46,215 bases of DNA from Clostridia bacterium (GTDB lineage: Bacteria > Bacillota > Clostridia > Oscillospirales > CAG-272): NCBI GenBank assembly GCA_017461365.1, contig JAFTYG010000019.1, positions 1-46,215 of the forward strand, given 5' to 3'. The notes beneath the pieces were generated by a model that saw nothing but the letters and a program-made list of their open reading frames with translations, ran no database searches and was not told the DNA's origin. A program made the position numbers and the translations under genes. The stretch's first letter is position 1. Every line of letters starts with the position of its first letter. Shown piece after piece: positions 1-46,215 of this stretch.

Positions 1-1
1 C

Positions 2-1834
2 ACAGAGCTTTTTGACGACGTTGAGCTTTGGGAGCCCGGCGCAGTTGTTTACGAGACCTTGGAGGTTGTAAACGAGGGTACTCTTGCTCTCAAGTATCAG
101 CTTTCGGTAAACGTAGCAAATGCAACGGCTACCACAGACGGTAAAACCCTTGCAGACGTACTCAAGGTAGGCGTTATCGACGGCGGCGCGACAATAACCG
201 ACCGTGACGCTCTCATAGGAGAGGTTAAGGATTGGTCGTCCTTGGCAAGCTTCACCGAGAACGGCGATCTTGAGATCAAGGAGTCCTACGTCTACACGGT
301 AGTTATCTACTGGGAGCCTTCCGAGAATGACAACGAGTTCAATATGAACAATGACAATAAGGTCGATGCTCTTACTGTTGAGATTGGCGTAAATCTCTAC
401 GCAACTCAGCTTGACTCTGAGAGCGACAGCTTTGGCAAGGATTATGACGTTATCGACATTTGGGACGGCAGTGTTGATACCGATATAGAGCAGGCTGACG
501 GTTATTATGTGATCACGTCTGCCGAGGAGCTTGCAGGATTTGCAAAGTTGGTCAATGACGGAGCAAAGAGCGCAAAGGCAAAATTGACTACTAACGTTGA
601 TCTTGCAGGTCTTTCATGGACACCTATCTCTACATCTTGGGCTTACAGCGGTACATTCGACGGCCAGGGATATATGGTATCCAATATGAACGTAAATTCT
701 TATGAGGCAGGTCTGTTCGGCGTTGCTACGGGTACTGTTAAAAACGTAAACGTTGATAATGCGTACGTTGTTGGTGACTATCATGCTGCGGCCATCGTCG
801 GCACAGGTTATGCATCTGTTCAAAACTGCAAGGTTACGAACAGCACTATCGTCGGAAACTATGCAGGCGCTCTCGGCGGATATTCAGCTTCGGGTACAAA
901 TACAGGAAACAGCGTTGATAATTGCGTGATCGCCGGCACATATGCTGTCGGAGGTCTGTACGGTCTGGTTACGGCTGACGGCTCAAACAGCATTACAGAT
1001 AACAGTGTAAAAAATAGTAGTATTTATTGCTCGGCGCCTGTAGGTAGTTCTTATAACGGTGTCGGTGAGGTAGTCGGAAGAATTGCAAGCGATGTTGTTG
1101 TTCTTGAAAATAACACTACCGAAAACAACACTGTTTACGAGGGTGTTGACTTTTGGGACGGAAGCATTGATACCGAGATAGAGAAGGTAGACGGTGTTTA
1201 TTCTATTACCTCTGCCGAAGAGCTTGCGGGATTTGCGGCTTTGGTAAACAACGGTGAAAAGAGCGCAAAGGCAATTTTGACTACAGACGTTAATCTTGCA
1301 GGTCTTTCTTGGACACCTATCGCTACCTCTTGGGCTTACAGCGGTACGTTCGACGGTCAGGGACATACGATTTCCAACATGAACGTTGAGTCTTACGAGG
1401 CAGGTCTGTTTGGTGTTGCTACGGGTACTGTTAAAAACGTAAATATCGACGGCGCATACGTTGTTGGTGACTATCATGCTGCTGCTATCGTCGGCACAGG
1501 TTATGCATCTGTTCAGAACTGCAAGGTTACGAACAGCACCATCATAGGTAACTATGCGGGTGCTCTCGGCGGTTACTCTGCTGCAGGCAAGAATATGGAA
1601 AACAGCGTTGACAACTGTGTGATAAGCGGTAAATATGCTGTCGGCGGTCTTTATGGATTGGTTACGGCTGACGGCTCCAACACTATCAGCAATAATACTG
1701 TTACCAACTGCACAATTTCCTGCGAGGAACCGACGGGCAATTACTATAACGGAATAGGCGAAATAGTTGGCAGAGTCGCAAATAGCTCGGTAGTGCTTGA
1801 AAATAATACTGCCGAAAATAATACTCTTAACTAA
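2..1834 (+). CDS. TasA/CalY-like secreted protein with two GLUG-type repeats (5' partial)
   Basis: The reading frame is open from the first bases of the window, so the gene starts upstream; the TTG at 59 is only an in-frame codon. The first ~150 residues have the features of SipW-dependent TasA/camelysin proteins: an acidic LWEPG segment, then a VVNEGTLALKYQL beta-strand, and a later YTVVIYWEP strand. After nt 458 come two copies of a ~230-residue unit rich in Gly, Asn and Val, with EELAGFA, TWT-like (LSWTPI), SGTFDGQG and EAGLFG motifs and a GNYAGALGGY segment, which is typical of GLUG/right-handed beta-helix adhesins. It ends in an Asn-rich tail with no LPXTG or membrane anchor visible. The likely role is a cell-surface or biofilm-matrix protein; the exact function is not known. 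A terminator follows. A second gene of the same secretion type begins at 46126. Confidence 0.75.
   Translation, partial: TELFDDVELWEPGAVVYETLEVVNEGTLALKYQLSVNVANATATTDGKTLADVLKVGVIDGGATITDRDALIGEVKDWSSLASFTENGDLEIKESYVYTVVIYWEPSENDNEFNMNNDNKVDALTVEIGVNLYATQLDSESDSFGKDYDVIDIWDGSVDTDIEQADGYYVITSAEELAGFAKLVNDGAKSAKAKLTTNVDLAGLSWTPISTSWAYSGTFDGQGYMVSNMNVNSYEAGLFGVATGTVKNVNVDNAYVVGDYHAAAIVGTGYASVQNCKVTNSTIVGNYAGALGGYSASGTNTGNSVDNCVIAGTYAVGGLYGLVTADGSNSITDNSVKNSSIYCSAPVGSSYNGVGEVVGRIASDVVVLENNTTENNTVYEGVDFWDGSIDTEIEKVDGVYSITSAEELAGFAALVNNGEKSAKAILTTDVNLAGLSWTPIATSWAYSGTFDGQGHTISNMNVESYEAGLFGVATGTVKNVNIDGAYVVGDYHAAAIVGTGYASVQNCKVTNSTIIGNYAGALGGYSAAGKNMENSVDNCVISGKYAVGGLYGLVTADGSNTISNNTVTNCTISCEEPTGNYYNGIGEIVGRVANSSVVLENNTAENNTLN
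458..1834 (+). repeat. Two tandem ~693-bp coding repeats (GLUG units)
   Basis: Unit 1 spans 458-1150 and unit 2 spans 1151-1834. Both open with a WDGS-D-IE segment and stay colinear over ~230 codons. The DNA is nearly identical over long stretches (for example around 700-850 and 1393-1540), so the duplication looks recent or is kept alike by recombination. Confidence 0.85.
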
Positions 1835-1890
1835 GATTATACGTTATTACACGTGTTTTCGCAGACTAATATCCAACAATTGCGAAAACG

Positions 1891-1928
1891 GGGGCTATCT
1901 CATAAATGCGTGAGATAGCTCCTTTTTT
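1891..1928 (+). terminator. Intrinsic terminator of the GLUG-repeat gene
   Basis: Arms GGGGCTATCTCAT (1891-1903) and GTGAGATAGCTCC (1909-1921) form a strong stem followed by TTTTTT. The stem sequence recurs at other terminators in the window. Confidence 0.85.
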
Positions 1929-1970
1929 GTTATAAGTTGGTATTTATTGGGAGGTTTTTGCACATAAACC

Positions 1971-2000
1971 GTAGGGACCGGCGAGGACGCCGATCCCTAC
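1971..2000. repeat. GTAGGGA palindrome (REP-like)
   Basis: GTAGGGACCGGC (1971-1982) and GCCGATCCCTAC (1989-2000) form an imperfect hairpin. It resembles the longer GTAGGGGCGACC palindrome at 9535-9603. Outside this, the terminator and the promoter, nothing else is visible in 1835-2173. Confidence 0.6.
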
Positions 2001-2102
2001 GATCTTGTTTCGCTGTTACAACCCCGACAAACTCAAAATATTACAAATATAGACGGCTTTTGAATAATTTTTAAGAAAATTATGTATTTTTCAAAATGAA
2101 AG

Positions 2103-2131
2103 TTGAAAAAATATCGGGCGTATGTTAAAAT
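2103..2131 (+). promoter_or_regulatory. Sigma-A promoter for the alpha/beta hydrolase
   Basis: TTGAAA (2103-2108), a 17-nt spacer and TAAAAT (2126-2131), ~40 bp before the start codon. Confidence 0.6.
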
Positions 2132-2173
2132 ATCAGGTAGTAAAGAGCTTCTTTGAAAGGAACACGGTAAAAA

Positions 2174-3133
2174 ATGGGAAAGTGGATAATTATAGGCTCT
2201 GTTTTGATTTTTATTCTTTTGTTCGTACTGACGGTATCCTACGTTTGTTTTGTGCGGATATTTTACGCATCGAGGCGCGGAAAGGTCAAGGAAAAGACCA
2301 AGATCACGGCTCCCGTGGTTGACGGCTTTGCGCCATTCCGTCCTCAGATAGGCGAATGGATGCGCGAGGTCGAGGGAATGGACGCGCGGGATATGGAGAT
2401 AACCTCATTTGACGGCTTGCGGCTTAGGGGCTATTACTATGAATACGAAAAGGGTGCGCCCATTGAGATAATGTTCCACGGCTATCGCGGCAACGCGAAA
2501 AGAGACCTTTGCGGCGGTGTTATACGCGCGTTCAAGCAGGGACGGAGCGTTCTTATCGTCAATCATCGCGCGAGCGGTGAGAGCGAGGGGCGTGTTGTGA
2601 CCTTTGGTATCAATGAGAGCCGCGATTGTCTTGCGTGGGTAGACTGTGTGACAAGAGAGATAGACAGTGATGCGAGGATAATACTTACGGGTATTTCGAT
2701 GGGGGCGGCGACGGTCATGATAGCCGCGGGCAGTGATGAGCTTCCGAAAAACGTGGTGGCGGTGCTTGCCGATTGCGGTTACACCTCGGCTGAGGAGATA
2801 ATAAAGAACACTATGCGGAATATGAAGCTTCCGCCTCGGTTGCTTTATCCCTTTGCGAGGCTCGGCGGCAGGCTTTTCGGCGGATTTGATATTGACGAGA
2901 CCTCTCCTATTGAGTCCTTGAAGAAAAGCAAGGTGCCTGTGATATTTATTCACGGAGATGCCGACGGATTTGTGCCCTATGATATGAGTGTGAGAAATTT
3001 TGAGGCGTGCTCCTCGGAAAAGAAGAAGCTCGTTGCCATTCGCGGTGCGGGGCACGGCGTGGCTTATCCCACAGATCCCGACACGTATCTTTCAGAAATT
3101 GGCGCTTTTTTTGACGAAATATTGGAAAATTGA
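2174..3133 (+). CDS. Membrane-anchored alpha/beta hydrolase (serine hydrolase)
   Basis: 319 aa. An N-terminal hydrophobic helix (residues ~5-30) anchors the protein, followed by an alpha/beta-hydrolase fold of the S33/serine-aminopeptidase-like group. HGYRGN (~102-107) is the oxyanion-hole region. The nucleophile elbow is GISMG with Ser175. The acid is probably Asp264 in GDADGFVP and the base His294 in GAGH, so the catalytic triad is complete. Family members are esterases, lipases or peptidases acting at the membrane face; the substrate cannot be told from sequence. The start is supported by an AAAGGA element ~12 nt upstream. It is monocistronic or weakly coupled to the XRE gene 100 bp downstream, which has its own -10-like TATAAT at 3210-3215. 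Confidence 0.85.
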   Translation: MGKWIIIGSVLIFILLFVLTVSYVCFVRIFYASRRGKVKEKTKITAPVVDGFAPFRPQIGEWMREVEGMDARDMEITSFDGLRLRGYYYEYEKGAPIEIMFHGYRGNAKRDLCGGVIRAFKQGRSVLIVNHRASGESEGRVVTFGINESRDCLAWVDCVTREIDSDARIILTGISMGAATVMIAAGSDELPKNVVAVLADCGYTSAEEIIKNTMRNMKLPPRLLYPFARLGGRLFGGFDIDETSPIESLKKSKVPVIFIHGDADGFVPYDMSVRNFEACSSEKKKLVAIRGAGHGVAYPTDPDTYLSEIGAFFDEILEN

Positions 3134-3235
3134 CCGACTCTACGCTTCGGAGATACGGAAATCGGCGTATTTCTACGGCGTGGGGGCGTTCAATGCGGCA
3201 ATTTTGCGCTATAATATCCGCAGAAAGGAGGCGAG

Positions 3236-3844
3236 ATGATGGATCAAACGAAAACAGGAAGATTTATTGCAGAGCTGAGACGCGAAAAGGAAATGACACA
3301 GCGTCAGCTTGCCGACAGACTTAATATCAGTGACAAGACGGTGAGCAAGTGGGAGACGGGAAAGGGTATGCCCGAGATCTCATTGATGATACCCCTGTGC
3401 GAGCTTCTCGGCATAAGCGTAAGCGAGCTTTTGTCGGGCGAGAGACTTTCCGCCGACCTTTACAAAAAGAAAGCGGAGGAAAATATTATGGATCTTGTAA
3501 AGGAAAGAGAAGAGAGCAAAAGGAAGATAGCGCTGATGGCGGTGACGCTTGTTATTACGATGTTGGCGTCTGTTACGCTGTTTTTGGTGTCGGGGATTTT
3601 TGAGATGTCGGTGGCGCTTAGGGTGATACTGTTGGTCATTGGCTTTGTGGTGCTGGTGGGCGGAATATTCGTGGCGGCATCCTTGGAAATGAGCGCGGGT
3701 ACTTATGAATGTAAGCATTGCGGCACGCGCTTTGTTCCGACGTTCGGCGCGTATCTTGCGGGCCCGCATACGCTTACGAGAAGGTATCTCAAATGCCCCG
3801 AGTGCGGCAAGAAGGGATATTTTAAAAGAAGATTGACGCATTGA
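3236..3844 (+). CDS. XRE-family regulator with two membrane helices and a zinc ribbon
   Basis: 202 aa. Residues ~7-68 are a Cro/C1-type helix-turn-helix (TQRQLADRLNISDKTVSKWE). Two hydrophobic segments follow (~98-120 and ~126-150), then a C-terminal zinc ribbon with Cys159/Cys162 (CKHC) and Cys187/Cys190 (CPEC). This points to a membrane-tethered DNA-binding protein; the signal is unknown. AAAGGAGG at 3224-3231 sits 7 nt before the second ATG (3239) but only 4 nt before the first (3236), so translation may start at 3239. A TATAAT at 3210-3215 would start transcription just ahead of the ribosome binding site, giving a very short leader. A terminator shared with glmS follows. Confidence 0.82.
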   Translation: MMDQTKTGRFIAELRREKEMTQRQLADRLNISDKTVSKWETGKGMPEISLMIPLCELLGISVSELLSGERLSADLYKKKAEENIMDLVKEREESKRKIALMAVTLVITMLASVTLFLVSGIFEMSVALRVILLVIGFVVLVGGIFVAASLEMSAGTYECKHCGTRFVPTFGAYLAGPHTLTRRYLKCPECGKKGYFKRRLTH

Positions 3845-3849
3845 CAAAA

Positions 3850-3887
3850 GGAGCTATCTCACGTTGGGTGAGGTAGCTCCTGATTTT
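3850..3887. terminator. Bidirectional terminator between the XRE gene and glmS
   Basis: GGAGCTATCTCAC (3850-3862) pairs with GTGAGGTAGCTCC (3868-3880). A T-rich tract follows on the plus strand and an A-run precedes it, so it can serve both converging genes. Confidence 0.8.
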
Positions 3888-3912
3888 TATTTGGATGTTA
3901 TTATTCAGCTTA

Positions 3913-5742
3913 TTATTCGACTGTTACCGATTTTGCGAGGTTTCTCGGTCTATCGATGTCGCAGCCGCGGAGGGTGGCTGTTTCGTATGCGAGGACCTGA
4001 ACGGCGGTCAAGGATGCGAACAGTGTTGCCGCCGCGCTGTTTACGGGCAGGCGGATGACGGCGTCTGCCGAGGCTTCGGCGTTCTTTGCGTCCTCTCTGC
4101 AGAGCAATATTACATACGCGCCTCGGCTTCTTACCTCGCGCACGTTGCTCTCTGTTTTATCGTAAAGCGCTTCCTCTGTCGAAATGGCGATGACAGGGGT
4201 ATCCTCCTCGATAAGCGAGATCGTTCCGTGCTTTAGCTCGCCTGCGGCGTATGCCTCTGCGTGGATATAGGATATTTCCTTGAGCTTCAGCGCGCCCTCC
4301 TCGGACATCGCGTAGTCGGTACCTCTTCCGATAAAGAACACGTGCTCCTTCTTGGCAAGGCGCTCCGAAAGTCCGCGCAGCATTTCTACGTTCTCAAGCA
4401 TATCGGATATTGCCTTTGGCGCGTCCTCGGTGATGCCCTTTACAAGAGCCGCCGCCTCTGTGTCGTCTATGAGTCCCTTAGCCTTTGATATAGCCGCCGC
4501 TATCATATAGAGGACGGACACCTGTGTACAGTAGCCCTTGGTGGTTGCCACTGCTATTTCGGGGCCTGCGTAGGTGTAGATGCGTTTATCTGCTTCACGG
4601 GCGATGGTGGTCTCGACCGCGTTGACGATTGCAAGCGTCGGGAGTCCCGCATCCGTTGCGTAGCGGAGAGCGGCAAGTGTATCTGCTGTTTCTCCCGATT
4701 GGGAAATGACGATGACGAGCGTGCCGTCTGTCGCTATGGGGGGATGGTAACGGTATTCGGAGGCGATGCAGGAGACGGTGGGGACCTTTGCTATATCTTC
4801 AAGCAGGCGTATGCCTACAAGTCCTGCGTGCATTGCCGAGCCGCAAGCGACTATCTGAATATTTTTTACCTTTTTCCAGAATTCTGCGTCTATCCCGTCG
4901 GCGGAGAAGTCGGGCTGACCTTTCTTGACTCTCGGGGAGACCGATTTTACGACTGCTTCGGGCTGTTCGTATATCTCCTTAAGCATAAAGTGAGGGTATC
5001 CGCCCTTTTGCGCCGACTCTGCGGTCATTGACGTTACGCTCCAAGCGGGCTCGGAGGGGGTATTATCAGCGCTGTAGACGGTTGCTCCGTTCGGTGTCAG
5101 GCGCGCAAGCTCGCCCTCGACAAGGCAGTAATATTCGTTGGTGAAGGGAAGGAGTGCTGTCATATCCGACGCGAGATAGTAGCCATCAGCTCCTTTCGCG
5201 AGTATCAGGGGGCTTCCCGAACGGATGGCGAACACCTCTCCGTCTTTGTCGGAGAAGAGTATTCCGAATGCGTAAGAGCCTGTCATGCGGGAGGTTGCCG
5301 TGCGTATTGCTGAGATTGGATCGCCCACTCTCTCATATTCTCCGTTGAGCACTGCCGCCGCGACCTCTGTATCGGTCTCGGATACGAATGTCACGCCCGT
5401 TGCTTCAAGCTCCGATTTGAGCTCTCTGTAATTTTCTATTATTCCGTTATGAACGAGCACCGTCTTGCCCACGCTGTGGGGATGGGCGTTTGTATCCGAG
5501 GGGCCTCCGTGCGTTGCCCAGCGCGTATGTCCTATTGCCGTTCCGCTCTCTTTTATGGGTGAGGCTTCGAGCTTTTCCTCAAGCGCGCCTATACGTCCCT
5601 TACATTTTACGGTCTTGATGCCCGTATCTGTTTTTGCCGCGAGTCCTACCGAGTCGTAGCCGCGGTATTCAAGAACCGAAAGTCCTTTGGTTATTTTGGG
5701 AACTGCGTTGCCGATTCCCGTGTATCCTATTATTCCGCACAT
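3913..5742 (-). CDS. glmS: Glutamine-fructose-6-phosphate aminotransferase (isomerizing)
   Basis: 609 aa, the usual length. GlmS converts fructose-6-phosphate and glutamine to glucosamine-6-phosphate, the first committed step to UDP-GlcNAc. The N-terminus MCGIIGYTG carries the catalytic Cys2 of the class II glutamine amidotransferase domain (~2-220). Two SIS sugar-isomerase domains follow (~285-420 and ~455-590). The C-terminus ends in DIDRPRNLAKSVTVE, the hallmark of the active-site tail. An AGGA element lies ~11 nt before the ATG. A glmS ribozyme ~190 nt upstream in the same transcript should cut the mRNA when glucosamine-6-phosphate is high. glmM and a beta-helix acyltransferase lie upstream in the same direction. 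Confidence 0.97.
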   Translation of the reverse strand: MCGIIGYTGIGNAVPKITKGLSVLEYRGYDSVGLAAKTDTGIKTVKCKGRIGALEEKLEASPIKESGTAIGHTRWATHGGPSDTNAHPHSVGKTVLVHNGIIENYRELKSELEATGVTFVSETDTEVAAAVLNGEYERVGDPISAIRTATSRMTGSYAFGILFSDKDGEVFAIRSGSPLILAKGADGYYLASDMTALLPFTNEYYCLVEGELARLTPNGATVYSADNTPSEPAWSVTSMTAESAQKGGYPHFMLKEIYEQPEAVVKSVSPRVKKGQPDFSADGIDAEFWKKVKNIQIVACGSAMHAGLVGIRLLEDIAKVPTVSCIASEYRYHPPIATDGTLVIVISQSGETADTLAALRYATDAGLPTLAIVNAVETTIAREADKRIYTYAGPEIAVATTKGYCTQVSVLYMIAAAISKAKGLIDDTEAAALVKGITEDAPKAISDMLENVEMLRGLSERLAKKEHVFFIGRGTDYAMSEEGALKLKEISYIHAEAYAAGELKHGTISLIEEDTPVIAISTEEALYDKTESNVREVRSRGAYVILLCREDAKNAEASADAVIRLPVNSAAATLFASLTAVQVLAYETATLRGCDIDRPRNLAKSVTVE

Positions 5743-5762
5743 AGTGTTTAAATCCTGAAAAT

Positions 5763-5828
5763 GCGCCGTTTATTTTATTTTTGGGCACAGCGAAAAAGCC
5801 GTCAGCCTTATATTGCTTAAAACGGCGC
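5763..5828 (-). promoter_or_regulatory. Long-range inverted repeat just upstream of the glmS start
   Basis: GCGCCGTTT (5763-5771) and AAACGGCGC (5820-5828) are perfect 9-nt complements enclosing ~48 nt. The stem ends only ~20 nt before the glmS start codon, near its ribosome binding site. It lies between the ribozyme and the gene; its role is inferred only. Confidence 0.5.
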
Positions 5829-5931
5829 AGATATACCTTTCTCTGAATTTTTGGGCGCAACAAAAAGACGTTCGCAAAATTCGACTTTTTGGGAACCTTT
5901 TGTTTGCGTATGTTAATTTTAGAGAATATTC

Positions 5932-6071
5932 GGGATTGTTTTGCGGTCGCCCGCATATTTACCCTATTTTTACGATGTCTCGTAACACCGAAGAGGCATC
6001 CGCCGAAACGTTCGATAACCTCTTACCTCGTTAACAGCCCGTATAAACGTCCCACGAAGCTGTCTGGCGCT
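5932..6071 (-). ncRNA. glmS ribozyme (glucosamine-6-phosphate-activated)
   Basis: Read on the minus strand, the element opens with A|GCGCCAGACAGC; the predicted cleavage is between A6071 and G6070. It then shows ACGAGGTAAGAGGTTATCGA, a UUCGGCGGAUGCCUC core and a hairpin TTACGA-GACA-TCGTAA, all matching the conserved core of this ribozyme class. AAGAGG (6019-6024) pairs with CCTCTT (5991-5996), and GCGCC near the cleavage site can pair with GGCG (6001-6004). A GCGG/CCGC hairpin at 5943-5954 fits the P4 region. The 3' boundary is approximate. glmS lies directly downstream, as expected. The ribozyme class is established knowledge; activity here is inferred. Confidence 0.93.
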
Positions 6072-6127
6072 ATCATTTACCCTGATTTACGGGAGAAATT
6101 TACTTATGTGTTTTTCGAGGCGAATTC

Positions 6128-6153
6128 CTGTCTGACCGCTTGCGGTCAGACAG
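6128..6153. other. Perfect 12-bp palindrome between the acyltransferase gene and the ribozyme
   Basis: CTGTCTGACCGC (6128-6139) and GCGGTCAGACAG (6142-6153) are separated by TT. The T-run (6157-6161) follows on the plus strand, so as a terminator it would face away from the minus-strand operon. On the minus strand it could be a 3'-end or processing hairpin. Confidence 0.55.
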
Positions 6154-6168
6154 ATATTTTTGCGAGGC

Positions 6169-6849
6169 TTAGCGTTTTTTTACGACAGCCTCACGGGATT
6201 TGTAAATGCTGTTTTTCGGAACGTATCCACGCACCGATGACAGCGGATAGATATTTGTATTTGTGCCTATTACCGTTCCCGGGTTGAGGACGCTGTTGCA
6301 TCCGACCTCGACGAAGTCTCCGAGCATAGCTCCGAATTTTTTACGTCCGCTCTCGGCTCTTTCGTCTCCGTATCTGACAGACACGGGCGTTTTGTCGCTC
6401 TTGACGTTTGATGTCACAGCCCCCGCGCCCATATGCGACTTATAGCCGAGCACAGAGTCACCCACGTAGTTGAAGTGGGGAACCTGAACTCCGTCAAACA
6501 GAATACAGTTTTTAAGCTCGACCGAGTTGCCCACGACAGCTCCAGCTCCGACTATGGCGCTTCCTCTTATAAAAGCGCAATGTCTTATCTCGGCGCCCTC
6601 GCAGATGATCGCGGGGCCTCCGATATATGCGGTGGGAGTTATTTTCGCGGATCTTGAAATATAAACGTCTCCGTCAAGCTTTTCATATTCGTCCTCGGAA
6701 AGGCTCTTGCCGAGCTCTCGGATAAAATCCGAAAGGGCATCGAGCGCTTCCCACGGGTAGGTGTATCTTTCAAGCAAGGGATATGCCACGGAATGCGCGG
6801 GGTATGCGTAGAGCGCGGATACGGTAAGTTCTTCGAAAAGCTTTTCCAT
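6169..6849 (-). CDS. Left-handed beta-helix acyltransferase related to the GlmU C-terminal domain
   Basis: 226 aa. A short alpha-helical N-terminus (~1-60) is followed by hexapeptide repeats (ISRSAKITPTAYI, EGAEIRHCAFIRG, GAGAVVGNSV) forming a left-handed beta-helix. The segment VPHFNYVGDSVLG aligns by eye with the GlmU acetyltransferase motif NHLTYIGD, with His125 at the catalytic base position. There is no N-terminal pyrophosphorylase domain (no LAAGxGTRM). Genes of this type are often called UDP-GlcNAc pyrophosphorylase-related. Placement between glmM and glmS suggests it acetylates glucosamine-1-phosphate or a related amino-sugar; the uridylyltransferase would be elsewhere. It lies 11 bp after glmM, in the same operon. 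Confidence 0.8.
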   Translation of the reverse strand: MEKLFEELTVSALYAYPAHSVAYPLLERYTYPWEALDALSDFIRELGKSLSEDEYEKLDGDVYISRSAKITPTAYIGGPAIICEGAEIRHCAFIRGSAIVGAGAVVGNSVELKNCILFDGVQVPHFNYVGDSVLGYKSHMGAGAVTSNVKSDKTPVSVRYGDERAESGRKKFGAMLGDFVEVGCNSVLNPGTVIGTNTNIYPLSSVRGYVPKNSIYKSREAVVKKR

Positions 6850-6860
6850 ATTGCCCTCCC

Positions 6861-8228
6861 TTACGCAAGGTTCTCTTTGCGGAGAACGTCTGCGACCTCA
6901 TCCGTATAGCTCTCGCAAAGCTCCTTTGTGGGGGCTTCGACCATTATACGTATAAGGGGCTCTGTGCCACTCTCGCGCAAAAGTATCCTGCCGTCAGCGC
7001 CGAGCTTTTCTCTGACAGCCTCGACCGCTGCCATTACAGCCGCGTTCGCCTTTACTGCCGCTTTATCGGACACACGCACGTTTTTTGTGACCTGAGGGAG
7101 CATCTTTACGGGCTCTGCAAGCTTTGAGAGCGGCAGCTTTGAGCTGATGACAGCCTCCATTACCTTGATAGCCGTAAGTATGCCGTCGCCTGTGGTTGCG
7201 TACTTGGAAAGAATGATATGTCCCGATTGCTCTCCGCCGATACAGTAGCCGTTTTCCTGCATATTTTCATACACGTAACGGTCTCCGACGGTGGTCTGCT
7301 CATAGCGTATGCCTATCTCGTCGAGCGCGCGGTAAAGACCGAGGTTGGACATTATCGTAGTCACTACGGTATTTCCGACAAGGTCGCCTCTCGCCTTCAG
7401 AAGATTTCCGAGAATATAAAGGATGTGATCTCCGTTGACGATCTCGCCGTGCTCATCGACAGCGATGCATCTGTCCGCGTCTCCGTCAAAGGCAAAGCCG
7501 ATGTCAAGTCCGTGCTCCTTTACATAGTCCGCGAGCACCTCGACGTGCGTAGAGCCTACACCTCTGTTGATATTGAGTCCGTCGGGCTCGGTACCTATTG
7601 TATAGGTCTTTGCTCCGAGGGCGTCAAACACGCTCTTTGCTATCATCCAAGCGCTTCCGTTTGCGCAGTCAAGTCCTACGCGGAAGTTCTTGAAGGAGTA
7701 GCGCGACAGTGAGATAAGATAGCCGATGTATCGGTTTCTTCCTGCCGAGTAGTCTACTATCTGTCCGAGATCCGCGCCCGTGGCGAAGGGAATATCGTCA
7801 CCCTCGATGCCGAGCTCGGAGAGCTTACCGTCAAGATATAGCTCTATTTTCTCAATAGTCGTATCGTCGATCTTCTCGCCTTTTCCGTTTACGAGCTTTA
7901 TACCGTTGTCGGTATAGGGGTTGTGGCTTGCGGAAATCATAATTCCGCAATCAAAATCGTCACCGACCACTGCGTAGGATACGCTTGGGGTGGTGGTAAC
8001 GTGAAGCATATACGTGTCGGCTCCCGACGCGGTAAGTCCCGCGACGATAGCGTATTCAAACATATAGCTTGAGCGGCGGGTGTCCTTTCCGACTACCGCG
8101 CGTACCTTTTTCTTTCCGCCCTCTGCGTAGTACCAACCGAGAAAGCGTCCTATCTTATAGGCGTGCTCTGAGGTCAGCGTGACACCTGCCTCACCTCTGA
8201 AGCCGTCAGTGCCAAAATATTTTCCCAT
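6861..8228 (-). CDS. glmM: Phosphoglucosamine mutase
   Basis: 455 aa. GlmM interconverts glucosamine-6-phosphate and glucosamine-1-phosphate. The N-terminal MGKYFGTDGFRGEAG is diagnostic. The phosphoserine loop ISASHNP carries catalytic Ser101, the metal loop is DGDADR (248-253), the sugar-binding loop is GEQSGHI, and the phosphate-binding motif is RESGTEPLIR near the C-terminus. It is the first gene of a minus-strand operon followed by the beta-helix acyltransferase and ribozyme-glmS, which joins successive steps of UDP-GlcNAc synthesis. A consensus sigma-A promoter lies ~120 bp upstream. Confidence 0.97.
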   Translation of the reverse strand: MGKYFGTDGFRGEAGVTLTSEHAYKIGRFLGWYYAEGGKKKVRAVVGKDTRRSSYMFEYAIVAGLTASGADTYMLHVTTTPSVSYAVVGDDFDCGIMISASHNPYTDNGIKLVNGKGEKIDDTTIEKIELYLDGKLSELGIEGDDIPFATGADLGQIVDYSAGRNRYIGYLISLSRYSFKNFRVGLDCANGSAWMIAKSVFDALGAKTYTIGTEPDGLNINRGVGSTHVEVLADYVKEHGLDIGFAFDGDADRCIAVDEHGEIVNGDHILYILGNLLKARGDLVGNTVVTTIMSNLGLYRALDEIGIRYEQTTVGDRYVYENMQENGYCIGGEQSGHIILSKYATTGDGILTAIKVMEAVISSKLPLSKLAEPVKMLPQVTKNVRVSDKAAVKANAAVMAAVEAVREKLGADGRILLRESGTEPLIRIMVEAPTKELCESYTDEVADVLRKENLA

Positions 8229-8345
8229 TTATTATTTTCCTCCGTTTCATGTCTTTTATACGGAATAAAAGTCTTTATATTAAGGCTTTGAATTTCCGTA
8301 AAAATTACGCCTCTCGAAAACACAACAGAAAATAATCTATTTTCC

Positions 8346-8374
8346 ATTATATCAAATTTTGAGGATTTTGTCAA
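8346..8374 (-). promoter_or_regulatory. Consensus sigma-A promoter of the glmM operon
   Basis: On the minus strand, TTGACA (8374-8369), a 17-nt spacer and TATAAT (8351-8346). Both hexamers are perfect. Confidence 0.9.
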
Positions 8375-8435
8375 TCTATATTTTTCGTCGTATCGATGAA
8401 TTTGTCGGGTTTTCGCATTTTTATTGTATTCATTA

Positions 8436-8464
8436 TTGACTTTTTTTATTATGTCTGTTATAAT
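8436..8464 (+). promoter_or_regulatory. Sigma-A promoter of the SGNH hydrolase gene
   Basis: TTGACT (8436-8441), a 17-nt spacer and TATAAT (8459-8464). The predicted start of transcription is ~8471, which rules out the longer reading frame from 8396 as the coding start. Confidence 0.85.
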
Positions 8465-8497
8465 TTATCTGTAATTTTATTTTTTAGGAGATATTTT

Positions 8498-9457
8498 ATG
8501 AAACTGACCTTTGAACAGATAAAGAGCGTTACCGTCGGCTCGGTTGACACTGAGGAGCGCGACGGCGGAATACATTTTGCAAAGTGCACAAAAAAGCAGA
8601 TCGAGTCATGGAGACAGAAAAATCCGACGCTGGGCGTCAACTGCGCGGCGACCACGGGCGTTCGCCTTGACCTTCACACGAATTCTCAGAACGTCTCGGT
8701 AAAGGTTCTCGGCGGAAAGAAGTATGAGATACTTGTTGACGGTCTTATGTTTCGTCAGTACACTCCCGAGGCGGGCGAGGTCATAAGCCTTGAGCTGTCC
8801 GATCCTATAGGTGTCAAGAAGGACGAATACCGTGTTACCGTTATTTGTCCGAGCCACGGCGAGCCTGCGGTTATCGAATACGTTGAGCTTGACGACGGTG
8901 CGTATATAAAGCCTCACAGGTTTGACAGACGGCTTCTCTTTATCGGTGACTCTATAACGCAGGGATATGCGTCTTCACACGAATTCTATTCTTACGCTTA
9001 CAGAGTGTCTCATTTCTTTAACGCGGAGAGCGTTATTCAGGGAACGGGTGGCGCGTATTTCCACGAGGACTCATTTGATCATATAGATTTTTATCCCGAT
9101 GCCGTTATTATGGCGTACGGAACGAATGATTTCGGACATTACAAGACCTATGATGAGCTTCGCGCTCACGCCGAGGCGCATATGGCTCTTATTGCCGAGG
9201 AATACAAGGGCAAGAAGCTGTTCTATATTTCTCCGATATGGAGAGACAAGCGCGAGGGCAAGGCTATGGGCTCGTTTGAGGGCTGCCGCAGTGTGCTTAT
9301 CGAGAGTGCGGAGAAGTACGGCTTTGAGCATATTGACGGCCTTACGCTCGTTCCGCCCCGTCCCGAGCTCTATCAGGACGGATATTTACATCCGAATGAC
9401 AACGGATTTTCGTTTTATGCGGAAAATCTTATCGGTAGGTTGATAGGGAAGATATAA
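8498..9457 (+). CDS. SGNH/GDSL hydrolase with N-terminal beta domain (carbohydrate esterase-like)
   Basis: 319 aa from the ATG at 8498, which has AGGAG (8486-8490) 7 nt upstream and lies downstream of the promoter. The N-terminal ~140 residues form a beta-rich accessory domain. The C-terminal SGNH hydrolase has block I LLFIGDSITQGYAS (nucleophile Ser), block II Gly in QGTGGAYF, block III AYGTNDF (Asn) and block V DGYLHPNDNG (Asp/His). The two-domain layout resembles CE2-type acetylxylan esterases. No signal peptide is seen, so it probably acts in the cytosol, perhaps deacetylating imported saccharides. The substrate is an inference. Confidence 0.85.
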   Translation: MKLTFEQIKSVTVGSVDTEERDGGIHFAKCTKKQIESWRQKNPTLGVNCAATTGVRLDLHTNSQNVSVKVLGGKKYEILVDGLMFRQYTPEAGEVISLELSDPIGVKKDEYRVTVICPSHGEPAVIEYVELDDGAYIKPHRFDRRLLFIGDSITQGYASSHEFYSYAYRVSHFFNAESVIQGTGGAYFHEDSFDHIDFYPDAVIMAYGTNDFGHYKTYDELRAHAEAHMALIAEEYKGKKLFYISPIWRDKREGKAMGSFEGCRSVLIESAEKYGFEHIDGLTLVPPRPELYQDGYLHPNDNGFSFYAENLIGRLIGKI

Positions 9458-9469
9458 GATATAAAAAAG

Positions 9470-9510
9470 GGAGCTGTCTCATAAAAAAGTGAGATAGCTC
9501 CTTGCTTTTA
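9470..9510 (+). terminator. Terminator of the SGNH hydrolase gene
   Basis: GGAGCTGTCTCA (9470-9481) pairs with TGAGATAGCTCC (9490-9501), followed by TTGCTTTT. It belongs to the shared stem family seen at 1891 and 3850. Confidence 0.85.
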
Positions 9511-9534
9511 TCAAGTTTTAGTATTAACGGTGTA

Positions 9535-9603
9535 GTAGGGGCGACCATTGGTCGTCCGAAAAAATGTGTAATTTACGGGCGGACGACGGGTGGTCGCCCC
9601 TAC
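9535..9603. repeat. GTAGGGGCGACC inverted-repeat element
   Basis: A 24-nt left arm (9535-9558) and 24-nt right arm (9580-9603) are complementary with about three mismatches around a 21-nt AT-rich centre. It resembles a mobile REP/MITE-like palindrome and is related by its ends to 1971-2000. Confidence 0.75.
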
Positions 9604-9612
9604 AGATAGGTG

Positions 9613-9862
9613 GTAAGAATATCGTGCGGTGGGATGTTTGATATGTTCGCAAAGAACACCTCATCCACCGCTTGCGCGGTCCCCCTTCCCCGCTGGGGAA
9701 GGCTTTCCTTCGTTTGTGCTAACATATCAAATATCCCACCGCACGAACTTCGTTCGTGCCATTTCGCTAACAGCGAAATAGGCGTAGCGGCGTAGGAACT
9801 CAAATTTGACTTTTCGCGTAAGCGAAAAAGGAACTCAAATTTGAAGGTTAGAAATCTGAAAA
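9613..9862. repeat. Composite palindromic repeat (second copy of the 24216-24572 family)
   Basis: CGTGCGGTGGGATGTTTG... (9623-9647) is repeated inverted at 9721-9745 with one mismatch over 25 nt. The interior (AAGCCTTCCCC/GGGGAAGG hairpin, GGATGAGG-type segment) matches in reverse orientation the interior of the element at 24216-24572. Small hairpins follow: GCACGAAC-TTC-GTTCGTGC and ATTTCGC-TAACA-GCGAAAT. No gene is visible in 9458-9922. Confidence 0.7.
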
Positions 9863-9902
9863 AAGCAAGGAGCTGAGCCACATTTTAGTGACTCAGCCCC
9901 TT
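9861..9902 (-). terminator. Terminator of the beta-propeller-like gene
   Basis: Read on the minus strand, AAGGGGCTGAGTCAC (9902-9888) pairs with GTGGCTCAGCTCCTT (9881-9867), followed by GCTTTTTT. Confidence 0.75.
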
Positions 9903-9922
9903 TTATTTTACCGTTTATTCAA

Positions 9923-11701
9923 TTACCATTCGATAGCTTCGGGAATTTCTATTCCGTAAACTATTTCGTCGCAATCATTTACATCCTTGATCATCTTGAA
10001 GCTGTTACCGTTGGACGTATAGAATATGGAATAGCTTTCCTTTGTCTCATCGTAAACGACGGCGTAGCACTTCTTGTTGTTCTGATTGGAGAAGTAGGGA
10101 ACTGCGGTGAGCTCGGAAGAGCCGAACTTAGCTATATCCTTGTCGCTTCCTTCTTCACTGATGTAAATTACCTCGGCTTCTTCCTCGGAGAAATACACCT
10201 TGTTAGATCCGTTATAGAAGGACATTGCCGTAGCGTAAGAGGCGGGTCTTTCCTTACCCAAGGTTGACGCCTTGACGTACCAGAGGTAATGTCCGTCGTC
10301 GATAAGATAGACATTGCCCTTTTCCGTGACGGCAAAATCCATTACTCTTCCGTTATAAGCGTAGCTCGTATCACGGTTTTTGCTTCCGAGATCGAGCTGT
10401 ATCAGCTCATCGTCACTGTTGAGATAATAGAAATAATCTCCGTCGGGATCAAACTTTCCGCTGTATTTGCAGAGTGTTTCCTTTACATACTTCTTTGTAA
10501 GGTGGTATGTATATTTATCTGCATCAAGATCCTCTACAACAGTAGTTTCGAAATACTTGTCCGCAAAGGTTTTATTGACAGCGATGCTTCCGTCGACCGA
10601 CACGCTTGTAACGTAGTTGGGGCCGAGCTCTGTTGTGGAGTCCTCCTCGGACGCTTTATGTCTGTAAAGGTAAGACGTTACCTCATAGATGTCTCCGTCA
10701 AAGAGGTCTGCGATGTCCTCGGGGCCCTCCCCTGTGCAGAAGATGACCTCATCGCCCTTGACGTTCATTTCAAGGATCGCAAGGAATTTGTCGCTGTTGT
10801 TTACGGGGTAGGTCTCTTTCTTCTTCATGTCTCTGACGTAAAGCTTGTTTACGCCCTCGACTTGGCGCTTGATGTAGATGTAATCGCCGTAGTTGGACAG
10901 AGCCACGGGAGCACAGCTTGTATTCGTTACGAGCTCGGGAATTCCGTCCTCGTAAATATAGAGAATTCTGTCGTCCGAGTCATCGTCCGCGATAGTGTAT
11001 GCAACGGTATTGCCGTCTCCCGAGATGACGAAATCGTCGGGATCTTTTGATTCCTTGACGATTATGTCTATTCCGAATTTCTCGTTATAGAGCATATACT
11101 GGAGTCCCGAGCTTGCGTTCTCGGTAAATACGATACCAGGCTCAAGACCTGCGGTGGCAACATAGCCCTCAACTGCGTTATCCGACACGGGATCGAGCTT
11201 TTTGCCGTTGAGTATGTACATATAAACGCCGTCGCCCGCGTTATCGAAAACGTATGCGAAGGAATTATCGTCTGCGGGGATGAGCTCGACCTCGCCCTCA
11301 AACACGTGATCTACAAGATCGCCGTTTGCAAGCACATGATACGAGCCCTGACCGTCAACGTAGGTCATATAGGCGTTGTTCTCGAATTCAATATCGCCGC
11401 TGCCCGAAAAGAGAGCGACTATAAGGACTATTACAAGAGCGAGGACGACCACTGCCGCGACAGCCGCGACTATGAGTGTTTTCATATCGAAGCTGAAGCC
11501 TCCTATGTTAAAGACCTTCTTTTTGTTTGTTGCGTGTCCCGAGGGAGCGGAGGGCCTTTCGGGTTCGTCTCCGAACGAGCCGAAATCCGATGAGTCCGCA
11601 GAGCTTGCGCTGAACATTACCGAGGAAAGCTTATTTGTCCACTTGCTTTCGGGCATGGGAGCGCCTGCTGTTTGGGGGCGCATTTCTTTCTTAAAAAACA
11701 T
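9923..11701 (-). CDS. Membrane-anchored beta-propeller-like protein of unknown function
   Basis: 592 aa from the ATG at 11701, chosen because a GGAGGT stands 5 nt upstream; longer in-frame starts would overlap that site. A cytoplasmic, Ser/Pro-rich N-terminus (~1-70) is followed by one strong transmembrane helix (~73-98) and a ~490-residue extracellular part. That part is made of repeated short beta-strand units with aromatic Tyr pairs and Asp-Gly turns (YVDGQGSYHVL, DGVYMYILNGK, YTIADDDSDDRILYIYEDG), like DUF5050/WD40-type propellers. It has no catalytic motif that I recognise. It may be a surface sensor or a binding protein. It stands alone, divergent from spoIIIA. Confidence 0.6.
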   Translation of the reverse strand: MFFKKEMRPQTAGAPMPESKWTNKLSSVMFSASSADSSDFGSFGDEPERPSAPSGHATNKKKVFNIGGFSFDMKTLIVAAVAAVVVLALVIVLIVALFSGSGDIEFENNAYMTYVDGQGSYHVLANGDLVDHVFEGEVELIPADDNSFAYVFDNAGDGVYMYILNGKKLDPVSDNAVEGYVATAGLEPGIVFTENASSGLQYMLYNEKFGIDIIVKESKDPDDFVISGDGNTVAYTIADDDSDDRILYIYEDGIPELVTNTSCAPVALSNYGDYIYIKRQVEGVNKLYVRDMKKKETYPVNNSDKFLAILEMNVKGDEVIFCTGEGPEDIADLFDGDIYEVTSYLYRHKASEEDSTTELGPNYVTSVSVDGSIAVNKTFADKYFETTVVEDLDADKYTYHLTKKYVKETLCKYSGKFDPDGDYFYYLNSDDELIQLDLGSKNRDTSYAYNGRVMDFAVTEKGNVYLIDDGHYLWYVKASTLGKERPASYATAMSFYNGSNKVYFSEEEAEVIYISEEGSDKDIAKFGSSELTAVPYFSNQNNKKCYAVVYDETKESYSIFYTSNGNSFKMIKDVNDCDEIVYGIEIPEAIEW

Positions 11702-11742
11702 AGATACCTCCATAGAGCATATATTACAATCCATTATACTTT

Positions 11743-11771
11743 ATTTTATCATATATATTATAATTATACAA
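11743..11771 (-). promoter_or_regulatory. Candidate sigma-A promoter of the beta-propeller-like gene
   Basis: On the minus strand, TTGTAT (11771-11766), a 17-nt spacer and TAAAAT (11748-11743). The region is very AT-rich, so other -10 choices exist (TATAAT at 11738-11733). Confidence 0.4.
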
Positions 11772-11838
11772 CAGTATATTATTAAATAATCGTGAACAAA
11801 CCGTTAACGCTAAAGTGAAAAACTGTCATAATTGCCGA

Positions 11839-11871
11839 AAAATGTCGTAGGTAGGATGGCAAAATGTCGTA
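11839..11871. repeat. Direct repeat AAAATGTCGTA x2, 22 bp apart
   Basis: Copies at 11839-11849 and 11861-11871 lie two helical turns apart in the intergenic region before spoIIIAA. TGTCGTA differs by one base from the Spo0A box TGTCGAA. A regulatory role is inferred. Confidence 0.45.
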
Positions 11872-11915
11872 TTAAATTTTGTTATTACGTTAAATTGTGA
11901 ATTTTTTTGTTCGGG

Positions 11916-11945
11916 GTAATATAAATTTTTTCGCGCACATATATT
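11916..11945 (+). promoter_or_regulatory. Sigma-E-type promoter of the spoIIIA operon
   Basis: GTAATATA (11916-11923), a 14-nt spacer and CATATATT (11938-11945). This fits the mother-cell sigma-E consensus (GKMATATT, 14-15 nt, CATACNNT) with few deviations, and lies ~40 bp before spoIIIAA, the place expected for this operon. Confidence 0.75.
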
Positions 11946-11987
11946 TTAGCGTAAAGAGCATAAAGCAAAGGACGGGTGGGTATCGGA

Positions 11988-12911
11988 ATGCCGACTGTTA
12001 TAAGCACGAAAAAACGCGAAGAAAAAAGGGGCGCTTTGCCGTCCTCTCTTGCCGAGATATTGCCGTACAAGCTCTACGGCGCGATATTAAAGGAGCTTCC
12101 TTTTGTGGGGAGAGTCGAGGAGGTACGCTGTCGGCTCGGCAGGCGGGCGTATCTGACGGGAGAGAAGGGAAACGTGGGGCTCTCTTACGTGTGCACCTCT
12201 GAGGATATGAAAATGATGAGTGAGCGTTTGCTTGGCGGCTCTCTTTACGCGCACAGGGAGACTCTTATCGAGGGATATGTCACCGTTGAGGGTGGAATAC
12301 GCGTGGGAGTATGCGGACGAGCCGCTATTGAGGGTGGAAAAATGATCGGAATATATGATATTTCGGGCTTGAATTTTCGTCTGCCTTCGCTGATCTTGGG
12401 TATAGGCGAGCCTCTTTGCGCTCTTCTTCGTTCGGGGGGCTCTGCGCTGGTTTATTCGCCGCCGGGTGTGGGAAAGACGACGCTTTTGCGTTCGGTGGCG
12501 GCGCGTATGTCCACGGGTGAGAGGGCGCGCAGAGTTTGCGTTGTGGACACGCGCGGAGAGCTTTCTTTGATTTCGGGCAGTATAGGAGATACGGCGGATA
12601 TTCTTCTCGGCTATCCGAAGGACAAGGGCATAGAGATCGCCGCGCGGACTATGAACGCAGAGCTTACCGTCTGCGATGAGATAGGCGGAGCGGAGGAGAC
12701 CGAGGCGATAATTTCAGCCGCAAACTGCGGAGTGCCTTTACTTGCGAGCGCTCATGCCGACAGTATCTCCTCGCTTTTGCATAGGTCGGGTATCGCGCGG
12801 CTTCACGCGGCGGCGGTGTTTTCTTACTACGTCGGTATCAGGCGTTCTGCGTCGGGCTCGGACTTTTGCTACGATATTACGAAAAGGGAGGATGCCGATG
12901 CTTTTTTATAA
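11988..12911 (+). CDS. spoIIIAA: Stage III sporulation protein AA (ATPase)
   Basis: 307 aa from the ATG at 11988; an in-frame GTG at 11976 is an alternative. SpoIIIAA is the cytoplasmic ATPase of the SpoIIIA-SpoIIQ channel in the mother cell and resembles secretion ATPases. Walker A is SPPGVGKTTLL (~157-167), with a Walker B-like VCVVDTRGE (~184) and CDEIGG (~227). A GGTGG element lies ~8 nt before the ATG, and an AAAGGA fits the GTG poorly. It is the first gene of the operon and overlaps spoIIIAB by 14 bp. Confidence 0.95.
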   Translation: MPTVISTKKREEKRGALPSSLAEILPYKLYGAILKELPFVGRVEEVRCRLGRRAYLTGEKGNVGLSYVCTSEDMKMMSERLLGGSLYAHRETLIEGYVTVEGGIRVGVCGRAAIEGGKMIGIYDISGLNFRLPSLILGIGEPLCALLRSGGSALVYSPPGVGKTTLLRSVAARMSTGERARRVCVVDTRGELSLISGSIGDTADILLGYPKDKGIEIAARTMNAELTVCDEIGGAEETEAIISAANCGVPLLASAHADSISSLLHRSGIARLHAAAVFSYYVGIRRSASGSDFCYDITKREDADAFL

Positions 12912-13377
12912 GATACTTGGCGCGGCTCTTGTGGCGGGGAGCGGAGTGATGCTTTCGCTCTATCTCAACAGACGCGCGTCCGCCGCTTTGCAGAGGGCTG
13001 AGGCGTGGGCGGCGCTTATCGGGAAAATAAAGAGTGAGGTCGAATGCTTTTCTCTTCCGATCTCTGCGATACTCTCAAGGGTGGACGGAGATCTGCTCAT
13101 CTCCTGCGGATATGCGGCGCAGAGAGCTCCGAGGACGCTTTCGGAGCTTATCGGAAAGATGCGGTGGGCTGACAGGGAGACCGAGCGGATAGCGCGCGGA
13201 TTTATCTCGGATTTCGGGCAGAGCTATCGCGCAGAGCAGGTGGGCAGATGCGCTTATTATCTTTCGCTTATGGAGGGAAGAAAAGAGGAGCTTCGGTCGG
13301 AGCTTCCGTCAAAGCGGCGTCTCAATTCGACGCTTTGTCTTGCAGGAAGTCTCGGCTTGCTTATACTTTTTATGTAA
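12898..13377 (+). CDS. spoIIIAB: Stage III sporulation protein AB
   Basis: 159 aa from the ATG at 12898, with GGGAGG 7 nt upstream. An N-terminal hydrophobic segment (MLFYKILGAALVAGSGVMLSL) and a C-terminal one (STLCLAGSLGLLILFM) bracket a helical, Glu/Arg-rich middle, which is the SpoIIIAB layout (GspF-like fold in the family). It is a membrane component of the feeding-tube channel. It overlaps the end of spoIIIAA, suggesting translational coupling. Confidence 0.93.
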   Translation: MLFYKILGAALVAGSGVMLSLYLNRRASAALQRAEAWAALIGKIKSEVECFSLPISAILSRVDGDLLISCGYAAQRAPRTLSELIGKMRWADRETERIARGFISDFGQSYRAEQVGRCAYYLSLMEGRKEELRSELPSKRRLNSTLCLAGSLGLLILFM

Positions 13378-13394
13378 AGATCACGGAGGAAAAA

Positions 13395-13589
13395 ATGGAC
13401 GTAAGTCTTATCTTAAAGATAGCGGGGGTGGGGGTGCTTGTCTCAAGCGCCTCTGCCATACTTTCAAAATCGGGGCGGGACGAGCAGGCGATGCTCGTGA
13501 CTATTGCGGGATTTATTGCCGTTATGCTTATGCTCGTCGGGGAGATAGGCGAGCTTTTCGACACCGTGCAATCGGTATTCGGCTTCTGA
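13395..13589 (+). CDS. spoIIIAC: Stage III sporulation protein AC
   Basis: 64 aa, near the family length. Two hydrophobic segments flank the conserved SKSGRDEQAML loop, which is diagnostic. GGAGGA lies 4 nt before the ATG at 13395. Its stop overlaps the spoIIIAD start (TGATG). It is a small inner-membrane part of the SpoIIIA complex. Confidence 0.95.
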   Translation: MDVSLILKIAGVGVLVSSASAILSKSGRDEQAMLVTIAGFIAVMLMLVGEIGELFDTVQSVFGF

Positions 13590-13984
13590 TGGATATTCTG
13601 AAGCTGTGCGGTGTGGGACTTCTCTGCGCGCTGACTGCTTTGATCATAAAGCAGATAAAGGGCGAATACGCGGCTCTTGTCAGGGTGGGCGGTACCGTTA
13701 TCATATTCGGAGCGCTCGTGCTTGTCGCTGCGGATATATTTTCCGAGATAGCGGCGCAGTTTTTCGGGGAGGAGCTTTCGGGGTACGGGGGCATTATGTT
13801 AAAGGCTCTCGGGCTTGCGCTTCTGTCAAAGCTGTGCGCCGACATTTGCCGAGATATTGGCGAGAGCTCGGTGGGCAGTGGCATTGAGCTTGGCGGAAAG
13901 CTCGCCATACTTGCGCTATGCGTGCCGCTTATACGCGAGCTTATGGGGTATGCCGCCTCTCTTCTCGGGATGGGGGAGATATGA
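13589..13984 (+). CDS. spoIIIAD: Stage III sporulation protein AD
   Basis: 131 aa from the ATG at 13589, which overlaps the spoIIIAC stop by one base. About four hydrophobic segments; conserved ALIIKQIKGEYA near the N-terminus and the SKLCADICRDIGESSVGSGI helix typical of SpoIIIAD. Integral membrane component of the SpoIIIA complex. Its end overlaps spoIIIAE by 4 bp (ATGA). Confidence 0.94.
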   Translation: MDILKLCGVGLLCALTALIIKQIKGEYAALVRVGGTVIIFGALVLVAADIFSEIAAQFFGEELSGYGGIMLKALGLALLSKLCADICRDIGESSVGSGIELGGKLAILALCVPLIRELMGYAASLLGMGEI

Positions 13985-15117
13985 AAAATACGGTCAAGCT
14001 GTTTTTATTTTTGAGCCTTTTTGTATGTTTCTGCTTTTTCGCATCTCTTCCCGTTTTTGGGGCGGAACTTCCCGAGGGCTTTTCTGAGCTTACCGACAGT
14101 CTGCCCGAGGAGGTAAAGGAATATCTTCCCGACGGTATATTTTCCGAGGACGGCGAGGAGGTCGGGGAAGCACTTTCCGAGATGACGGACAGTAAAAATA
14201 TCTTTGCGGCGGTATCCGATATGCTTACGGACGAGCTTACGTCCTCAGTAGTGCTTTTTGCGAAGATCTGCGGACTTTTGCTTATATCCGCCGTTTTCGG
14301 GGCTCTCGGGCGCTCGCTGTCCTCGGATAGTCTTTCGGGGGCTGTCAAATTCTGTGCGACCACGGCGATATTTGCCTCGATCATACATATGCAAAAGGAG
14401 CACATAGAGGCGGTGGGGCTGTTTTTCGACCGTCTGACGGCTCTTATGACGGCGATGGTTCCGATAACGGGGACTGTTTGGGCGATGGGTGGAAACGTGA
14501 GCACGGCATCTGTGGGTACGTCGGCGCTTTATGTTTTTATCAGCGCTTGCGAGGGGATATGCGCGAAGAGCGTCGTGCCCGTTTGCTGTATATTTACCGC
14601 CTTGGCGCTCTGCAACACGCTCTCTCCCGAGATGGGGCTTCGCGGACTTTCGGGGGCGATGAGGAAGATATACACGTTCGGGCTTGGGATGATAATGACG
14701 GTGCTTATCGCCTCGCTGTCTGCTCAGACGACTCTAAGCGCCGCCGCTGACAGCACTGCCGCAAGGGCGGCGCGGCTTGTGAGTGCGAACGTCATTCCCG
14801 TGGTTGGCGGCTCGGTGGGCGACACGCTCCGAACGGTGGCGACGGGGGTGCAATATCTCAAAAGTGTGGTGGGCATATGGGGGATAGTATTTATCGCTTT
14901 GTTGCTTCTTCCGACGCTTTTGTCGCTTATACTTACGCGGCTTGCCTTTCTGCTTTCAAGCGGAGTTGCGGATATGCTCGGTTGTGAGAGTGAGGGGCGG
15001 TTGCTCTCGGAGCTTGGCGGAGTGTACGCCATTATGGTCGCGGTTGTATCAATGAGCTCGGTTATGTTTATTTTCGCGCTGACGATATTTTCGAAAACTG
15101 TTGTTGCAATACTTTGA
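13981..15117 (+). CDS. spoIIIAE: Stage III sporulation protein AE
   Basis: 378 aa from the ATG at 13981. An N-terminal signal-type segment (to about residue 28, ...VFGAELPEG), an acidic linker, then ~7 hydrophobic segments. Conserved features include the KFCATTAIFASII helix, a Gly-rich GGNVSTASVGTSALYVF segment and NVIPVVGGSVGDTLRTV, all typical of SpoIIIAE. It is a polytopic core subunit of the mother-cell/forespore channel. The next gene, normally adjacent, starts 506 bp later because a repeat element lies between. Confidence 0.94.
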   Translation: MKNTVKLFLFLSLFVCFCFFASLPVFGAELPEGFSELTDSLPEEVKEYLPDGIFSEDGEEVGEALSEMTDSKNIFAAVSDMLTDELTSSVVLFAKICGLLLISAVFGALGRSLSSDSLSGAVKFCATTAIFASIIHMQKEHIEAVGLFFDRLTALMTAMVPITGTVWAMGGNVSTASVGTSALYVFISACEGICAKSVVPVCCIFTALALCNTLSPEMGLRGLSGAMRKIYTFGLGMIMTVLIASLSAQTTLSAAADSTAARAARLVSANVIPVVGGSVGDTLRTVATGVQYLKSVVGIWGIVFIALLLLPTLLSLILTRLAFLLSSGVADMLGCESEGRLLSELGGVYAIMVAVVSMSSVMFIFALTIFSKTVVAIL

Positions 15118-15200
15118 GGCGCGGTGCAGAATTGAAAGAAATTTCAAAATTGGTTTGTACTTAAAATTTGAGTTTATCGATGTGTTTGGTATTTGTAATT

Positions 15201-15528
15201 TTATTCCCAATGAACACAGTGCAGTAAAGCGACTTCGTCGCAAGATCCTCTACTCCGCTGTGCCTATTTCGCTGTTAGCGAAATGGCAAGAACAAGTTCT
15301 TGCTCGAATGTTTCCGAGGATGCCCCCATAAGCGGTTCGGGCTCAGGATGACAGGTTAGTTGAGATAAAATAAATAGGTTTATGCCAAAGTTTATTACGG
15401 GAACCTTATTATATGCTTATGCATACGTTCATCGCCAAACATCCACTATCTGTCATCCTGAACGGCTTGCTACCTTGCAAGCCATGTGAAGGATCTTTTT
15501 TGCGCAAGCAAAATTTACCTTAGAAAAA
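15201..15528. repeat. Structured repeat element, copy 1, inside the spoIIIA operon
   Basis: It begins at TTATTCCCAATGAACACAG and ends at TTTACCTTAGA, shared nearly base for base with 26333-26586. Hairpins: GCGAC-TTC-GTCGC (15229-15241), GGCTTGC-TACCTT-GCAAGCC (15464-15483), TTTTGC-GCAA-GCAAAA (15498-15513). Outer half-sites AAGATCC...GGATGACA and TGTCATCC...GGATCTT are in inverted orientation. Relative to copy 2 it carries an extra segment (~15254-15318) holding an ATTTCGC-TGTTA-GCGAAAT hairpin and a GCAAGAAC-AA-GTTCTTGC hairpin. No coding potential is seen in 15118-15623. Confidence 0.85.
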
Positions 15529-15623
15529 AAAGAACGAATGGATTACCACGAAAAACGGGTATTAGCCTGTAAAATGTAACTTCAACTCCCCGACAAACCT
15601 AAATTTAACAAAAAAGGTGCTCT

Positions 15624-16100
15624 ATGAACACATTTATAATAACTCTCATTTCCGTTGCGCTGCTCGGCGGTATTATGGGTATGCTCTCGCCTGACGGTGA
15701 TACGAAAAAATACGTGCGGTTTGTCGGTTCTCTCTGCGTTTTATGTGCTCTTGCCTCGCCTATATACGGCATACTGTCGGACGGAGAGATAGATATTGGC
15801 TCTCTTTTTGACTACTCGGAGGGGGAGGAGGCGGAATATGAGGACATATATAAAAGCGCTCTTGCCGCGGGGGCGAAGGAGAATGCTGAGGCAGAGCTCA
15901 AGCGGCGGATATGCGAAAGCTTCGAGCTTTCCGAGAAAAGTCTTGACGTAAGTCTTACGCTCGGTGATGACGGAGAGGCTTACTTTGTGGAAAGCGCCGA
16001 GGTGAGTCTGCACAGCAGCGCGGTCTTTGCCGATCCGAGGGAGATCTCGGCGTTTGTCAATGAGATCTGCGGCTGTGCCTGTACGGTAGTTTACGGTTAG
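15624..16100 (+). CDS. spoIIIAF: Stage III sporulation protein AF
   Basis: 158 aa, somewhat shorter than Bacillus members. Two N-terminal transmembrane helices (~3-20 and ~30-52) with the conserved SPDGDTKKYVRFVGSLCVLC segment between and into the second, then an acidic soluble domain (a ring-building-motif fold is known for the family). Start at 15624 with an AAGGTG-type ribosome binding site ~6 nt upstream. It is followed 9 bp later by spoIIIAG. It needs read-through of the 506-bp repeat-bearing gap to be expressed from the operon promoter. Confidence 0.88.
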   Translation: MNTFIITLISVALLGGIMGMLSPDGDTKKYVRFVGSLCVLCALASPIYGILSDGEIDIGSLFDYSEGEEAEYEDIYKSALAAGAKENAEAELKRRICESFELSEKSLDVSLTLGDDGEAYFVESAEVSLHSSAVFADPREISAFVNEICGCACTVVYG

Positions 16101-16109
16101 GAGAAGGAT

Positions 16110-16613
16110 ATGGGAGAAAAAACTACGCCAAAAAAGGATGGGAAAATACTTATTTTTATACTTATCGGTCTTTTGGGGCTGGGGCTCTTGCTATACGGCA
16201 GTATTGCATCCTCAAAAAAGGAGGATGAGAGCGCGGCGGCATCCGAGCCCTCGCTCGATCCCGATGCTTACGCCGAGAAGATCGAGGACGAGGTAGAACG
16301 CATCTGCAAGGGAGTGGCGGGCGGTTGCTCTGTGGATGCCGTGGTGAGTCTTAGCGGAGGATACCGAGCGGTATATGCCTCCGACTCTCAGAGCTCGGGG
16401 ACGGGATACAAGAACAGCATGGTGCTTGTGGGCAGCGGAAGCTCGGAGGGGGCTGTGCTCGTCTGTTATGAAAATCCCGAGATCTCGGGCATAGGCATAG
16501 TGCTATCTTGCCGTGAGGACGAGCGCGTAAAGAGAGACGTTATCGCGCTTGTTTCTGCGGCGTTTTCGATCGGAACGAATAAGATCTACGTTGCTTTCAG
16601 TCCGCAGTCATAA
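16110..16613 (+). CDS. spoIIIAG: Stage III sporulation protein AG
   Basis: 167 aa. One transmembrane helix (~13-33), a Ser/Asp/Glu-rich linker, then an extracellular domain (~50-165) with the SpoIIIAG signature: a GxGxVL-type strand and the conserved IGTNKIYV near the C-terminus (GTNKI/V motif). The family forms a large ring in the intermembrane space that joins the SpoIIIAH-SpoIIQ channel. GGAG-type ribosome binding site; it lies 9 bp after spoIIIAF. Confidence 0.92.
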   Translation: MGEKTTPKKDGKILIFILIGLLGLGLLLYGSIASSKKEDESAAASEPSLDPDAYAEKIEDEVERICKGVAGGCSVDAVVSLSGGYRAVYASDSQSSGTGYKNSMVLVGSGSSEGAVLVCYENPEISGIGIVLSCREDERVKRDVIALVSAAFSIGTNKIYVAFSPQS

Positions 16614-16671
16614 AAGTCGGGAGCGCGCCATATATATTTAGCGTAAATAAAAAAATTCGGAGGAGCGAATT

Positions 16672-17244
16672 ATGAAATTTGAAAATTTGAAAGAAAAGGT
16701 CAAAAATTTTTGCATGAAGGTAGGAAAGCGTAATTTCATTATTTTCGGGGCTATGGTACTGATAGTGGGCGCGGTGGTAGTAGGCGCTGTTGTGAACTCG
16801 CAAAGCAAGGATGACGGCTATGACTACGACTCCCCTGCGGGAATGTCACCGAGCGACACAACGAATGCGGGTACATCAGATGATACCGATGTGTCGGCAG
16901 ACTCCTACTTTTCGAGCGTTCAGGTAAGCCGTCAGCGCACGCGTGACGAGGCGATAGAGGTGCTTCAGGCTGTTGTTGACAATCAGTCCTCGACCGAGAC
17001 GGCAAAGAATGAGGCGTTGGCTGAGATCAACAAGCTTGCAAGCGTTATGGCTACCGAGGCGAACATTGAAACTCTTATCGTGGCAAAGGGCTTTGAGGAG
17101 TGTGTTGCCGTTATCAGCGGCGACGGCGCGAGCATAGTTGTAAAGAGCGACGGTCTCAATGTATCCCAGATCTCTCAGATAAACGAGATAGTGTACAGCG
17201 AGGCAGGCATAAGCCCCGTAAATATCACGATAATCGAAAGATAA
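16672..17244 (+). CDS. spoIIIAH: Stage III sporulation protein AH
   Basis: 190 aa. Basic N-terminus, one transmembrane helix (~20-43), an acidic/Thr-rich linker, then a C-terminal EscJ/YscJ-like ring domain (~80-190) with SRQRTRDEAIEVLQ and LIVAKGFEECVAVI motifs. SpoIIIAH binds forespore SpoIIQ to form the channel across the intermembrane space. GGAGGA lies ~7 nt before the ATG. The 58-bp gap before it is AT-rich. Last gene of the spoIIIA set. Confidence 0.93.
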   Translation: MKFENLKEKVKNFCMKVGKRNFIIFGAMVLIVGAVVVGAVVNSQSKDDGYDYDSPAGMSPSDTTNAGTSDDTDVSADSYFSSVQVSRQRTRDEAIEVLQAVVDNQSSTETAKNEALAEINKLASVMATEANIETLIVAKGFEECVAVISGDGASIVVKSDGLNVSQISQINEIVYSEAGISPVNITIIER

Positions 17245-17300
17245 GGTTTAACACATACTGCGGGAGCAACATATGCTTTAGTGCAGGGAGGTGTGAGCCT

Positions 17301-18377
17301 ATGAAAAGTATAGATCGCAATATTATCGACAATGCGCCGACAAATACGCATTTTGCGGCGGTGAACAGCGGACGGGGCTTTATAAGCTACTTTCACGACG
17401 TGTTCGGGGACGGGAAAATAAAAAGACGGTACATAATAAAGGGCGGTCCCGGGACGGGAAAGAGCAGCTTTATGAAGCGCGCGGCGGAATACGCGGAGTC
17501 GAGGGGCAGGGAGGTGGAATACTTCCGTTGCTCCTCCGATCCTGCATCGCTCGACGGCATAATAATCGACGGGAGCATAGCCGTATTTGACGGCACTGCG
17601 CCTCACGTCTATGAGCCGAGGATTGCGGGCGCGGAGGATGAGATAGTAAATCTCGGGGTATTCTGGGATGCTGAAAAGCTCTATGAGAGATACGGCGATA
17701 TTGCAAGACTTTCGGCTGTACGGTCGTCTATCTACGCAAAGTCGTACAAATTTTTATCGGCGGCGATGAACGTAAGCGAGATAAATGAGGCGCTTGCCTC
17801 GACCGCCTTAAAGCGTGAAAAGACCGAGGCGGCGGCAAGGCGAATACTTAGCGGAATACCCGACGGGGTGGAGGCTCGGCTTGAGTACGGCTTTGTCAAC
17901 GCCATAGGAATGAGCGGTATGGCGCATATTTGCTCCTTTGAAAAGAAAGCCGAAAAGCTATACTGTGTGCTTGACAGCTACGGGCTTGGATGGCATTTTC
18001 TTGCGGCTGTGGCGGCGCGCGCGTCAGAGAAGAAGCTGAAAGTTCAGATCTCCTACGATCCGTTAGAGCCCGAAAAGCCCGACGGGATATATCTTCCCGA
18101 GAGAAATATTGCTTTCGTGCTTTGCGACGGCGAGCTTCCCGAGGGCGCGGTGAGAGTGAATATGAACCGTTTTGTGGACGGAGATGCCATCGACAGGGTG
18201 AAGGCGGAATACAGGCACAACCGCAGGCTTTACGAGGCTCTGCTTTCGGCGGCTGTGGATGCGCTCCGTGAGGCGGGAAAATATCACTTTGAATTAGAGG
18301 ACATATACAAGGCGTGTATGGATTTTGATGCCGAAAGCCGTTTTTGCGAGGAGTTTTGCAAAAAGCATTTGGGCTGA
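17301..18377 (+). CDS. P-loop ATPase, PRK06851-like, function unknown
   Basis: 358 aa from the ATG at 17301, with GGGAGGTG ~8 nt upstream; the upstream extension runs through spoIIIAH in another frame and is not used. Walker A is KGGPGTGKSSFMK (~47-59). Downstream are CSSDPASLDGIII and FDGTAPHVYEP segments, features of a Firmicutes family annotated only as ATPase. The second half repeats a DSYGLGWHFL and IDPLEP-like pattern with no second intact P-loop. It sits 57 bp after spoIIIAH, so it may be co-transcribed in the mother cell, but no direct evidence shows a sporulation role. A terminator follows. Confidence 0.75.
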   Translation: MKSIDRNIIDNAPTNTHFAAVNSGRGFISYFHDVFGDGKIKRRYIIKGGPGTGKSSFMKRAAEYAESRGREVEYFRCSSDPASLDGIIIDGSIAVFDGTAPHVYEPRIAGAEDEIVNLGVFWDAEKLYERYGDIARLSAVRSSIYAKSYKFLSAAMNVSEINEALASTALKREKTEAAARRILSGIPDGVEARLEYGFVNAIGMSGMAHICSFEKKAEKLYCVLDSYGLGWHFLAAVAARASEKKLKVQISYDPLEPEKPDGIYLPERNIAFVLCDGELPEGAVRVNMNRFVDGDAIDRVKAEYRHNRRLYEALLSAAVDALREAGKYHFELEDIYKACMDFDAESRFCEEFCKKHLG

Positions 18378-18385
18378 CCGAAAAA

Positions 18386-18427
18386 AGAGCTGTTTCACTT
18401 TTATCTTGTGGAACGGCTCTTTTTTTG
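18386..18427 (+). terminator. Terminator after the P-loop ATPase
   Basis: AGAGCTGTTTCAC (18386-18398) pairs with GTGGAACGGCTCT (18408-18420), followed by seven T. Confidence 0.88.
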
Positions 18428-18436
18428 AAATGTCTA

Positions 18437-18465
18437 TTTACTTTTTTCGTTTCTTATGTTATAAT
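18437..18465 (+). promoter_or_regulatory. Sigma-A promoter
   Basis: TTTACT (18437-18442), 17 nt, TATAAT (18460-18465), ~30 bp before the next start codon. Confidence 0.75.
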
Positions 18466-18496
18466 TATAAAAATACTTGGCTTTTTGAGGTGAAGG

Positions 18497-19018
18497 ATGG
18501 ATAAGGAAAAACGCAGTGTACTTACGAGGGAGTCTATCAAAAAGGAGCTTGTTGACCAAAACAAGATGCTGTTGATCTTTGGCGGCCTGTCTACGTTGGG
18601 TATCTGGTTCTTTGTGGCGGCGTTTCTGTTTTTGTTTGCGGGACAACTGGCTGCGTATATTACGTTTGTGCCGATAGCGTTTCTGCCTCTGTTATATCTG
18701 ATACCTAAGCTCATAGATCTGATCAAGGTGCAGAGCGGACGTTTTTACGTTGTTGAGGACGAGCTTACGCGTACTGCCGAGGAGGTGGGATACGGTTTGA
18801 TGTTCCGTTACCGTCTGAAAAAGATATTTTACTTTATGCGTCACGGCAGATACGTTATTTCTATGTCTGACGAAAAGAGCATAACCGAATATTCGAAGAT
18901 CGGGGACAGGTTTTATTTGTTGTTTCTTGAGGGTAAAAAGAAACCTATCAAGGTGTACAACAAGAGGGTAAATGACGTTAGCGCGGAGCTTGTGGTGAGC
19001 TTGAAGCAGGAAAATTAA
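18497..19018 (+). CDS. Small membrane protein of unknown function
   Basis: 173 aa. A basic/acidic N-terminus, two adjacent transmembrane helices (~27-47 and ~50-72), then a ~100-residue soluble beta-rich domain (YVVEDELTRTAEEVGYGLMFRYRLKKI). The hairpin of two helices followed by a beta domain is reminiscent of bacterial PH-domain/YcxB-like membrane proteins, but I do not recognise a family signature. It has its own promoter and lies between two terminators, so it is a single-gene unit. GAGGTGAAGG precedes the ATG. Confidence 0.65.
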   Translation: MDKEKRSVLTRESIKKELVDQNKMLLIFGGLSTLGIWFFVAAFLFLFAGQLAAYITFVPIAFLPLLYLIPKLIDLIKVQSGRFYVVEDELTRTAEEVGYGLMFRYRLKKIFYFMRHGRYVISMSDEKSITEYSKIGDRFYLLFLEGKKKPIKVYNKRVNDVSAELVVSLKQEN

Positions 19019-19073
19019 AAAATGGAGCTAGCGGTGCTGTTTCGCTCAAGCTATAAATGTTAACCTAATTCAA

Positions 19074-19108
19074 AAGGACTGTCTTACGTTTTCGCAAGGC
19101 AGTCCCTT
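19074..19108. terminator. Bidirectional terminator
   Basis: GGACTGTCTTACG (19076-19088) pairs with CGCAAGGCAGTCC (19093-19105), with a T-rich run after it and A-rich run before it. It serves both converging genes. Confidence 0.8.
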
Positions 19109-19113
19109 AATTT

Positions 19114-20037
19114 TTATTCGGCTTTTTCGATAAAGCGCATGGCGTTATTATAATAAATATTTTCGAGCATATTTTCATCAAGGCGTATTGCGTGTATTTT
19201 TCGAGTGCCGATGACTCTTTCGCCCTCTCCCGTGAGAAAATGCGACGTTACCTCGTTTTTCAGGTCGTTGTAGGCTCTTGCCTCTCCGACGAGCTTATTT
19301 GTAGCGTCTGTTCCGAAAATTATTCTGTTGTGGTATTTTCTGAAAAATTCCTCGGCTCTTTCGGGTATCTGCGAGAGCTCGGAGTAGATGTTGAGCGCGG
19401 GAGTGATGTCCATTTTCAGGTTAGGATATTTCTCCATAAGCTCAAAGGCTTTTTCTATATTTTCGGAGTAAAAGCCCATATGCGCAAGGGCGATATTCAG
19501 CTTGGGATAACGCATAAGTACGTTTTCTGCTGACGTAAAATATCTTTGGTGAGAGGGGATACCATCGCCGTATATCCATCCCATTTTTATGGCGCGCTCG
19601 TCAGCCTTGGTTATATCCCAGCAGTACGCGGGATCGTTGTTGTGCATGATAATGGGATATTGCTTTTCCTCGCAAAGCGCAAAAAAGTCGGAATAGAGCT
19701 CATCCTCATAAAAATGCGGGTAGGTTTTATAAAAATTCGGCTTTCCTCCGAGAAATAGCTTAATTCCCGAAAAGCCGCTTCCCATAAGCGTTTCTGCCTG
19801 CTTTACGTAGTCTGTGCCCTTGGGCTCAAGACAGCCGAAGGCATAGGACTCGGGCATCAGCTCAAGGAGTCTGAGGCAGGTCTCATTACAGCCCTCAAAG
19901 TTATACGAAAGAGCCGCGATATTTACGCCGCAGTAGCCGTGACGCTCGCACATATCCTTAAAATAGTATGCGCTCTCCTCTACGGGAAGGTCACTCATAA
20001 TATGTACGTGAAAGTCTATTTTCTTTTTTATATTCAT
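19114..20037 (-). CDS. Metal-dependent amidohydrolase family protein
   Basis: 307 aa from the ATG at 20037; a TTG three codons upstream abuts the GGGGGC ribosome-binding region and is less likely. It has the amidohydrolase-2 (TIM-barrel) pattern: DFHVH (His10, His12), GIKLF with Lys93, MHNND (His132), LAHMGF (His186) and FGTDA (Asp244), the usual metal ligands and catalytic Asp. Family members include decarboxylases and lactonases; the substrate here is unknown. It is a single-gene unit with its own consensus promoter and a shared terminator. Confidence 0.82.
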   Translation of the reverse strand: MNIKKKIDFHVHIMSDLPVEESAYYFKDMCERHGYCGVNIAALSYNFEGCNETCLRLLELMPESYAFGCLEPKGTDYVKQAETLMGSGFSGIKLFLGGKPNFYKTYPHFYEDELYSDFFALCEEKQYPIIMHNNDPAYCWDITKADERAIKMGWIYGDGIPSHQRYFTSAENVLMRYPKLNIALAHMGFYSENIEKAFELMEKYPNLKMDITPALNIYSELSQIPERAEEFFRKYHNRIIFGTDATNKLVGEARAYNDLKNEVTSHFLTGEGERVIGTRKIHAIRLDENMLENIYYNNAMRFIEKAE

Positions 20038-20070
20038 TTCGATCAAGCCCCCGTTTACTTTATCGGATCT

Positions 20071-20099
20071 ATCATATCACATCCGAGACGCGCTGTCAA
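20071..20099 (-). promoter_or_regulatory. Sigma-A promoter of the amidohydrolase gene
   Basis: On the minus strand, TTGACA (20099-20094), 17 nt, TATGAT (20076-20071). Confidence 0.85.
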
Positions 20100-20138
20100 C
20101 TCTTATTTAAAAAAAGTACATAAATTTCCCGTTTCCTA

Positions 20139-20167
20139 TTGACAAATTAAACAAAACGTGATAATAT
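20139..20167 (+). promoter_or_regulatory. Sigma-A promoter of the acyltransferase-GT8 operon
   Basis: TTGACA (20139-20144), 17 nt, TAATAT (20162-20167), ~30 bp before the first gene. Confidence 0.8.
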
Positions 20168-20196
20168 AGTATCGCAAACTACATTCGAGGTATGAT

Positions 20197-20982
20197 ATGG
20201 ATAAAAGAAAGGTCATTTATTACAGCGATGAATGTAATGATGAATTCTCGGTGGCAGAGATAACCGCCAAGAAGATAGACGGCTCTTATGAATATTACAG
20301 AGAAAAGCCGTGGCAAAGGCTTGCGCGTTTTTTTGCGTACCGTATGATCGCTATTCCGATAGCGTATATCTATCCGAAGCTTGTATTTCACCACAAGGTC
20401 ATCAACAGGGAGGTCCTGAAGCCCTTTTTGAAGGAAGGCTATTTTATATACGGAAATCACACGCAGGACATTGCCGACGCCTTTATTCCCAACGTGCTGA
20501 GCGTGCGAAAGGACAACTACGTTATAGTTCACCCGAACAACGTATCGATGCCCGTGCTCGGCAGGATAACGCCCTATCTCGGCGCGATACCTTTGCCCGA
20601 TGACAGAGAGGCGTACGTTAATTTTGTGAACACGATAGAAAAGAGGATAGAGGAAAAAAAGGGAATAATCATTTATCCCGAGGCGCATATCTGGCCGTAC
20701 TACACAAAGATACGCCCTTTTCCCGACACGTCCTTTCACTATCCCGTAAAATACGGAACGCCCGTGTTCTGCTTTACGAATACCTATCAGAAGCGGCGTT
20801 TCGGAAAGAAGCCGCGTATCGTGACCTATATCGACGGCCCGTTTTATCCCGATACGTCTCTGCATCCGCGCAAGCAAAAGACCGATCTGCGCAACAGGGT
20901 GTATGAGTGTATGTGCGAGAGGGCTAAGCTCTCGGATGTGGAGCAGATAAAATATATCAAGAAAGAAGATAACGATGGTTAA
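20197..20982 (+). CDS. PlsC-like acyltransferase with a variant catalytic motif
   Basis: 261 aa. Matches the glycerolipid acyltransferase (PlsC/LPLAT) family: an N-terminal hydrophobic segment (~44-65), the block I region YGNHTQDIADAF, block III IIIYPEAHIW (~157-166) and a later GTPVFCF. In the canonical motif HX4D the Asp follows His by five; here His88 is followed by Asp91 and Asp94, so the spacing differs. It probably transfers an acyl group onto a lipid or glycolipid acceptor at the membrane. Its 3' end overlaps the GT8 gene by 8 bp, and the fusion protein two genes on carries a second copy of this domain. Confidence 0.8.
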   Translation: MDKRKVIYYSDECNDEFSVAEITAKKIDGSYEYYREKPWQRLARFFAYRMIAIPIAYIYPKLVFHHKVINREVLKPFLKEGYFIYGNHTQDIADAFIPNVLSVRKDNYVIVHPNNVSMPVLGRITPYLGAIPLPDDREAYVNFVNTIEKRIEEKKGIIIYPEAHIWPYYTKIRPFPDTSFHYPVKYGTPVFCFTNTYQKRRFGKKPRIVTYIDGPFYPDTSLHPRKQKTDLRNRVYECMCERAKLSDVEQIKYIKKEDNDG

Positions 20983-21811
20983 TATCTTGTATTGCGGAAA
21001 TGACAAGGTGTTTGACGGGATGCTGACCTGTACCTTGTCTATACTCAGACGTACCGAGAGCCGAGAGCCCTTTACGTTTTATATATACACGATGGACGTC
21101 TCCGACATAAAGGACACCTATCTTCCCGTCAGTGACTCTCAGGTGAGCTTTTTTGAGGATGTGATAAAGGCTTACAATCCCGAAAACCGCGCCGTGAAGA
21201 TCGATGTGACCGATATATACAAAAAAGAGTTTTCGGGATGTCCGAACGAGGGGGCGTATTGCTCTCCCTATACGCTTATCCGTCTTTTTGCCGATGAGGT
21301 GGAGGGAATGCCCGATAAGCTGTTGTATCTTGACGCGGATATACTTTTTAACCGCGACGTTCATCTTTTGTACGACACCGACGTCGAGGGCTATGAGTAT
21401 GCGGCGGCGAGAGATCACTACGGAAAATATCTCATAAGTCCGAACTACGTAAACGCGGGAGTTCTGCTCTTCAATATGGCAGAGATTCGCAAAACGGGCT
21501 TGCTTTCAAAGGCGCGCGAGCTTATAAAGACAAAAAAGCTCACCTTTGCCGATCAGAGCGCCATCATACGCTCGACAACGAAGAAAAGGATGCTTCCGCA
21601 GAAATTCAACGATCAGAAGTTTTTGCACAAGCACACGGTCGTAAGGCATTTTTCAAAGAGGCTCTTCTGGCTGCCATATCCCCACACCGCTAACATAAAG
21701 CAGTGGCAGGTAAGCAGTGTACATAAGATCTTTCGGTATTACGCCTTTGACGACGTGCTGTACGAATATATATACCTGAATGAAAAATACAAAAGAGAGG
21801 TCAAAAAATGA
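20975..21811 (+). CDS. Glycosyltransferase family 8 protein
   Basis: 278 aa. N-terminal NILYCGNDKVFDGMLTCTLSI is the GT8 UDP-sugar-binding start; the metal-binding DXD is LDADILF (Asp120, Asp122); NAGVLLFNM and ADQSAI are further GT8 motifs. GT8 enzymes are retaining transferases using UDP-glucose or UDP-galactose. No signal peptide or transmembrane helix, so it works at the cytoplasmic face. The start overlaps the acyltransferase gene and the end overlaps the next gene by 4 bp (ATGA), a sign of tight coupling. Confidence 0.88.
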   Translation: MVNILYCGNDKVFDGMLTCTLSILRRTESREPFTFYIYTMDVSDIKDTYLPVSDSQVSFFEDVIKAYNPENRAVKIDVTDIYKKEFSGCPNEGAYCSPYTLIRLFADEVEGMPDKLLYLDADILFNRDVHLLYDTDVEGYEYAAARDHYGKYLISPNYVNAGVLLFNMAEIRKTGLLSKARELIKTKKLTFADQSAIIRSTTKKRMLPQKFNDQKFLHKHTVVRHFSKRLFWLPYPHTANIKQWQVSSVHKIFRYYAFDDVLYEYIYLNEKYKREVKK

Positions 21812-23580
21812 CAAATTCACACATTCCGATATTTTACGCCTGCGACAATAATTTTGTCAAATATACGGTGGTCTCACTCTACTCGATGATAAAGAACGCG
21901 TCAAAGGATTACAAATACCACGTTTACGTTCTTCATACCGACATTACCGAAGAGACAAAGCAGAAGGTATATGCGCTTGCAAACGACAATTTTGAGATCT
22001 CCTTTGAGGACGTTACCGAATATCTCGATTCGATAGCCGAAAAGCTGCCTTTGCGCGATTACTACTCAAAGACCACATATTTCCGTATGTTTATTGCCGA
22101 GATGTTCCCCGAATATGACAAGGCTATCTATATCGACAGCGACACGATAGTGCAGGGTGACATAAGCAAGATGTACCGTACGAACATCCGAGAGGCATAC
22201 GTTGGCGCGTGCCACGAGCAGGCTATGGTTCAGGTGGACGAATACGGCACGTACGCTGAGCGCGTTGTGGGCGTTTCGAGATACAATTTCTTCAATGCGG
22301 GCGTTCTGCTTATCAACTGTGACAAGTTCCGCATAAAGTTTGTGCTTGACAAGTTTATACAGTATCTTCACACCTACAATTTTGTGGTAACTCAGGATGA
22401 GGACTATCTCAATCTTATCTGCAAGGACCACGTTTATTGGCTTGATCAAAGATGGAACACCGAGATATTCGGAAATATTGATTACCCCATTGAGGAGGCT
22501 TGTGTTCTCCATTACATTATGGTAAACAAGCCGTGGCATTATGCGGATTGCCGTCATGGGGATATATTCTGGAGCTATGCCAAGGAGACATCGGTGTATG
22601 AGGAGATGCTGGACGTGCTGAACAGCTACACCGATGCCGAAAAGGAGCGCGACGCGCGCAGTATGGACAATCTTTTGGCGCTTGCCGTCACCGAGACGAA
22701 CAAGGAGGACAATTTTGTCAACCGTCTCAATCTTTCCGAGCGTTCGAAGGACAGAGTTGATATTGTCAAGAAGATAGAGCAGTACGAAAGAGAGGGACGC
22801 TTTGACGAGGACGTAGAGGCAGATCCCCCCGGAAAGATGCTGATGCCCGAGGACATAGACTATCTTGACAAGAGCATGACGCAGAAGCTCAAGACCGCTC
22901 TTGCCTATACCATAGCCCGCCGATTTGTAAATAATCTCATTGACGAAAAGAAAATGATCATCAAGGAGATAAAGGGAATAGAGCATTTCAAAAAGCTCGA
23001 CAGCGGAGCTATCATTACCTGCAACCACTTTAACGCATACGACAGCTTTGCGATACAGATGGCTTATGAGGCGGCAGAGCAGCCCAACAGGACGTTTTAC
23101 CGTGTCATAAGAGAGGGCAACTATACGTCTTTCCCAGGATTCTACGGATTTCTTATGAGACATTGCAACACCCTTCCGCTGTCCTCCAACCGCGAGACAC
23201 TTAAGAAGTTTACGGCGGCGGTTGAGACGCTTCTCAAGGAGGGCAATTTCGTGCTCGTTTACCCTGAGCAGAGTATGTGGTGGAATTACCGCAAGCCTAA
23301 GCCCTTAAAGTCAGGTGCGTATATGTTTGCCGCTAAGAGCGGTGTGCCCGTTCTGCCTTGCTTTATTACGATGAAGGACAGCGACATTATGGGCGAGGAC
23401 GGATATTTCGTGCAGGAATACACAATTCACATAGCGCCTCCCATTTATCCCGAGGACGGTCTTAGCTACCGCAAGAATATGCAGAGGATGATGGACGAGA
23501 ACTATGCGGTATGGAAAGAGATATACGAAAGTGAATATCACATTCCGCTTACCTACACGACCGAAAAGGCAGACAAGTAA
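21808..23580 (+). CDS. GT8 glycosyltransferase - PlsC-like acyltransferase fusion
   Basis: 590 aa. Residues ~1-275 are a GT8 domain: PIFYACDNNFVKYTVVSLYS at the start, DXD in IYIDSDTIV (Asp110, Asp112), FFNAGVLLIN and QDEDYLNL. A charged linker (~276-380) follows. Residues ~385-585 are a PlsC-like acyltransferase: canonical HX4D in CNHFNAYD (His407, Asp412), substrate-binding YPEQSMWWN (~485-493), and GVPVLPCF. One polypeptide can thus glycosylate and acylate. With the two upstream genes this predicts a glycolipid or acylated glycan. Both active sites look intact. The gene ends TAATG, overlapping the next start by 1 bp. Confidence 0.87.
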   Translation: MTNSHIPIFYACDNNFVKYTVVSLYSMIKNASKDYKYHVYVLHTDITEETKQKVYALANDNFEISFEDVTEYLDSIAEKLPLRDYYSKTTYFRMFIAEMFPEYDKAIYIDSDTIVQGDISKMYRTNIREAYVGACHEQAMVQVDEYGTYAERVVGVSRYNFFNAGVLLINCDKFRIKFVLDKFIQYLHTYNFVVTQDEDYLNLICKDHVYWLDQRWNTEIFGNIDYPIEEACVLHYIMVNKPWHYADCRHGDIFWSYAKETSVYEEMLDVLNSYTDAEKERDARSMDNLLALAVTETNKEDNFVNRLNLSERSKDRVDIVKKIEQYEREGRFDEDVEADPPGKMLMPEDIDYLDKSMTQKLKTALAYTIARRFVNNLIDEKKMIIKEIKGIEHFKKLDSGAIITCNHFNAYDSFAIQMAYEAAEQPNRTFYRVIREGNYTSFPGFYGFLMRHCNTLPLSSNRETLKKFTAAVETLLKEGNFVLVYPEQSMWWNYRKPKPLKSGAYMFAAKSGVPVLPCFITMKDSDIMGEDGYFVQEYTIHIAPPIYPEDGLSYRKNMQRMMDENYAVWKEIYESEYHIPLTYTTEKADK

Positions 23581-24146
23581 TGAACGATGATCGGATATAT
23601 TTCGACCTTATACGGAGCGACCGCTCGACCTGTCAGATACAGGTAAAGGCTGACGGCTCTGTTGTTGTTCGCGCGCCGAGGCGTATGTCCGAGGAGGACA
23701 TTATGCGCTTTGTTTCCGGAAAGGAAGAGTGGATAGAGCGGGCGCAGAGGAAGGTCGAAGATGCACGGGAGCGCGCCGAGAGTGCGGAGCCGTTGACGCA
23801 CACGGATATTGAAGCTCTTGCCGAAAGGGCGCTTGAATATATCCCCGAACGTGTGGCGTATTTCGCGCCTATTGTAGGTGTGAGCTACGGGAGGATAACG
23901 GTGCGCAATCAGCGGACGCGTTGGGGAAGCTGCAGTGGAAAGGGAAACCTGAATTTTAACTGCCTGCTTATGCTGACGCCCGAGGACGTTATTGATTACG
24001 TTGTGGTGCACGAGCTTTGCCACTTGAAGGAGATGAATCATTCGCCTCGCTTCTGGGCGGAGGTTGGCCGCGTTCTGCCCGATTACAGGGAGAGCCGTTT
24101 GTGGTTAAAGCGCAACGGCGGCGTGTTGATAGGGAGAATGGGATAA
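23580..24146 (+). CDS. YgjP-type zinc metallopeptidase (DUF45, M48-like)
   Basis: 188 aa. The C-terminal half has the DUF45/YgjP layout: QRTRWGSCSGKGNLNFN (~111-127), then VVHELCHL, a HEXXH zinc motif (His144, Glu145, His148), with a third likely ligand His154 in MNHSPRFW. The family is thought to be metallopeptidases; targets are unknown. It is translationally coupled (TAATG) to the fusion gene but may only share the operon. A terminator lies 8 bp downstream. Confidence 0.88.
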   Translation: MNDDRIYFDLIRSDRSTCQIQVKADGSVVVRAPRRMSEEDIMRFVSGKEEWIERAQRKVEDARERAESAEPLTHTDIEALAERALEYIPERVAYFAPIVGVSYGRITVRNQRTRWGSCSGKGNLNFNCLLMLTPEDVIDYVVVHELCHLKEMNHSPRFWAEVGRVLPDYRESRLWLKRNGGVLIGRMG

Positions 24147-24154
24147 TTAAACAT

Positions 24155-24197
24155 AAGGAGCCGAGTCACCGTAAAGTGGTTCGGCTCCTTGCTTTTT
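24155..24197 (+). terminator. Terminator of the acyltransferase-GT8 operon
   Basis: AAGGAGCCGAGTCAC (24155-24169) pairs with GTGGTTCGGCTCCTT (24176-24190), then GCTTTTT. Confidence 0.85.
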
Positions 24198-24215
24198 ACG
24201 CATATTTAAAACCTT

Positions 24216-24572
24216 CAAATTGGAGTTTCTACTCCGCTACGCTCCGTGGCAAGAACTTTGTTCTTGCGGTAGGATGTTTGAAATGTTAGCACATACAAAG
24301 GAAAGCCTTCTCCTGTGGAGAAGGTGCCGAGCCTGCGAGGCGGATGAGGAGAACACCATTTGTACAAGCCTCGATCTCCTCATCCGTCACTCCTTCGTCG
24401 TGCCACCTAGAGTTTGCTTGCAAACTTTACACGTAGCGTAGCGGAGTAGTTCTCCTACGGGAGTAGGCTTTTTGTTACTTTGCCCCGTTGGGGGTGTGCG
24501 AACATATCGAACATACCAGTGCAAGAACGAAGTTCTTGCCACGGAGCGTAGCGGAGTAGAAACTCCAATTTG
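24216..24572. mobile_element. MITE-like element with perfect 41-bp terminal inverted repeats
   Basis: The left end 24216-24256 (CAAATTGGAGTTTCTACTCC...) is the exact reverse complement of 24532-24572. The 357-bp element has no transposase. Inside are hairpins GCAAGAAC-TTT-GTTCTTGC and, near the right end, GCAAGAAC-GAA-GTTCTTGC, plus an AAGCCTTCTCC/GGAGAAGG hairpin and a GGATGAGG segment with an inverted mate. Related copies are at 9613-9862 and (half only) 26641-26728. It lies between two terminators, where it disrupts no gene. Confidence 0.85.
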
Positions 24573-24599
24573 TATTACTTTACATTTTCTATTTTCCAC

Positions 24600-24632
24600 C
24601 AAAAAAAGGATGCCTCGTTTCGGAGACATCCT
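24600..24632 (-). terminator. Terminator of the CorC-like gene
   Basis: On the minus strand AGGATGTCTCCG (24632-24621) pairs with CGAGGCATCCT (24617-24607), followed by seven T. Confidence 0.85.
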
Positions 24633-24645
24633 GATTTTATTTAAT

Positions 24646-25971
24646 TTACGCCTCGGTTTTGAAGAGCTTAGTCTTTTCCTCTTCGTCCTCTTCCTCTTCG
24701 GGCTGTTTTACGGTAATGATGGCTTTTTCTATCTTATGGTCTCTGAATTCGAGCACCTCTACCGTCATAACGTCGGTATCTACCTCGAACGTAGAGCCGT
24801 CGTCGGGGATAGAGCCGTGGTTGCCGAGAACGTATCCGTTAAAGGTATCAGAGTCGCAATCTTCGAATTTGATCGCGAGTGCATCCTCGACGTCGGTTAT
24901 CGATACCGAGCCGTTGATCGCCCATTTATTTTCCTCTACCTTTACGATGGGCTCGATCGCTTCCGTATCCTCGTCCGTTTCGGAGAATTCTCCGACAAGG
25001 CATTCGACAAGGTCGGTAAAGGTAATGATACCGCGGACTCCGCCGTATTCGTCAAGGACTATGGCGATGAACTCCTTATTCTTTTTCATATTTCTGAAAA
25101 GAACGTCTGCCTTTACGCTTTCGGGTACGAAATACGCGGGCTTTACGGCGTGCTCAAGGATATTTTCTTTATTTTTTTCTTCGAGTCTGAAATATTCGCG
25201 CGCGTCGAGGATACCGATGATGTCGTCAACGTCCTCTCCGTAAACGGGGTAACGTGAAAATCTGCTGTTTCCGATGACGGTGTCCCATTCCTCAACGGGC
25301 GCGTCGGAGGCGAGCATGGTGATCTCGGTGCGGTGGGTTGCTATCTCGCCTGCGGAAAGGTCGTCGAAATCGAATATGTTCTCTATGAGCTCCTTACTGT
25401 ATTCGTCCACGCTTCCGTCCTCATGAGCCTCGTCGACGAGTGTGAGAAGCTCTCCTTCGGTAACGGTGTCGTTATCTGAGGGCTTGAAGATCTTGGAGAG
25501 GAGCTTTTTCCAAAGCATAAAGATAGCGTTTATAGGTGTGAGTATTGTGATAAGAAAGCCGAGGAAGCCCGACACCGCCATAGCAAATCCCTCGGGGTGG
25601 TCCTTTGCGATGGATTTCGGGGATATTTCTCCGAAGAGCAGGACTACCACGGTAGCGACTATTGTTGAGATGGTCGCCGCCATATTTGCTATTGAAGTGT
25701 TTGCCAGCAGAGAAACGAAATACATCGTGCTGACAGAGGAGAGTGTAATATTAACGATATTATTGCCCACGAGAATAGTTGAAAGCAATCTGTCGTAGTT
25801 CTCGGATTGTTTGAGGACTCTTTCGGCTCTTTTGCTTCCCTCGGAGGCGAGATTTTTCATCTTCGTTTTGTTCATTGAGGTGTACGCCGTTTCGGTGGCA
25901 GAGAAGAATGCCGAAAAAATAAGGCAGATAAGCATAATTGACAGGGGTAATAAATGGTCTTCGACTAACAT
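24646..25971 (-). CDS. HlyC/CorC-family transporter (CNNM, CBS pair, CorC domain)
   Basis: 441 aa. Residues ~1-190 are a CNNM/DUF21 membrane domain with ~4 transmembrane helices and the conserved SAFFSATETAYTSMN, GNNIVNI and FGEISPKSIA motifs. A tandem CBS pair follows (~205-330; ends with VLDEYGGVRGIITFTDLVE), then a CorC_HlyC domain (~345-425, WAINGSVSITDVEDAL...YVLGNHGSIP) and an acidic tail. Members are linked to Mg2+ or Co2+ efflux and tolerance. AAGGAG lies 5 nt before the ATG. A ~245-nt leader with its own consensus promoter, a small ORF and a terminator-like hairpin suggests regulated expression. Confidence 0.9.
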   Translation of the reverse strand: MLVEDHLLPLSIMLICLIFSAFFSATETAYTSMNKTKMKNLASEGSKRAERVLKQSENYDRLLSTILVGNNIVNITLSSVSTMYFVSLLANTSIANMAATISTIVATVVVLLFGEISPKSIAKDHPEGFAMAVSGFLGFLITILTPINAIFMLWKKLLSKIFKPSDNDTVTEGELLTLVDEAHEDGSVDEYSKELIENIFDFDDLSAGEIATHRTEITMLASDAPVEEWDTVIGNSRFSRYPVYGEDVDDIIGILDAREYFRLEEKNKENILEHAVKPAYFVPESVKADVLFRNMKKNKEFIAIVLDEYGGVRGIITFTDLVECLVGEFSETDEDTEAIEPIVKVEENKWAINGSVSITDVEDALAIKFEDCDSDTFNGYVLGNHGSIPDDGSTFEVDTDVMTVEVLEFRDHKIEKAIITVKQPEEEEDEEEKTKLFKTEA

Positions 25972-26060
25972 AATGACTCCTTGCTTTAGATTGAAAACTA
26001 ATTCCGCTAATACTTACGGCGGACCGTTTTAATGGGATATACAAAGTTTCGGTACAACGC

Positions 26061-26102
26061 AAAAAAGCATAGCCTGTGCCTTTATCGCACGAAGGTTATG
26101 CG
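26061..26102 (-). terminator. Terminator-like hairpin in the leader of the CorC-like gene (candidate attenuator)
   Basis: On the minus strand GCATAACC (26102-26095) pairs with GGCTATGC (26074-26067) around an inner GTGC/GCAC stem, followed by TTTTTT (26066-26061). An alternative pairing CAACGCA/TGCGTTG uses the same GCA, so two folds compete. It lies ~95 nt before the corC-like start codon. Confidence 0.6.
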
Positions 26103-26156
26103 TTGATAAATTTTTGAGTATGTACTTCGACCGTTACCGTCGTCGCTACTGCCCAC
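26082..26156 (-). CDS. Candidate 24-codon leader ORF upstream of the CorC-like gene
   Basis: GTG at 26156 is preceded by AAGGAG (26169-26164) at the ideal 7-nt distance. The frame reads MGSSDDGNGRSTYSK... and ends with R then TAA at 26082. The stop codon falls in the loop of the terminator-like hairpin, so a translating ribosome would keep that hairpin from forming. The ORF starts ~60 nt after the predicted transcription start. No codon run pointing to a particular amino acid is seen. The ORF could be chance. Confidence 0.4.
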   Translation of the reverse strand: MGSSDDGNGRSTYSKIYQRITFVR

Positions 26157-26223
26157 TTTGTATCTCCTTAAAATTTCACAGCGGCTTTTGCCGTCTGTCG
26201 TTGATGTGTACCAACTACCCATT

Positions 26224-26251
26224 ATTATACCATATAAATTTCTTTTGTCAA
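26224..26251 (-). promoter_or_regulatory. Sigma-A promoter of the CorC-like gene
   Basis: On the minus strand TTGACA (26251-26246), 16 nt, TATAAT (26229-26224). Transcription should start near 26217, giving a leader of ~245 nt with several hairpins (GTTG/CAAC; ACAG-CGGC/GCCG-CTGT). Confidence 0.88.
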
Positions 26252-26332
26252 TAGTTTTTTTGTATTTTCTTTTTTTGGATTGAATTGAGGAAATAAATTG
26301 GAACTTGCCGGGGAGTTTGATGTGTGTAAATG

Positions 26333-26586
26333 TATTCCCAATAAACACAGTGCAGTAAAGCGGCTACGCCGCAAGATCCCTCGGCTTAATGTGCTGATAA
26401 CCCCATAAGCGGTTCGGACTCGGGATGACAAGTTAGTGTATGAGAAGTAATATATATGCACCAAAGTACGGTGCGACATTTGTATGTACAAATACGCACA
26501 CGCTACACTTCGTGTCATCCTGAACGGCTCGCTACCTTGCGAGCCATGTGAAGGATCTTTTTTGCGTAAGCAAAATTTACCTTAGA
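26333..26586. repeat. Structured repeat element, copy 2
   Basis: Shares both ends with 15201-15528. Hairpins: GCGGC-TAC-GCCGC (26360-26372), GGCTCGC-TACCTT-GCGAGCC (26526-26545), TTTTGC-GTAA-GCAAAA (26560-26575). The first two stems differ from copy 1 only by paired changes, and the tetraloop changes GCAA to GTAA. It lies between the divergent promoter of the CorC-like gene and the end of the CapD-like gene. Confidence 0.85.
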
Positions 26587-26640
26587 TTTGCTGGGGTTTG
26601 TTTTCTTGTTGTGCCACATTCAAGCGTAGCAATTTTAAAT

Positions 26641-26728
26641 CCAAACTCCAATTTGAAGAACACACCGTACGAACCGCACGAACTTCGTTCGTGCCACGGA
26701 GCGTAGCGGAGTAGAAACTCCAATTTGA
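26641..26728. repeat. Partial copy of the 41-bp terminal-repeat family
   Basis: It holds GCACGAAC-TTC-GTTCGTGC then CACGGAGCGTAGCGGAGTAG and AAACTCCAATTTG, matching the right end of 24216-24572; the left end is reduced to CCAAACTCCAATTTG. The hairpin again differs by paired changes. Confidence 0.7.
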
Positions 26729-26733
26729 GCTGC

Positions 26734-26767
26734 AAAAATTTCGGATACGCAGTTGCGTATCCGAAAT
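26734..26767 (-). terminator. Terminator of the CapD-like gene
   Basis: Perfect 13-bp stem: ATTTCGGATACGC (26738-26750) and GCGTATCCGAAAT (26755-26767). On the minus strand it is followed by TTTTT at its end. Confidence 0.85.
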
Positions 26768-26777
26768 AATATATTTT

Positions 26778-28793
26778 TTAAACCTTTGTTTTTTCCGCCA
26801 TTTTGATCTCGTCCGACTGTGATGCGTCGGCGTTGACCTCTTCGGGCGTTTTAAAGGTTGAGACAGCTTCTCTGAGCGCCTCTCTTGCCGCTTCGTCGTC
26901 GCCTCTCTCTACTGCTATTCGGAGAAGAGCGAGCTTCTTTGAGAGGACGTCGGGGCTGACGGGGTGATCTTTCTCAATGAAGATCAGGCTGTTTTTGGTC
27001 TTTGTCAGCTTTTCGGTCTTGACGAGCAGCTCCTCATAGAGCTTTTCGCCCGGGCGAAGTCCCGTTTCTATAATATCAATATCCTTATACGGCTCGTATC
27101 CGCTCAGCTTTATCATGCTCTCGGCAAGGTCGAGTATCTTTATCGGCTTACCCATATCGAGAACGAAGAGCTCTCCGTTCTTTGCCATAGCCGCCGATTG
27201 CAGGACGAGCTGGCTTGCCTCGGGGATAGTCATAAAGTATCTTATGATACGCTTGTCCGTAAGGGTTATAGGTCCGCCCTTGAGTATCTGCTTTTTAAAC
27301 AGCGGGATGACCGAGCCTGCGCTTCCGAGGACGTTTCCAAAACGTGTACAGCTATAGGTCGTGGTCTTTGACGTGGCGCTGTGGCTCTGCACGATAGTCT
27401 CGCACATACGCTTTGTAGCGCCCATGACGTTGGTGGGATTTACAGCCTTATCGGTGGAGACCATCATAAATCTCTCGACGCCGTATTTTTCGGACAGCTC
27501 TACTGTATTGAGCGTTCCGAACACGTTGTTTTCTATTGCCTCGCAGCAGTTATGCTCCATCAGAGGCACGTGCTTATGCGCCGCCGCGTGTAGGACGACC
27601 TGAGGTCTATAAAGCAGGAATACCTTCTCAAGCGCAGGTCTGTTGCATACCGAAAGTATCTCTACGTTCAGGTCGAGCGACGATCCGTAGGCTATTCTCA
27701 GCTCCTGCTGTATATCGTAGGCTCCGTTTTCGTAAACGTCAAGGATGATGAGGCGCTTGGGGCTCATTGCGGCGATCTGTCTGCACAGCTCGCTTCCGAT
27801 GCTTCCTCCTCCGCCCGTGATAAGAATTACCTTATCGCGGTAGAATTCCTCTATGCATTTATCGGTCACGTCGAGCGGCTTTCTGAAAAGAAGCTCCTCG
27901 ATGTCGAATTCACGCAGATGTCTTTTCTTTGTGCCCGCCTGCTGTATTACGGGGAAGTCATAGACCTTTACCTTAAAGCCCATGCCCATATAATGCCGAT
28001 AAAGCGCCTGCTTCTTTTCATCGTCCTCTCGCGGGAGGGCGAATATGATCTCCTGTATCATATTTTCTCTGAGCATATGCTTTGTTGCGGTCTCTTCGGA
28101 ATATACCTTGAGTCCGAACACCTGACGTCCGATCTTTTCGGCGTTGGTATCTATAAAGAAAACGGGATTATAGGTGGAGTTTTTATTGTTCAGAAGCTCT
28201 TCTGCAAGTCCGACGCCTACGTTTCCCGCGCCGACTATTGCGACGTTTATCTTGGTGTTGTAGGTGTTTTCCTCAAGCAGTATCTTTTTTCCCGCAAAAA
28301 TGCGCAGGCATACGCACATGAGCTTTCCGAGCTTTGTGTCGCGTTTACAGCATTTGTAGGCATATCGGTAGCACATACGGATAGCCAACGAGCCGAGAAG
28401 CGTCATACAGCTTATCGAAAGTATTCTCGGGAAAGAGGCGTGCGTGATATTCAGGGGAATATCGAGAAGTCTTTCCACAAGATAGTATGCAATGAATGCT
28501 ACGCCGTCGGCAAGGAGCAGGCGGATGAAGCACTGTATTCCTCCGTAACGCCAGATCTGATTATAGACTCTGAAGATAAGTCTTGACACAAGGATAAACG
28601 CGCCGCTGAGAACAAATTGATAAAGAACTTCGTTGAATTTTAAGGCGACTGAGCCATCGTAGATGACCAAAAGCAGTATCGCTACCGCGCAGTAAATGAC
28701 AAGGTCGTAAAGACCTATTATCCACTGTCTGCCCACTCTGTGCAGACGCTCGGAGGTCGCGCCGCCTTTCTGTTTTGTATCTTTGCTGTTCAT
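26778..28793 (-). CDS. Membrane UDP-HexNAc 4,6-dehydratase, CapD/WbpM/PglF family
   Basis: 671 aa, full length for the large FlaA1-like class. Four N-terminal transmembrane helices (~24-45, 55-75, 92-110, 123-142) are followed by a CoA-binding-like Rossmann domain (GAGNVG, 188-193) and the catalytic SDR domain with TGGGGSIG (326-333). The catalytic triad is Ser446, Met457, Lys461; Met in place of Tyr is the hallmark of WbpM-type enzymes. The reaction is UDP-GlcNAc to UDP-4-keto-6-deoxy-HexNAc. The product would feed the aminotransferase encoded divergently at 29100. A consensus promoter and a hairpin leader precede it. Confidence 0.92.
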   Translation of the reverse strand: MNSKDTKQKGGATSERLHRVGRQWIIGLYDLVIYCAVAILLLVIYDGSVALKFNEVLYQFVLSGAFILVSRLIFRVYNQIWRYGGIQCFIRLLLADGVAFIAYYLVERLLDIPLNITHASFPRILSISCMTLLGSLAIRMCYRYAYKCCKRDTKLGKLMCVCLRIFAGKKILLEENTYNTKINVAIVGAGNVGVGLAEELLNNKNSTYNPVFFIDTNAEKIGRQVFGLKVYSEETATKHMLRENMIQEIIFALPREDDEKKQALYRHYMGMGFKVKVYDFPVIQQAGTKKRHLREFDIEELLFRKPLDVTDKCIEEFYRDKVILITGGGGSIGSELCRQIAAMSPKRLIILDVYENGAYDIQQELRIAYGSSLDLNVEILSVCNRPALEKVFLLYRPQVVLHAAAHKHVPLMEHNCCEAIENNVFGTLNTVELSEKYGVERFMMVSTDKAVNPTNVMGATKRMCETIVQSHSATSKTTTYSCTRFGNVLGSAGSVIPLFKKQILKGGPITLTDKRIIRYFMTIPEASQLVLQSAAMAKNGELFVLDMGKPIKILDLAESMIKLSGYEPYKDIDIIETGLRPGEKLYEELLVKTEKLTKTKNSLIFIEKDHPVSPDVLSKKLALLRIAVERGDDEAAREALREAVSTFKTPEEVNADASQSDEIKMAEKTKV

Positions 28794-28816
28794 ATCTTCC
28801 TCTTAAATTTTCTATG

Positions 28817-28853
28817 GCTGAGAGTCGAAAAAGGTCGCTTTCCGACTCTCAGC
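28817..28853 (-). promoter_or_regulatory. 11-bp hairpin in the 5' leader of the CapD-like gene
   Basis: GCTGAGAGTCG (28817-28827) and CGACTCTCAGC (28843-28853) are perfect complements around 15 nt, between the -10 box and the ribosome binding site. No T-run follows, so it is not a terminator; it may protect or control the mRNA 5' end. Confidence 0.6.
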
Positions 28854-28860
28854 TCAACAT

Positions 28861-28889
28861 ATTATATCACAAACATTCACAAATGTCAA
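28861..28889 (-). promoter_or_regulatory. Consensus sigma-A promoter of the CapD-like gene
   Basis: On the minus strand TTGACA (28889-28884), 17 nt, TATAAT (28866-28861). Both hexamers are perfect. Confidence 0.92.
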
Positions 28890-29009
28890 CACATATTATT
28901 TTTTTGTTTTGTGATGATTATATAAGTCCTATGTATGAATTGCATAAATTTTACAATTGAAAAGCGCTGTGCCTTTATTTGACAAACGGACAAGATATTC
29001 CGAATTGGC

Positions 29010-29038
29010 TTGACAATTGTAAAAAAACGTGATATAAT
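29010..29038 (+). promoter_or_regulatory. Consensus sigma-A promoter of the polysaccharide operon
   Basis: TTGACA (29010-29015), 17 nt, TATAAT (29033-29038), ~60 bp before the aminotransferase. Both hexamers are perfect. No other strong promoter or terminator is evident before 45,912, so it may drive the whole run of genes. Confidence 0.92.
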
Positions 29039-29099
29039 ATTAAAATGTATCGGTATGCGTCGTAGTACCGCGCCGAATACAGAAAAAGAGGAGGTCTTT

Positions 29100-30335
29100 A
29101 TGAAAGACGTTAAGCCCTTTGAAAAAAAGATATATCTGTCCACTCCGACTATGCACGGAGAGGAATTGAAATACGTTACCGAGGCTTACGAGACGAACTG
29201 GATGTCTACCGTAGGCGCGAATATAAACGAGGTTGAGAAGCTTATCTGCGAAAAGGTTGGCTGCAAATATGCCGTTGCGCTGTCGGCGGGTACGTCGGCG
29301 CTTCACCTTGCGGTAAAGCTTGCGGGTATCAAAGCAGGCGACAGAGTTTTCTGCACCGATATGACCTTTGCGGCGACGCTTAATCCCGTTGTCTACGAGG
29401 GCGGCGAGCCTATATTCATAGACACCGAATACGAAACTTGGAATATGTCTCCCGAGGCGCTTGAGCTGGCGTTTAAGACCTATCCCGACGTAAAGGCGGT
29501 CGTTATAGCCAATCTTTACGGTACTCCCGCAAAGATGGACGAGCTCTTGGCGATATGCGAAAGATATGGCGCGGTTATTATTGAGGACGCTGCCGAGTCG
29601 CTTGGAGCCACCTACAGAGGCAGACAGACGGGGACTTTCGGAAAATACAATGCCATTTCCTTTAACGGAAACAAGATAATCACGGGCTCTTCGGGAGGTA
29701 TGCTTCTTACCGATGACCTTGATGCGGCTAACAAGGCACGCAAGTGGTCTACGCAGAGCAGGGAAAATGCGCCTTGGTATCAGCACGAGGAGGTAGGATA
29801 CAATTACCGAATGAGCAACGTTATTGCAGGCGTCGTTCGCGGACAGATACCTTATCTTGAGGAGCACATTGCGCAGAAAAAGGCGATATATATGCGATAC
29901 AAGGAGGCTTTTGCCGATCTGCCCGTTAAGATGAACCCTTATATCGAGGGTATTATGGAGCCGAATTTCTGGCTGTCCTGCCTTATTATCGACAAAGAGG
30001 CGATGTGCCGTCAGGTAAGGAGTGACAGCGAGGCTTGCTATATCAAGGAGCGCGGCAAGAGCTGTCCGACAGAGATACTTGAAAGGCTTGCCGAGTACAA
30101 TGCCGAGGGCAGACCGATATGGAAGCCCATGCATATGCAGCCGATGTACCGTATGCACAGGTTTGTGACAGCCGACGGAAACGGACGTGCGAGGACGAAC
30201 GCGTACATAGCGGGAGGATGCGCAGATGTTGGCGCGGATATTTTTGACAGAGGTCTTTGTTTGCCGAGTGACAATAAAATGACCGCAGAGGAGCAGGACA
30301 TCATAATCGAGATCGTAAGGACTTGCTTTGAATAA
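29100..30335 (+). CDS. DegT/DnrJ-family PLP aminotransferase (nucleotide-sugar 4-aminotransferase)
   Basis: 411 aa from the ATG at 29100, with GAGGAGGT upstream; the longer frame would start inside the promoter. Sugar aminotransferase signature: GTSALHLAV (~64-72), EDAAESLGA with Asp163 that contacts the PLP ring, and SFNGNKIITGSSGG with the PLP lysine Lys192. It resembles PglE-like enzymes that aminate UDP-4-keto sugars to UDP-4-amino-4,6-dideoxy-HexNAc, which fits the dehydratase encoded divergently next door. The amino-sugar product may be the first sugar loaded by the transferase at 30366. Confidence 0.9.
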   Translation: MKDVKPFEKKIYLSTPTMHGEELKYVTEAYETNWMSTVGANINEVEKLICEKVGCKYAVALSAGTSALHLAVKLAGIKAGDRVFCTDMTFAATLNPVVYEGGEPIFIDTEYETWNMSPEALELAFKTYPDVKAVVIANLYGTPAKMDELLAICERYGAVIIEDAAESLGATYRGRQTGTFGKYNAISFNGNKIITGSSGGMLLTDDLDAANKARKWSTQSRENAPWYQHEEVGYNYRMSNVIAGVVRGQIPYLEEHIAQKKAIYMRYKEAFADLPVKMNPYIEGIMEPNFWLSCLIIDKEAMCRQVRSDSEACYIKERGKSCPTEILERLAEYNAEGRPIWKPMHMQPMYRMHRFVTADGNGRARTNAYIAGGCADVGADIFDRGLCLPSDNKMTAEEQDIIIEIVRTCFE

Positions 30336-30365
30336 TTTTGAATAGGCTCAAAAGGAGATCGGAAT

Positions 30366-31061
30366 ATGTACGAAAAATTTTTTAAGAGATTTCTCGATAT
30401 TGTTCTGTCTTTGCTGGCGCTGTCGGTGCTTTCCCCCGTGCTGATCGTTCTTATTGTGATCGGGGCTGTTGCGATGAGGGGAAATCCTTTCTTTACGCAG
30501 CAAAGACCGGGAAAAAAGGACAAAAAGACGGGAAAAGAGAAAATATTCAGACTTATAAAGTTCAGAACTATGTCGAACGCCAAGGATAAGGACGGCAATC
30601 TGTTGCCCGATGACGTAAGACTTAACGGATACGGAAAATTCTTGCGCTCCACGTCGCTCGACGAGCTTCCCGAGCTTTTGAATATTCTTGTGGGAGATAT
30701 GTCTATTATAGGTCCGAGACCTCAGCTCGTAAGAGATATGGTCTTTATGACCGACGCTCAGAGGGAGCGTCACAGCGTACGCCCCGGGCTTTCGGGACTT
30801 GCGCAGGTCAACGGAAGAAATAATATTACGTGGGAAGAAAAATTTGAATACGATCTGAGGTACATAGACAGGATCACGTTTCTCGGAGACGCGAGGATAG
30901 TTGTGCAGACTGTGGTCAAGGTATTCAAGCGCGAGGACACTGTGAGAGAGGGAACCGTGAGCGATATGGACTTCGGCGATTGGCTCGTGATGAACGGCAA
31001 GGTCGATAAGGAGACCTATGACAAAAAACAGGCAGAGGCTAAGGAATTGATGAGGGTGTGA
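30366..31061 (+). CDS. Initiating phosphosugar transferase (PglC/WcaJ-type)
   Basis: 231 aa. Monotopic polyprenyl-phosphate phosphoglycosyl transferase: an N-terminal membrane helix (~10-36), a basic QQRPGKKDKK loop, KFRTM (~67-71), SLDELPELLNIL, MSIIGPRPQL and RPGLSGLAQVNGRN. It moves a sugar-1-phosphate from UDP-sugar to undecaprenyl phosphate, starting each repeat unit. It lacks the extra transmembrane domain of WbaP-type enzymes, so it is of the short PglC type with a ~30-residue acidic/basic tail. It follows the aminotransferase by 30 bp, which suggests the first sugar is an amino-sugar. Confidence 0.93.
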   Translation: MYEKFFKRFLDIVLSLLALSVLSPVLIVLIVIGAVAMRGNPFFTQQRPGKKDKKTGKEKIFRLIKFRTMSNAKDKDGNLLPDDVRLNGYGKFLRSTSLDELPELLNILVGDMSIIGPRPQLVRDMVFMTDAQRERHSVRPGLSGLAQVNGRNNITWEEKFEYDLRYIDRITFLGDARIVVQTVVKVFKREDTVREGTVSDMDFGDWLVMNGKVDKETYDKKQAEAKELMRV

Positions 31062-31062
31062 G

Positions 31063-31902
31063 ATGGGAATAATCGGGTGGAGGTATTATAATCATGCTAT
31101 GATACCTGACGTTGCTCCTCACAAGGAAATTGATGCATCGATCGTAAAGAAGAGTGAGTTCTGGCGGGGATATCCGTCTGCGTTTTTCGCGCGTTGGACC
31201 TCGAATTTTGATTGTGGCTACGAAACGAATTGGTGGTATGTGATAAAGGATACTCCGTTTGACATATCGTCTTTGAAAGCAAAAAGAAGATATGAGGTCA
31301 ACAGGGGACTTAAAAATTTTGACGTTAAAGTTATAGATCCAAAAGAGTATAGGGAAGAATTGTATATTGTTCAGGTTGCCGCATTCTCCGCATATCCGAA
31401 AAAATACCGTCCTACCGTTGAAAAGAATTCGTTTGCTTCGGATATAGACAATTGGGACAGATACATTGTGTTCGGCGCGTTTTTTCGAGAAACAAACGAA
31501 TTGACGGGATATGCGTTGCTGTCTTTGGAGAACGGGGATTACGTAGATTTTAAGGTGTTGAAAGCAAAGCCCGAGTTTGAAAAATATTCGGTCAATGCGG
31601 CTTTGGTAGAAGGCATCCTTAGCCATTTTAAACCTCTATTGCTCGACGGAGGATTTATATGCGATGGCACAAGAAATGTCAATCATGAAACTGCGTTTCA
31701 GGATTATCTTGAAAAATATTTTGGGTTCAGAAAGGCATATTGCCGTCTCCATATAGAGTACAATCCTAAAATACGCGCATTTGTTCCGATCGCATATTTT
31801 TTCAGAAAGCTGTTTGCAAGATTTGACGGATTTTCCTCAGTACATAAGATCAATGCAGTTTTGAAGATGGAGTCTTTAAGCAGAGAATACAAAGAGAAAT
31901 AA
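31063..31902 (+). CDS. Conserved-looking capsule-locus protein, possible GNAT/FemAB-like acyltransferase
   Basis: 279 aa, not confidently recognised. The middle, LKAKRRYEVNRGLKNFDVKVID then YVQ/VQVAAFSAYP and FGAFFRETNELTGYALLS, resembles the arrangement in GNAT and FemAB-like proteins (a basic Arg-Arg-X2-Arg-Gly helix, then central beta-strands). It has no transmembrane helix and no signal peptide. If it is an acyltransferase, it could acetylate the 4-amino-sugar made upstream, the step PglD does elsewhere. It starts 1 nt after the previous stop. From here on, base and codon use becomes more AT-rich. Confidence 0.5.
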   Translation: MGIIGWRYYNHAMIPDVAPHKEIDASIVKKSEFWRGYPSAFFARWTSNFDCGYETNWWYVIKDTPFDISSLKAKRRYEVNRGLKNFDVKVIDPKEYREELYIVQVAAFSAYPKKYRPTVEKNSFASDIDNWDRYIVFGAFFRETNELTGYALLSLENGDYVDFKVLKAKPEFEKYSVNAALVEGILSHFKPLLLDGGFICDGTRNVNHETAFQDYLEKYFGFRKAYCRLHIEYNPKIRAFVPIAYFFRKLFARFDGFSSVHKINAVLKMESLSREYKEK

Positions 31903-31929
31903 AATCAGATACAAGGGTAACGGTTAAAA

Positions 31930-32691
31930 ATGACGGATAAAGTATCAATTGTAATGCCATCATATAACACGGGTAAATTTATATCCGAAACGGTACGATC
32001 TGTTTTGGCGCAGACGTACCAAAATTGGGAATTGCTTATTGTCGATGACTGTTCAACGGATAATACTGACGAGGTTATATGTCAATTTCTCGGCGATGCG
32101 AGAATTCGCTATATGAAAAATGATAAAAATAGCGGTGCCGCAGTATCGAGAAACCGAGCTCTTAGAGAGGCAACGGGAAAATGGATCGCTTTTTTGGACA
32201 GCGACGATCTGTGGGAGTCTGACAAGCTTCAGAAACAGATCTCTTTTATGAAAGATAACGGCTATCATTTTTCATACACAAATTACATTGAAATAGATGA
32301 AGAGTCACGACCTAACGGGAAGAGCGTAACAGGGCCTAAGCGTATTACGAAGCATGGAATGTATAACTACTGTTGGATGGGGTGTCTGACGGTCATGTAT
32401 GATGCCGAAAAGGTAGGCTTGATACAAATTGAAGATATTAAGAAAAACAACGATTATGCCATGTGGCTGAAGGTGTGCAGAATGTCAGATTGCTATCTGT
32501 TGAACGAAACACTTGCAAGGTACAGAAAAAGAAGCGGTTCGATAAGCAATCACGGGTATATGAAGCTGATCAAATGGCATTACAGACTGTACCGTAATGC
32601 AGAGGGGAGAAATCCCATTTCGTCGCTCGTTCTGACGGTGAGAAATTTATTTTTCGGAGTGATCAAAAAATTTAAATATGTAAGAGGTTGA
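31930..32691 (+). CDS. Glycosyltransferase family 2
   Basis: 253 aa. GT-A fold start KVSIVMPSYNTGKFISETV, LLIVDDCSTDNTDEV and the DXD region IAFLDSDDLWE; MWLKVCRMSDCYLL near the C-terminus is typical. It adds a sugar to the lipid-linked repeat unit in the cytosol. Donor and linkage cannot be read from sequence. It has a weak AGGGT-type ribosome binding site, in line with lower expression of capsule transferases. Confidence 0.92.
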   Translation: MTDKVSIVMPSYNTGKFISETVRSVLAQTYQNWELLIVDDCSTDNTDEVICQFLGDARIRYMKNDKNSGAAVSRNRALREATGKWIAFLDSDDLWESDKLQKQISFMKDNGYHFSYTNYIEIDEESRPNGKSVTGPKRITKHGMYNYCWMGCLTVMYDAEKVGLIQIEDIKKNNDYAMWLKVCRMSDCYLLNETLARYRKRSGSISNHGYMKLIKWHYRLYRNAEGRNPISSLVLTVRNLFFGVIKKFKYVRG

Positions 32692-32695
32692 CGTA

Positions 32696-33463
32696 ATGAA
32701 AATTCAGGTTTTAATAGCAACTATGCACCAGAAAGATCATTCCTTGCTTGAAAAAATGAATATTCAGACAGATGCCATAGTGGGAAATCAGTGCGACAGA
32801 AATGAAGTAGAGGATTTTGTCCTGAACGGTCACAACATAAAATATCTCAGCTTTGCCGAGCGCGGCGTCGGACTTAACCGCAATAATGCGTTGATGAGAG
32901 CCGATGCGGACGTGTGCTTGTTTGCCGATGACGACATGGTATATGAAAACAATTATGCCGAGACCGTTGAAAGAGCATTTTCCGAAAATCCCGATGCTGA
33001 CGTTATAGTGTTCAATCTTCGAGAAAATGTTGTAACAAGAAGGATTATCACAAAGAAAACGAATGTAGGCTATTTTAATTATCTCAGATACGGTACGGCA
33101 AGAGTTGCCATTAGGCTGTCGAGTGTAAAGCGCAACGGGATATATTTTAATCAATGCTTCGGCGGAGGTACGGAGTATTGTCACGGAGAGGACAACATAT
33201 TTCTTAACTCATGCTTGAAGAAGGGTTTGAAGATCGTAGCTGTCCCCGAATATATCGCGTCTCTTACCGAAGAACGCGCCTCCAGTTGGAACAATGGATA
33301 TGATGAAAAATATATCAGAGATCAGGGTATCCTCTACCGCACGTTGTCAAAAAAATGGTGGAAATTGCTTTGTCTGCAAGATGCGTTCAGGCGAAGAAAA
33401 AGCTATGAAGCGCACGGAAACTTTATACGTGTGTATAAGCTGATGTGCGGAAAACGTTCATAA
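32696..33463 (+). CDS. Glycosyltransferase family 2-like protein
   Basis: 255 aa. Starts MKIQVLIATMHQKDHSLLEKM and shows RGVGLNRNNALMRADADVCLFADDDMVY, where the DDD segment is the metal-binding site. A GGTEYCHGEDNIFLNSCL segment resembles the catalytic base region of GT2 enzymes. The N-terminus lacks the classical VSVIxPxYN start, so it is a divergent GT2 subfamily. It starts 4 bp after the previous stop and is part of the same operon. Confidence 0.82.
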   Translation: MKIQVLIATMHQKDHSLLEKMNIQTDAIVGNQCDRNEVEDFVLNGHNIKYLSFAERGVGLNRNNALMRADADVCLFADDDMVYENNYAETVERAFSENPDADVIVFNLRENVVTRRIITKKTNVGYFNYLRYGTARVAIRLSSVKRNGIYFNQCFGGGTEYCHGEDNIFLNSCLKKGLKIVAVPEYIASLTEERASSWNNGYDEKYIRDQGILYRTLSKKWWKLLCLQDAFRRRKSYEAHGNFIRVYKLMCGKRS

Positions 33464-33533
33464 ATGTAAACAGCGCAGGTTATGAGGAGTATGTCGGTTT
33501 ATACTTTCAAATTACTGAGTTAGGAGAATAACT

Positions 33534-34772
33534 ATGAATATAGCAGTAGCAGGAACAGGTTACGTCGGATTGTCGATAGCCGTGCTTTTAGCGCAACACA
33601 ACAGAGTTACAGCCGTTGATATTGTCCCTGAGAGGGTAGCGCTTATCAATAATAAGAAATCACCGATACGCGACGAATACATAGAAAAATATCTGGTTGA
33701 AAAAAAGCTCGATCTGCGGGCAACTCTCGATGCAAAAAGCGCATATGAGAGTGCTGACTACGTTGTGATCGCCGCTCCCACAAACTACGACACTCAGAAG
33801 AATTTTTTTGATACCTCTGCTGTAGAATCGGTAATTCAGCTTGTAATAAAATACAATCCGAATGCAATAATCGTTATCAAATCTACCATTCCAGTTGGAT
33901 TTACCGCATCCGTCAGAGAAAAGTATTGCTGTGACAATATTATCTTCAGTCCTGAGTTCTTACGTGAATCCAAGGCTCTTTACGATAATCTTTACCCAAG
34001 TAGGATTATTGTGGGTACGGATCTTGAAAACGACCGTCTTGTGAAAGCTGCAAACACCTTTGCGGAGCTTTTGCAAAAGGGAGCGCTCAAGGAAAATATT
34101 GATACGCTTATTATGGGACATACCGAAGCTGAGGCTGTCAAGCTGTTTGCTAATACCTATCTTGCTCTTCGTGTGTCGTATTTCAATGAGCTTGATACCT
34201 ATGCTGAGATAAAGGGGCTTGATACGCAACAGATAATCAACGGCGTTTGTCTTGATCCGCGAATAGGCACACATTACAATAACCCATCCTTCGGTTACGG
34301 CGGTTATTGCTTGCCCAAGGATACAAAGCAGCTTCTTGCGAATTATGAGGACGTACCGCAGAATATGATCTCCGCCATTGTGGAATCTAACAGAACCCGT
34401 AAGGATTTCATAGCAGACCGCGTGCTTCGTATGACCGGATATTACGGATACGAAGAAAATAACACATATAGTAGGTCAAAGGAAGTTCCTCCCGTTATCG
34501 GCGTGTACCGTCTGACGATGAAATCCAACTCGGATAATTTCCGCCAATCCTCAATTCAGGGTATAATGAAGCGGATCAAGGCAAAGGGTGCAAGAGTTGT
34601 TATCTATGAGCCTACGCTTACGGATGGCGAGACGTTTTTCGGCAGTGAAGTTGTAAACAATCTTACAAGATTCAAATCAATGTGTGATGCCATAATCGCT
34701 AACAGATACGATGCATCTCTTGACGACGTGGTTGAAAAGGTATATACAAGGGATATTTTCCGACGTGATTAA
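33534..34772 (+). CDS. UDP-glucose 6-dehydrogenase-like nucleotide-sugar dehydrogenase
   Basis: 412 aa. NAD-binding GTGYVGLS (7-14), SPEFLRES (~139-146), and the active-site [11 protein letters not shown] with Cys259, all of the UDP-glucose/GDP-mannose dehydrogenase family. Length and the KSTIPVGFT segment fit the short Ugd type. Product: probably UDP-glucuronic acid, giving the polymer an acidic sugar. The substrate could be a different UDP-hexose. Nothing else is needed to make it work; no uronate epimerase is visible nearby. A 110-bp AT-rich gap follows. Confidence 0.9.
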
Positions 34773-34882
34773 AATAACTGCCGAGCAGATCTTATTTTAA
34801 GTATGCGATACCGCGTTTGAAATAAATACAGACGGCTTATATTTATTTGTTTATAACGGTTCAGAGGTAGTAGAGTGCAGAT

Positions 34883-36112
34883 ATGAAGAAAATCTTATTT
34901 TTAACCAGCGCATTTGTCCCTGACGCTGATGCCAACGGCATTTGTGTATATAATCTTGCAAAAGAATATATAAAGCGCGGTGACAGCGTTTATTGCATAG
35001 CCGTGAAGGCGGATGATGTTACCGAATATGAAGAAATTGAAGGTATCCGCATATATCGGGTAAAGAATGCTTGGTTCTCTCGGTTTTTGAAAAAATACGG
35101 CAACAGACAAGGATATGCTAAATGGCTATGCCGTATAGTTCATTTTTTGCGGAATGTGTGTTTAATTCCGATATATCCCAATACGTCGCCTATAAGATCA
35201 AGACAGGTGCTTTCGCTTGCAGAAAGAATCGTTGAAAAAGAAAATATTGACATTGTTATAGGTGCATACAGACCGTATGAGTCGGTTTATGCGGCGAGAA
35301 AGTTAAAGGAGAGATACGGTGAAAAGCTTAAGTGTGTGACTGTGTATCTTGATCTGTTGCTGCAACGTAGAAATCATTCTTACGGGCAAAAATTATATGA
35401 ATATAAAACCGGAAGATCTTTGAAAAAAGATCTTAACAGCTTAGATCTTGTAATGTTTCCCGTATCCGAGCGAAAAAGAATTGAGAAACAGCACGGCTGC
35501 AAAAATATACGATTTTTCGATTTCCCCTTGTATGTGAAAGAAACGGGCGACAAAGAATTTGATCCTCAATTCGATAAGGATGCTATAAATCTTGTTTACG
35601 TCGGCTCGTTGGATGAAAATAACAGAAATCCAAGTCGGATATTCGAGCTTTTATCGGACGTCAGATCAAGAGGGGTAAACTTACGGTTTCACATATGGGG
35701 AAACGTTGCGGGTGTTGAGCGCCTGATAGAAAAAAATAAAGACTTTGTTGATTATCACGGTTACATTGATTACACGTACGTCTATTCGCTTCTTTGCCGA
35801 GCAGATTATTTGGTCAGCGTAGGTAACAAGGTCGTGTTTGATATGGTGCCGAGTAAAATATTTCAGCTCTTTTCCACGGGGCGGCCCGTGATCAATTTTG
35901 TGACGAATGAAAACGACGTATCTCTTCCGTATTTTGAGCGATATGATTTCGGTTGTAATTTGAAAATATATGACAGCGATGCAGACAACGGCGGTATCCT
36001 TTACGATACGTTGACTGCGAATTGGGATGGACAACGGAGGAATGCAGATATATTGTTTTTGGAGAATACACCGAGTCGATTTGCGGATACGGTGAGCACA
36101 GCGTTGGATTAA
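34883..36112 (+). CDS. Glycosyltransferase family 4-like (GT-B)
   Basis: 409 aa. N-terminal KILFLTSAFVPDADANGICVYNLAKEYIKRGD is a typical GT-B acceptor-domain start. The C-terminal half has LVYVGSLDENNRNPSRIFELL and HGYIDYTYVYSLLCRADYLVSVGN, then PSKIFQLFSTGRPVI, in place of the usual EX7E motif, so it is a divergent GT4-type enzyme. It acts in the cytosol on the lipid-linked intermediate. It is part of the AT-rich central block. Confidence 0.82.
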   Translation: MKKILFLTSAFVPDADANGICVYNLAKEYIKRGDSVYCIAVKADDVTEYEEIEGIRIYRVKNAWFSRFLKKYGNRQGYAKWLCRIVHFLRNVCLIPIYPNTSPIRSRQVLSLAERIVEKENIDIVIGAYRPYESVYAARKLKERYGEKLKCVTVYLDLLLQRRNHSYGQKLYEYKTGRSLKKDLNSLDLVMFPVSERKRIEKQHGCKNIRFFDFPLYVKETGDKEFDPQFDKDAINLVYVGSLDENNRNPSRIFELLSDVRSRGVNLRFHIWGNVAGVERLIEKNKDFVDYHGYIDYTYVYSLLCRADYLVSVGNKVVFDMVPSKIFQLFSTGRPVINFVTNENDVSLPYFERYDFGCNLKIYDSDADNGGILYDTLTANWDGQRRNADILFLENTPSRFADTVSTALD

Positions 36113-36156
36113 CTTGATTTCAACTCGGTTTTATAAATATTTGATTTAGGAGTGTT

Positions 36157-37431
36157 ATGAAAAAAGTGGATTCTAACAGAGATCGTATTATTAACGATAT
36201 AACTCTGTTCTTGATATTATTCTTGTCTGCAGGCTTTACTGTTACAAATGACATTATGCCCAATACACTTACAAGAATTCTTTGGGGTGTGGTCGCGCTT
36301 TTGATCGTTATGGGAACGAAAAGGTTTGATCGGAAGCTTGTTATTATCACTGCGTCGATCTGTCTGATAATCGCGGTGAATACGTTATTGAATGACGCAT
36401 CTTTAAAAATTGCCGTATTCTATTGCATAGGCTTTGCAGTAGCCTTTTTGTATGCAAATAAAGTACGGTATGACGTGTTTGCGGACTCTTACGTAAGAAT
36501 AATGACATTTTTATGCGTAATATCGTTGATACTGTGGGCATTCTTTTGGGTAGTTCCTTCGTCGAGAAACTGGTTTGTCGTTGAAAATGCAAAGGGCAAT
36601 CTGTATAACGATCTGTGGCTCTTTTCGACCGCGGTAAATTATCAGGGAATGCCGCGAAATCAGGGAATGTTTTGGGAGCCCGGAGCATTTCAGACCTTTA
36701 TTACTATGGCGCTTCTGATAGAGATCAATAAAGAGGAAATGAGTCTTAAGCGCATAGTAGTATTTATTTTGTCCATAGTAACTACTTTTTCGACTACGGG
36801 CTATTTTATCATCTTTGCGGTCACAGTATATATTCTTTACGTTTTGATGCAGAAAAACAAAAAATCGCCAAACAAGCAGGATAAGATGCGTATAGCTTTT
36901 ATCATTGCGGGAGTTGTTGTGGTATTGCTGCTTTTGTGGCAGACTCTGTTTGACACGAGCACATATTCTGTTTTCGGTAAGATCATCAACTTCTTTAAAT
37001 CGGGAGGCTACGGAGAGAAGGTATCGTCCGTATCTATACGAATTGATTCTGTCATTCGCCCGATAGGAGTGTTCTTTAAGTATCCGATATTTGGCTGCGG
37101 ACACGAAAATTTACGCGATATTCTGTACGATTATACTAACGGTATGAACACCTGTACTTTTGTGAATTGGTTTGCGGTGTACGGTGTATTCTTCGGCGTT
37201 ATAATGTCGTGCGGAACGTATAAGCTTATACGAAAAATAACTCAATCCAAGCTCAGTATCTTTATATGCTTGTGTATATTTTTATTGAGCATCATATCCG
37301 AAGACTACACGAACAGTCCCATAATCATGTTGTTTATTTTAGAGGGATTTAGAAGAAATGAAGAAGTCGTGCCTCAAAATGGATCTAAGAAAGATGAAGA
37401 AGTCTTGTCTCAAAATTGTTCAGATAAATAG
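36157..37431 (+). CDS. Wzy-like O-antigen/capsule polymerase
   Basis: 424 aa with ~10 predicted transmembrane helices and a short loop rich in FWEPGAFQ (~168-175), a motif seen in Wzy/WaaL-type proteins. The final ~26 residues hold a 12-residue repeat (NEEVVPQNGSKK / DEEVLSQNCSDK) made by the tandem DNA repeat that also forms the start of the next gene. It joins lipid-linked repeat units outside the membrane. Low sequence conservation is normal for Wzy, so the call rests on topology, motif and context. Confidence 0.82.
   Translation: MKKVDSNRDRIINDITLFLILFLSAGFTVTNDIMPNTLTRILWGVVALLIVMGTKRFDRKLVIITASICLIIAVNTLLNDASLKIAVFYCIGFAVAFLYANKVRYDVFADSYVRIMTFLCVISLILWAFFWVVPSSRNWFVVENAKGNLYNDLWLFSTAVNYQGMPRNQGMFWEPGAFQTFITMALLIEINKEEMSLKRIVVFILSIVTTFSTTGYFIIFAVTVYILYVLMQKNKKSPNKQDKMRIAFIIAGVVVVLLLLWQTLFDTSTYSVFGKIINFFKSGGYGEKVSSVSIRIDSVIRPIGVFFKYPIFGCGHENLRDILYDYTNGMNTCTFVNWFAVYGVFFGVIMSCGTYKLIRKITQSKLSIFICLCIFLLSIISEDYTNSPIIMLFILEGFRRNEEVVPQNGSKKDEEVLSQNCSDK
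37358..37429 (+). repeat. 36-bp tandem duplication across the wzy/glycosyltransferase junction
   Basis: Unit 1 (37358-37393) and unit 2 (37394-37429) both begin ATGAAGAAGTC(G/T)TG(C/T)CTCAAAAT. In the Wzy frame it repeats a 12-residue tail; in the next gene it repeats MKKSCLK, giving two possible starts. Confidence 0.75.
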
Positions 37432-38614
37432 CTGTACCTTTGGCAGTACAGGAAAGATCATGCGTCAGATTGCGGATAATGCAACTGCGTGTGGATATGA
37501 CGTGTACTGCTGTTATCCTAAAAGCAGAGAAAATTTGAAAATAGAGGTACGGAATTCAATAATTATAGGTGGGCGGATCTCAAGAAACTTGCATCTGTTG
37601 CTTTCGGAATTTACGGGCTTCAACGGTTGCTTTTCAGTGCTTGCAACGGCATCCTTTTTGAGAAAGCTCAAAAAAATCGAGCCTGATATTATTCATCTGC
37701 ACAATTTGCATAATTGCTATATAAATCTTCCGATGCTTTTTAACTATATCAAAAAGCACAATATACCGGTAGTATGGACTTTGCACGATTGTTGGAGCTT
37801 TACGGGACAGTGTCCGTATTTTACGTTGGAAAAATGTGATAAATGGGAAACTGGGTGCTTCGGTTGTCCTCAATACAGACGGTACCCGTCAAGCCGCGTT
37901 GACCGTACCAAAACCATGTACAGATACAAGAGGTCATGGTTTACGGGCGTTCAGAATATGACGCTTGTGACTCCGTCGGAGTGGCTGGCTGATTTGGTTC
38001 ATCAATCGTTTTTGAAGGAATATGAGACAAGGGTTATAAACAACGGTATTGACCTTTGCGCGTTTAACCCTATAAAAAGCGATTTCCGAGAAAAGAACGG
38101 TATATCTAAGGGGCAGTTCATTTTATTAGGCGTTTCTTTTGGTTGGGGTGTGAGAAAGGGCTTGGACGTATTTATTGAATTATCCAAGCGTCTTGACAGA
38201 TCGAGATTTAAGATCGTTTTGGTGGGAACCGATGACGAGGTTGATAAAACGTTGCCTGATACGGTACTTTCTATTCATCGGACTAATAATCAAAAAGAGC
38301 TTGCGCAGATATATTCCGCGGCAGATCTATTTGTGAATCCCACACGAGAAGAAGTTTTGGGAATGGTAAATATAGAGGCGTTGGCTTGCGGTACACCCGT
38401 GTTGACTTTCCGTACGGGAGGAAGTCCCGAAAGTCTCAACGAGACCTGTGGAAGCGTGGTGGATTGCGATGACATAGACGCTATGGAGCAGGAGATTTAC
38501 CGTATTGCCTCGGCTAAGCCGTTTTACGCCGAGGATTGTCTGATACGTGCCAAGGATTTTGATATGAATAAACGCTTTGACGAGTATATTCAGCTATACA
38601 AAGAGATTTTATGA
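37358..38614 (+). CDS. Glycosyltransferase family 4
   Basis: 418 aa from 37358, or 406 aa from the repeated start at 37394. N-terminal KIVQINSCTFGSTGKIMRQI is the glycine-rich GT-B acceptor loop. HLHNLHNCYINLP and VWTLHDCWSFTGQCPYF are typical of WcaC/WcaL-type GT4 transferases, and the C-terminal donor domain has NPTREEVLGMVNIEALACGTPV with the EX7E motif. It overlaps the wzy 3' end by 74 bp in another frame. The first start has GAGGG ~12 nt upstream, and the second has none as good, so I list the longer form. Confidence 0.88.
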   Translation: MKKSCLKMDLRKMKKSCLKIVQINSCTFGSTGKIMRQIADNATACGYDVYCCYPKSRENLKIEVRNSIIIGGRISRNLHLLLSEFTGFNGCFSVLATASFLRKLKKIEPDIIHLHNLHNCYINLPMLFNYIKKHNIPVVWTLHDCWSFTGQCPYFTLEKCDKWETGCFGCPQYRRYPSSRVDRTKTMYRYKRSWFTGVQNMTLVTPSEWLADLVHQSFLKEYETRVINNGIDLCAFNPIKSDFREKNGISKGQFILLGVSFGWGVRKGLDVFIELSKRLDRSRFKIVLVGTDDEVDKTLPDTVLSIHRTNNQKELAQIYSAADLFVNPTREEVLGMVNIEALACGTPVLTFRTGGSPESLNETCGSVVDCDDIDAMEQEIYRIASAKPFYAEDCLIRAKDFDMNKRFDEYIQLYKEIL

Positions 38615-38672
38615 TTACCCGAGAAATTCTCGCTTTTATGTTGCGCAGAACGATCGGTTACAGGTCGGATAA

Positions 38673-39983
38673 ATGAATATTTTAAAAAATAAGATTTTCC
38701 GCAACGCCTCGTGGATCGTGGGTTGCAGAATTATGCAATCGGTATTCAGTCTTATAATCTCGATGCTGACGGCTCGGTATTTAGGGCCGTCAAACTACGG
38801 AATTATAAGCTATGCGGCATCGATAGTCGCTTTTGTCGTGCCCATCATGCAGTTGGGGCTCAGCAACACGTTGGTTCACGAGACGGTAGAGCATTCAGAT
38901 GAAGAGGGTAAGATATTCGGTACGTCGATACTTATGAGTATGTGCTCATCCGTGCTTTGCATCATAGGAATTGCCGGATTTGTATCGGTTGCGAATTTTG
39001 GAGATACTGAGACTATAATCACTTGCATATTATACAGCGCTTTGCTTATTTGTCAAGCGGTTGAAATGATACAGTATTGGTATCAGGCGAAGCTTGCGTC
39101 GAAATACGTTTCGATAGTTTCACTGTGCGCCTACGTTGTCGTTTCGGTGTACAAGCTGTTTTTGCTGATAACGGGGAAGAGTGTATATTGGTTTGCTCTT
39201 TCGAATGCGATAGACTATCTGCTTATCGCAATATCGCTTTTGATCATATACAAAAAGCTTGGCGGTCAGAGGCTCAGCTTTTCGATGACGACGGCGAAAA
39301 GGATGTTCTCGTCAAGCAAATACTATATAGTATCAAGCATGATGGTGACTGTATTTGCTCAGACCGATAAGATAATGCTGATGCTTATGAAGGACGATAC
39401 CACAACGGGTTATTATTCCGCGGCCGTTACCTGCGCGGGAATGACGAGCTTTGTTTTTTCGGCTATTATCGACTCGGCAAGACCTGCTATTTTTGAGAGC
39501 AGAAAGACCGATGAGGCGGCTTTTGAAAAAAATATGAGCAGGCTGTACTGTATAATCATATATGTATCGCTTTTGCAGAGCTTGTTTATGACTATACTTG
39601 CAAAGCCTGTGATCGGGATACTTTACGGGGAGGCATATTATCCTGCAATTCCCGCATTACAGCTTATAGTGTGGTACACGACGTTTTCTTATCTTGGCTC
39701 GGTCCGCAATATCTGGATATTGGCGGAACAGAAGCAGAAATATCTGTGGATCATCAATCTTTCGGGTGCTCTTGGCAACGTTATACTGAATTTTATTCTT
39801 ATCCCCGAATTTGGAATTTTGGGCGCGGCGTTTGCGTCTCTCGTAACACAGATATTTACGAACGTTATCATCGGATTTATCATAAAGCCTATACGGAGAA
39901 ATAACAGGCTTATGTTTAAGGGGCTTAATCCGTTTATCATACTTGAATTGGTTATAAAAAAGAAAGATAAGAAGCATAATTAG
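38673..39983 (+). CDS. Wzx-like polysaccharide flippase
   Basis: 436 aa with ~12-14 predicted transmembrane helices. Starts NASWIVGCRIMQSVFSLIISMLTARYLGPSNYG, the usual polysaccharide-synt/MATE-like N-terminus; QTDKIMLM and FILIPEFGILGAAFASL are further family features. It moves undecaprenyl-linked repeat units across the membrane for Wzy. A basic C-terminal tail follows the last helix. Part of the AT-rich block. Confidence 0.92.
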   Translation: MNILKNKIFRNASWIVGCRIMQSVFSLIISMLTARYLGPSNYGIISYAASIVAFVVPIMQLGLSNTLVHETVEHSDEEGKIFGTSILMSMCSSVLCIIGIAGFVSVANFGDTETIITCILYSALLICQAVEMIQYWYQAKLASKYVSIVSLCAYVVVSVYKLFLLITGKSVYWFALSNAIDYLLIAISLLIIYKKLGGQRLSFSMTTAKRMFSSSKYYIVSSMMVTVFAQTDKIMLMLMKDDTTTGYYSAAVTCAGMTSFVFSAIIDSARPAIFESRKTDEAAFEKNMSRLYCIIIYVSLLQSLFMTILAKPVIGILYGEAYYPAIPALQLIVWYTTFSYLGSVRNIWILAEQKQKYLWIINLSGALGNVILNFILIPEFGILGAAFASLVTQIFTNVIIGFIIKPIRRNNRLMFKGLNPFIILELVIKKKDKKHN

Positions 39984-40030
39984 TTTATCCGTAATTTTCT
40001 TTTAATAGATCAGAAGGAGAAGATGACCGA

Positions 40031-40864
40031 ATGGAGTTAACATCACAGCAATTAAAGGACATAAAGATTATTGAGCTTGATCTGCTTCGTAATTTTATAA
40101 ACGTTTGCGAAAAACTCAATTTAAAATATTATCTGTTGGGCGGAACTCTTTTGGGTGCGGTAAGGCACAAGGGGTTTATTCCTTGGGATGACGATATAGA
40201 CGTAGGTATGCCTCGCGGTGACTATGAGATATTTATATCCGATGGACAGCGGTATTTGTCGGAAGGACTTTTTATACAGTCTATAGAAACAGAACCTGAG
40301 TTACTTATGAATTTTGCCAAGCTCAGAAATTCCAATACGACATTTGTTGAAGAAAGCATAAAGCACTGTCGCGTAAATCACGGTGTTTATATAGACGTGT
40401 TTCCGTTGGATTACTATCCCGATGACGAAAAGGGGCAGAGGACGGTCGACAGAAAAAACAGATTTTACACGCGCCGTATAGCCTCTGAATATTCTTTTGA
40501 GGAAAAAGGAATTAAGAGAAAGACAATATCGGCAATATTGAAGCTCATGTATCCCTCGTCAAAAAACGTTTTGCGTAAGAGGCAGGAGCTGTTCAAGTCG
40601 GTTGCGAAAAGCAATCTGTTAGCGAATTATTGTGGAGCGTGGGGAAAGAAGGAGATCGTTCCCGCAGATTGGTACGGCGACGGAGTGATGCTGGAATTTG
40701 AGGGCATACAGGTAAGTGCTCCCAAGGAATATGACAAATGGCTTACGCAGGTGTACGGTGACTATATGAAGCTTCCGCCAAAGGAAAAAAGAGTTCCTCA
40801 CCATTATGTGGCGGCAGTAGATCTCGAAAAGCCGTACACTGTATATTTAAACGGAGGCAAGTGA
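40031..40864 (+). CDS. LicD-family phosphotransferase
   Basis: 277 aa. LicD signature: YYLLGGTLLGAVRHKGFIPWDDDIDVG, with DDDID (53-57) as the nucleotidyltransferase metal site, and YIDVFPLDYYP further on. LicD enzymes transfer phosphocholine or related phospho-substituents from CDP-activated donors onto glycans. The next gene makes a CDP-glycerol-type donor, so a phosphoglycerol or similar substituent is the likeliest product (inference). Its stop overlaps the next start (TGATG). Confidence 0.88.
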   Translation: MELTSQQLKDIKIIELDLLRNFINVCEKLNLKYYLLGGTLLGAVRHKGFIPWDDDIDVGMPRGDYEIFISDGQRYLSEGLFIQSIETEPELLMNFAKLRNSNTTFVEESIKHCRVNHGVYIDVFPLDYYPDDEKGQRTVDRKNRFYTRRIASEYSFEEKGIKRKTISAILKLMYPSSKNVLRKRQELFKSVAKSNLLANYCGAWGKKEIVPADWYGDGVMLEFEGIQVSAPKEYDKWLTQVYGDYMKLPPKEKRVPHHYVAAVDLEKPYTVYLNGGK

Positions 40865-41256
40865 TGAAGCGTATTATTACTTACGGAACATTCGATCTGT
40901 TGCACTACGGTCATATAAATCTTTTAAAGCGCGCCAAGGAGCACGGAGATTATCTTATCGTAGCCTTGTCGACAGATGAATTCAATTGGAATTCCAAACA
41001 AAAAAAGTGTTATTTCGGATATGAACAGCGTAAGAAATTGCTTGAAGCAATCAGGTACGTTGATCTTGTAATACCCGAGGAGAATTGGGAGCAAAAGCGC
41101 TCGGATATGCACGAATACCATATTGATACCTTTGTTATGGGTGATGACTGGGCGGGGAAGTTTGACTTTTTGAAGGAAGAGGGGGTTGAGGTCGTATATC
41201 TTCCGAGAACTCCTGAGATAAGTACCACTCAAATAAAAGAGAATTTAAGAAAATAA
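40864..41256 (+). CDS. Glycerol-3-phosphate cytidylyltransferase-like (TagD family)
   Basis: 130 aa from the ATG at 40864, set 6 nt after GGAGG; a GTG at 40861 overlaps the site. It has the cytidylyltransferase motif GTFDLLHYGH (8-17, HXGH at 14-17), the MGDDWAGKFD segment and the RTPEISTTQIK signature, where Glu replaces the usual Gly of TGISTT. The enzyme makes CDP-glycerol (or a related CDP-alcohol) from CTP. It fits with LicD just upstream as donor maker and transferase. Confidence 0.9.
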   Translation: MKRIITYGTFDLLHYGHINLLKRAKEHGDYLIVALSTDEFNWNSKQKKCYFGYEQRKKLLEAIRYVDLVIPEENWEQKRSDMHEYHIDTFVMGDDWAGKFDFLKEEGVEVVYLPRTPEISTTQIKENLRK

Positions 41257-41274
41257 TAATTTAGGAGGCGTAAA

Positions 41275-42321
41275 ATGTCCCTATTTACAAACAAAACATT
41301 ACTAATAACCGGAGGAACGGGATCGTTCGGAAATGCGGTGCTGAACCGTTTTCTCCGCACTGACATTGGCGAGATACGCATATTCTCGCGTGACGAGAAG
41401 AAGCAGGATGATATGCGCCATGAGTTTCAGGCAAAGATGCCCGAGGCTTCGGAAAAAATAAAATTCTATATTGGAGACGTTCGCGACATTCAATCCGTTC
41501 GCAACGCTATGCACGGAGTAGATTACATTTTCCACGCGGCGGCGCTCAAGCAGGTGCCCTCATGTGAGTTTTTCCCCATTGAGGCGGTAAAGACCAACGT
41601 TCTCGGTACTGAAAACGTGCTTACTGCCGCTATTGAGGCAGGTGTAAAAAACATTGTTTGTCTGTCTACCGACAAGGCGGCGTATCCCGTTAACGCTATG
41701 GGAACGTCAAAGGCAATGATGGAAAAGGTCATCGTTGCGAAGTCGAGAACGGTATCTCCCGAAAAGACAAAGATCTGCTGCACCCGTTACGGCAACGTAA
41801 TGTGCTCGCGTGGCTCTGTTATTCCTCTGTGGATAGATCAGATAAGAAGCGGAAAGCCCATTACCATTACAGACGGAAGCATGACGCGTTTCATTATGTC
41901 TCTTGACGAGGCTGTCGATCTTGTTCTGTTTGCGTTCGAGCACGGTGAGAGCGGAGATATTCTTGTTCAGAAGGCTCCCGCCTGCACCATTCAGACTCAA
42001 GCCGAGGCTGTCTGCGAGCTCTTTGGCGGTGACAAGGAAAACATCAAGGTCATAGGCATCCGCCACGGAGAAAAGATGTATGAGACACTTCTTACGAACG
42101 AGGAGTGCTCGAACGCTATTGATATGGGCAACTTCTACCGTGTACCCTGCGACAAGAGAGGTCTGAACTATGACAAATATTTCAGCGAGGGTAATGCCGA
42201 GAGAAACACTCTTACCGAGTTTAACTCTAACAATACCGAGCTTCTCACTGTAGAGGAGACGAAGGCGAAGATCGCGAGCCTTGCATATATTCAGGAAGAG
42301 CTTGCAAAGGAAGTAAATTAA
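41275..42321 (+). CDS. capE: UDP-GlcNAc 4,6-dehydratase/5-epimerase (CapE/WbjB/FnlA type)
   Basis: 348 aa. SDR fold: TGGTGSFG (12-19), HAAALKQVPSCEFFP and LSTDKAAYPVNAMGTSKAMME, with Ser131, Met142, Lys146 as the catalytic triad at the same spacing as the large dehydratase at 26778. The short soluble class with a C-terminal FNSNNTELLTVEETKA extension matches CapE-type enzymes, which make UDP-2-acetamido-2,6-dideoxy-L-arabino-4-hexulose. It starts the UDP-L-FucNAc pathway completed by the next two genes. Base composition returns to that of the left flank. Confidence 0.92.
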   Translation: MSLFTNKTLLITGGTGSFGNAVLNRFLRTDIGEIRIFSRDEKKQDDMRHEFQAKMPEASEKIKFYIGDVRDIQSVRNAMHGVDYIFHAAALKQVPSCEFFPIEAVKTNVLGTENVLTAAIEAGVKNIVCLSTDKAAYPVNAMGTSKAMMEKVIVAKSRTVSPEKTKICCTRYGNVMCSRGSVIPLWIDQIRSGKPITITDGSMTRFIMSLDEAVDLVLFAFEHGESGDILVQKAPACTIQTQAEAVCELFGGDKENIKVIGIRHGEKMYETLLTNEECSNAIDMGNFYRVPCDKRGLNYDKYFSEGNAERNTLTEFNSNNTELLTVEETKAKIASLAYIQEELAKEVN

Positions 42322-42325
42322 GACT

Positions 42326-43522
42326 ATGAAAATACTGATAACGGGCGCTTGTGGCTTTGTGGGAAAAAATCTCACCGAAGCGTTGAAGAATATTCGTGAC
42401 GGCAAGGACAGAACGCACTCAGGGCTTTCTGTCGAGGAGATATTCTGCTATGACATCGAAAGCTCAGACGAAGAGCTTGACTATGCCTGCGAGCGCTGTG
42501 ATTTCGTCTTTAACCTTGCGGGGGTAAACCGCCCGAAGGACGCAAGTGAGTTTATGGAGGGCAATTTCGGCTTTGCAAGTAAATTGCTTGACTCTCTTAA
42601 AAAGCACAAAAACAGATGTCCCGTGATGATCTCCTCATCGATACAGGCGACCTGTATCGGAAGATATGACAGCGACTACGGAAGAAGCAAGAAGGCGGGG
42701 GAGGAGCTTGTGTTCTCTTACGGCGAGGAGACGGGCGCGAGGGTGCTTGTTTACCGTTTTCCGAATTTGTTTGGAAAGTGGTGCAGACCAAATTACAACA
42801 GCGCTGTGGCTACATTTTGCCATAATATCGCGAACGATCTGCCCATTACCGTAAGCGATCCGTCGGTCTGTCTTGAGCTTTTGTATATTGACGATCTTAT
42901 TGACGAGATGCTGTCGGCGCTTGAGGGCAGGGAGCACCGTTGCGAATTTGACGGTATAGATACTGTCCTTTGCGACGGAGGAAGATATTGCGCGGCTCCC
43001 GTGACGCACAAGGTAACGCTTGGGGAGATCGTTGAGCTTCTTGAAGGGTTTAAGGCGCAGCCGTCGACGCTTGTTATGCCCGAGATACCCGCAGGTTCTT
43101 TCGCGAAGAAGCTGTACAGCACCTATCTTTCATATCTGCCCAAGGAAAAGGTATGCTTTCCTTTGAAGATGAACGTAGACGCTCGCGGAAGCTTTACAGA
43201 GCTGCTGAGGACAGAGAAGTGCGGACAGTTCAGCGTGAACATATCAAAGCCCGGCATCACAAAGGGACAGCATTGGCACAACACGAAATGGGAATTTTTT
43301 ATCGTTGTTTCGGGACACGGACTTATTGAGGAGCGAAAAATAGGCTCGGACGAGGTGCTCCGTTTTGAGGTATCGGGAGAGAAGATCGAGGCTATCCATA
43401 TGCTTCCCGGCTACACTCATAACATTATAAATCTTTCGGATACCGAGGATCTTGTGACACTTATGTGGGCGAACGAGCAGTTTGACGCTCAAAAGCCCGA
43501 TACTTTCTTTGAGGTGGTATAA
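42326..43522 (+). CDS. capF: Bifunctional UDP-sugar epimerase-reductase (CapF/WbjC/FnlB type)
   Basis: 398 aa. An N-terminal SDR (ITGACGFVGKNL at 4-15; NLAGVNRP; SSSIQAT...YGRSKKAGE with Tyr/Lys) is joined to a C-terminal cupin (~285-395) with GQHWHNTKWEFFIVVSGHG, whose His residues match the zinc site of CapF. The cupin epimerises C-3 and the SDR reduces C-4, giving UDP-L-6-deoxy-talose-NAc (UDP-L-PneNAc). It is 4 bp after capE and overlaps the next gene by 1 bp. Confidence 0.92.
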   Translation: MKILITGACGFVGKNLTEALKNIRDGKDRTHSGLSVEEIFCYDIESSDEELDYACERCDFVFNLAGVNRPKDASEFMEGNFGFASKLLDSLKKHKNRCPVMISSSIQATCIGRYDSDYGRSKKAGEELVFSYGEETGARVLVYRFPNLFGKWCRPNYNSAVATFCHNIANDLPITVSDPSVCLELLYIDDLIDEMLSALEGREHRCEFDGIDTVLCDGGRYCAAPVTHKVTLGEIVELLEGFKAQPSTLVMPEIPAGSFAKKLYSTYLSYLPKEKVCFPLKMNVDARGSFTELLRTEKCGQFSVNISKPGITKGQHWHNTKWEFFIVVSGHGLIEERKIGSDEVLRFEVSGEKIEAIHMLPGYTHNIINLSDTEDLVTLMWANEQFDAQKPDTFFEVV

Positions 43523-44706
43523 TGAACATAAAGCTTGATTATTCCGATGTAAAATTCAAGAACGACGGCAGACTGAAGCTGCTTATCATCGTTGGCACAC
43601 GCCCCGAGATCATTCGGTTGGCGGCGGTTATAAACAAGTGCCGTAAGTATTTTGATACTATACTTGCCCACACGGGACAGAACTACGATTACAATCTCAA
43701 CGGCGTTTTCTTCAAGGACCTGAAGCTTGCCGATCCCGAGGTGTACATGGATGCGGTAGGTGACGATCTCGGCGCAACTGTTGGAAATATCATCAACTGT
43801 TCCTATAAGCTGATGAACGAGATAAAGCCCGACGCTCTGCTTATACTCGGAGATACGAACTCTTGTCTGTCGGCTATTGCGGCAAAGAGGCTTCACATAC
43901 CGATCTTCCATATGGAGGCGGGAAACAGATGTAAGGATGAGTGTCTGCCTGAGGAGACCAACAGAAGGATCGTGGATATAATCTCCGACGTAAATCTCGC
44001 ATATTCCGAGCACGCAAGAAGATACCTTCACGAATGCGGACTTCCCAAGGAGCGCATCTACGTTACGGGCTCGCCTATGGCTGAGGTTCTTCACGCAAAT
44101 CTTGCGGAGATAGAGGCAAGTGATATTCACGCGCGCCTCGGACTTGAAAAGGGAAAATATATCCTTCTTTCGGCGCACCGTGAAGAAAACATCGACACGG
44201 AGAAGAACTTTGAGAGCTTGTTTACCGCTATAAATAAGATGGCGGAGAAGTACGATATGCCTATTCTGTACTCCTGCCACCCGAGAAGCAGAAACCGACT
44301 TGAAAAGAGCGGATTTGTGCTTGACAAGAGAGTTATCCGTCACGAGCCCCTCGGATTTCACGACTACAACTGCTTGCAGATGAACGCATTTGCGATGGTT
44401 TCGGATAGCGGAACTCTGCCCGAGGAGAGCTCCTTCTTTACAAGCGTTGGGCATCCTTTTCCCGCCGTTTGCATAAGAACGTCGACCGAGCGTCCCGAGG
44501 CGCTTGACAAGGCTTGCTTTATACTTGCGGGAATTGACGAGAACAGTCTTTTGCAGGCTGTCGATACGGCGGTGTCGATGAACGAAAACGGTGACGTGGG
44601 TATCCCTGTTCCCAACTACGTTGAGGAAAACGTATCGACTAAGGTCGTAAAGATCATTCAGTCCTACACGGGCGTTGTAAACAAAATGGTCTGGAGAAAA
44701 TTCTGA
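43522..44706 (+). CDS. capG: UDP-HexNAc 2-epimerase (CapG/WbjD/FnlC type)
   Basis: 394 aa. Non-hydrolysing 2-epimerase family: VGTRPEIIRLA, GDTNSCLSA, HMEAGNRC...EETNRRIVD, SAHREENID and SDSGTLPEES. Next to capE and capF it is the last step to UDP-L-FucNAc. Extra bases before the core (MNIKLDYSDVKFKNDGR) are usual for this branch. It overlaps capF by 1 bp (TAATG). Confidence 0.92.
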   Translation: MNIKLDYSDVKFKNDGRLKLLIIVGTRPEIIRLAAVINKCRKYFDTILAHTGQNYDYNLNGVFFKDLKLADPEVYMDAVGDDLGATVGNIINCSYKLMNEIKPDALLILGDTNSCLSAIAAKRLHIPIFHMEAGNRCKDECLPEETNRRIVDIISDVNLAYSEHARRYLHECGLPKERIYVTGSPMAEVLHANLAEIEASDIHARLGLEKGKYILLSAHREENIDTEKNFESLFTAINKMAEKYDMPILYSCHPRSRNRLEKSGFVLDKRVIRHEPLGFHDYNCLQMNAFAMVSDSGTLPEESSFFTSVGHPFPAVCIRTSTERPEALDKACFILAGIDENSLLQAVDTAVSMNENGDVGIPVPNYVEENVSTKVVKIIQSYTGVVNKMVWRKF

Positions 44707-44723
44707 ATTTTTGGAGGTCGCAA

Positions 44724-45887
44724 ATGAATAATATTGCTGATATTATGCTTGGCGCAATACGGGCGCAGGTTTGCGGCTGTGAATATGAAATAAACAAAAA
44801 TATTTCCGATGAGGAAATAAAGGCGCTTTACGTTCTCTCAAAGCATCAGGACATGGCGCATATCGTGGCGGCGGAGCTTGCGCGTCAGGGACTTCTCAAA
44901 AACGATGAGGTGGGCGCGAAGTTCAAAAAGCAGCAGATGCTTGCGGTGCTTCGATATGAGCGCATAAATTACGAGCTTTCGGAGATCTGCCGTGTGCTTG
45001 AGGAGGCGGAGATAGACCACATTCCCCTGAAGGGCTCTGTGATACGCGAGTATTATCTCGAGCCTTGGATGAGGACGAGCGCTGATATTGATATGCTGGT
45101 GCATATTGAGGATTTTGATAGGGCGAGAGATGTGATAGCCGAAAAGCTTGGCTATACCACCGACAACGAAAAGCACGAACACGATATTTCGATGTTTGCG
45201 CCGAGCGGCGTGCATCTGGAGCTTCACTTTGCTACGGTCGAGGAATACTGCGCGGTCAATGCCAAGGAGGTATTGGCGGACATCTGGAAGCACGCGTACG
45301 TAAAAGAGGGCTGTGCGCATAGGTTTGTTCTCGGTGACGATCTGTTTTATTTTTACCACGTGGCGCATATGGCAAAGCATTATGAATACGGCGGTGTGGG
45401 AGTGCGGTTTTACCTTGATATGTGGCTTTTGAACCGTATCGATCATGACCGTGAAAAAAGGGAAGCGATGCTTTTGCGAGGCGGACTTCTGACTTTTGAG
45501 CGGGTGTCGGCGGAGCTTTGCAGGATATGGTTTGAGGGCGGAGCGCATAATGAGCGGACGCTGAGAATGGCGAGGCACGTTTTGCAGAACGGCATATACG
45601 GCACAAAGGAAAATAATTTGGTGTGGAACCAAATATCCGAGGGCGGTAAGACCAAGCGCGCGCTCAATATGATATTTTTGCCGTATGAAAATATGGTGAT
45701 AAGGTATCCGTCGCTGAAAAAGCACAAGGTGCTGTTTCCTTTTTATCAGGTTCGGAGATGGTGCTCGATCGTAATTCACGGAAGAACGAAAAAATCTATG
45801 GATAAGCTTAAGGAGAATTCCGACGTGACGAGGAGTCAGAGGGATGACGTTGAGTCGATGCTGAAGGATCTTGAGCTTATAAAGTAA
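44724..45887 (+). CDS. Nucleotidyltransferase-fold protein (NTP_transf_5-like)
   Basis: 387 aa. The segment HIPLKGSVIREYYLEPWMRTSADIDMLV matches the NTP_transf_5 signature: a Leu-Lys-Gly, then Arg-X3-Asp-X-Asp as the metal-binding pair. An alpha-helical C-terminal region follows (HVAHMAKHYEYGGVG). Such proteins are common at the end of capsule loci but their chemistry is not established; transfer of a nucleotidyl or phospho group to the glycan is possible. It lies 17 bp after capG, with GGAGG before the ATG, and a strong terminator follows. Confidence 0.8.
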   Translation: MNNIADIMLGAIRAQVCGCEYEINKNISDEEIKALYVLSKHQDMAHIVAAELARQGLLKNDEVGAKFKKQQMLAVLRYERINYELSEICRVLEEAEIDHIPLKGSVIREYYLEPWMRTSADIDMLVHIEDFDRARDVIAEKLGYTTDNEKHEHDISMFAPSGVHLELHFATVEEYCAVNAKEVLADIWKHAYVKEGCAHRFVLGDDLFYFYHVAHMAKHYEYGGVGVRFYLDMWLLNRIDHDREKREAMLLRGGLLTFERVSAELCRIWFEGGAHNERTLRMARHVLQNGIYGTKENNLVWNQISEGGKTKRALNMIFLPYENMVIRYPSLKKHKVLFPFYQVRRWCSIVIHGRTKKSMDKLKENSDVTRSQRDDVESMLKDLELIK

Positions 45888-45911
45888 ATTGAAATTAAAA
45901 ATTATTATCGG

Positions 45912-45955
45912 AAGAGCAACGCGGATTTTTGCGTTGCTCTTTCTTTTTTTTTTGT
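45912..45955 (+). terminator. Terminator of the polysaccharide operon
   Basis: AAGAGCAACGC (45912-45922) pairs with GCGTTGCTCTT (45931-45941), followed by a long T-run. Confidence 0.92.
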
Positions 45956-45961
45956 TTTTAT

Positions 45962-46025
45962 AGAAGTCTGTTATGCCTTATGCGCAATATTACACAATGA
46001 TAAGAAGTCTCTTATGTGTAATGCT
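45962..46025. promoter_or_regulatory. Direct repeat AGAAGTCT-N-TTATG x2 with an overlapping imperfect palindrome, upstream of the last promoter
   Basis: AGAAGTCTGTTATG (45962) and AGAAGTCTCTTATG (46003) are 41 bp apart, about four helical turns, and end ~30 bp before the -35. The second copy overlaps ATTACACA-ATG-ATAAGA / TCTTAT-GTGTAAT (45989-46022). A candidate operator; no regulator is identified. Confidence 0.5.
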
Positions 46026-46045
46026 ACAAAAATCGGAGTAATATC

Positions 46046-46073
46046 TTGACTTTTTGGAGAAATATGCTATAAT
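46046..46073 (+). promoter_or_regulatory. Sigma-A promoter of the last gene
   Basis: TTGACT (46046-46051), 16 nt, TATAAT (46068-46073). Confidence 0.85.
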
Positions 46074-46125
46074 GGTAATTAGATATTAGTCACCCAAAAT
46101 AAAAATTTAAGGAGGAAAAGAAAAA

Positions 46126-46215
46126 ATGACTAATAAGAAATCCACAAAAAGAGCACTGATAGCAAGTGTAATTTCGCTTCTGCTTTGCTTTACAATGCTC
46201 ATGGGTACAACCTAC
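46126..46215 (+). CDS. TasA/CalY-like protein, SipW-type signal peptide (3' partial)
   Basis: Thirty codons are present. They read a basic MTNKKSTKRAL start, then a hydrophobic core (IASVISLLLCFTMLM) ending GTTY, the beginning of the GTTYAWFTD-type SipW cleavage region. AAGGAGG lies ~10 nt before the ATG. This is the secretion signal class of TasA, CalY and related matrix proteins. The first gene of the window has the body of such a protein, so these are probably paralogues. Confidence 0.75.
   Translation, partial: MTNKKSTKRALIASVISLLLCFTMLMGTTY

Follow-up and report, generated by a model that had tools for sequence, protein, structure and literature searches.

Repeat Copies in the Window

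The window, i.e., the whole stretch of 46,215 nucleotides that was analyzed, contains two copies of a non-coding repeat, one between spoIIIAE (13918-15117) and spoIIIAF (15624-16100) and the other between two genes on the minus strand (24646-25971 and 26778-28793). A preliminary description had reported look-alike copies with common ends at 15201-15528 and 26333-26586, and comparison of the sequences confirmed this, together with the three described hairpins and the two paired substitutions between the copies. The places were correct, but the extents were not, as outer inverted repeats make the element larger. The following features were assigned:

15164-15606, plus strand: copy 1, complete element including its shell of outer inverted repeats, located between spoIIIAE and spoIIIAF
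15164-15182, plus strand: copy 1, left outer inverted repeat (AAATTTGAGTTTATCGATG)
15203-15523, plus strand: copy 1, core
15229-15241, plus strand: copy 1, hairpin 1, GCGAC-TTC-GTCGC
15242-15353, minus strand: copy 1, left palindromic unit, the reverse complement of TGTCATCCTGA..GAAGGATCTT, tip variable
15250-15303, plus strand: copy 1, 54-bp hairpin cassette without counterpart in the sister copy L056 (edges uncertain by a few bases)
15354-15450, plus strand: copy 1, spacer between the units, 97-nt class
15451-15497, plus strand: copy 1, right palindromic unit, TGTCATCCTGAACGGCTTGC..GCAAGCCATGTGAAGGATCTT
15498-15513, plus strand: copy 1, end hairpin, TTTTGC-GCAA-GCAAAA
15588-15606, minus strand: copy 1, right outer inverted repeat
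26295-26654, plus strand: copy 2, complete element including its outer shell, located between the two minus-strand genes
26334-26585, plus strand: copy 2, core
26360-26372, plus strand: copy 2, hairpin 1, GCGGC-TAC-GCCGC
26373-26430, minus strand: copy 2, left palindromic unit, foot allele ATCCC/GGGAT
26513-26559, plus strand: copy 2, right palindromic unit, CTCGC/GCGAG allele
26560-26575, plus strand: copy 2, end hairpin, TTTTGC-GTAA-GCAAAA
26655-26727, plus strand: copy 2, right-arm extension with more hairpin cassettes and a second partial right outer repeat (AAACTCCAATTTG), delimited by eye

Copy 1 represents an insertion of about 440 bp within the spoIIIA operon, with a gap between spoIIIAE and spoIIIAF of 506 nt compared to -4 to 34 nt in all 17 congeners read, none of which carries the insertion. 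All tested copies were intergenic, this one lying in an operon that congeners possess without interruption. The copies have different flanks, and the directions of the neighboring genes revealed no preferred strand for 21 of them. A blastn search against 58 relatives yielded no match, nor did the exact left-end pattern in a collection of genome contigs. Three further collections, covering phages, plasmids and viral contigs, were searched for signs of spread on such elements and gave no match. Any of these four collections may lack this genome itself or one very close to it. Among open-licence papers, none was recognized as describing this unit or the nested element.

Family Size and Core Architecture

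In the 2.4-Mb draft genome, a right-end pattern yielded 84 matches versus 2 for the reversed control, and a left-end pattern 74 versus 5. Since these numbers far exceed the controls, the two window copies are not chance similarities; the repeat, which consists of hairpins nested in hairpins, is present in about 85 copies in one bacterium. The sequences of 83 of the 84 right ends were in hand (C16:187 was left out). For 57 cores, representing 55 distinct sequences, both ends lay on one stretch, while 26 right ends had no left end there.

Two palindromic units with TGTC tags, arranged head to head, make up the core; each has the form TGTCATCCTGA–tip–GAAGGATCTT. The tags are located at the inner ends of both units, facing each other across the spacer, and they pair together in the predicted fold. 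The foot of a unit has 5 bp (ATCCT/AGGAT), so that the stem opens with AT pairs; beyond it lies a long, branched tip, and the tail is CTT. In the order-level relative G038, tips are diverse. Alternative hairpin cassettes are carried by tips, spacer and arms. One of these cassettes was found 13 times in cores, six times in shell arms and once elsewhere, showing that cores and arms have the same cassettes.

Pairing of Stems and the Possibility of a Functional RNA

From the two window copies, a dispersed element with structure and paired changes in its stems had been proposed. This is correct, and the pairing signal persists in many copies. In an alignment of 24 distinct left domains (A1, without cassettes, taken from an incomplete copy list), 240 of 240 cells were paired and three pairs covaried, with a covariation score of 0.176 compared to 0.088 ± 0.011 in shuffles. 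The right-domain alignment (A2), likewise from an incomplete copy list, comprised 42 distinct domains. One pair of hairpin 1 is A-T in 48 and G-C in nine of the 57 copies. The feet could be compared in the 32 of 57 cores having both plain foot words, and their paired alleles matched in all 32 (in two of them via G-T), although the tips between them differ.

The stem TTTTGC/GCAAAA had been described as kept, and it is indeed paired and unchanged in all 83 right ends; it is nevertheless weak evidence for pairing, because these ends were selected by a pattern that itself contains the stem, and the right end C16:187 reads TTTTAC. The conserved GNRA loop above it turned out to be a chance feature of the two window copies, as only 21 of 83 loops fit GNRA (GTCA 47, GTAA 16, GTTA 14, GCAA 4, GTGA 1, ATCA 1). 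Of the 83 right ends, 77 could be scored for the GGCTTGC hairpin (the other six being too near a contig end): in 17 copies, its right half has another allele that disrupts the stem, and 24 have at least one mismatch in it.

These data bear on the possibility that the repeat encodes an RNA, either a mobile structured one or a cis-regulatory one, whose fold is under selection. Covarying pairs and feet matched around differing tips are in line with such an RNA, as is the strong predicted folding of both window copies, which for copy 1 beats all 100 shuffles (z = -4.90) and for copy 2 all 200 (z = -4.29). Folding better than shuffled sequences is, in any case, expected of any palindromic DNA. Also in favor are the location of copy 1 between two operon genes, where it is presumably transcribed, and the five terminator-like sites around copy 2, two of them on the plus strand, compared to 0.5 in shuffles; within copy 1, the plus strand contains no such site. 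However, the lack of a strand preference relative to genes among 21 copies, the lack of a conserved GNRA loop, the hairpin-breaking allele in 17 of 77 copies, a large cassette that is present or absent mid-element and the lack of blastn matches in 58 relatives all argue against an RNA function. In addition, an Rfam search of the whole window at gathering score returned only glmS (5918-6082) and nothing for the element. The mobile RNA suggested earlier has no positive support beyond the pairing itself. We therefore regard an RNA of this kind as improbable.

Mosaicism of Modules

Nine positions (slots) with alternative alleles were scored. The 57 copies displayed 48 slot combinations, and for 35 of 36 slot pairs all four combinations were present. 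Neighboring slots are still partly associated, with p < 0.05 for eight of 36 pairs despite the presence of all four combinations, plus the one pair lacking a combination. Between the outer repeats, copy 1 differs from its sister L056 by three substitutions, a run-length change of one base and one clean 54-bp cassette. The stem changes hence travel as discrete modules. As nearly every combination of module alleles exists, a paired change does not by itself imply that an RNA fold is under selection. The selection on folding deduced earlier from the window copies does not follow, given the freely combined modules, a 54-bp cassette separating near-identical sisters and the hairpin-breaking allele. 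Self-templated correction of palindromes or swapping of modules would give a similar pairing pattern; in PMC8794818, template switching is described as fixing stem pairing in a single event.

Mosaicism might in part be an assembly artefact of a repeat-rich metagenome, considering that for at least 23 of the 84 right ends a contig end is no more than 350 bp away and that the contamination of the assembly is estimated by the tool at 5.77%. Yet the remaining right ends lie deeper inside contigs, the copies have different flanks, and 48 combinations in 57 copies exceed what a few chimeras would give, which makes this explanation very improbable.

Outer Shell and Mobilization

The outer repeats form a family with 100 matches in the draft genome at up to three mismatches, compared to none for the control. 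Among the 50 cores with enough flank to be testable, a loose pattern detected the left shell end in 33, the right in 39 and both in 27, while control windows gave 7 of 56 for either side. Of the non-tandem cores, two of 50 had no shell end and 17 of 50 had one on one side only. The shell was also found in three of 29 congeners, where the interiors are other palindromes wherever they were read; the smallest congener shell (L286, 50 bp) is nearly empty.

A minority of shells sit within GTAACTATTCAG..CTGAATAGTTAC repeats, and one of them (L126) displays, by eye, an 8-bp near-duplication. Ends of this type occur in IS66-type elements. As a general explanation of the shells IS66-type ends were rejected, as the IS66-type transposase profile PF03050 had no match in the assembly and the GTAACTATTCAG..CTGAATAGTTAC pattern occurred 33 times versus 29 for the control.

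The terminal repeats and their 100 matches would fit a classic MITE that is cross-mobilized by an insertion sequence of the DDE type whose own ends carry these repeats (AAATTGGAGTTTGTCGGGG ends). However, no target-site duplication stands out in the 38 shells (the best of many settings gave six versus 2.5 expected, no clear excess), and inspection of the 100 outer-repeat matches by eye revealed no two that face inward at the distance typical of an insertion sequence, although insertion-sequence copies are often lost from draft assemblies. Such cross-mobilization is conceivable but doubtful.

The earlier guess of REP/IS200-type hairpins corresponds to an element of the REPIN/PATE type, mobilized in single-stranded form by a Y1 transposase. 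The guess agrees with the hairpins close to the two core ends, with the head-to-head dimer layout and with the lack of a detected target duplication. The search for a REP-associated tyrosine transposase elsewhere in the genome, which had been proposed along with the guess, found none in the assembly: the Y1 profile PF01797 had no match in the own draft genome, while the same search was positive in five of 14 control genomes. The shell-carrying congeners G008 and G025 lacked a match as well, and among congeners Y1 matches do not track the shell. In addition, REP/REPIN elements associated with RAYTs and derived from IS200/IS605 carry a GTAG tag, in contrast to the TGTC found here. As the assembly yielded no Y1 match, membership in the REP/RAYT group is not supported. 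The enzyme could be lost or encoded in the missing 5%; we consider this origin unlikely.

Comparison With Known Repeat Systems

BIMEs of Escherichia coli are mosaics combining whole REP units and linkers. The repeat described here resembles them in its mosaic of palindromic units, but differs in that sub-modules inside one unit are exchanged.

The repeat does resemble REP dimers, namely those of the TGTC/CGTC-tagged kind. According to PMC3733652, members of this superfamily carry CGTC, TGTC or CCTC at one palindrome end, begin their stems with AT pairs, mostly form head-to-head dimers with structured spacers and have no dedicated transposase reported; the element, with its TGTC head tag and no associated transposase, shares this layout. 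In contrast to the continuous stems of 8-9 bp and loops of 4-5 nt described there, it has a 5-bp foot with long, branched and exchanged tips, its tail is CTT instead of mostly CCA, and it has an outer terminal-repeat shell in addition.

Similar to bacterial MITEs such as Correia/NEMIS, ERIC and RUP, as characterized in PMC2229807 and PMC3049150, the repeat is small and intergenic with terminal inverted repeats and strong base-pairing. Of the MITE hallmarks, terminal inverted repeats were found at both ends of 27 of 50 testable cores, but a target-site duplication was not detected in 38 shells. Unlike in the named families, as described there, length varies cassette-wise, one shell houses unrelated interiors, and no partner insertion sequence was found. 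Streptococcal BOX elements, in which boxA and boxC flank a variable number of boxB (PMC3049150), are likewise modular composites with variable middle modules; by this description, not by sequence, the nine scored positions with their many combinations of alleles and cassettes set the present repeat apart.

Proposed Origin and Implications

We conclude that the repeat is probably a palindromic DNA composite of the MITE/REP type that is not autonomous, and more a small DNA passenger than a functional RNA. The copy number over controls, the spoIIIA insertion, the shells, the mosaic, the sister cassette and the lack of strand preference speak for a passenger. Against it stand the lack of a mobilizing enzyme among the Y1 and IS66-type families, the lack of a target duplication in 38 shells, incomplete shells, the residual association of neighboring slots and the feet matched around differing tips (32 of 32), which fold selection would also explain. 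Copies of such a passenger might spread as DNA with an enzyme supplied in trans, new palindromes might be acquired within loops of existing palindromes, and recombination or gene conversion between copies may shuffle the modules. Stem pairing would then be kept mainly by self-templating of the palindromes instead of by transcript function.

Unlikely is a hairpin-cassette system in which the loops of palindromic repeats serve as acceptor sites for other palindromes and in which perfect hairpin cassettes are added, lost and exchanged by a loop-directed mechanism. If true, such a system would operate in the genus, with one shell and many interiors, and also in unrelated bacteria that have arbitrary palindromic tips on invariant TGTCATCCTGA..GAAGGATCTT feet.

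For the passenger reading preferred here, covariation can arise across many repeat copies without a functional RNA, because self-complementary modules exist in alternative versions that are freely combined. Caution is thus advisable when covariation is used to discover structured RNAs in genomes rich in repeats. With about 85 copies and nine scored exchangeable positions, the family represents a dense natural record for tracing the growth and spread of palindromic repeats in bacteria, a question that concerns the TGTC/CGTC-tagged repeats, a kind without known transposase.

Results and Discussion

The two similar stretches of the window (copy 1, element 15164-15606 with core 15203-15523; copy 2, element 26295-26654 with core 26334-26585) proved to be true relatives, as had been proposed in the preliminary description, and both belong to a large repeat family with 84 right ends in the same genome. 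In this 2,375,177-base draft, the right-end pattern yielded 84 matches (2 with the reversed control) and the left-end pattern 74 (5 for the control). The folding of both window copies beat every shuffle made. At least 23 of the 84 right ends lie within 350 bp of a contig end, so that the repeat probably breaks the assembly and its actual copy number may be higher than counted.

The anatomy was drawn from the 57 copies having both ends in hand, counted by genome place. The core, which runs from the left end to the right end, is ordered as follows:

ATTCCC..GTGCAGTAAA
hairpin 1 (GCGAC-TTC-GTCGC type)
left palindromic unit
spacer between the two units, 55 to about 99 nt
right palindromic unit, TGTCATCCTGA-tip-GAAGGATCTT
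end hairpin (TTTTGC-loop-GCAAAA)
TTTACCTTAG

The motif of the right unit recurs in reverse complement as the left unit, which makes the core a head-to-head dimer. Beyond the core, inverted repeats AAATTGGAGTTTGTCGGGG form a shell; preceded by a C, this sequence was matched 100 times with no more than 3 mismatches, against none for the control. Using a loose pattern, both shell ends were found in 27 of the 50 cores with enough flank, the right one only in 11, the left one only in 6 and neither in 2, the other 4 being second members of tandem pairs; control windows contained the shell patterns in 7 of 56 cases on each side. Tandem cores (L022/L028, L012, L060, L089) are joined via a conserved linker like ACTTTTGCGAAATGGT. 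Judged by eye, the shell also surrounds other palindromic interiors in this genome (20 stretches), and a second repeat family of GCCTTCTCC..GGAGAAGGC-like palindromes, often also with GGATGAGGAG, is surrounded by the shell or by one of its ends (L117-L120, L122, L123, L127-L129, L131, L133, L135). Stretch L126 has a short shell (285-400) that is enclosed by GTAACTATTCAG..CTGAATAGTTAC and shows a near-duplication of 8 bp, ACTTCAAT/ACTTAAAT.

Nine scored positions in the 57 copies gave 48 combinations, and all four combinations were present in 35 of the 36 pairs of two-way scored positions. The remaining pair, spacer class and right cassette (a hairpin module present, absent or exchanged), is associated (p = 8e-04), as are left cassette and tip cassette (p = 8e-10). 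In an alignment of copy 1 with L056 (C58), the two are near-identical between the outer repeats. They differ there by 3 substitutions, by the length of one run and by a 54-bp hairpin cassette that copy 1 has and L056 lacks; the outermost repeat bases diverge more than the stretch between the outer repeats. L025 and L032 have both ends in common and a different interior throughout. The cassette CTACTCCGC..CCGTGG occurred 13 times in cores, 6 times in shell arms and once elsewhere; the corresponding counts for GGCAAGAAC..GTTCTTGC were 24, 6 and 3. This mosaic fits recurrent insertion and loss, recombination, or gene conversion alike, and the data do not separate these.

Pairing in the left domain was analyzed in 24 distinct domains without cassettes, using ten pairs of hairpin 1 and the unit foot (the 5-bp stem base, ATCCT/AGGAT, which encloses the tip). 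All 240 cells were paired, and the 3 of 10 pairs that vary do so only by two-sided changes (A-U/G-C 20:4, C-G/U-A 22:2, U-A/C-G 17:7). The covariation score was 0.176 vs 0.088 ± 0.011 shuffled and 0.013 to 0.080 slid; in 42 of 500 shuffles the count of pairs with two-sided change was at least as high. Further pair types were rarer than in the shuffled sets. Foot alleles of 32 copies faced their partners as CCT/AGG (21), CCC/GGG (7), TCT/AGA (2) or with a G-T pair (2), never mismatched (CCC vs CCT matching, Fisher p = 5e-06), and matched feet enclose differing tip words (listed for 25 copies). Hairpin 1 had 2 mismatched cells out of 228, and a loop other than TTC in 11 of 57 copies. For the entire right structure (42 distinct right domains) the score was 0.114 vs 0.074 ± 0.007 shuffled, two-sided pairs being equalled by 35 of 500 shuffles. 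In these domains the GGCTTGC hairpin was paired in 87.8% of cells; it had at least one mismatch in 24 of 77 copies, and 36 of its 43 mismatched cells (among 539 cells scored) fall within an allele ending GCAGACA, carried by 17 of the 77. The end-hairpin stem was unchanged in 83 of 83 right ends, a constancy favoured by selection by pattern, and its loop, GNRA in both window copies, was GNRA in only 21 of them.

The paired stem changes are real, but the selection on folding first read from them is not required, as they arrive as alternative self-complementary modules. Such modules would be exchanged among about 85 copies, and palindromes would be repaired using themselves as template, i.e., by template switching, a route described in PMC8794818. 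Exchange together with self-templated repair would account for the paired changes no less well than selection acting on an RNA. The matching of feet around differing tips goes beyond module swapping alone; either selection or palindrome self-correction would explain it, and the data do not separate the two.

Copy 1 sits between spoIIIAE and spoIIIAF and separates them by 506 nt; in all 17 congeners read, this gap measures -4 to 34 nt. Neighbouring ORF directions of 21 copies with long flanks were mixed (-- 8, +- 5, ++ 4, -+ 4), which indicates no preferred strand. Four of these copies have a mechanical ORF (92, 94, 97 or 108 aa) over at least 30% of the core, taken as spurious, and none of the 21 has a longer one of such coverage. 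Further features of the window are:

26224-26251 (-), perfect sigma-70-like promoter (TTGACA, 16, TATAAT, with TG) adjoining copy 2 and pointing toward the next feature
24646-25971, CNNM/CBS gene
5918-6082 (-), glmS ribozyme/riboswitch; at gathering score, Rfam gave no other match anywhere in the window

A blastn search with the core yielded no match in 58 relatives, including 29 congeners (for genome G009 among 13 scored of 59 first-look candidates, for G051 among 13 of 20). The shell pattern was present in 3 of the 29 congeners, as species-specific variants with other palindromes inside at the places read; of 24 places examined, 11 were closable by both ends (two identical, flanks included). 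Their interiors include GGACCGTCGAGGACGCCGGTCC, and that of a 50-bp shell (L286) is nearly empty. At order level, the unit motif with any tip occurred in 11 of 147 genomes including the one studied here (92 matches), with 0 for the control throughout. A motif one base longer per end occurred in at least 117 stretches of named genomes, a raw, uncontrolled count; the matches listed come from Clostridia, Bacteroidota, Proteobacteria, Spirochaetota, Chloroflexi and others, and the tips within their constant feet are, by eye, often short palindromes of unrelated sequence. Among 56 units from 20 stretches picked around motif matches in two order-level relatives, 40 distinct tips were counted, with a mean longest stem of 4.8 vs 3.2 shuffled. 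In stretches L266-L285 (relatives G038, G081), constant-foot units carry palindromic tips of diverse sequence; many of these units are oppositely oriented, with facing tails and a distance of about 150 bp.

The proposed REP/IS200-type origin was not borne out by its transposase. The two families searched in the draft genome, PF01797 (Y1, the REP-associated tyrosine transposase) and PF03050 (IS66), gave no match. Of 30 genus genomes, 12 had Y1 matches, which exceeded the family cut-off in 10; among shell-carrying congeners, G008 and G025 gave no Y1 match, and G016 has one below cut-off only. No target duplication clearly above chance was seen in 38 shells. With the CGTC/TGTC-tagged REPs, as described in PMC3733652, the family shares the tag, the stem start, the head-to-head dimer layout and the lack of a transposase, but it differs in stem size, loop size and tail and is therefore not filed there. 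Overall, the repeat behaves like a composite MITE/REP passenger.
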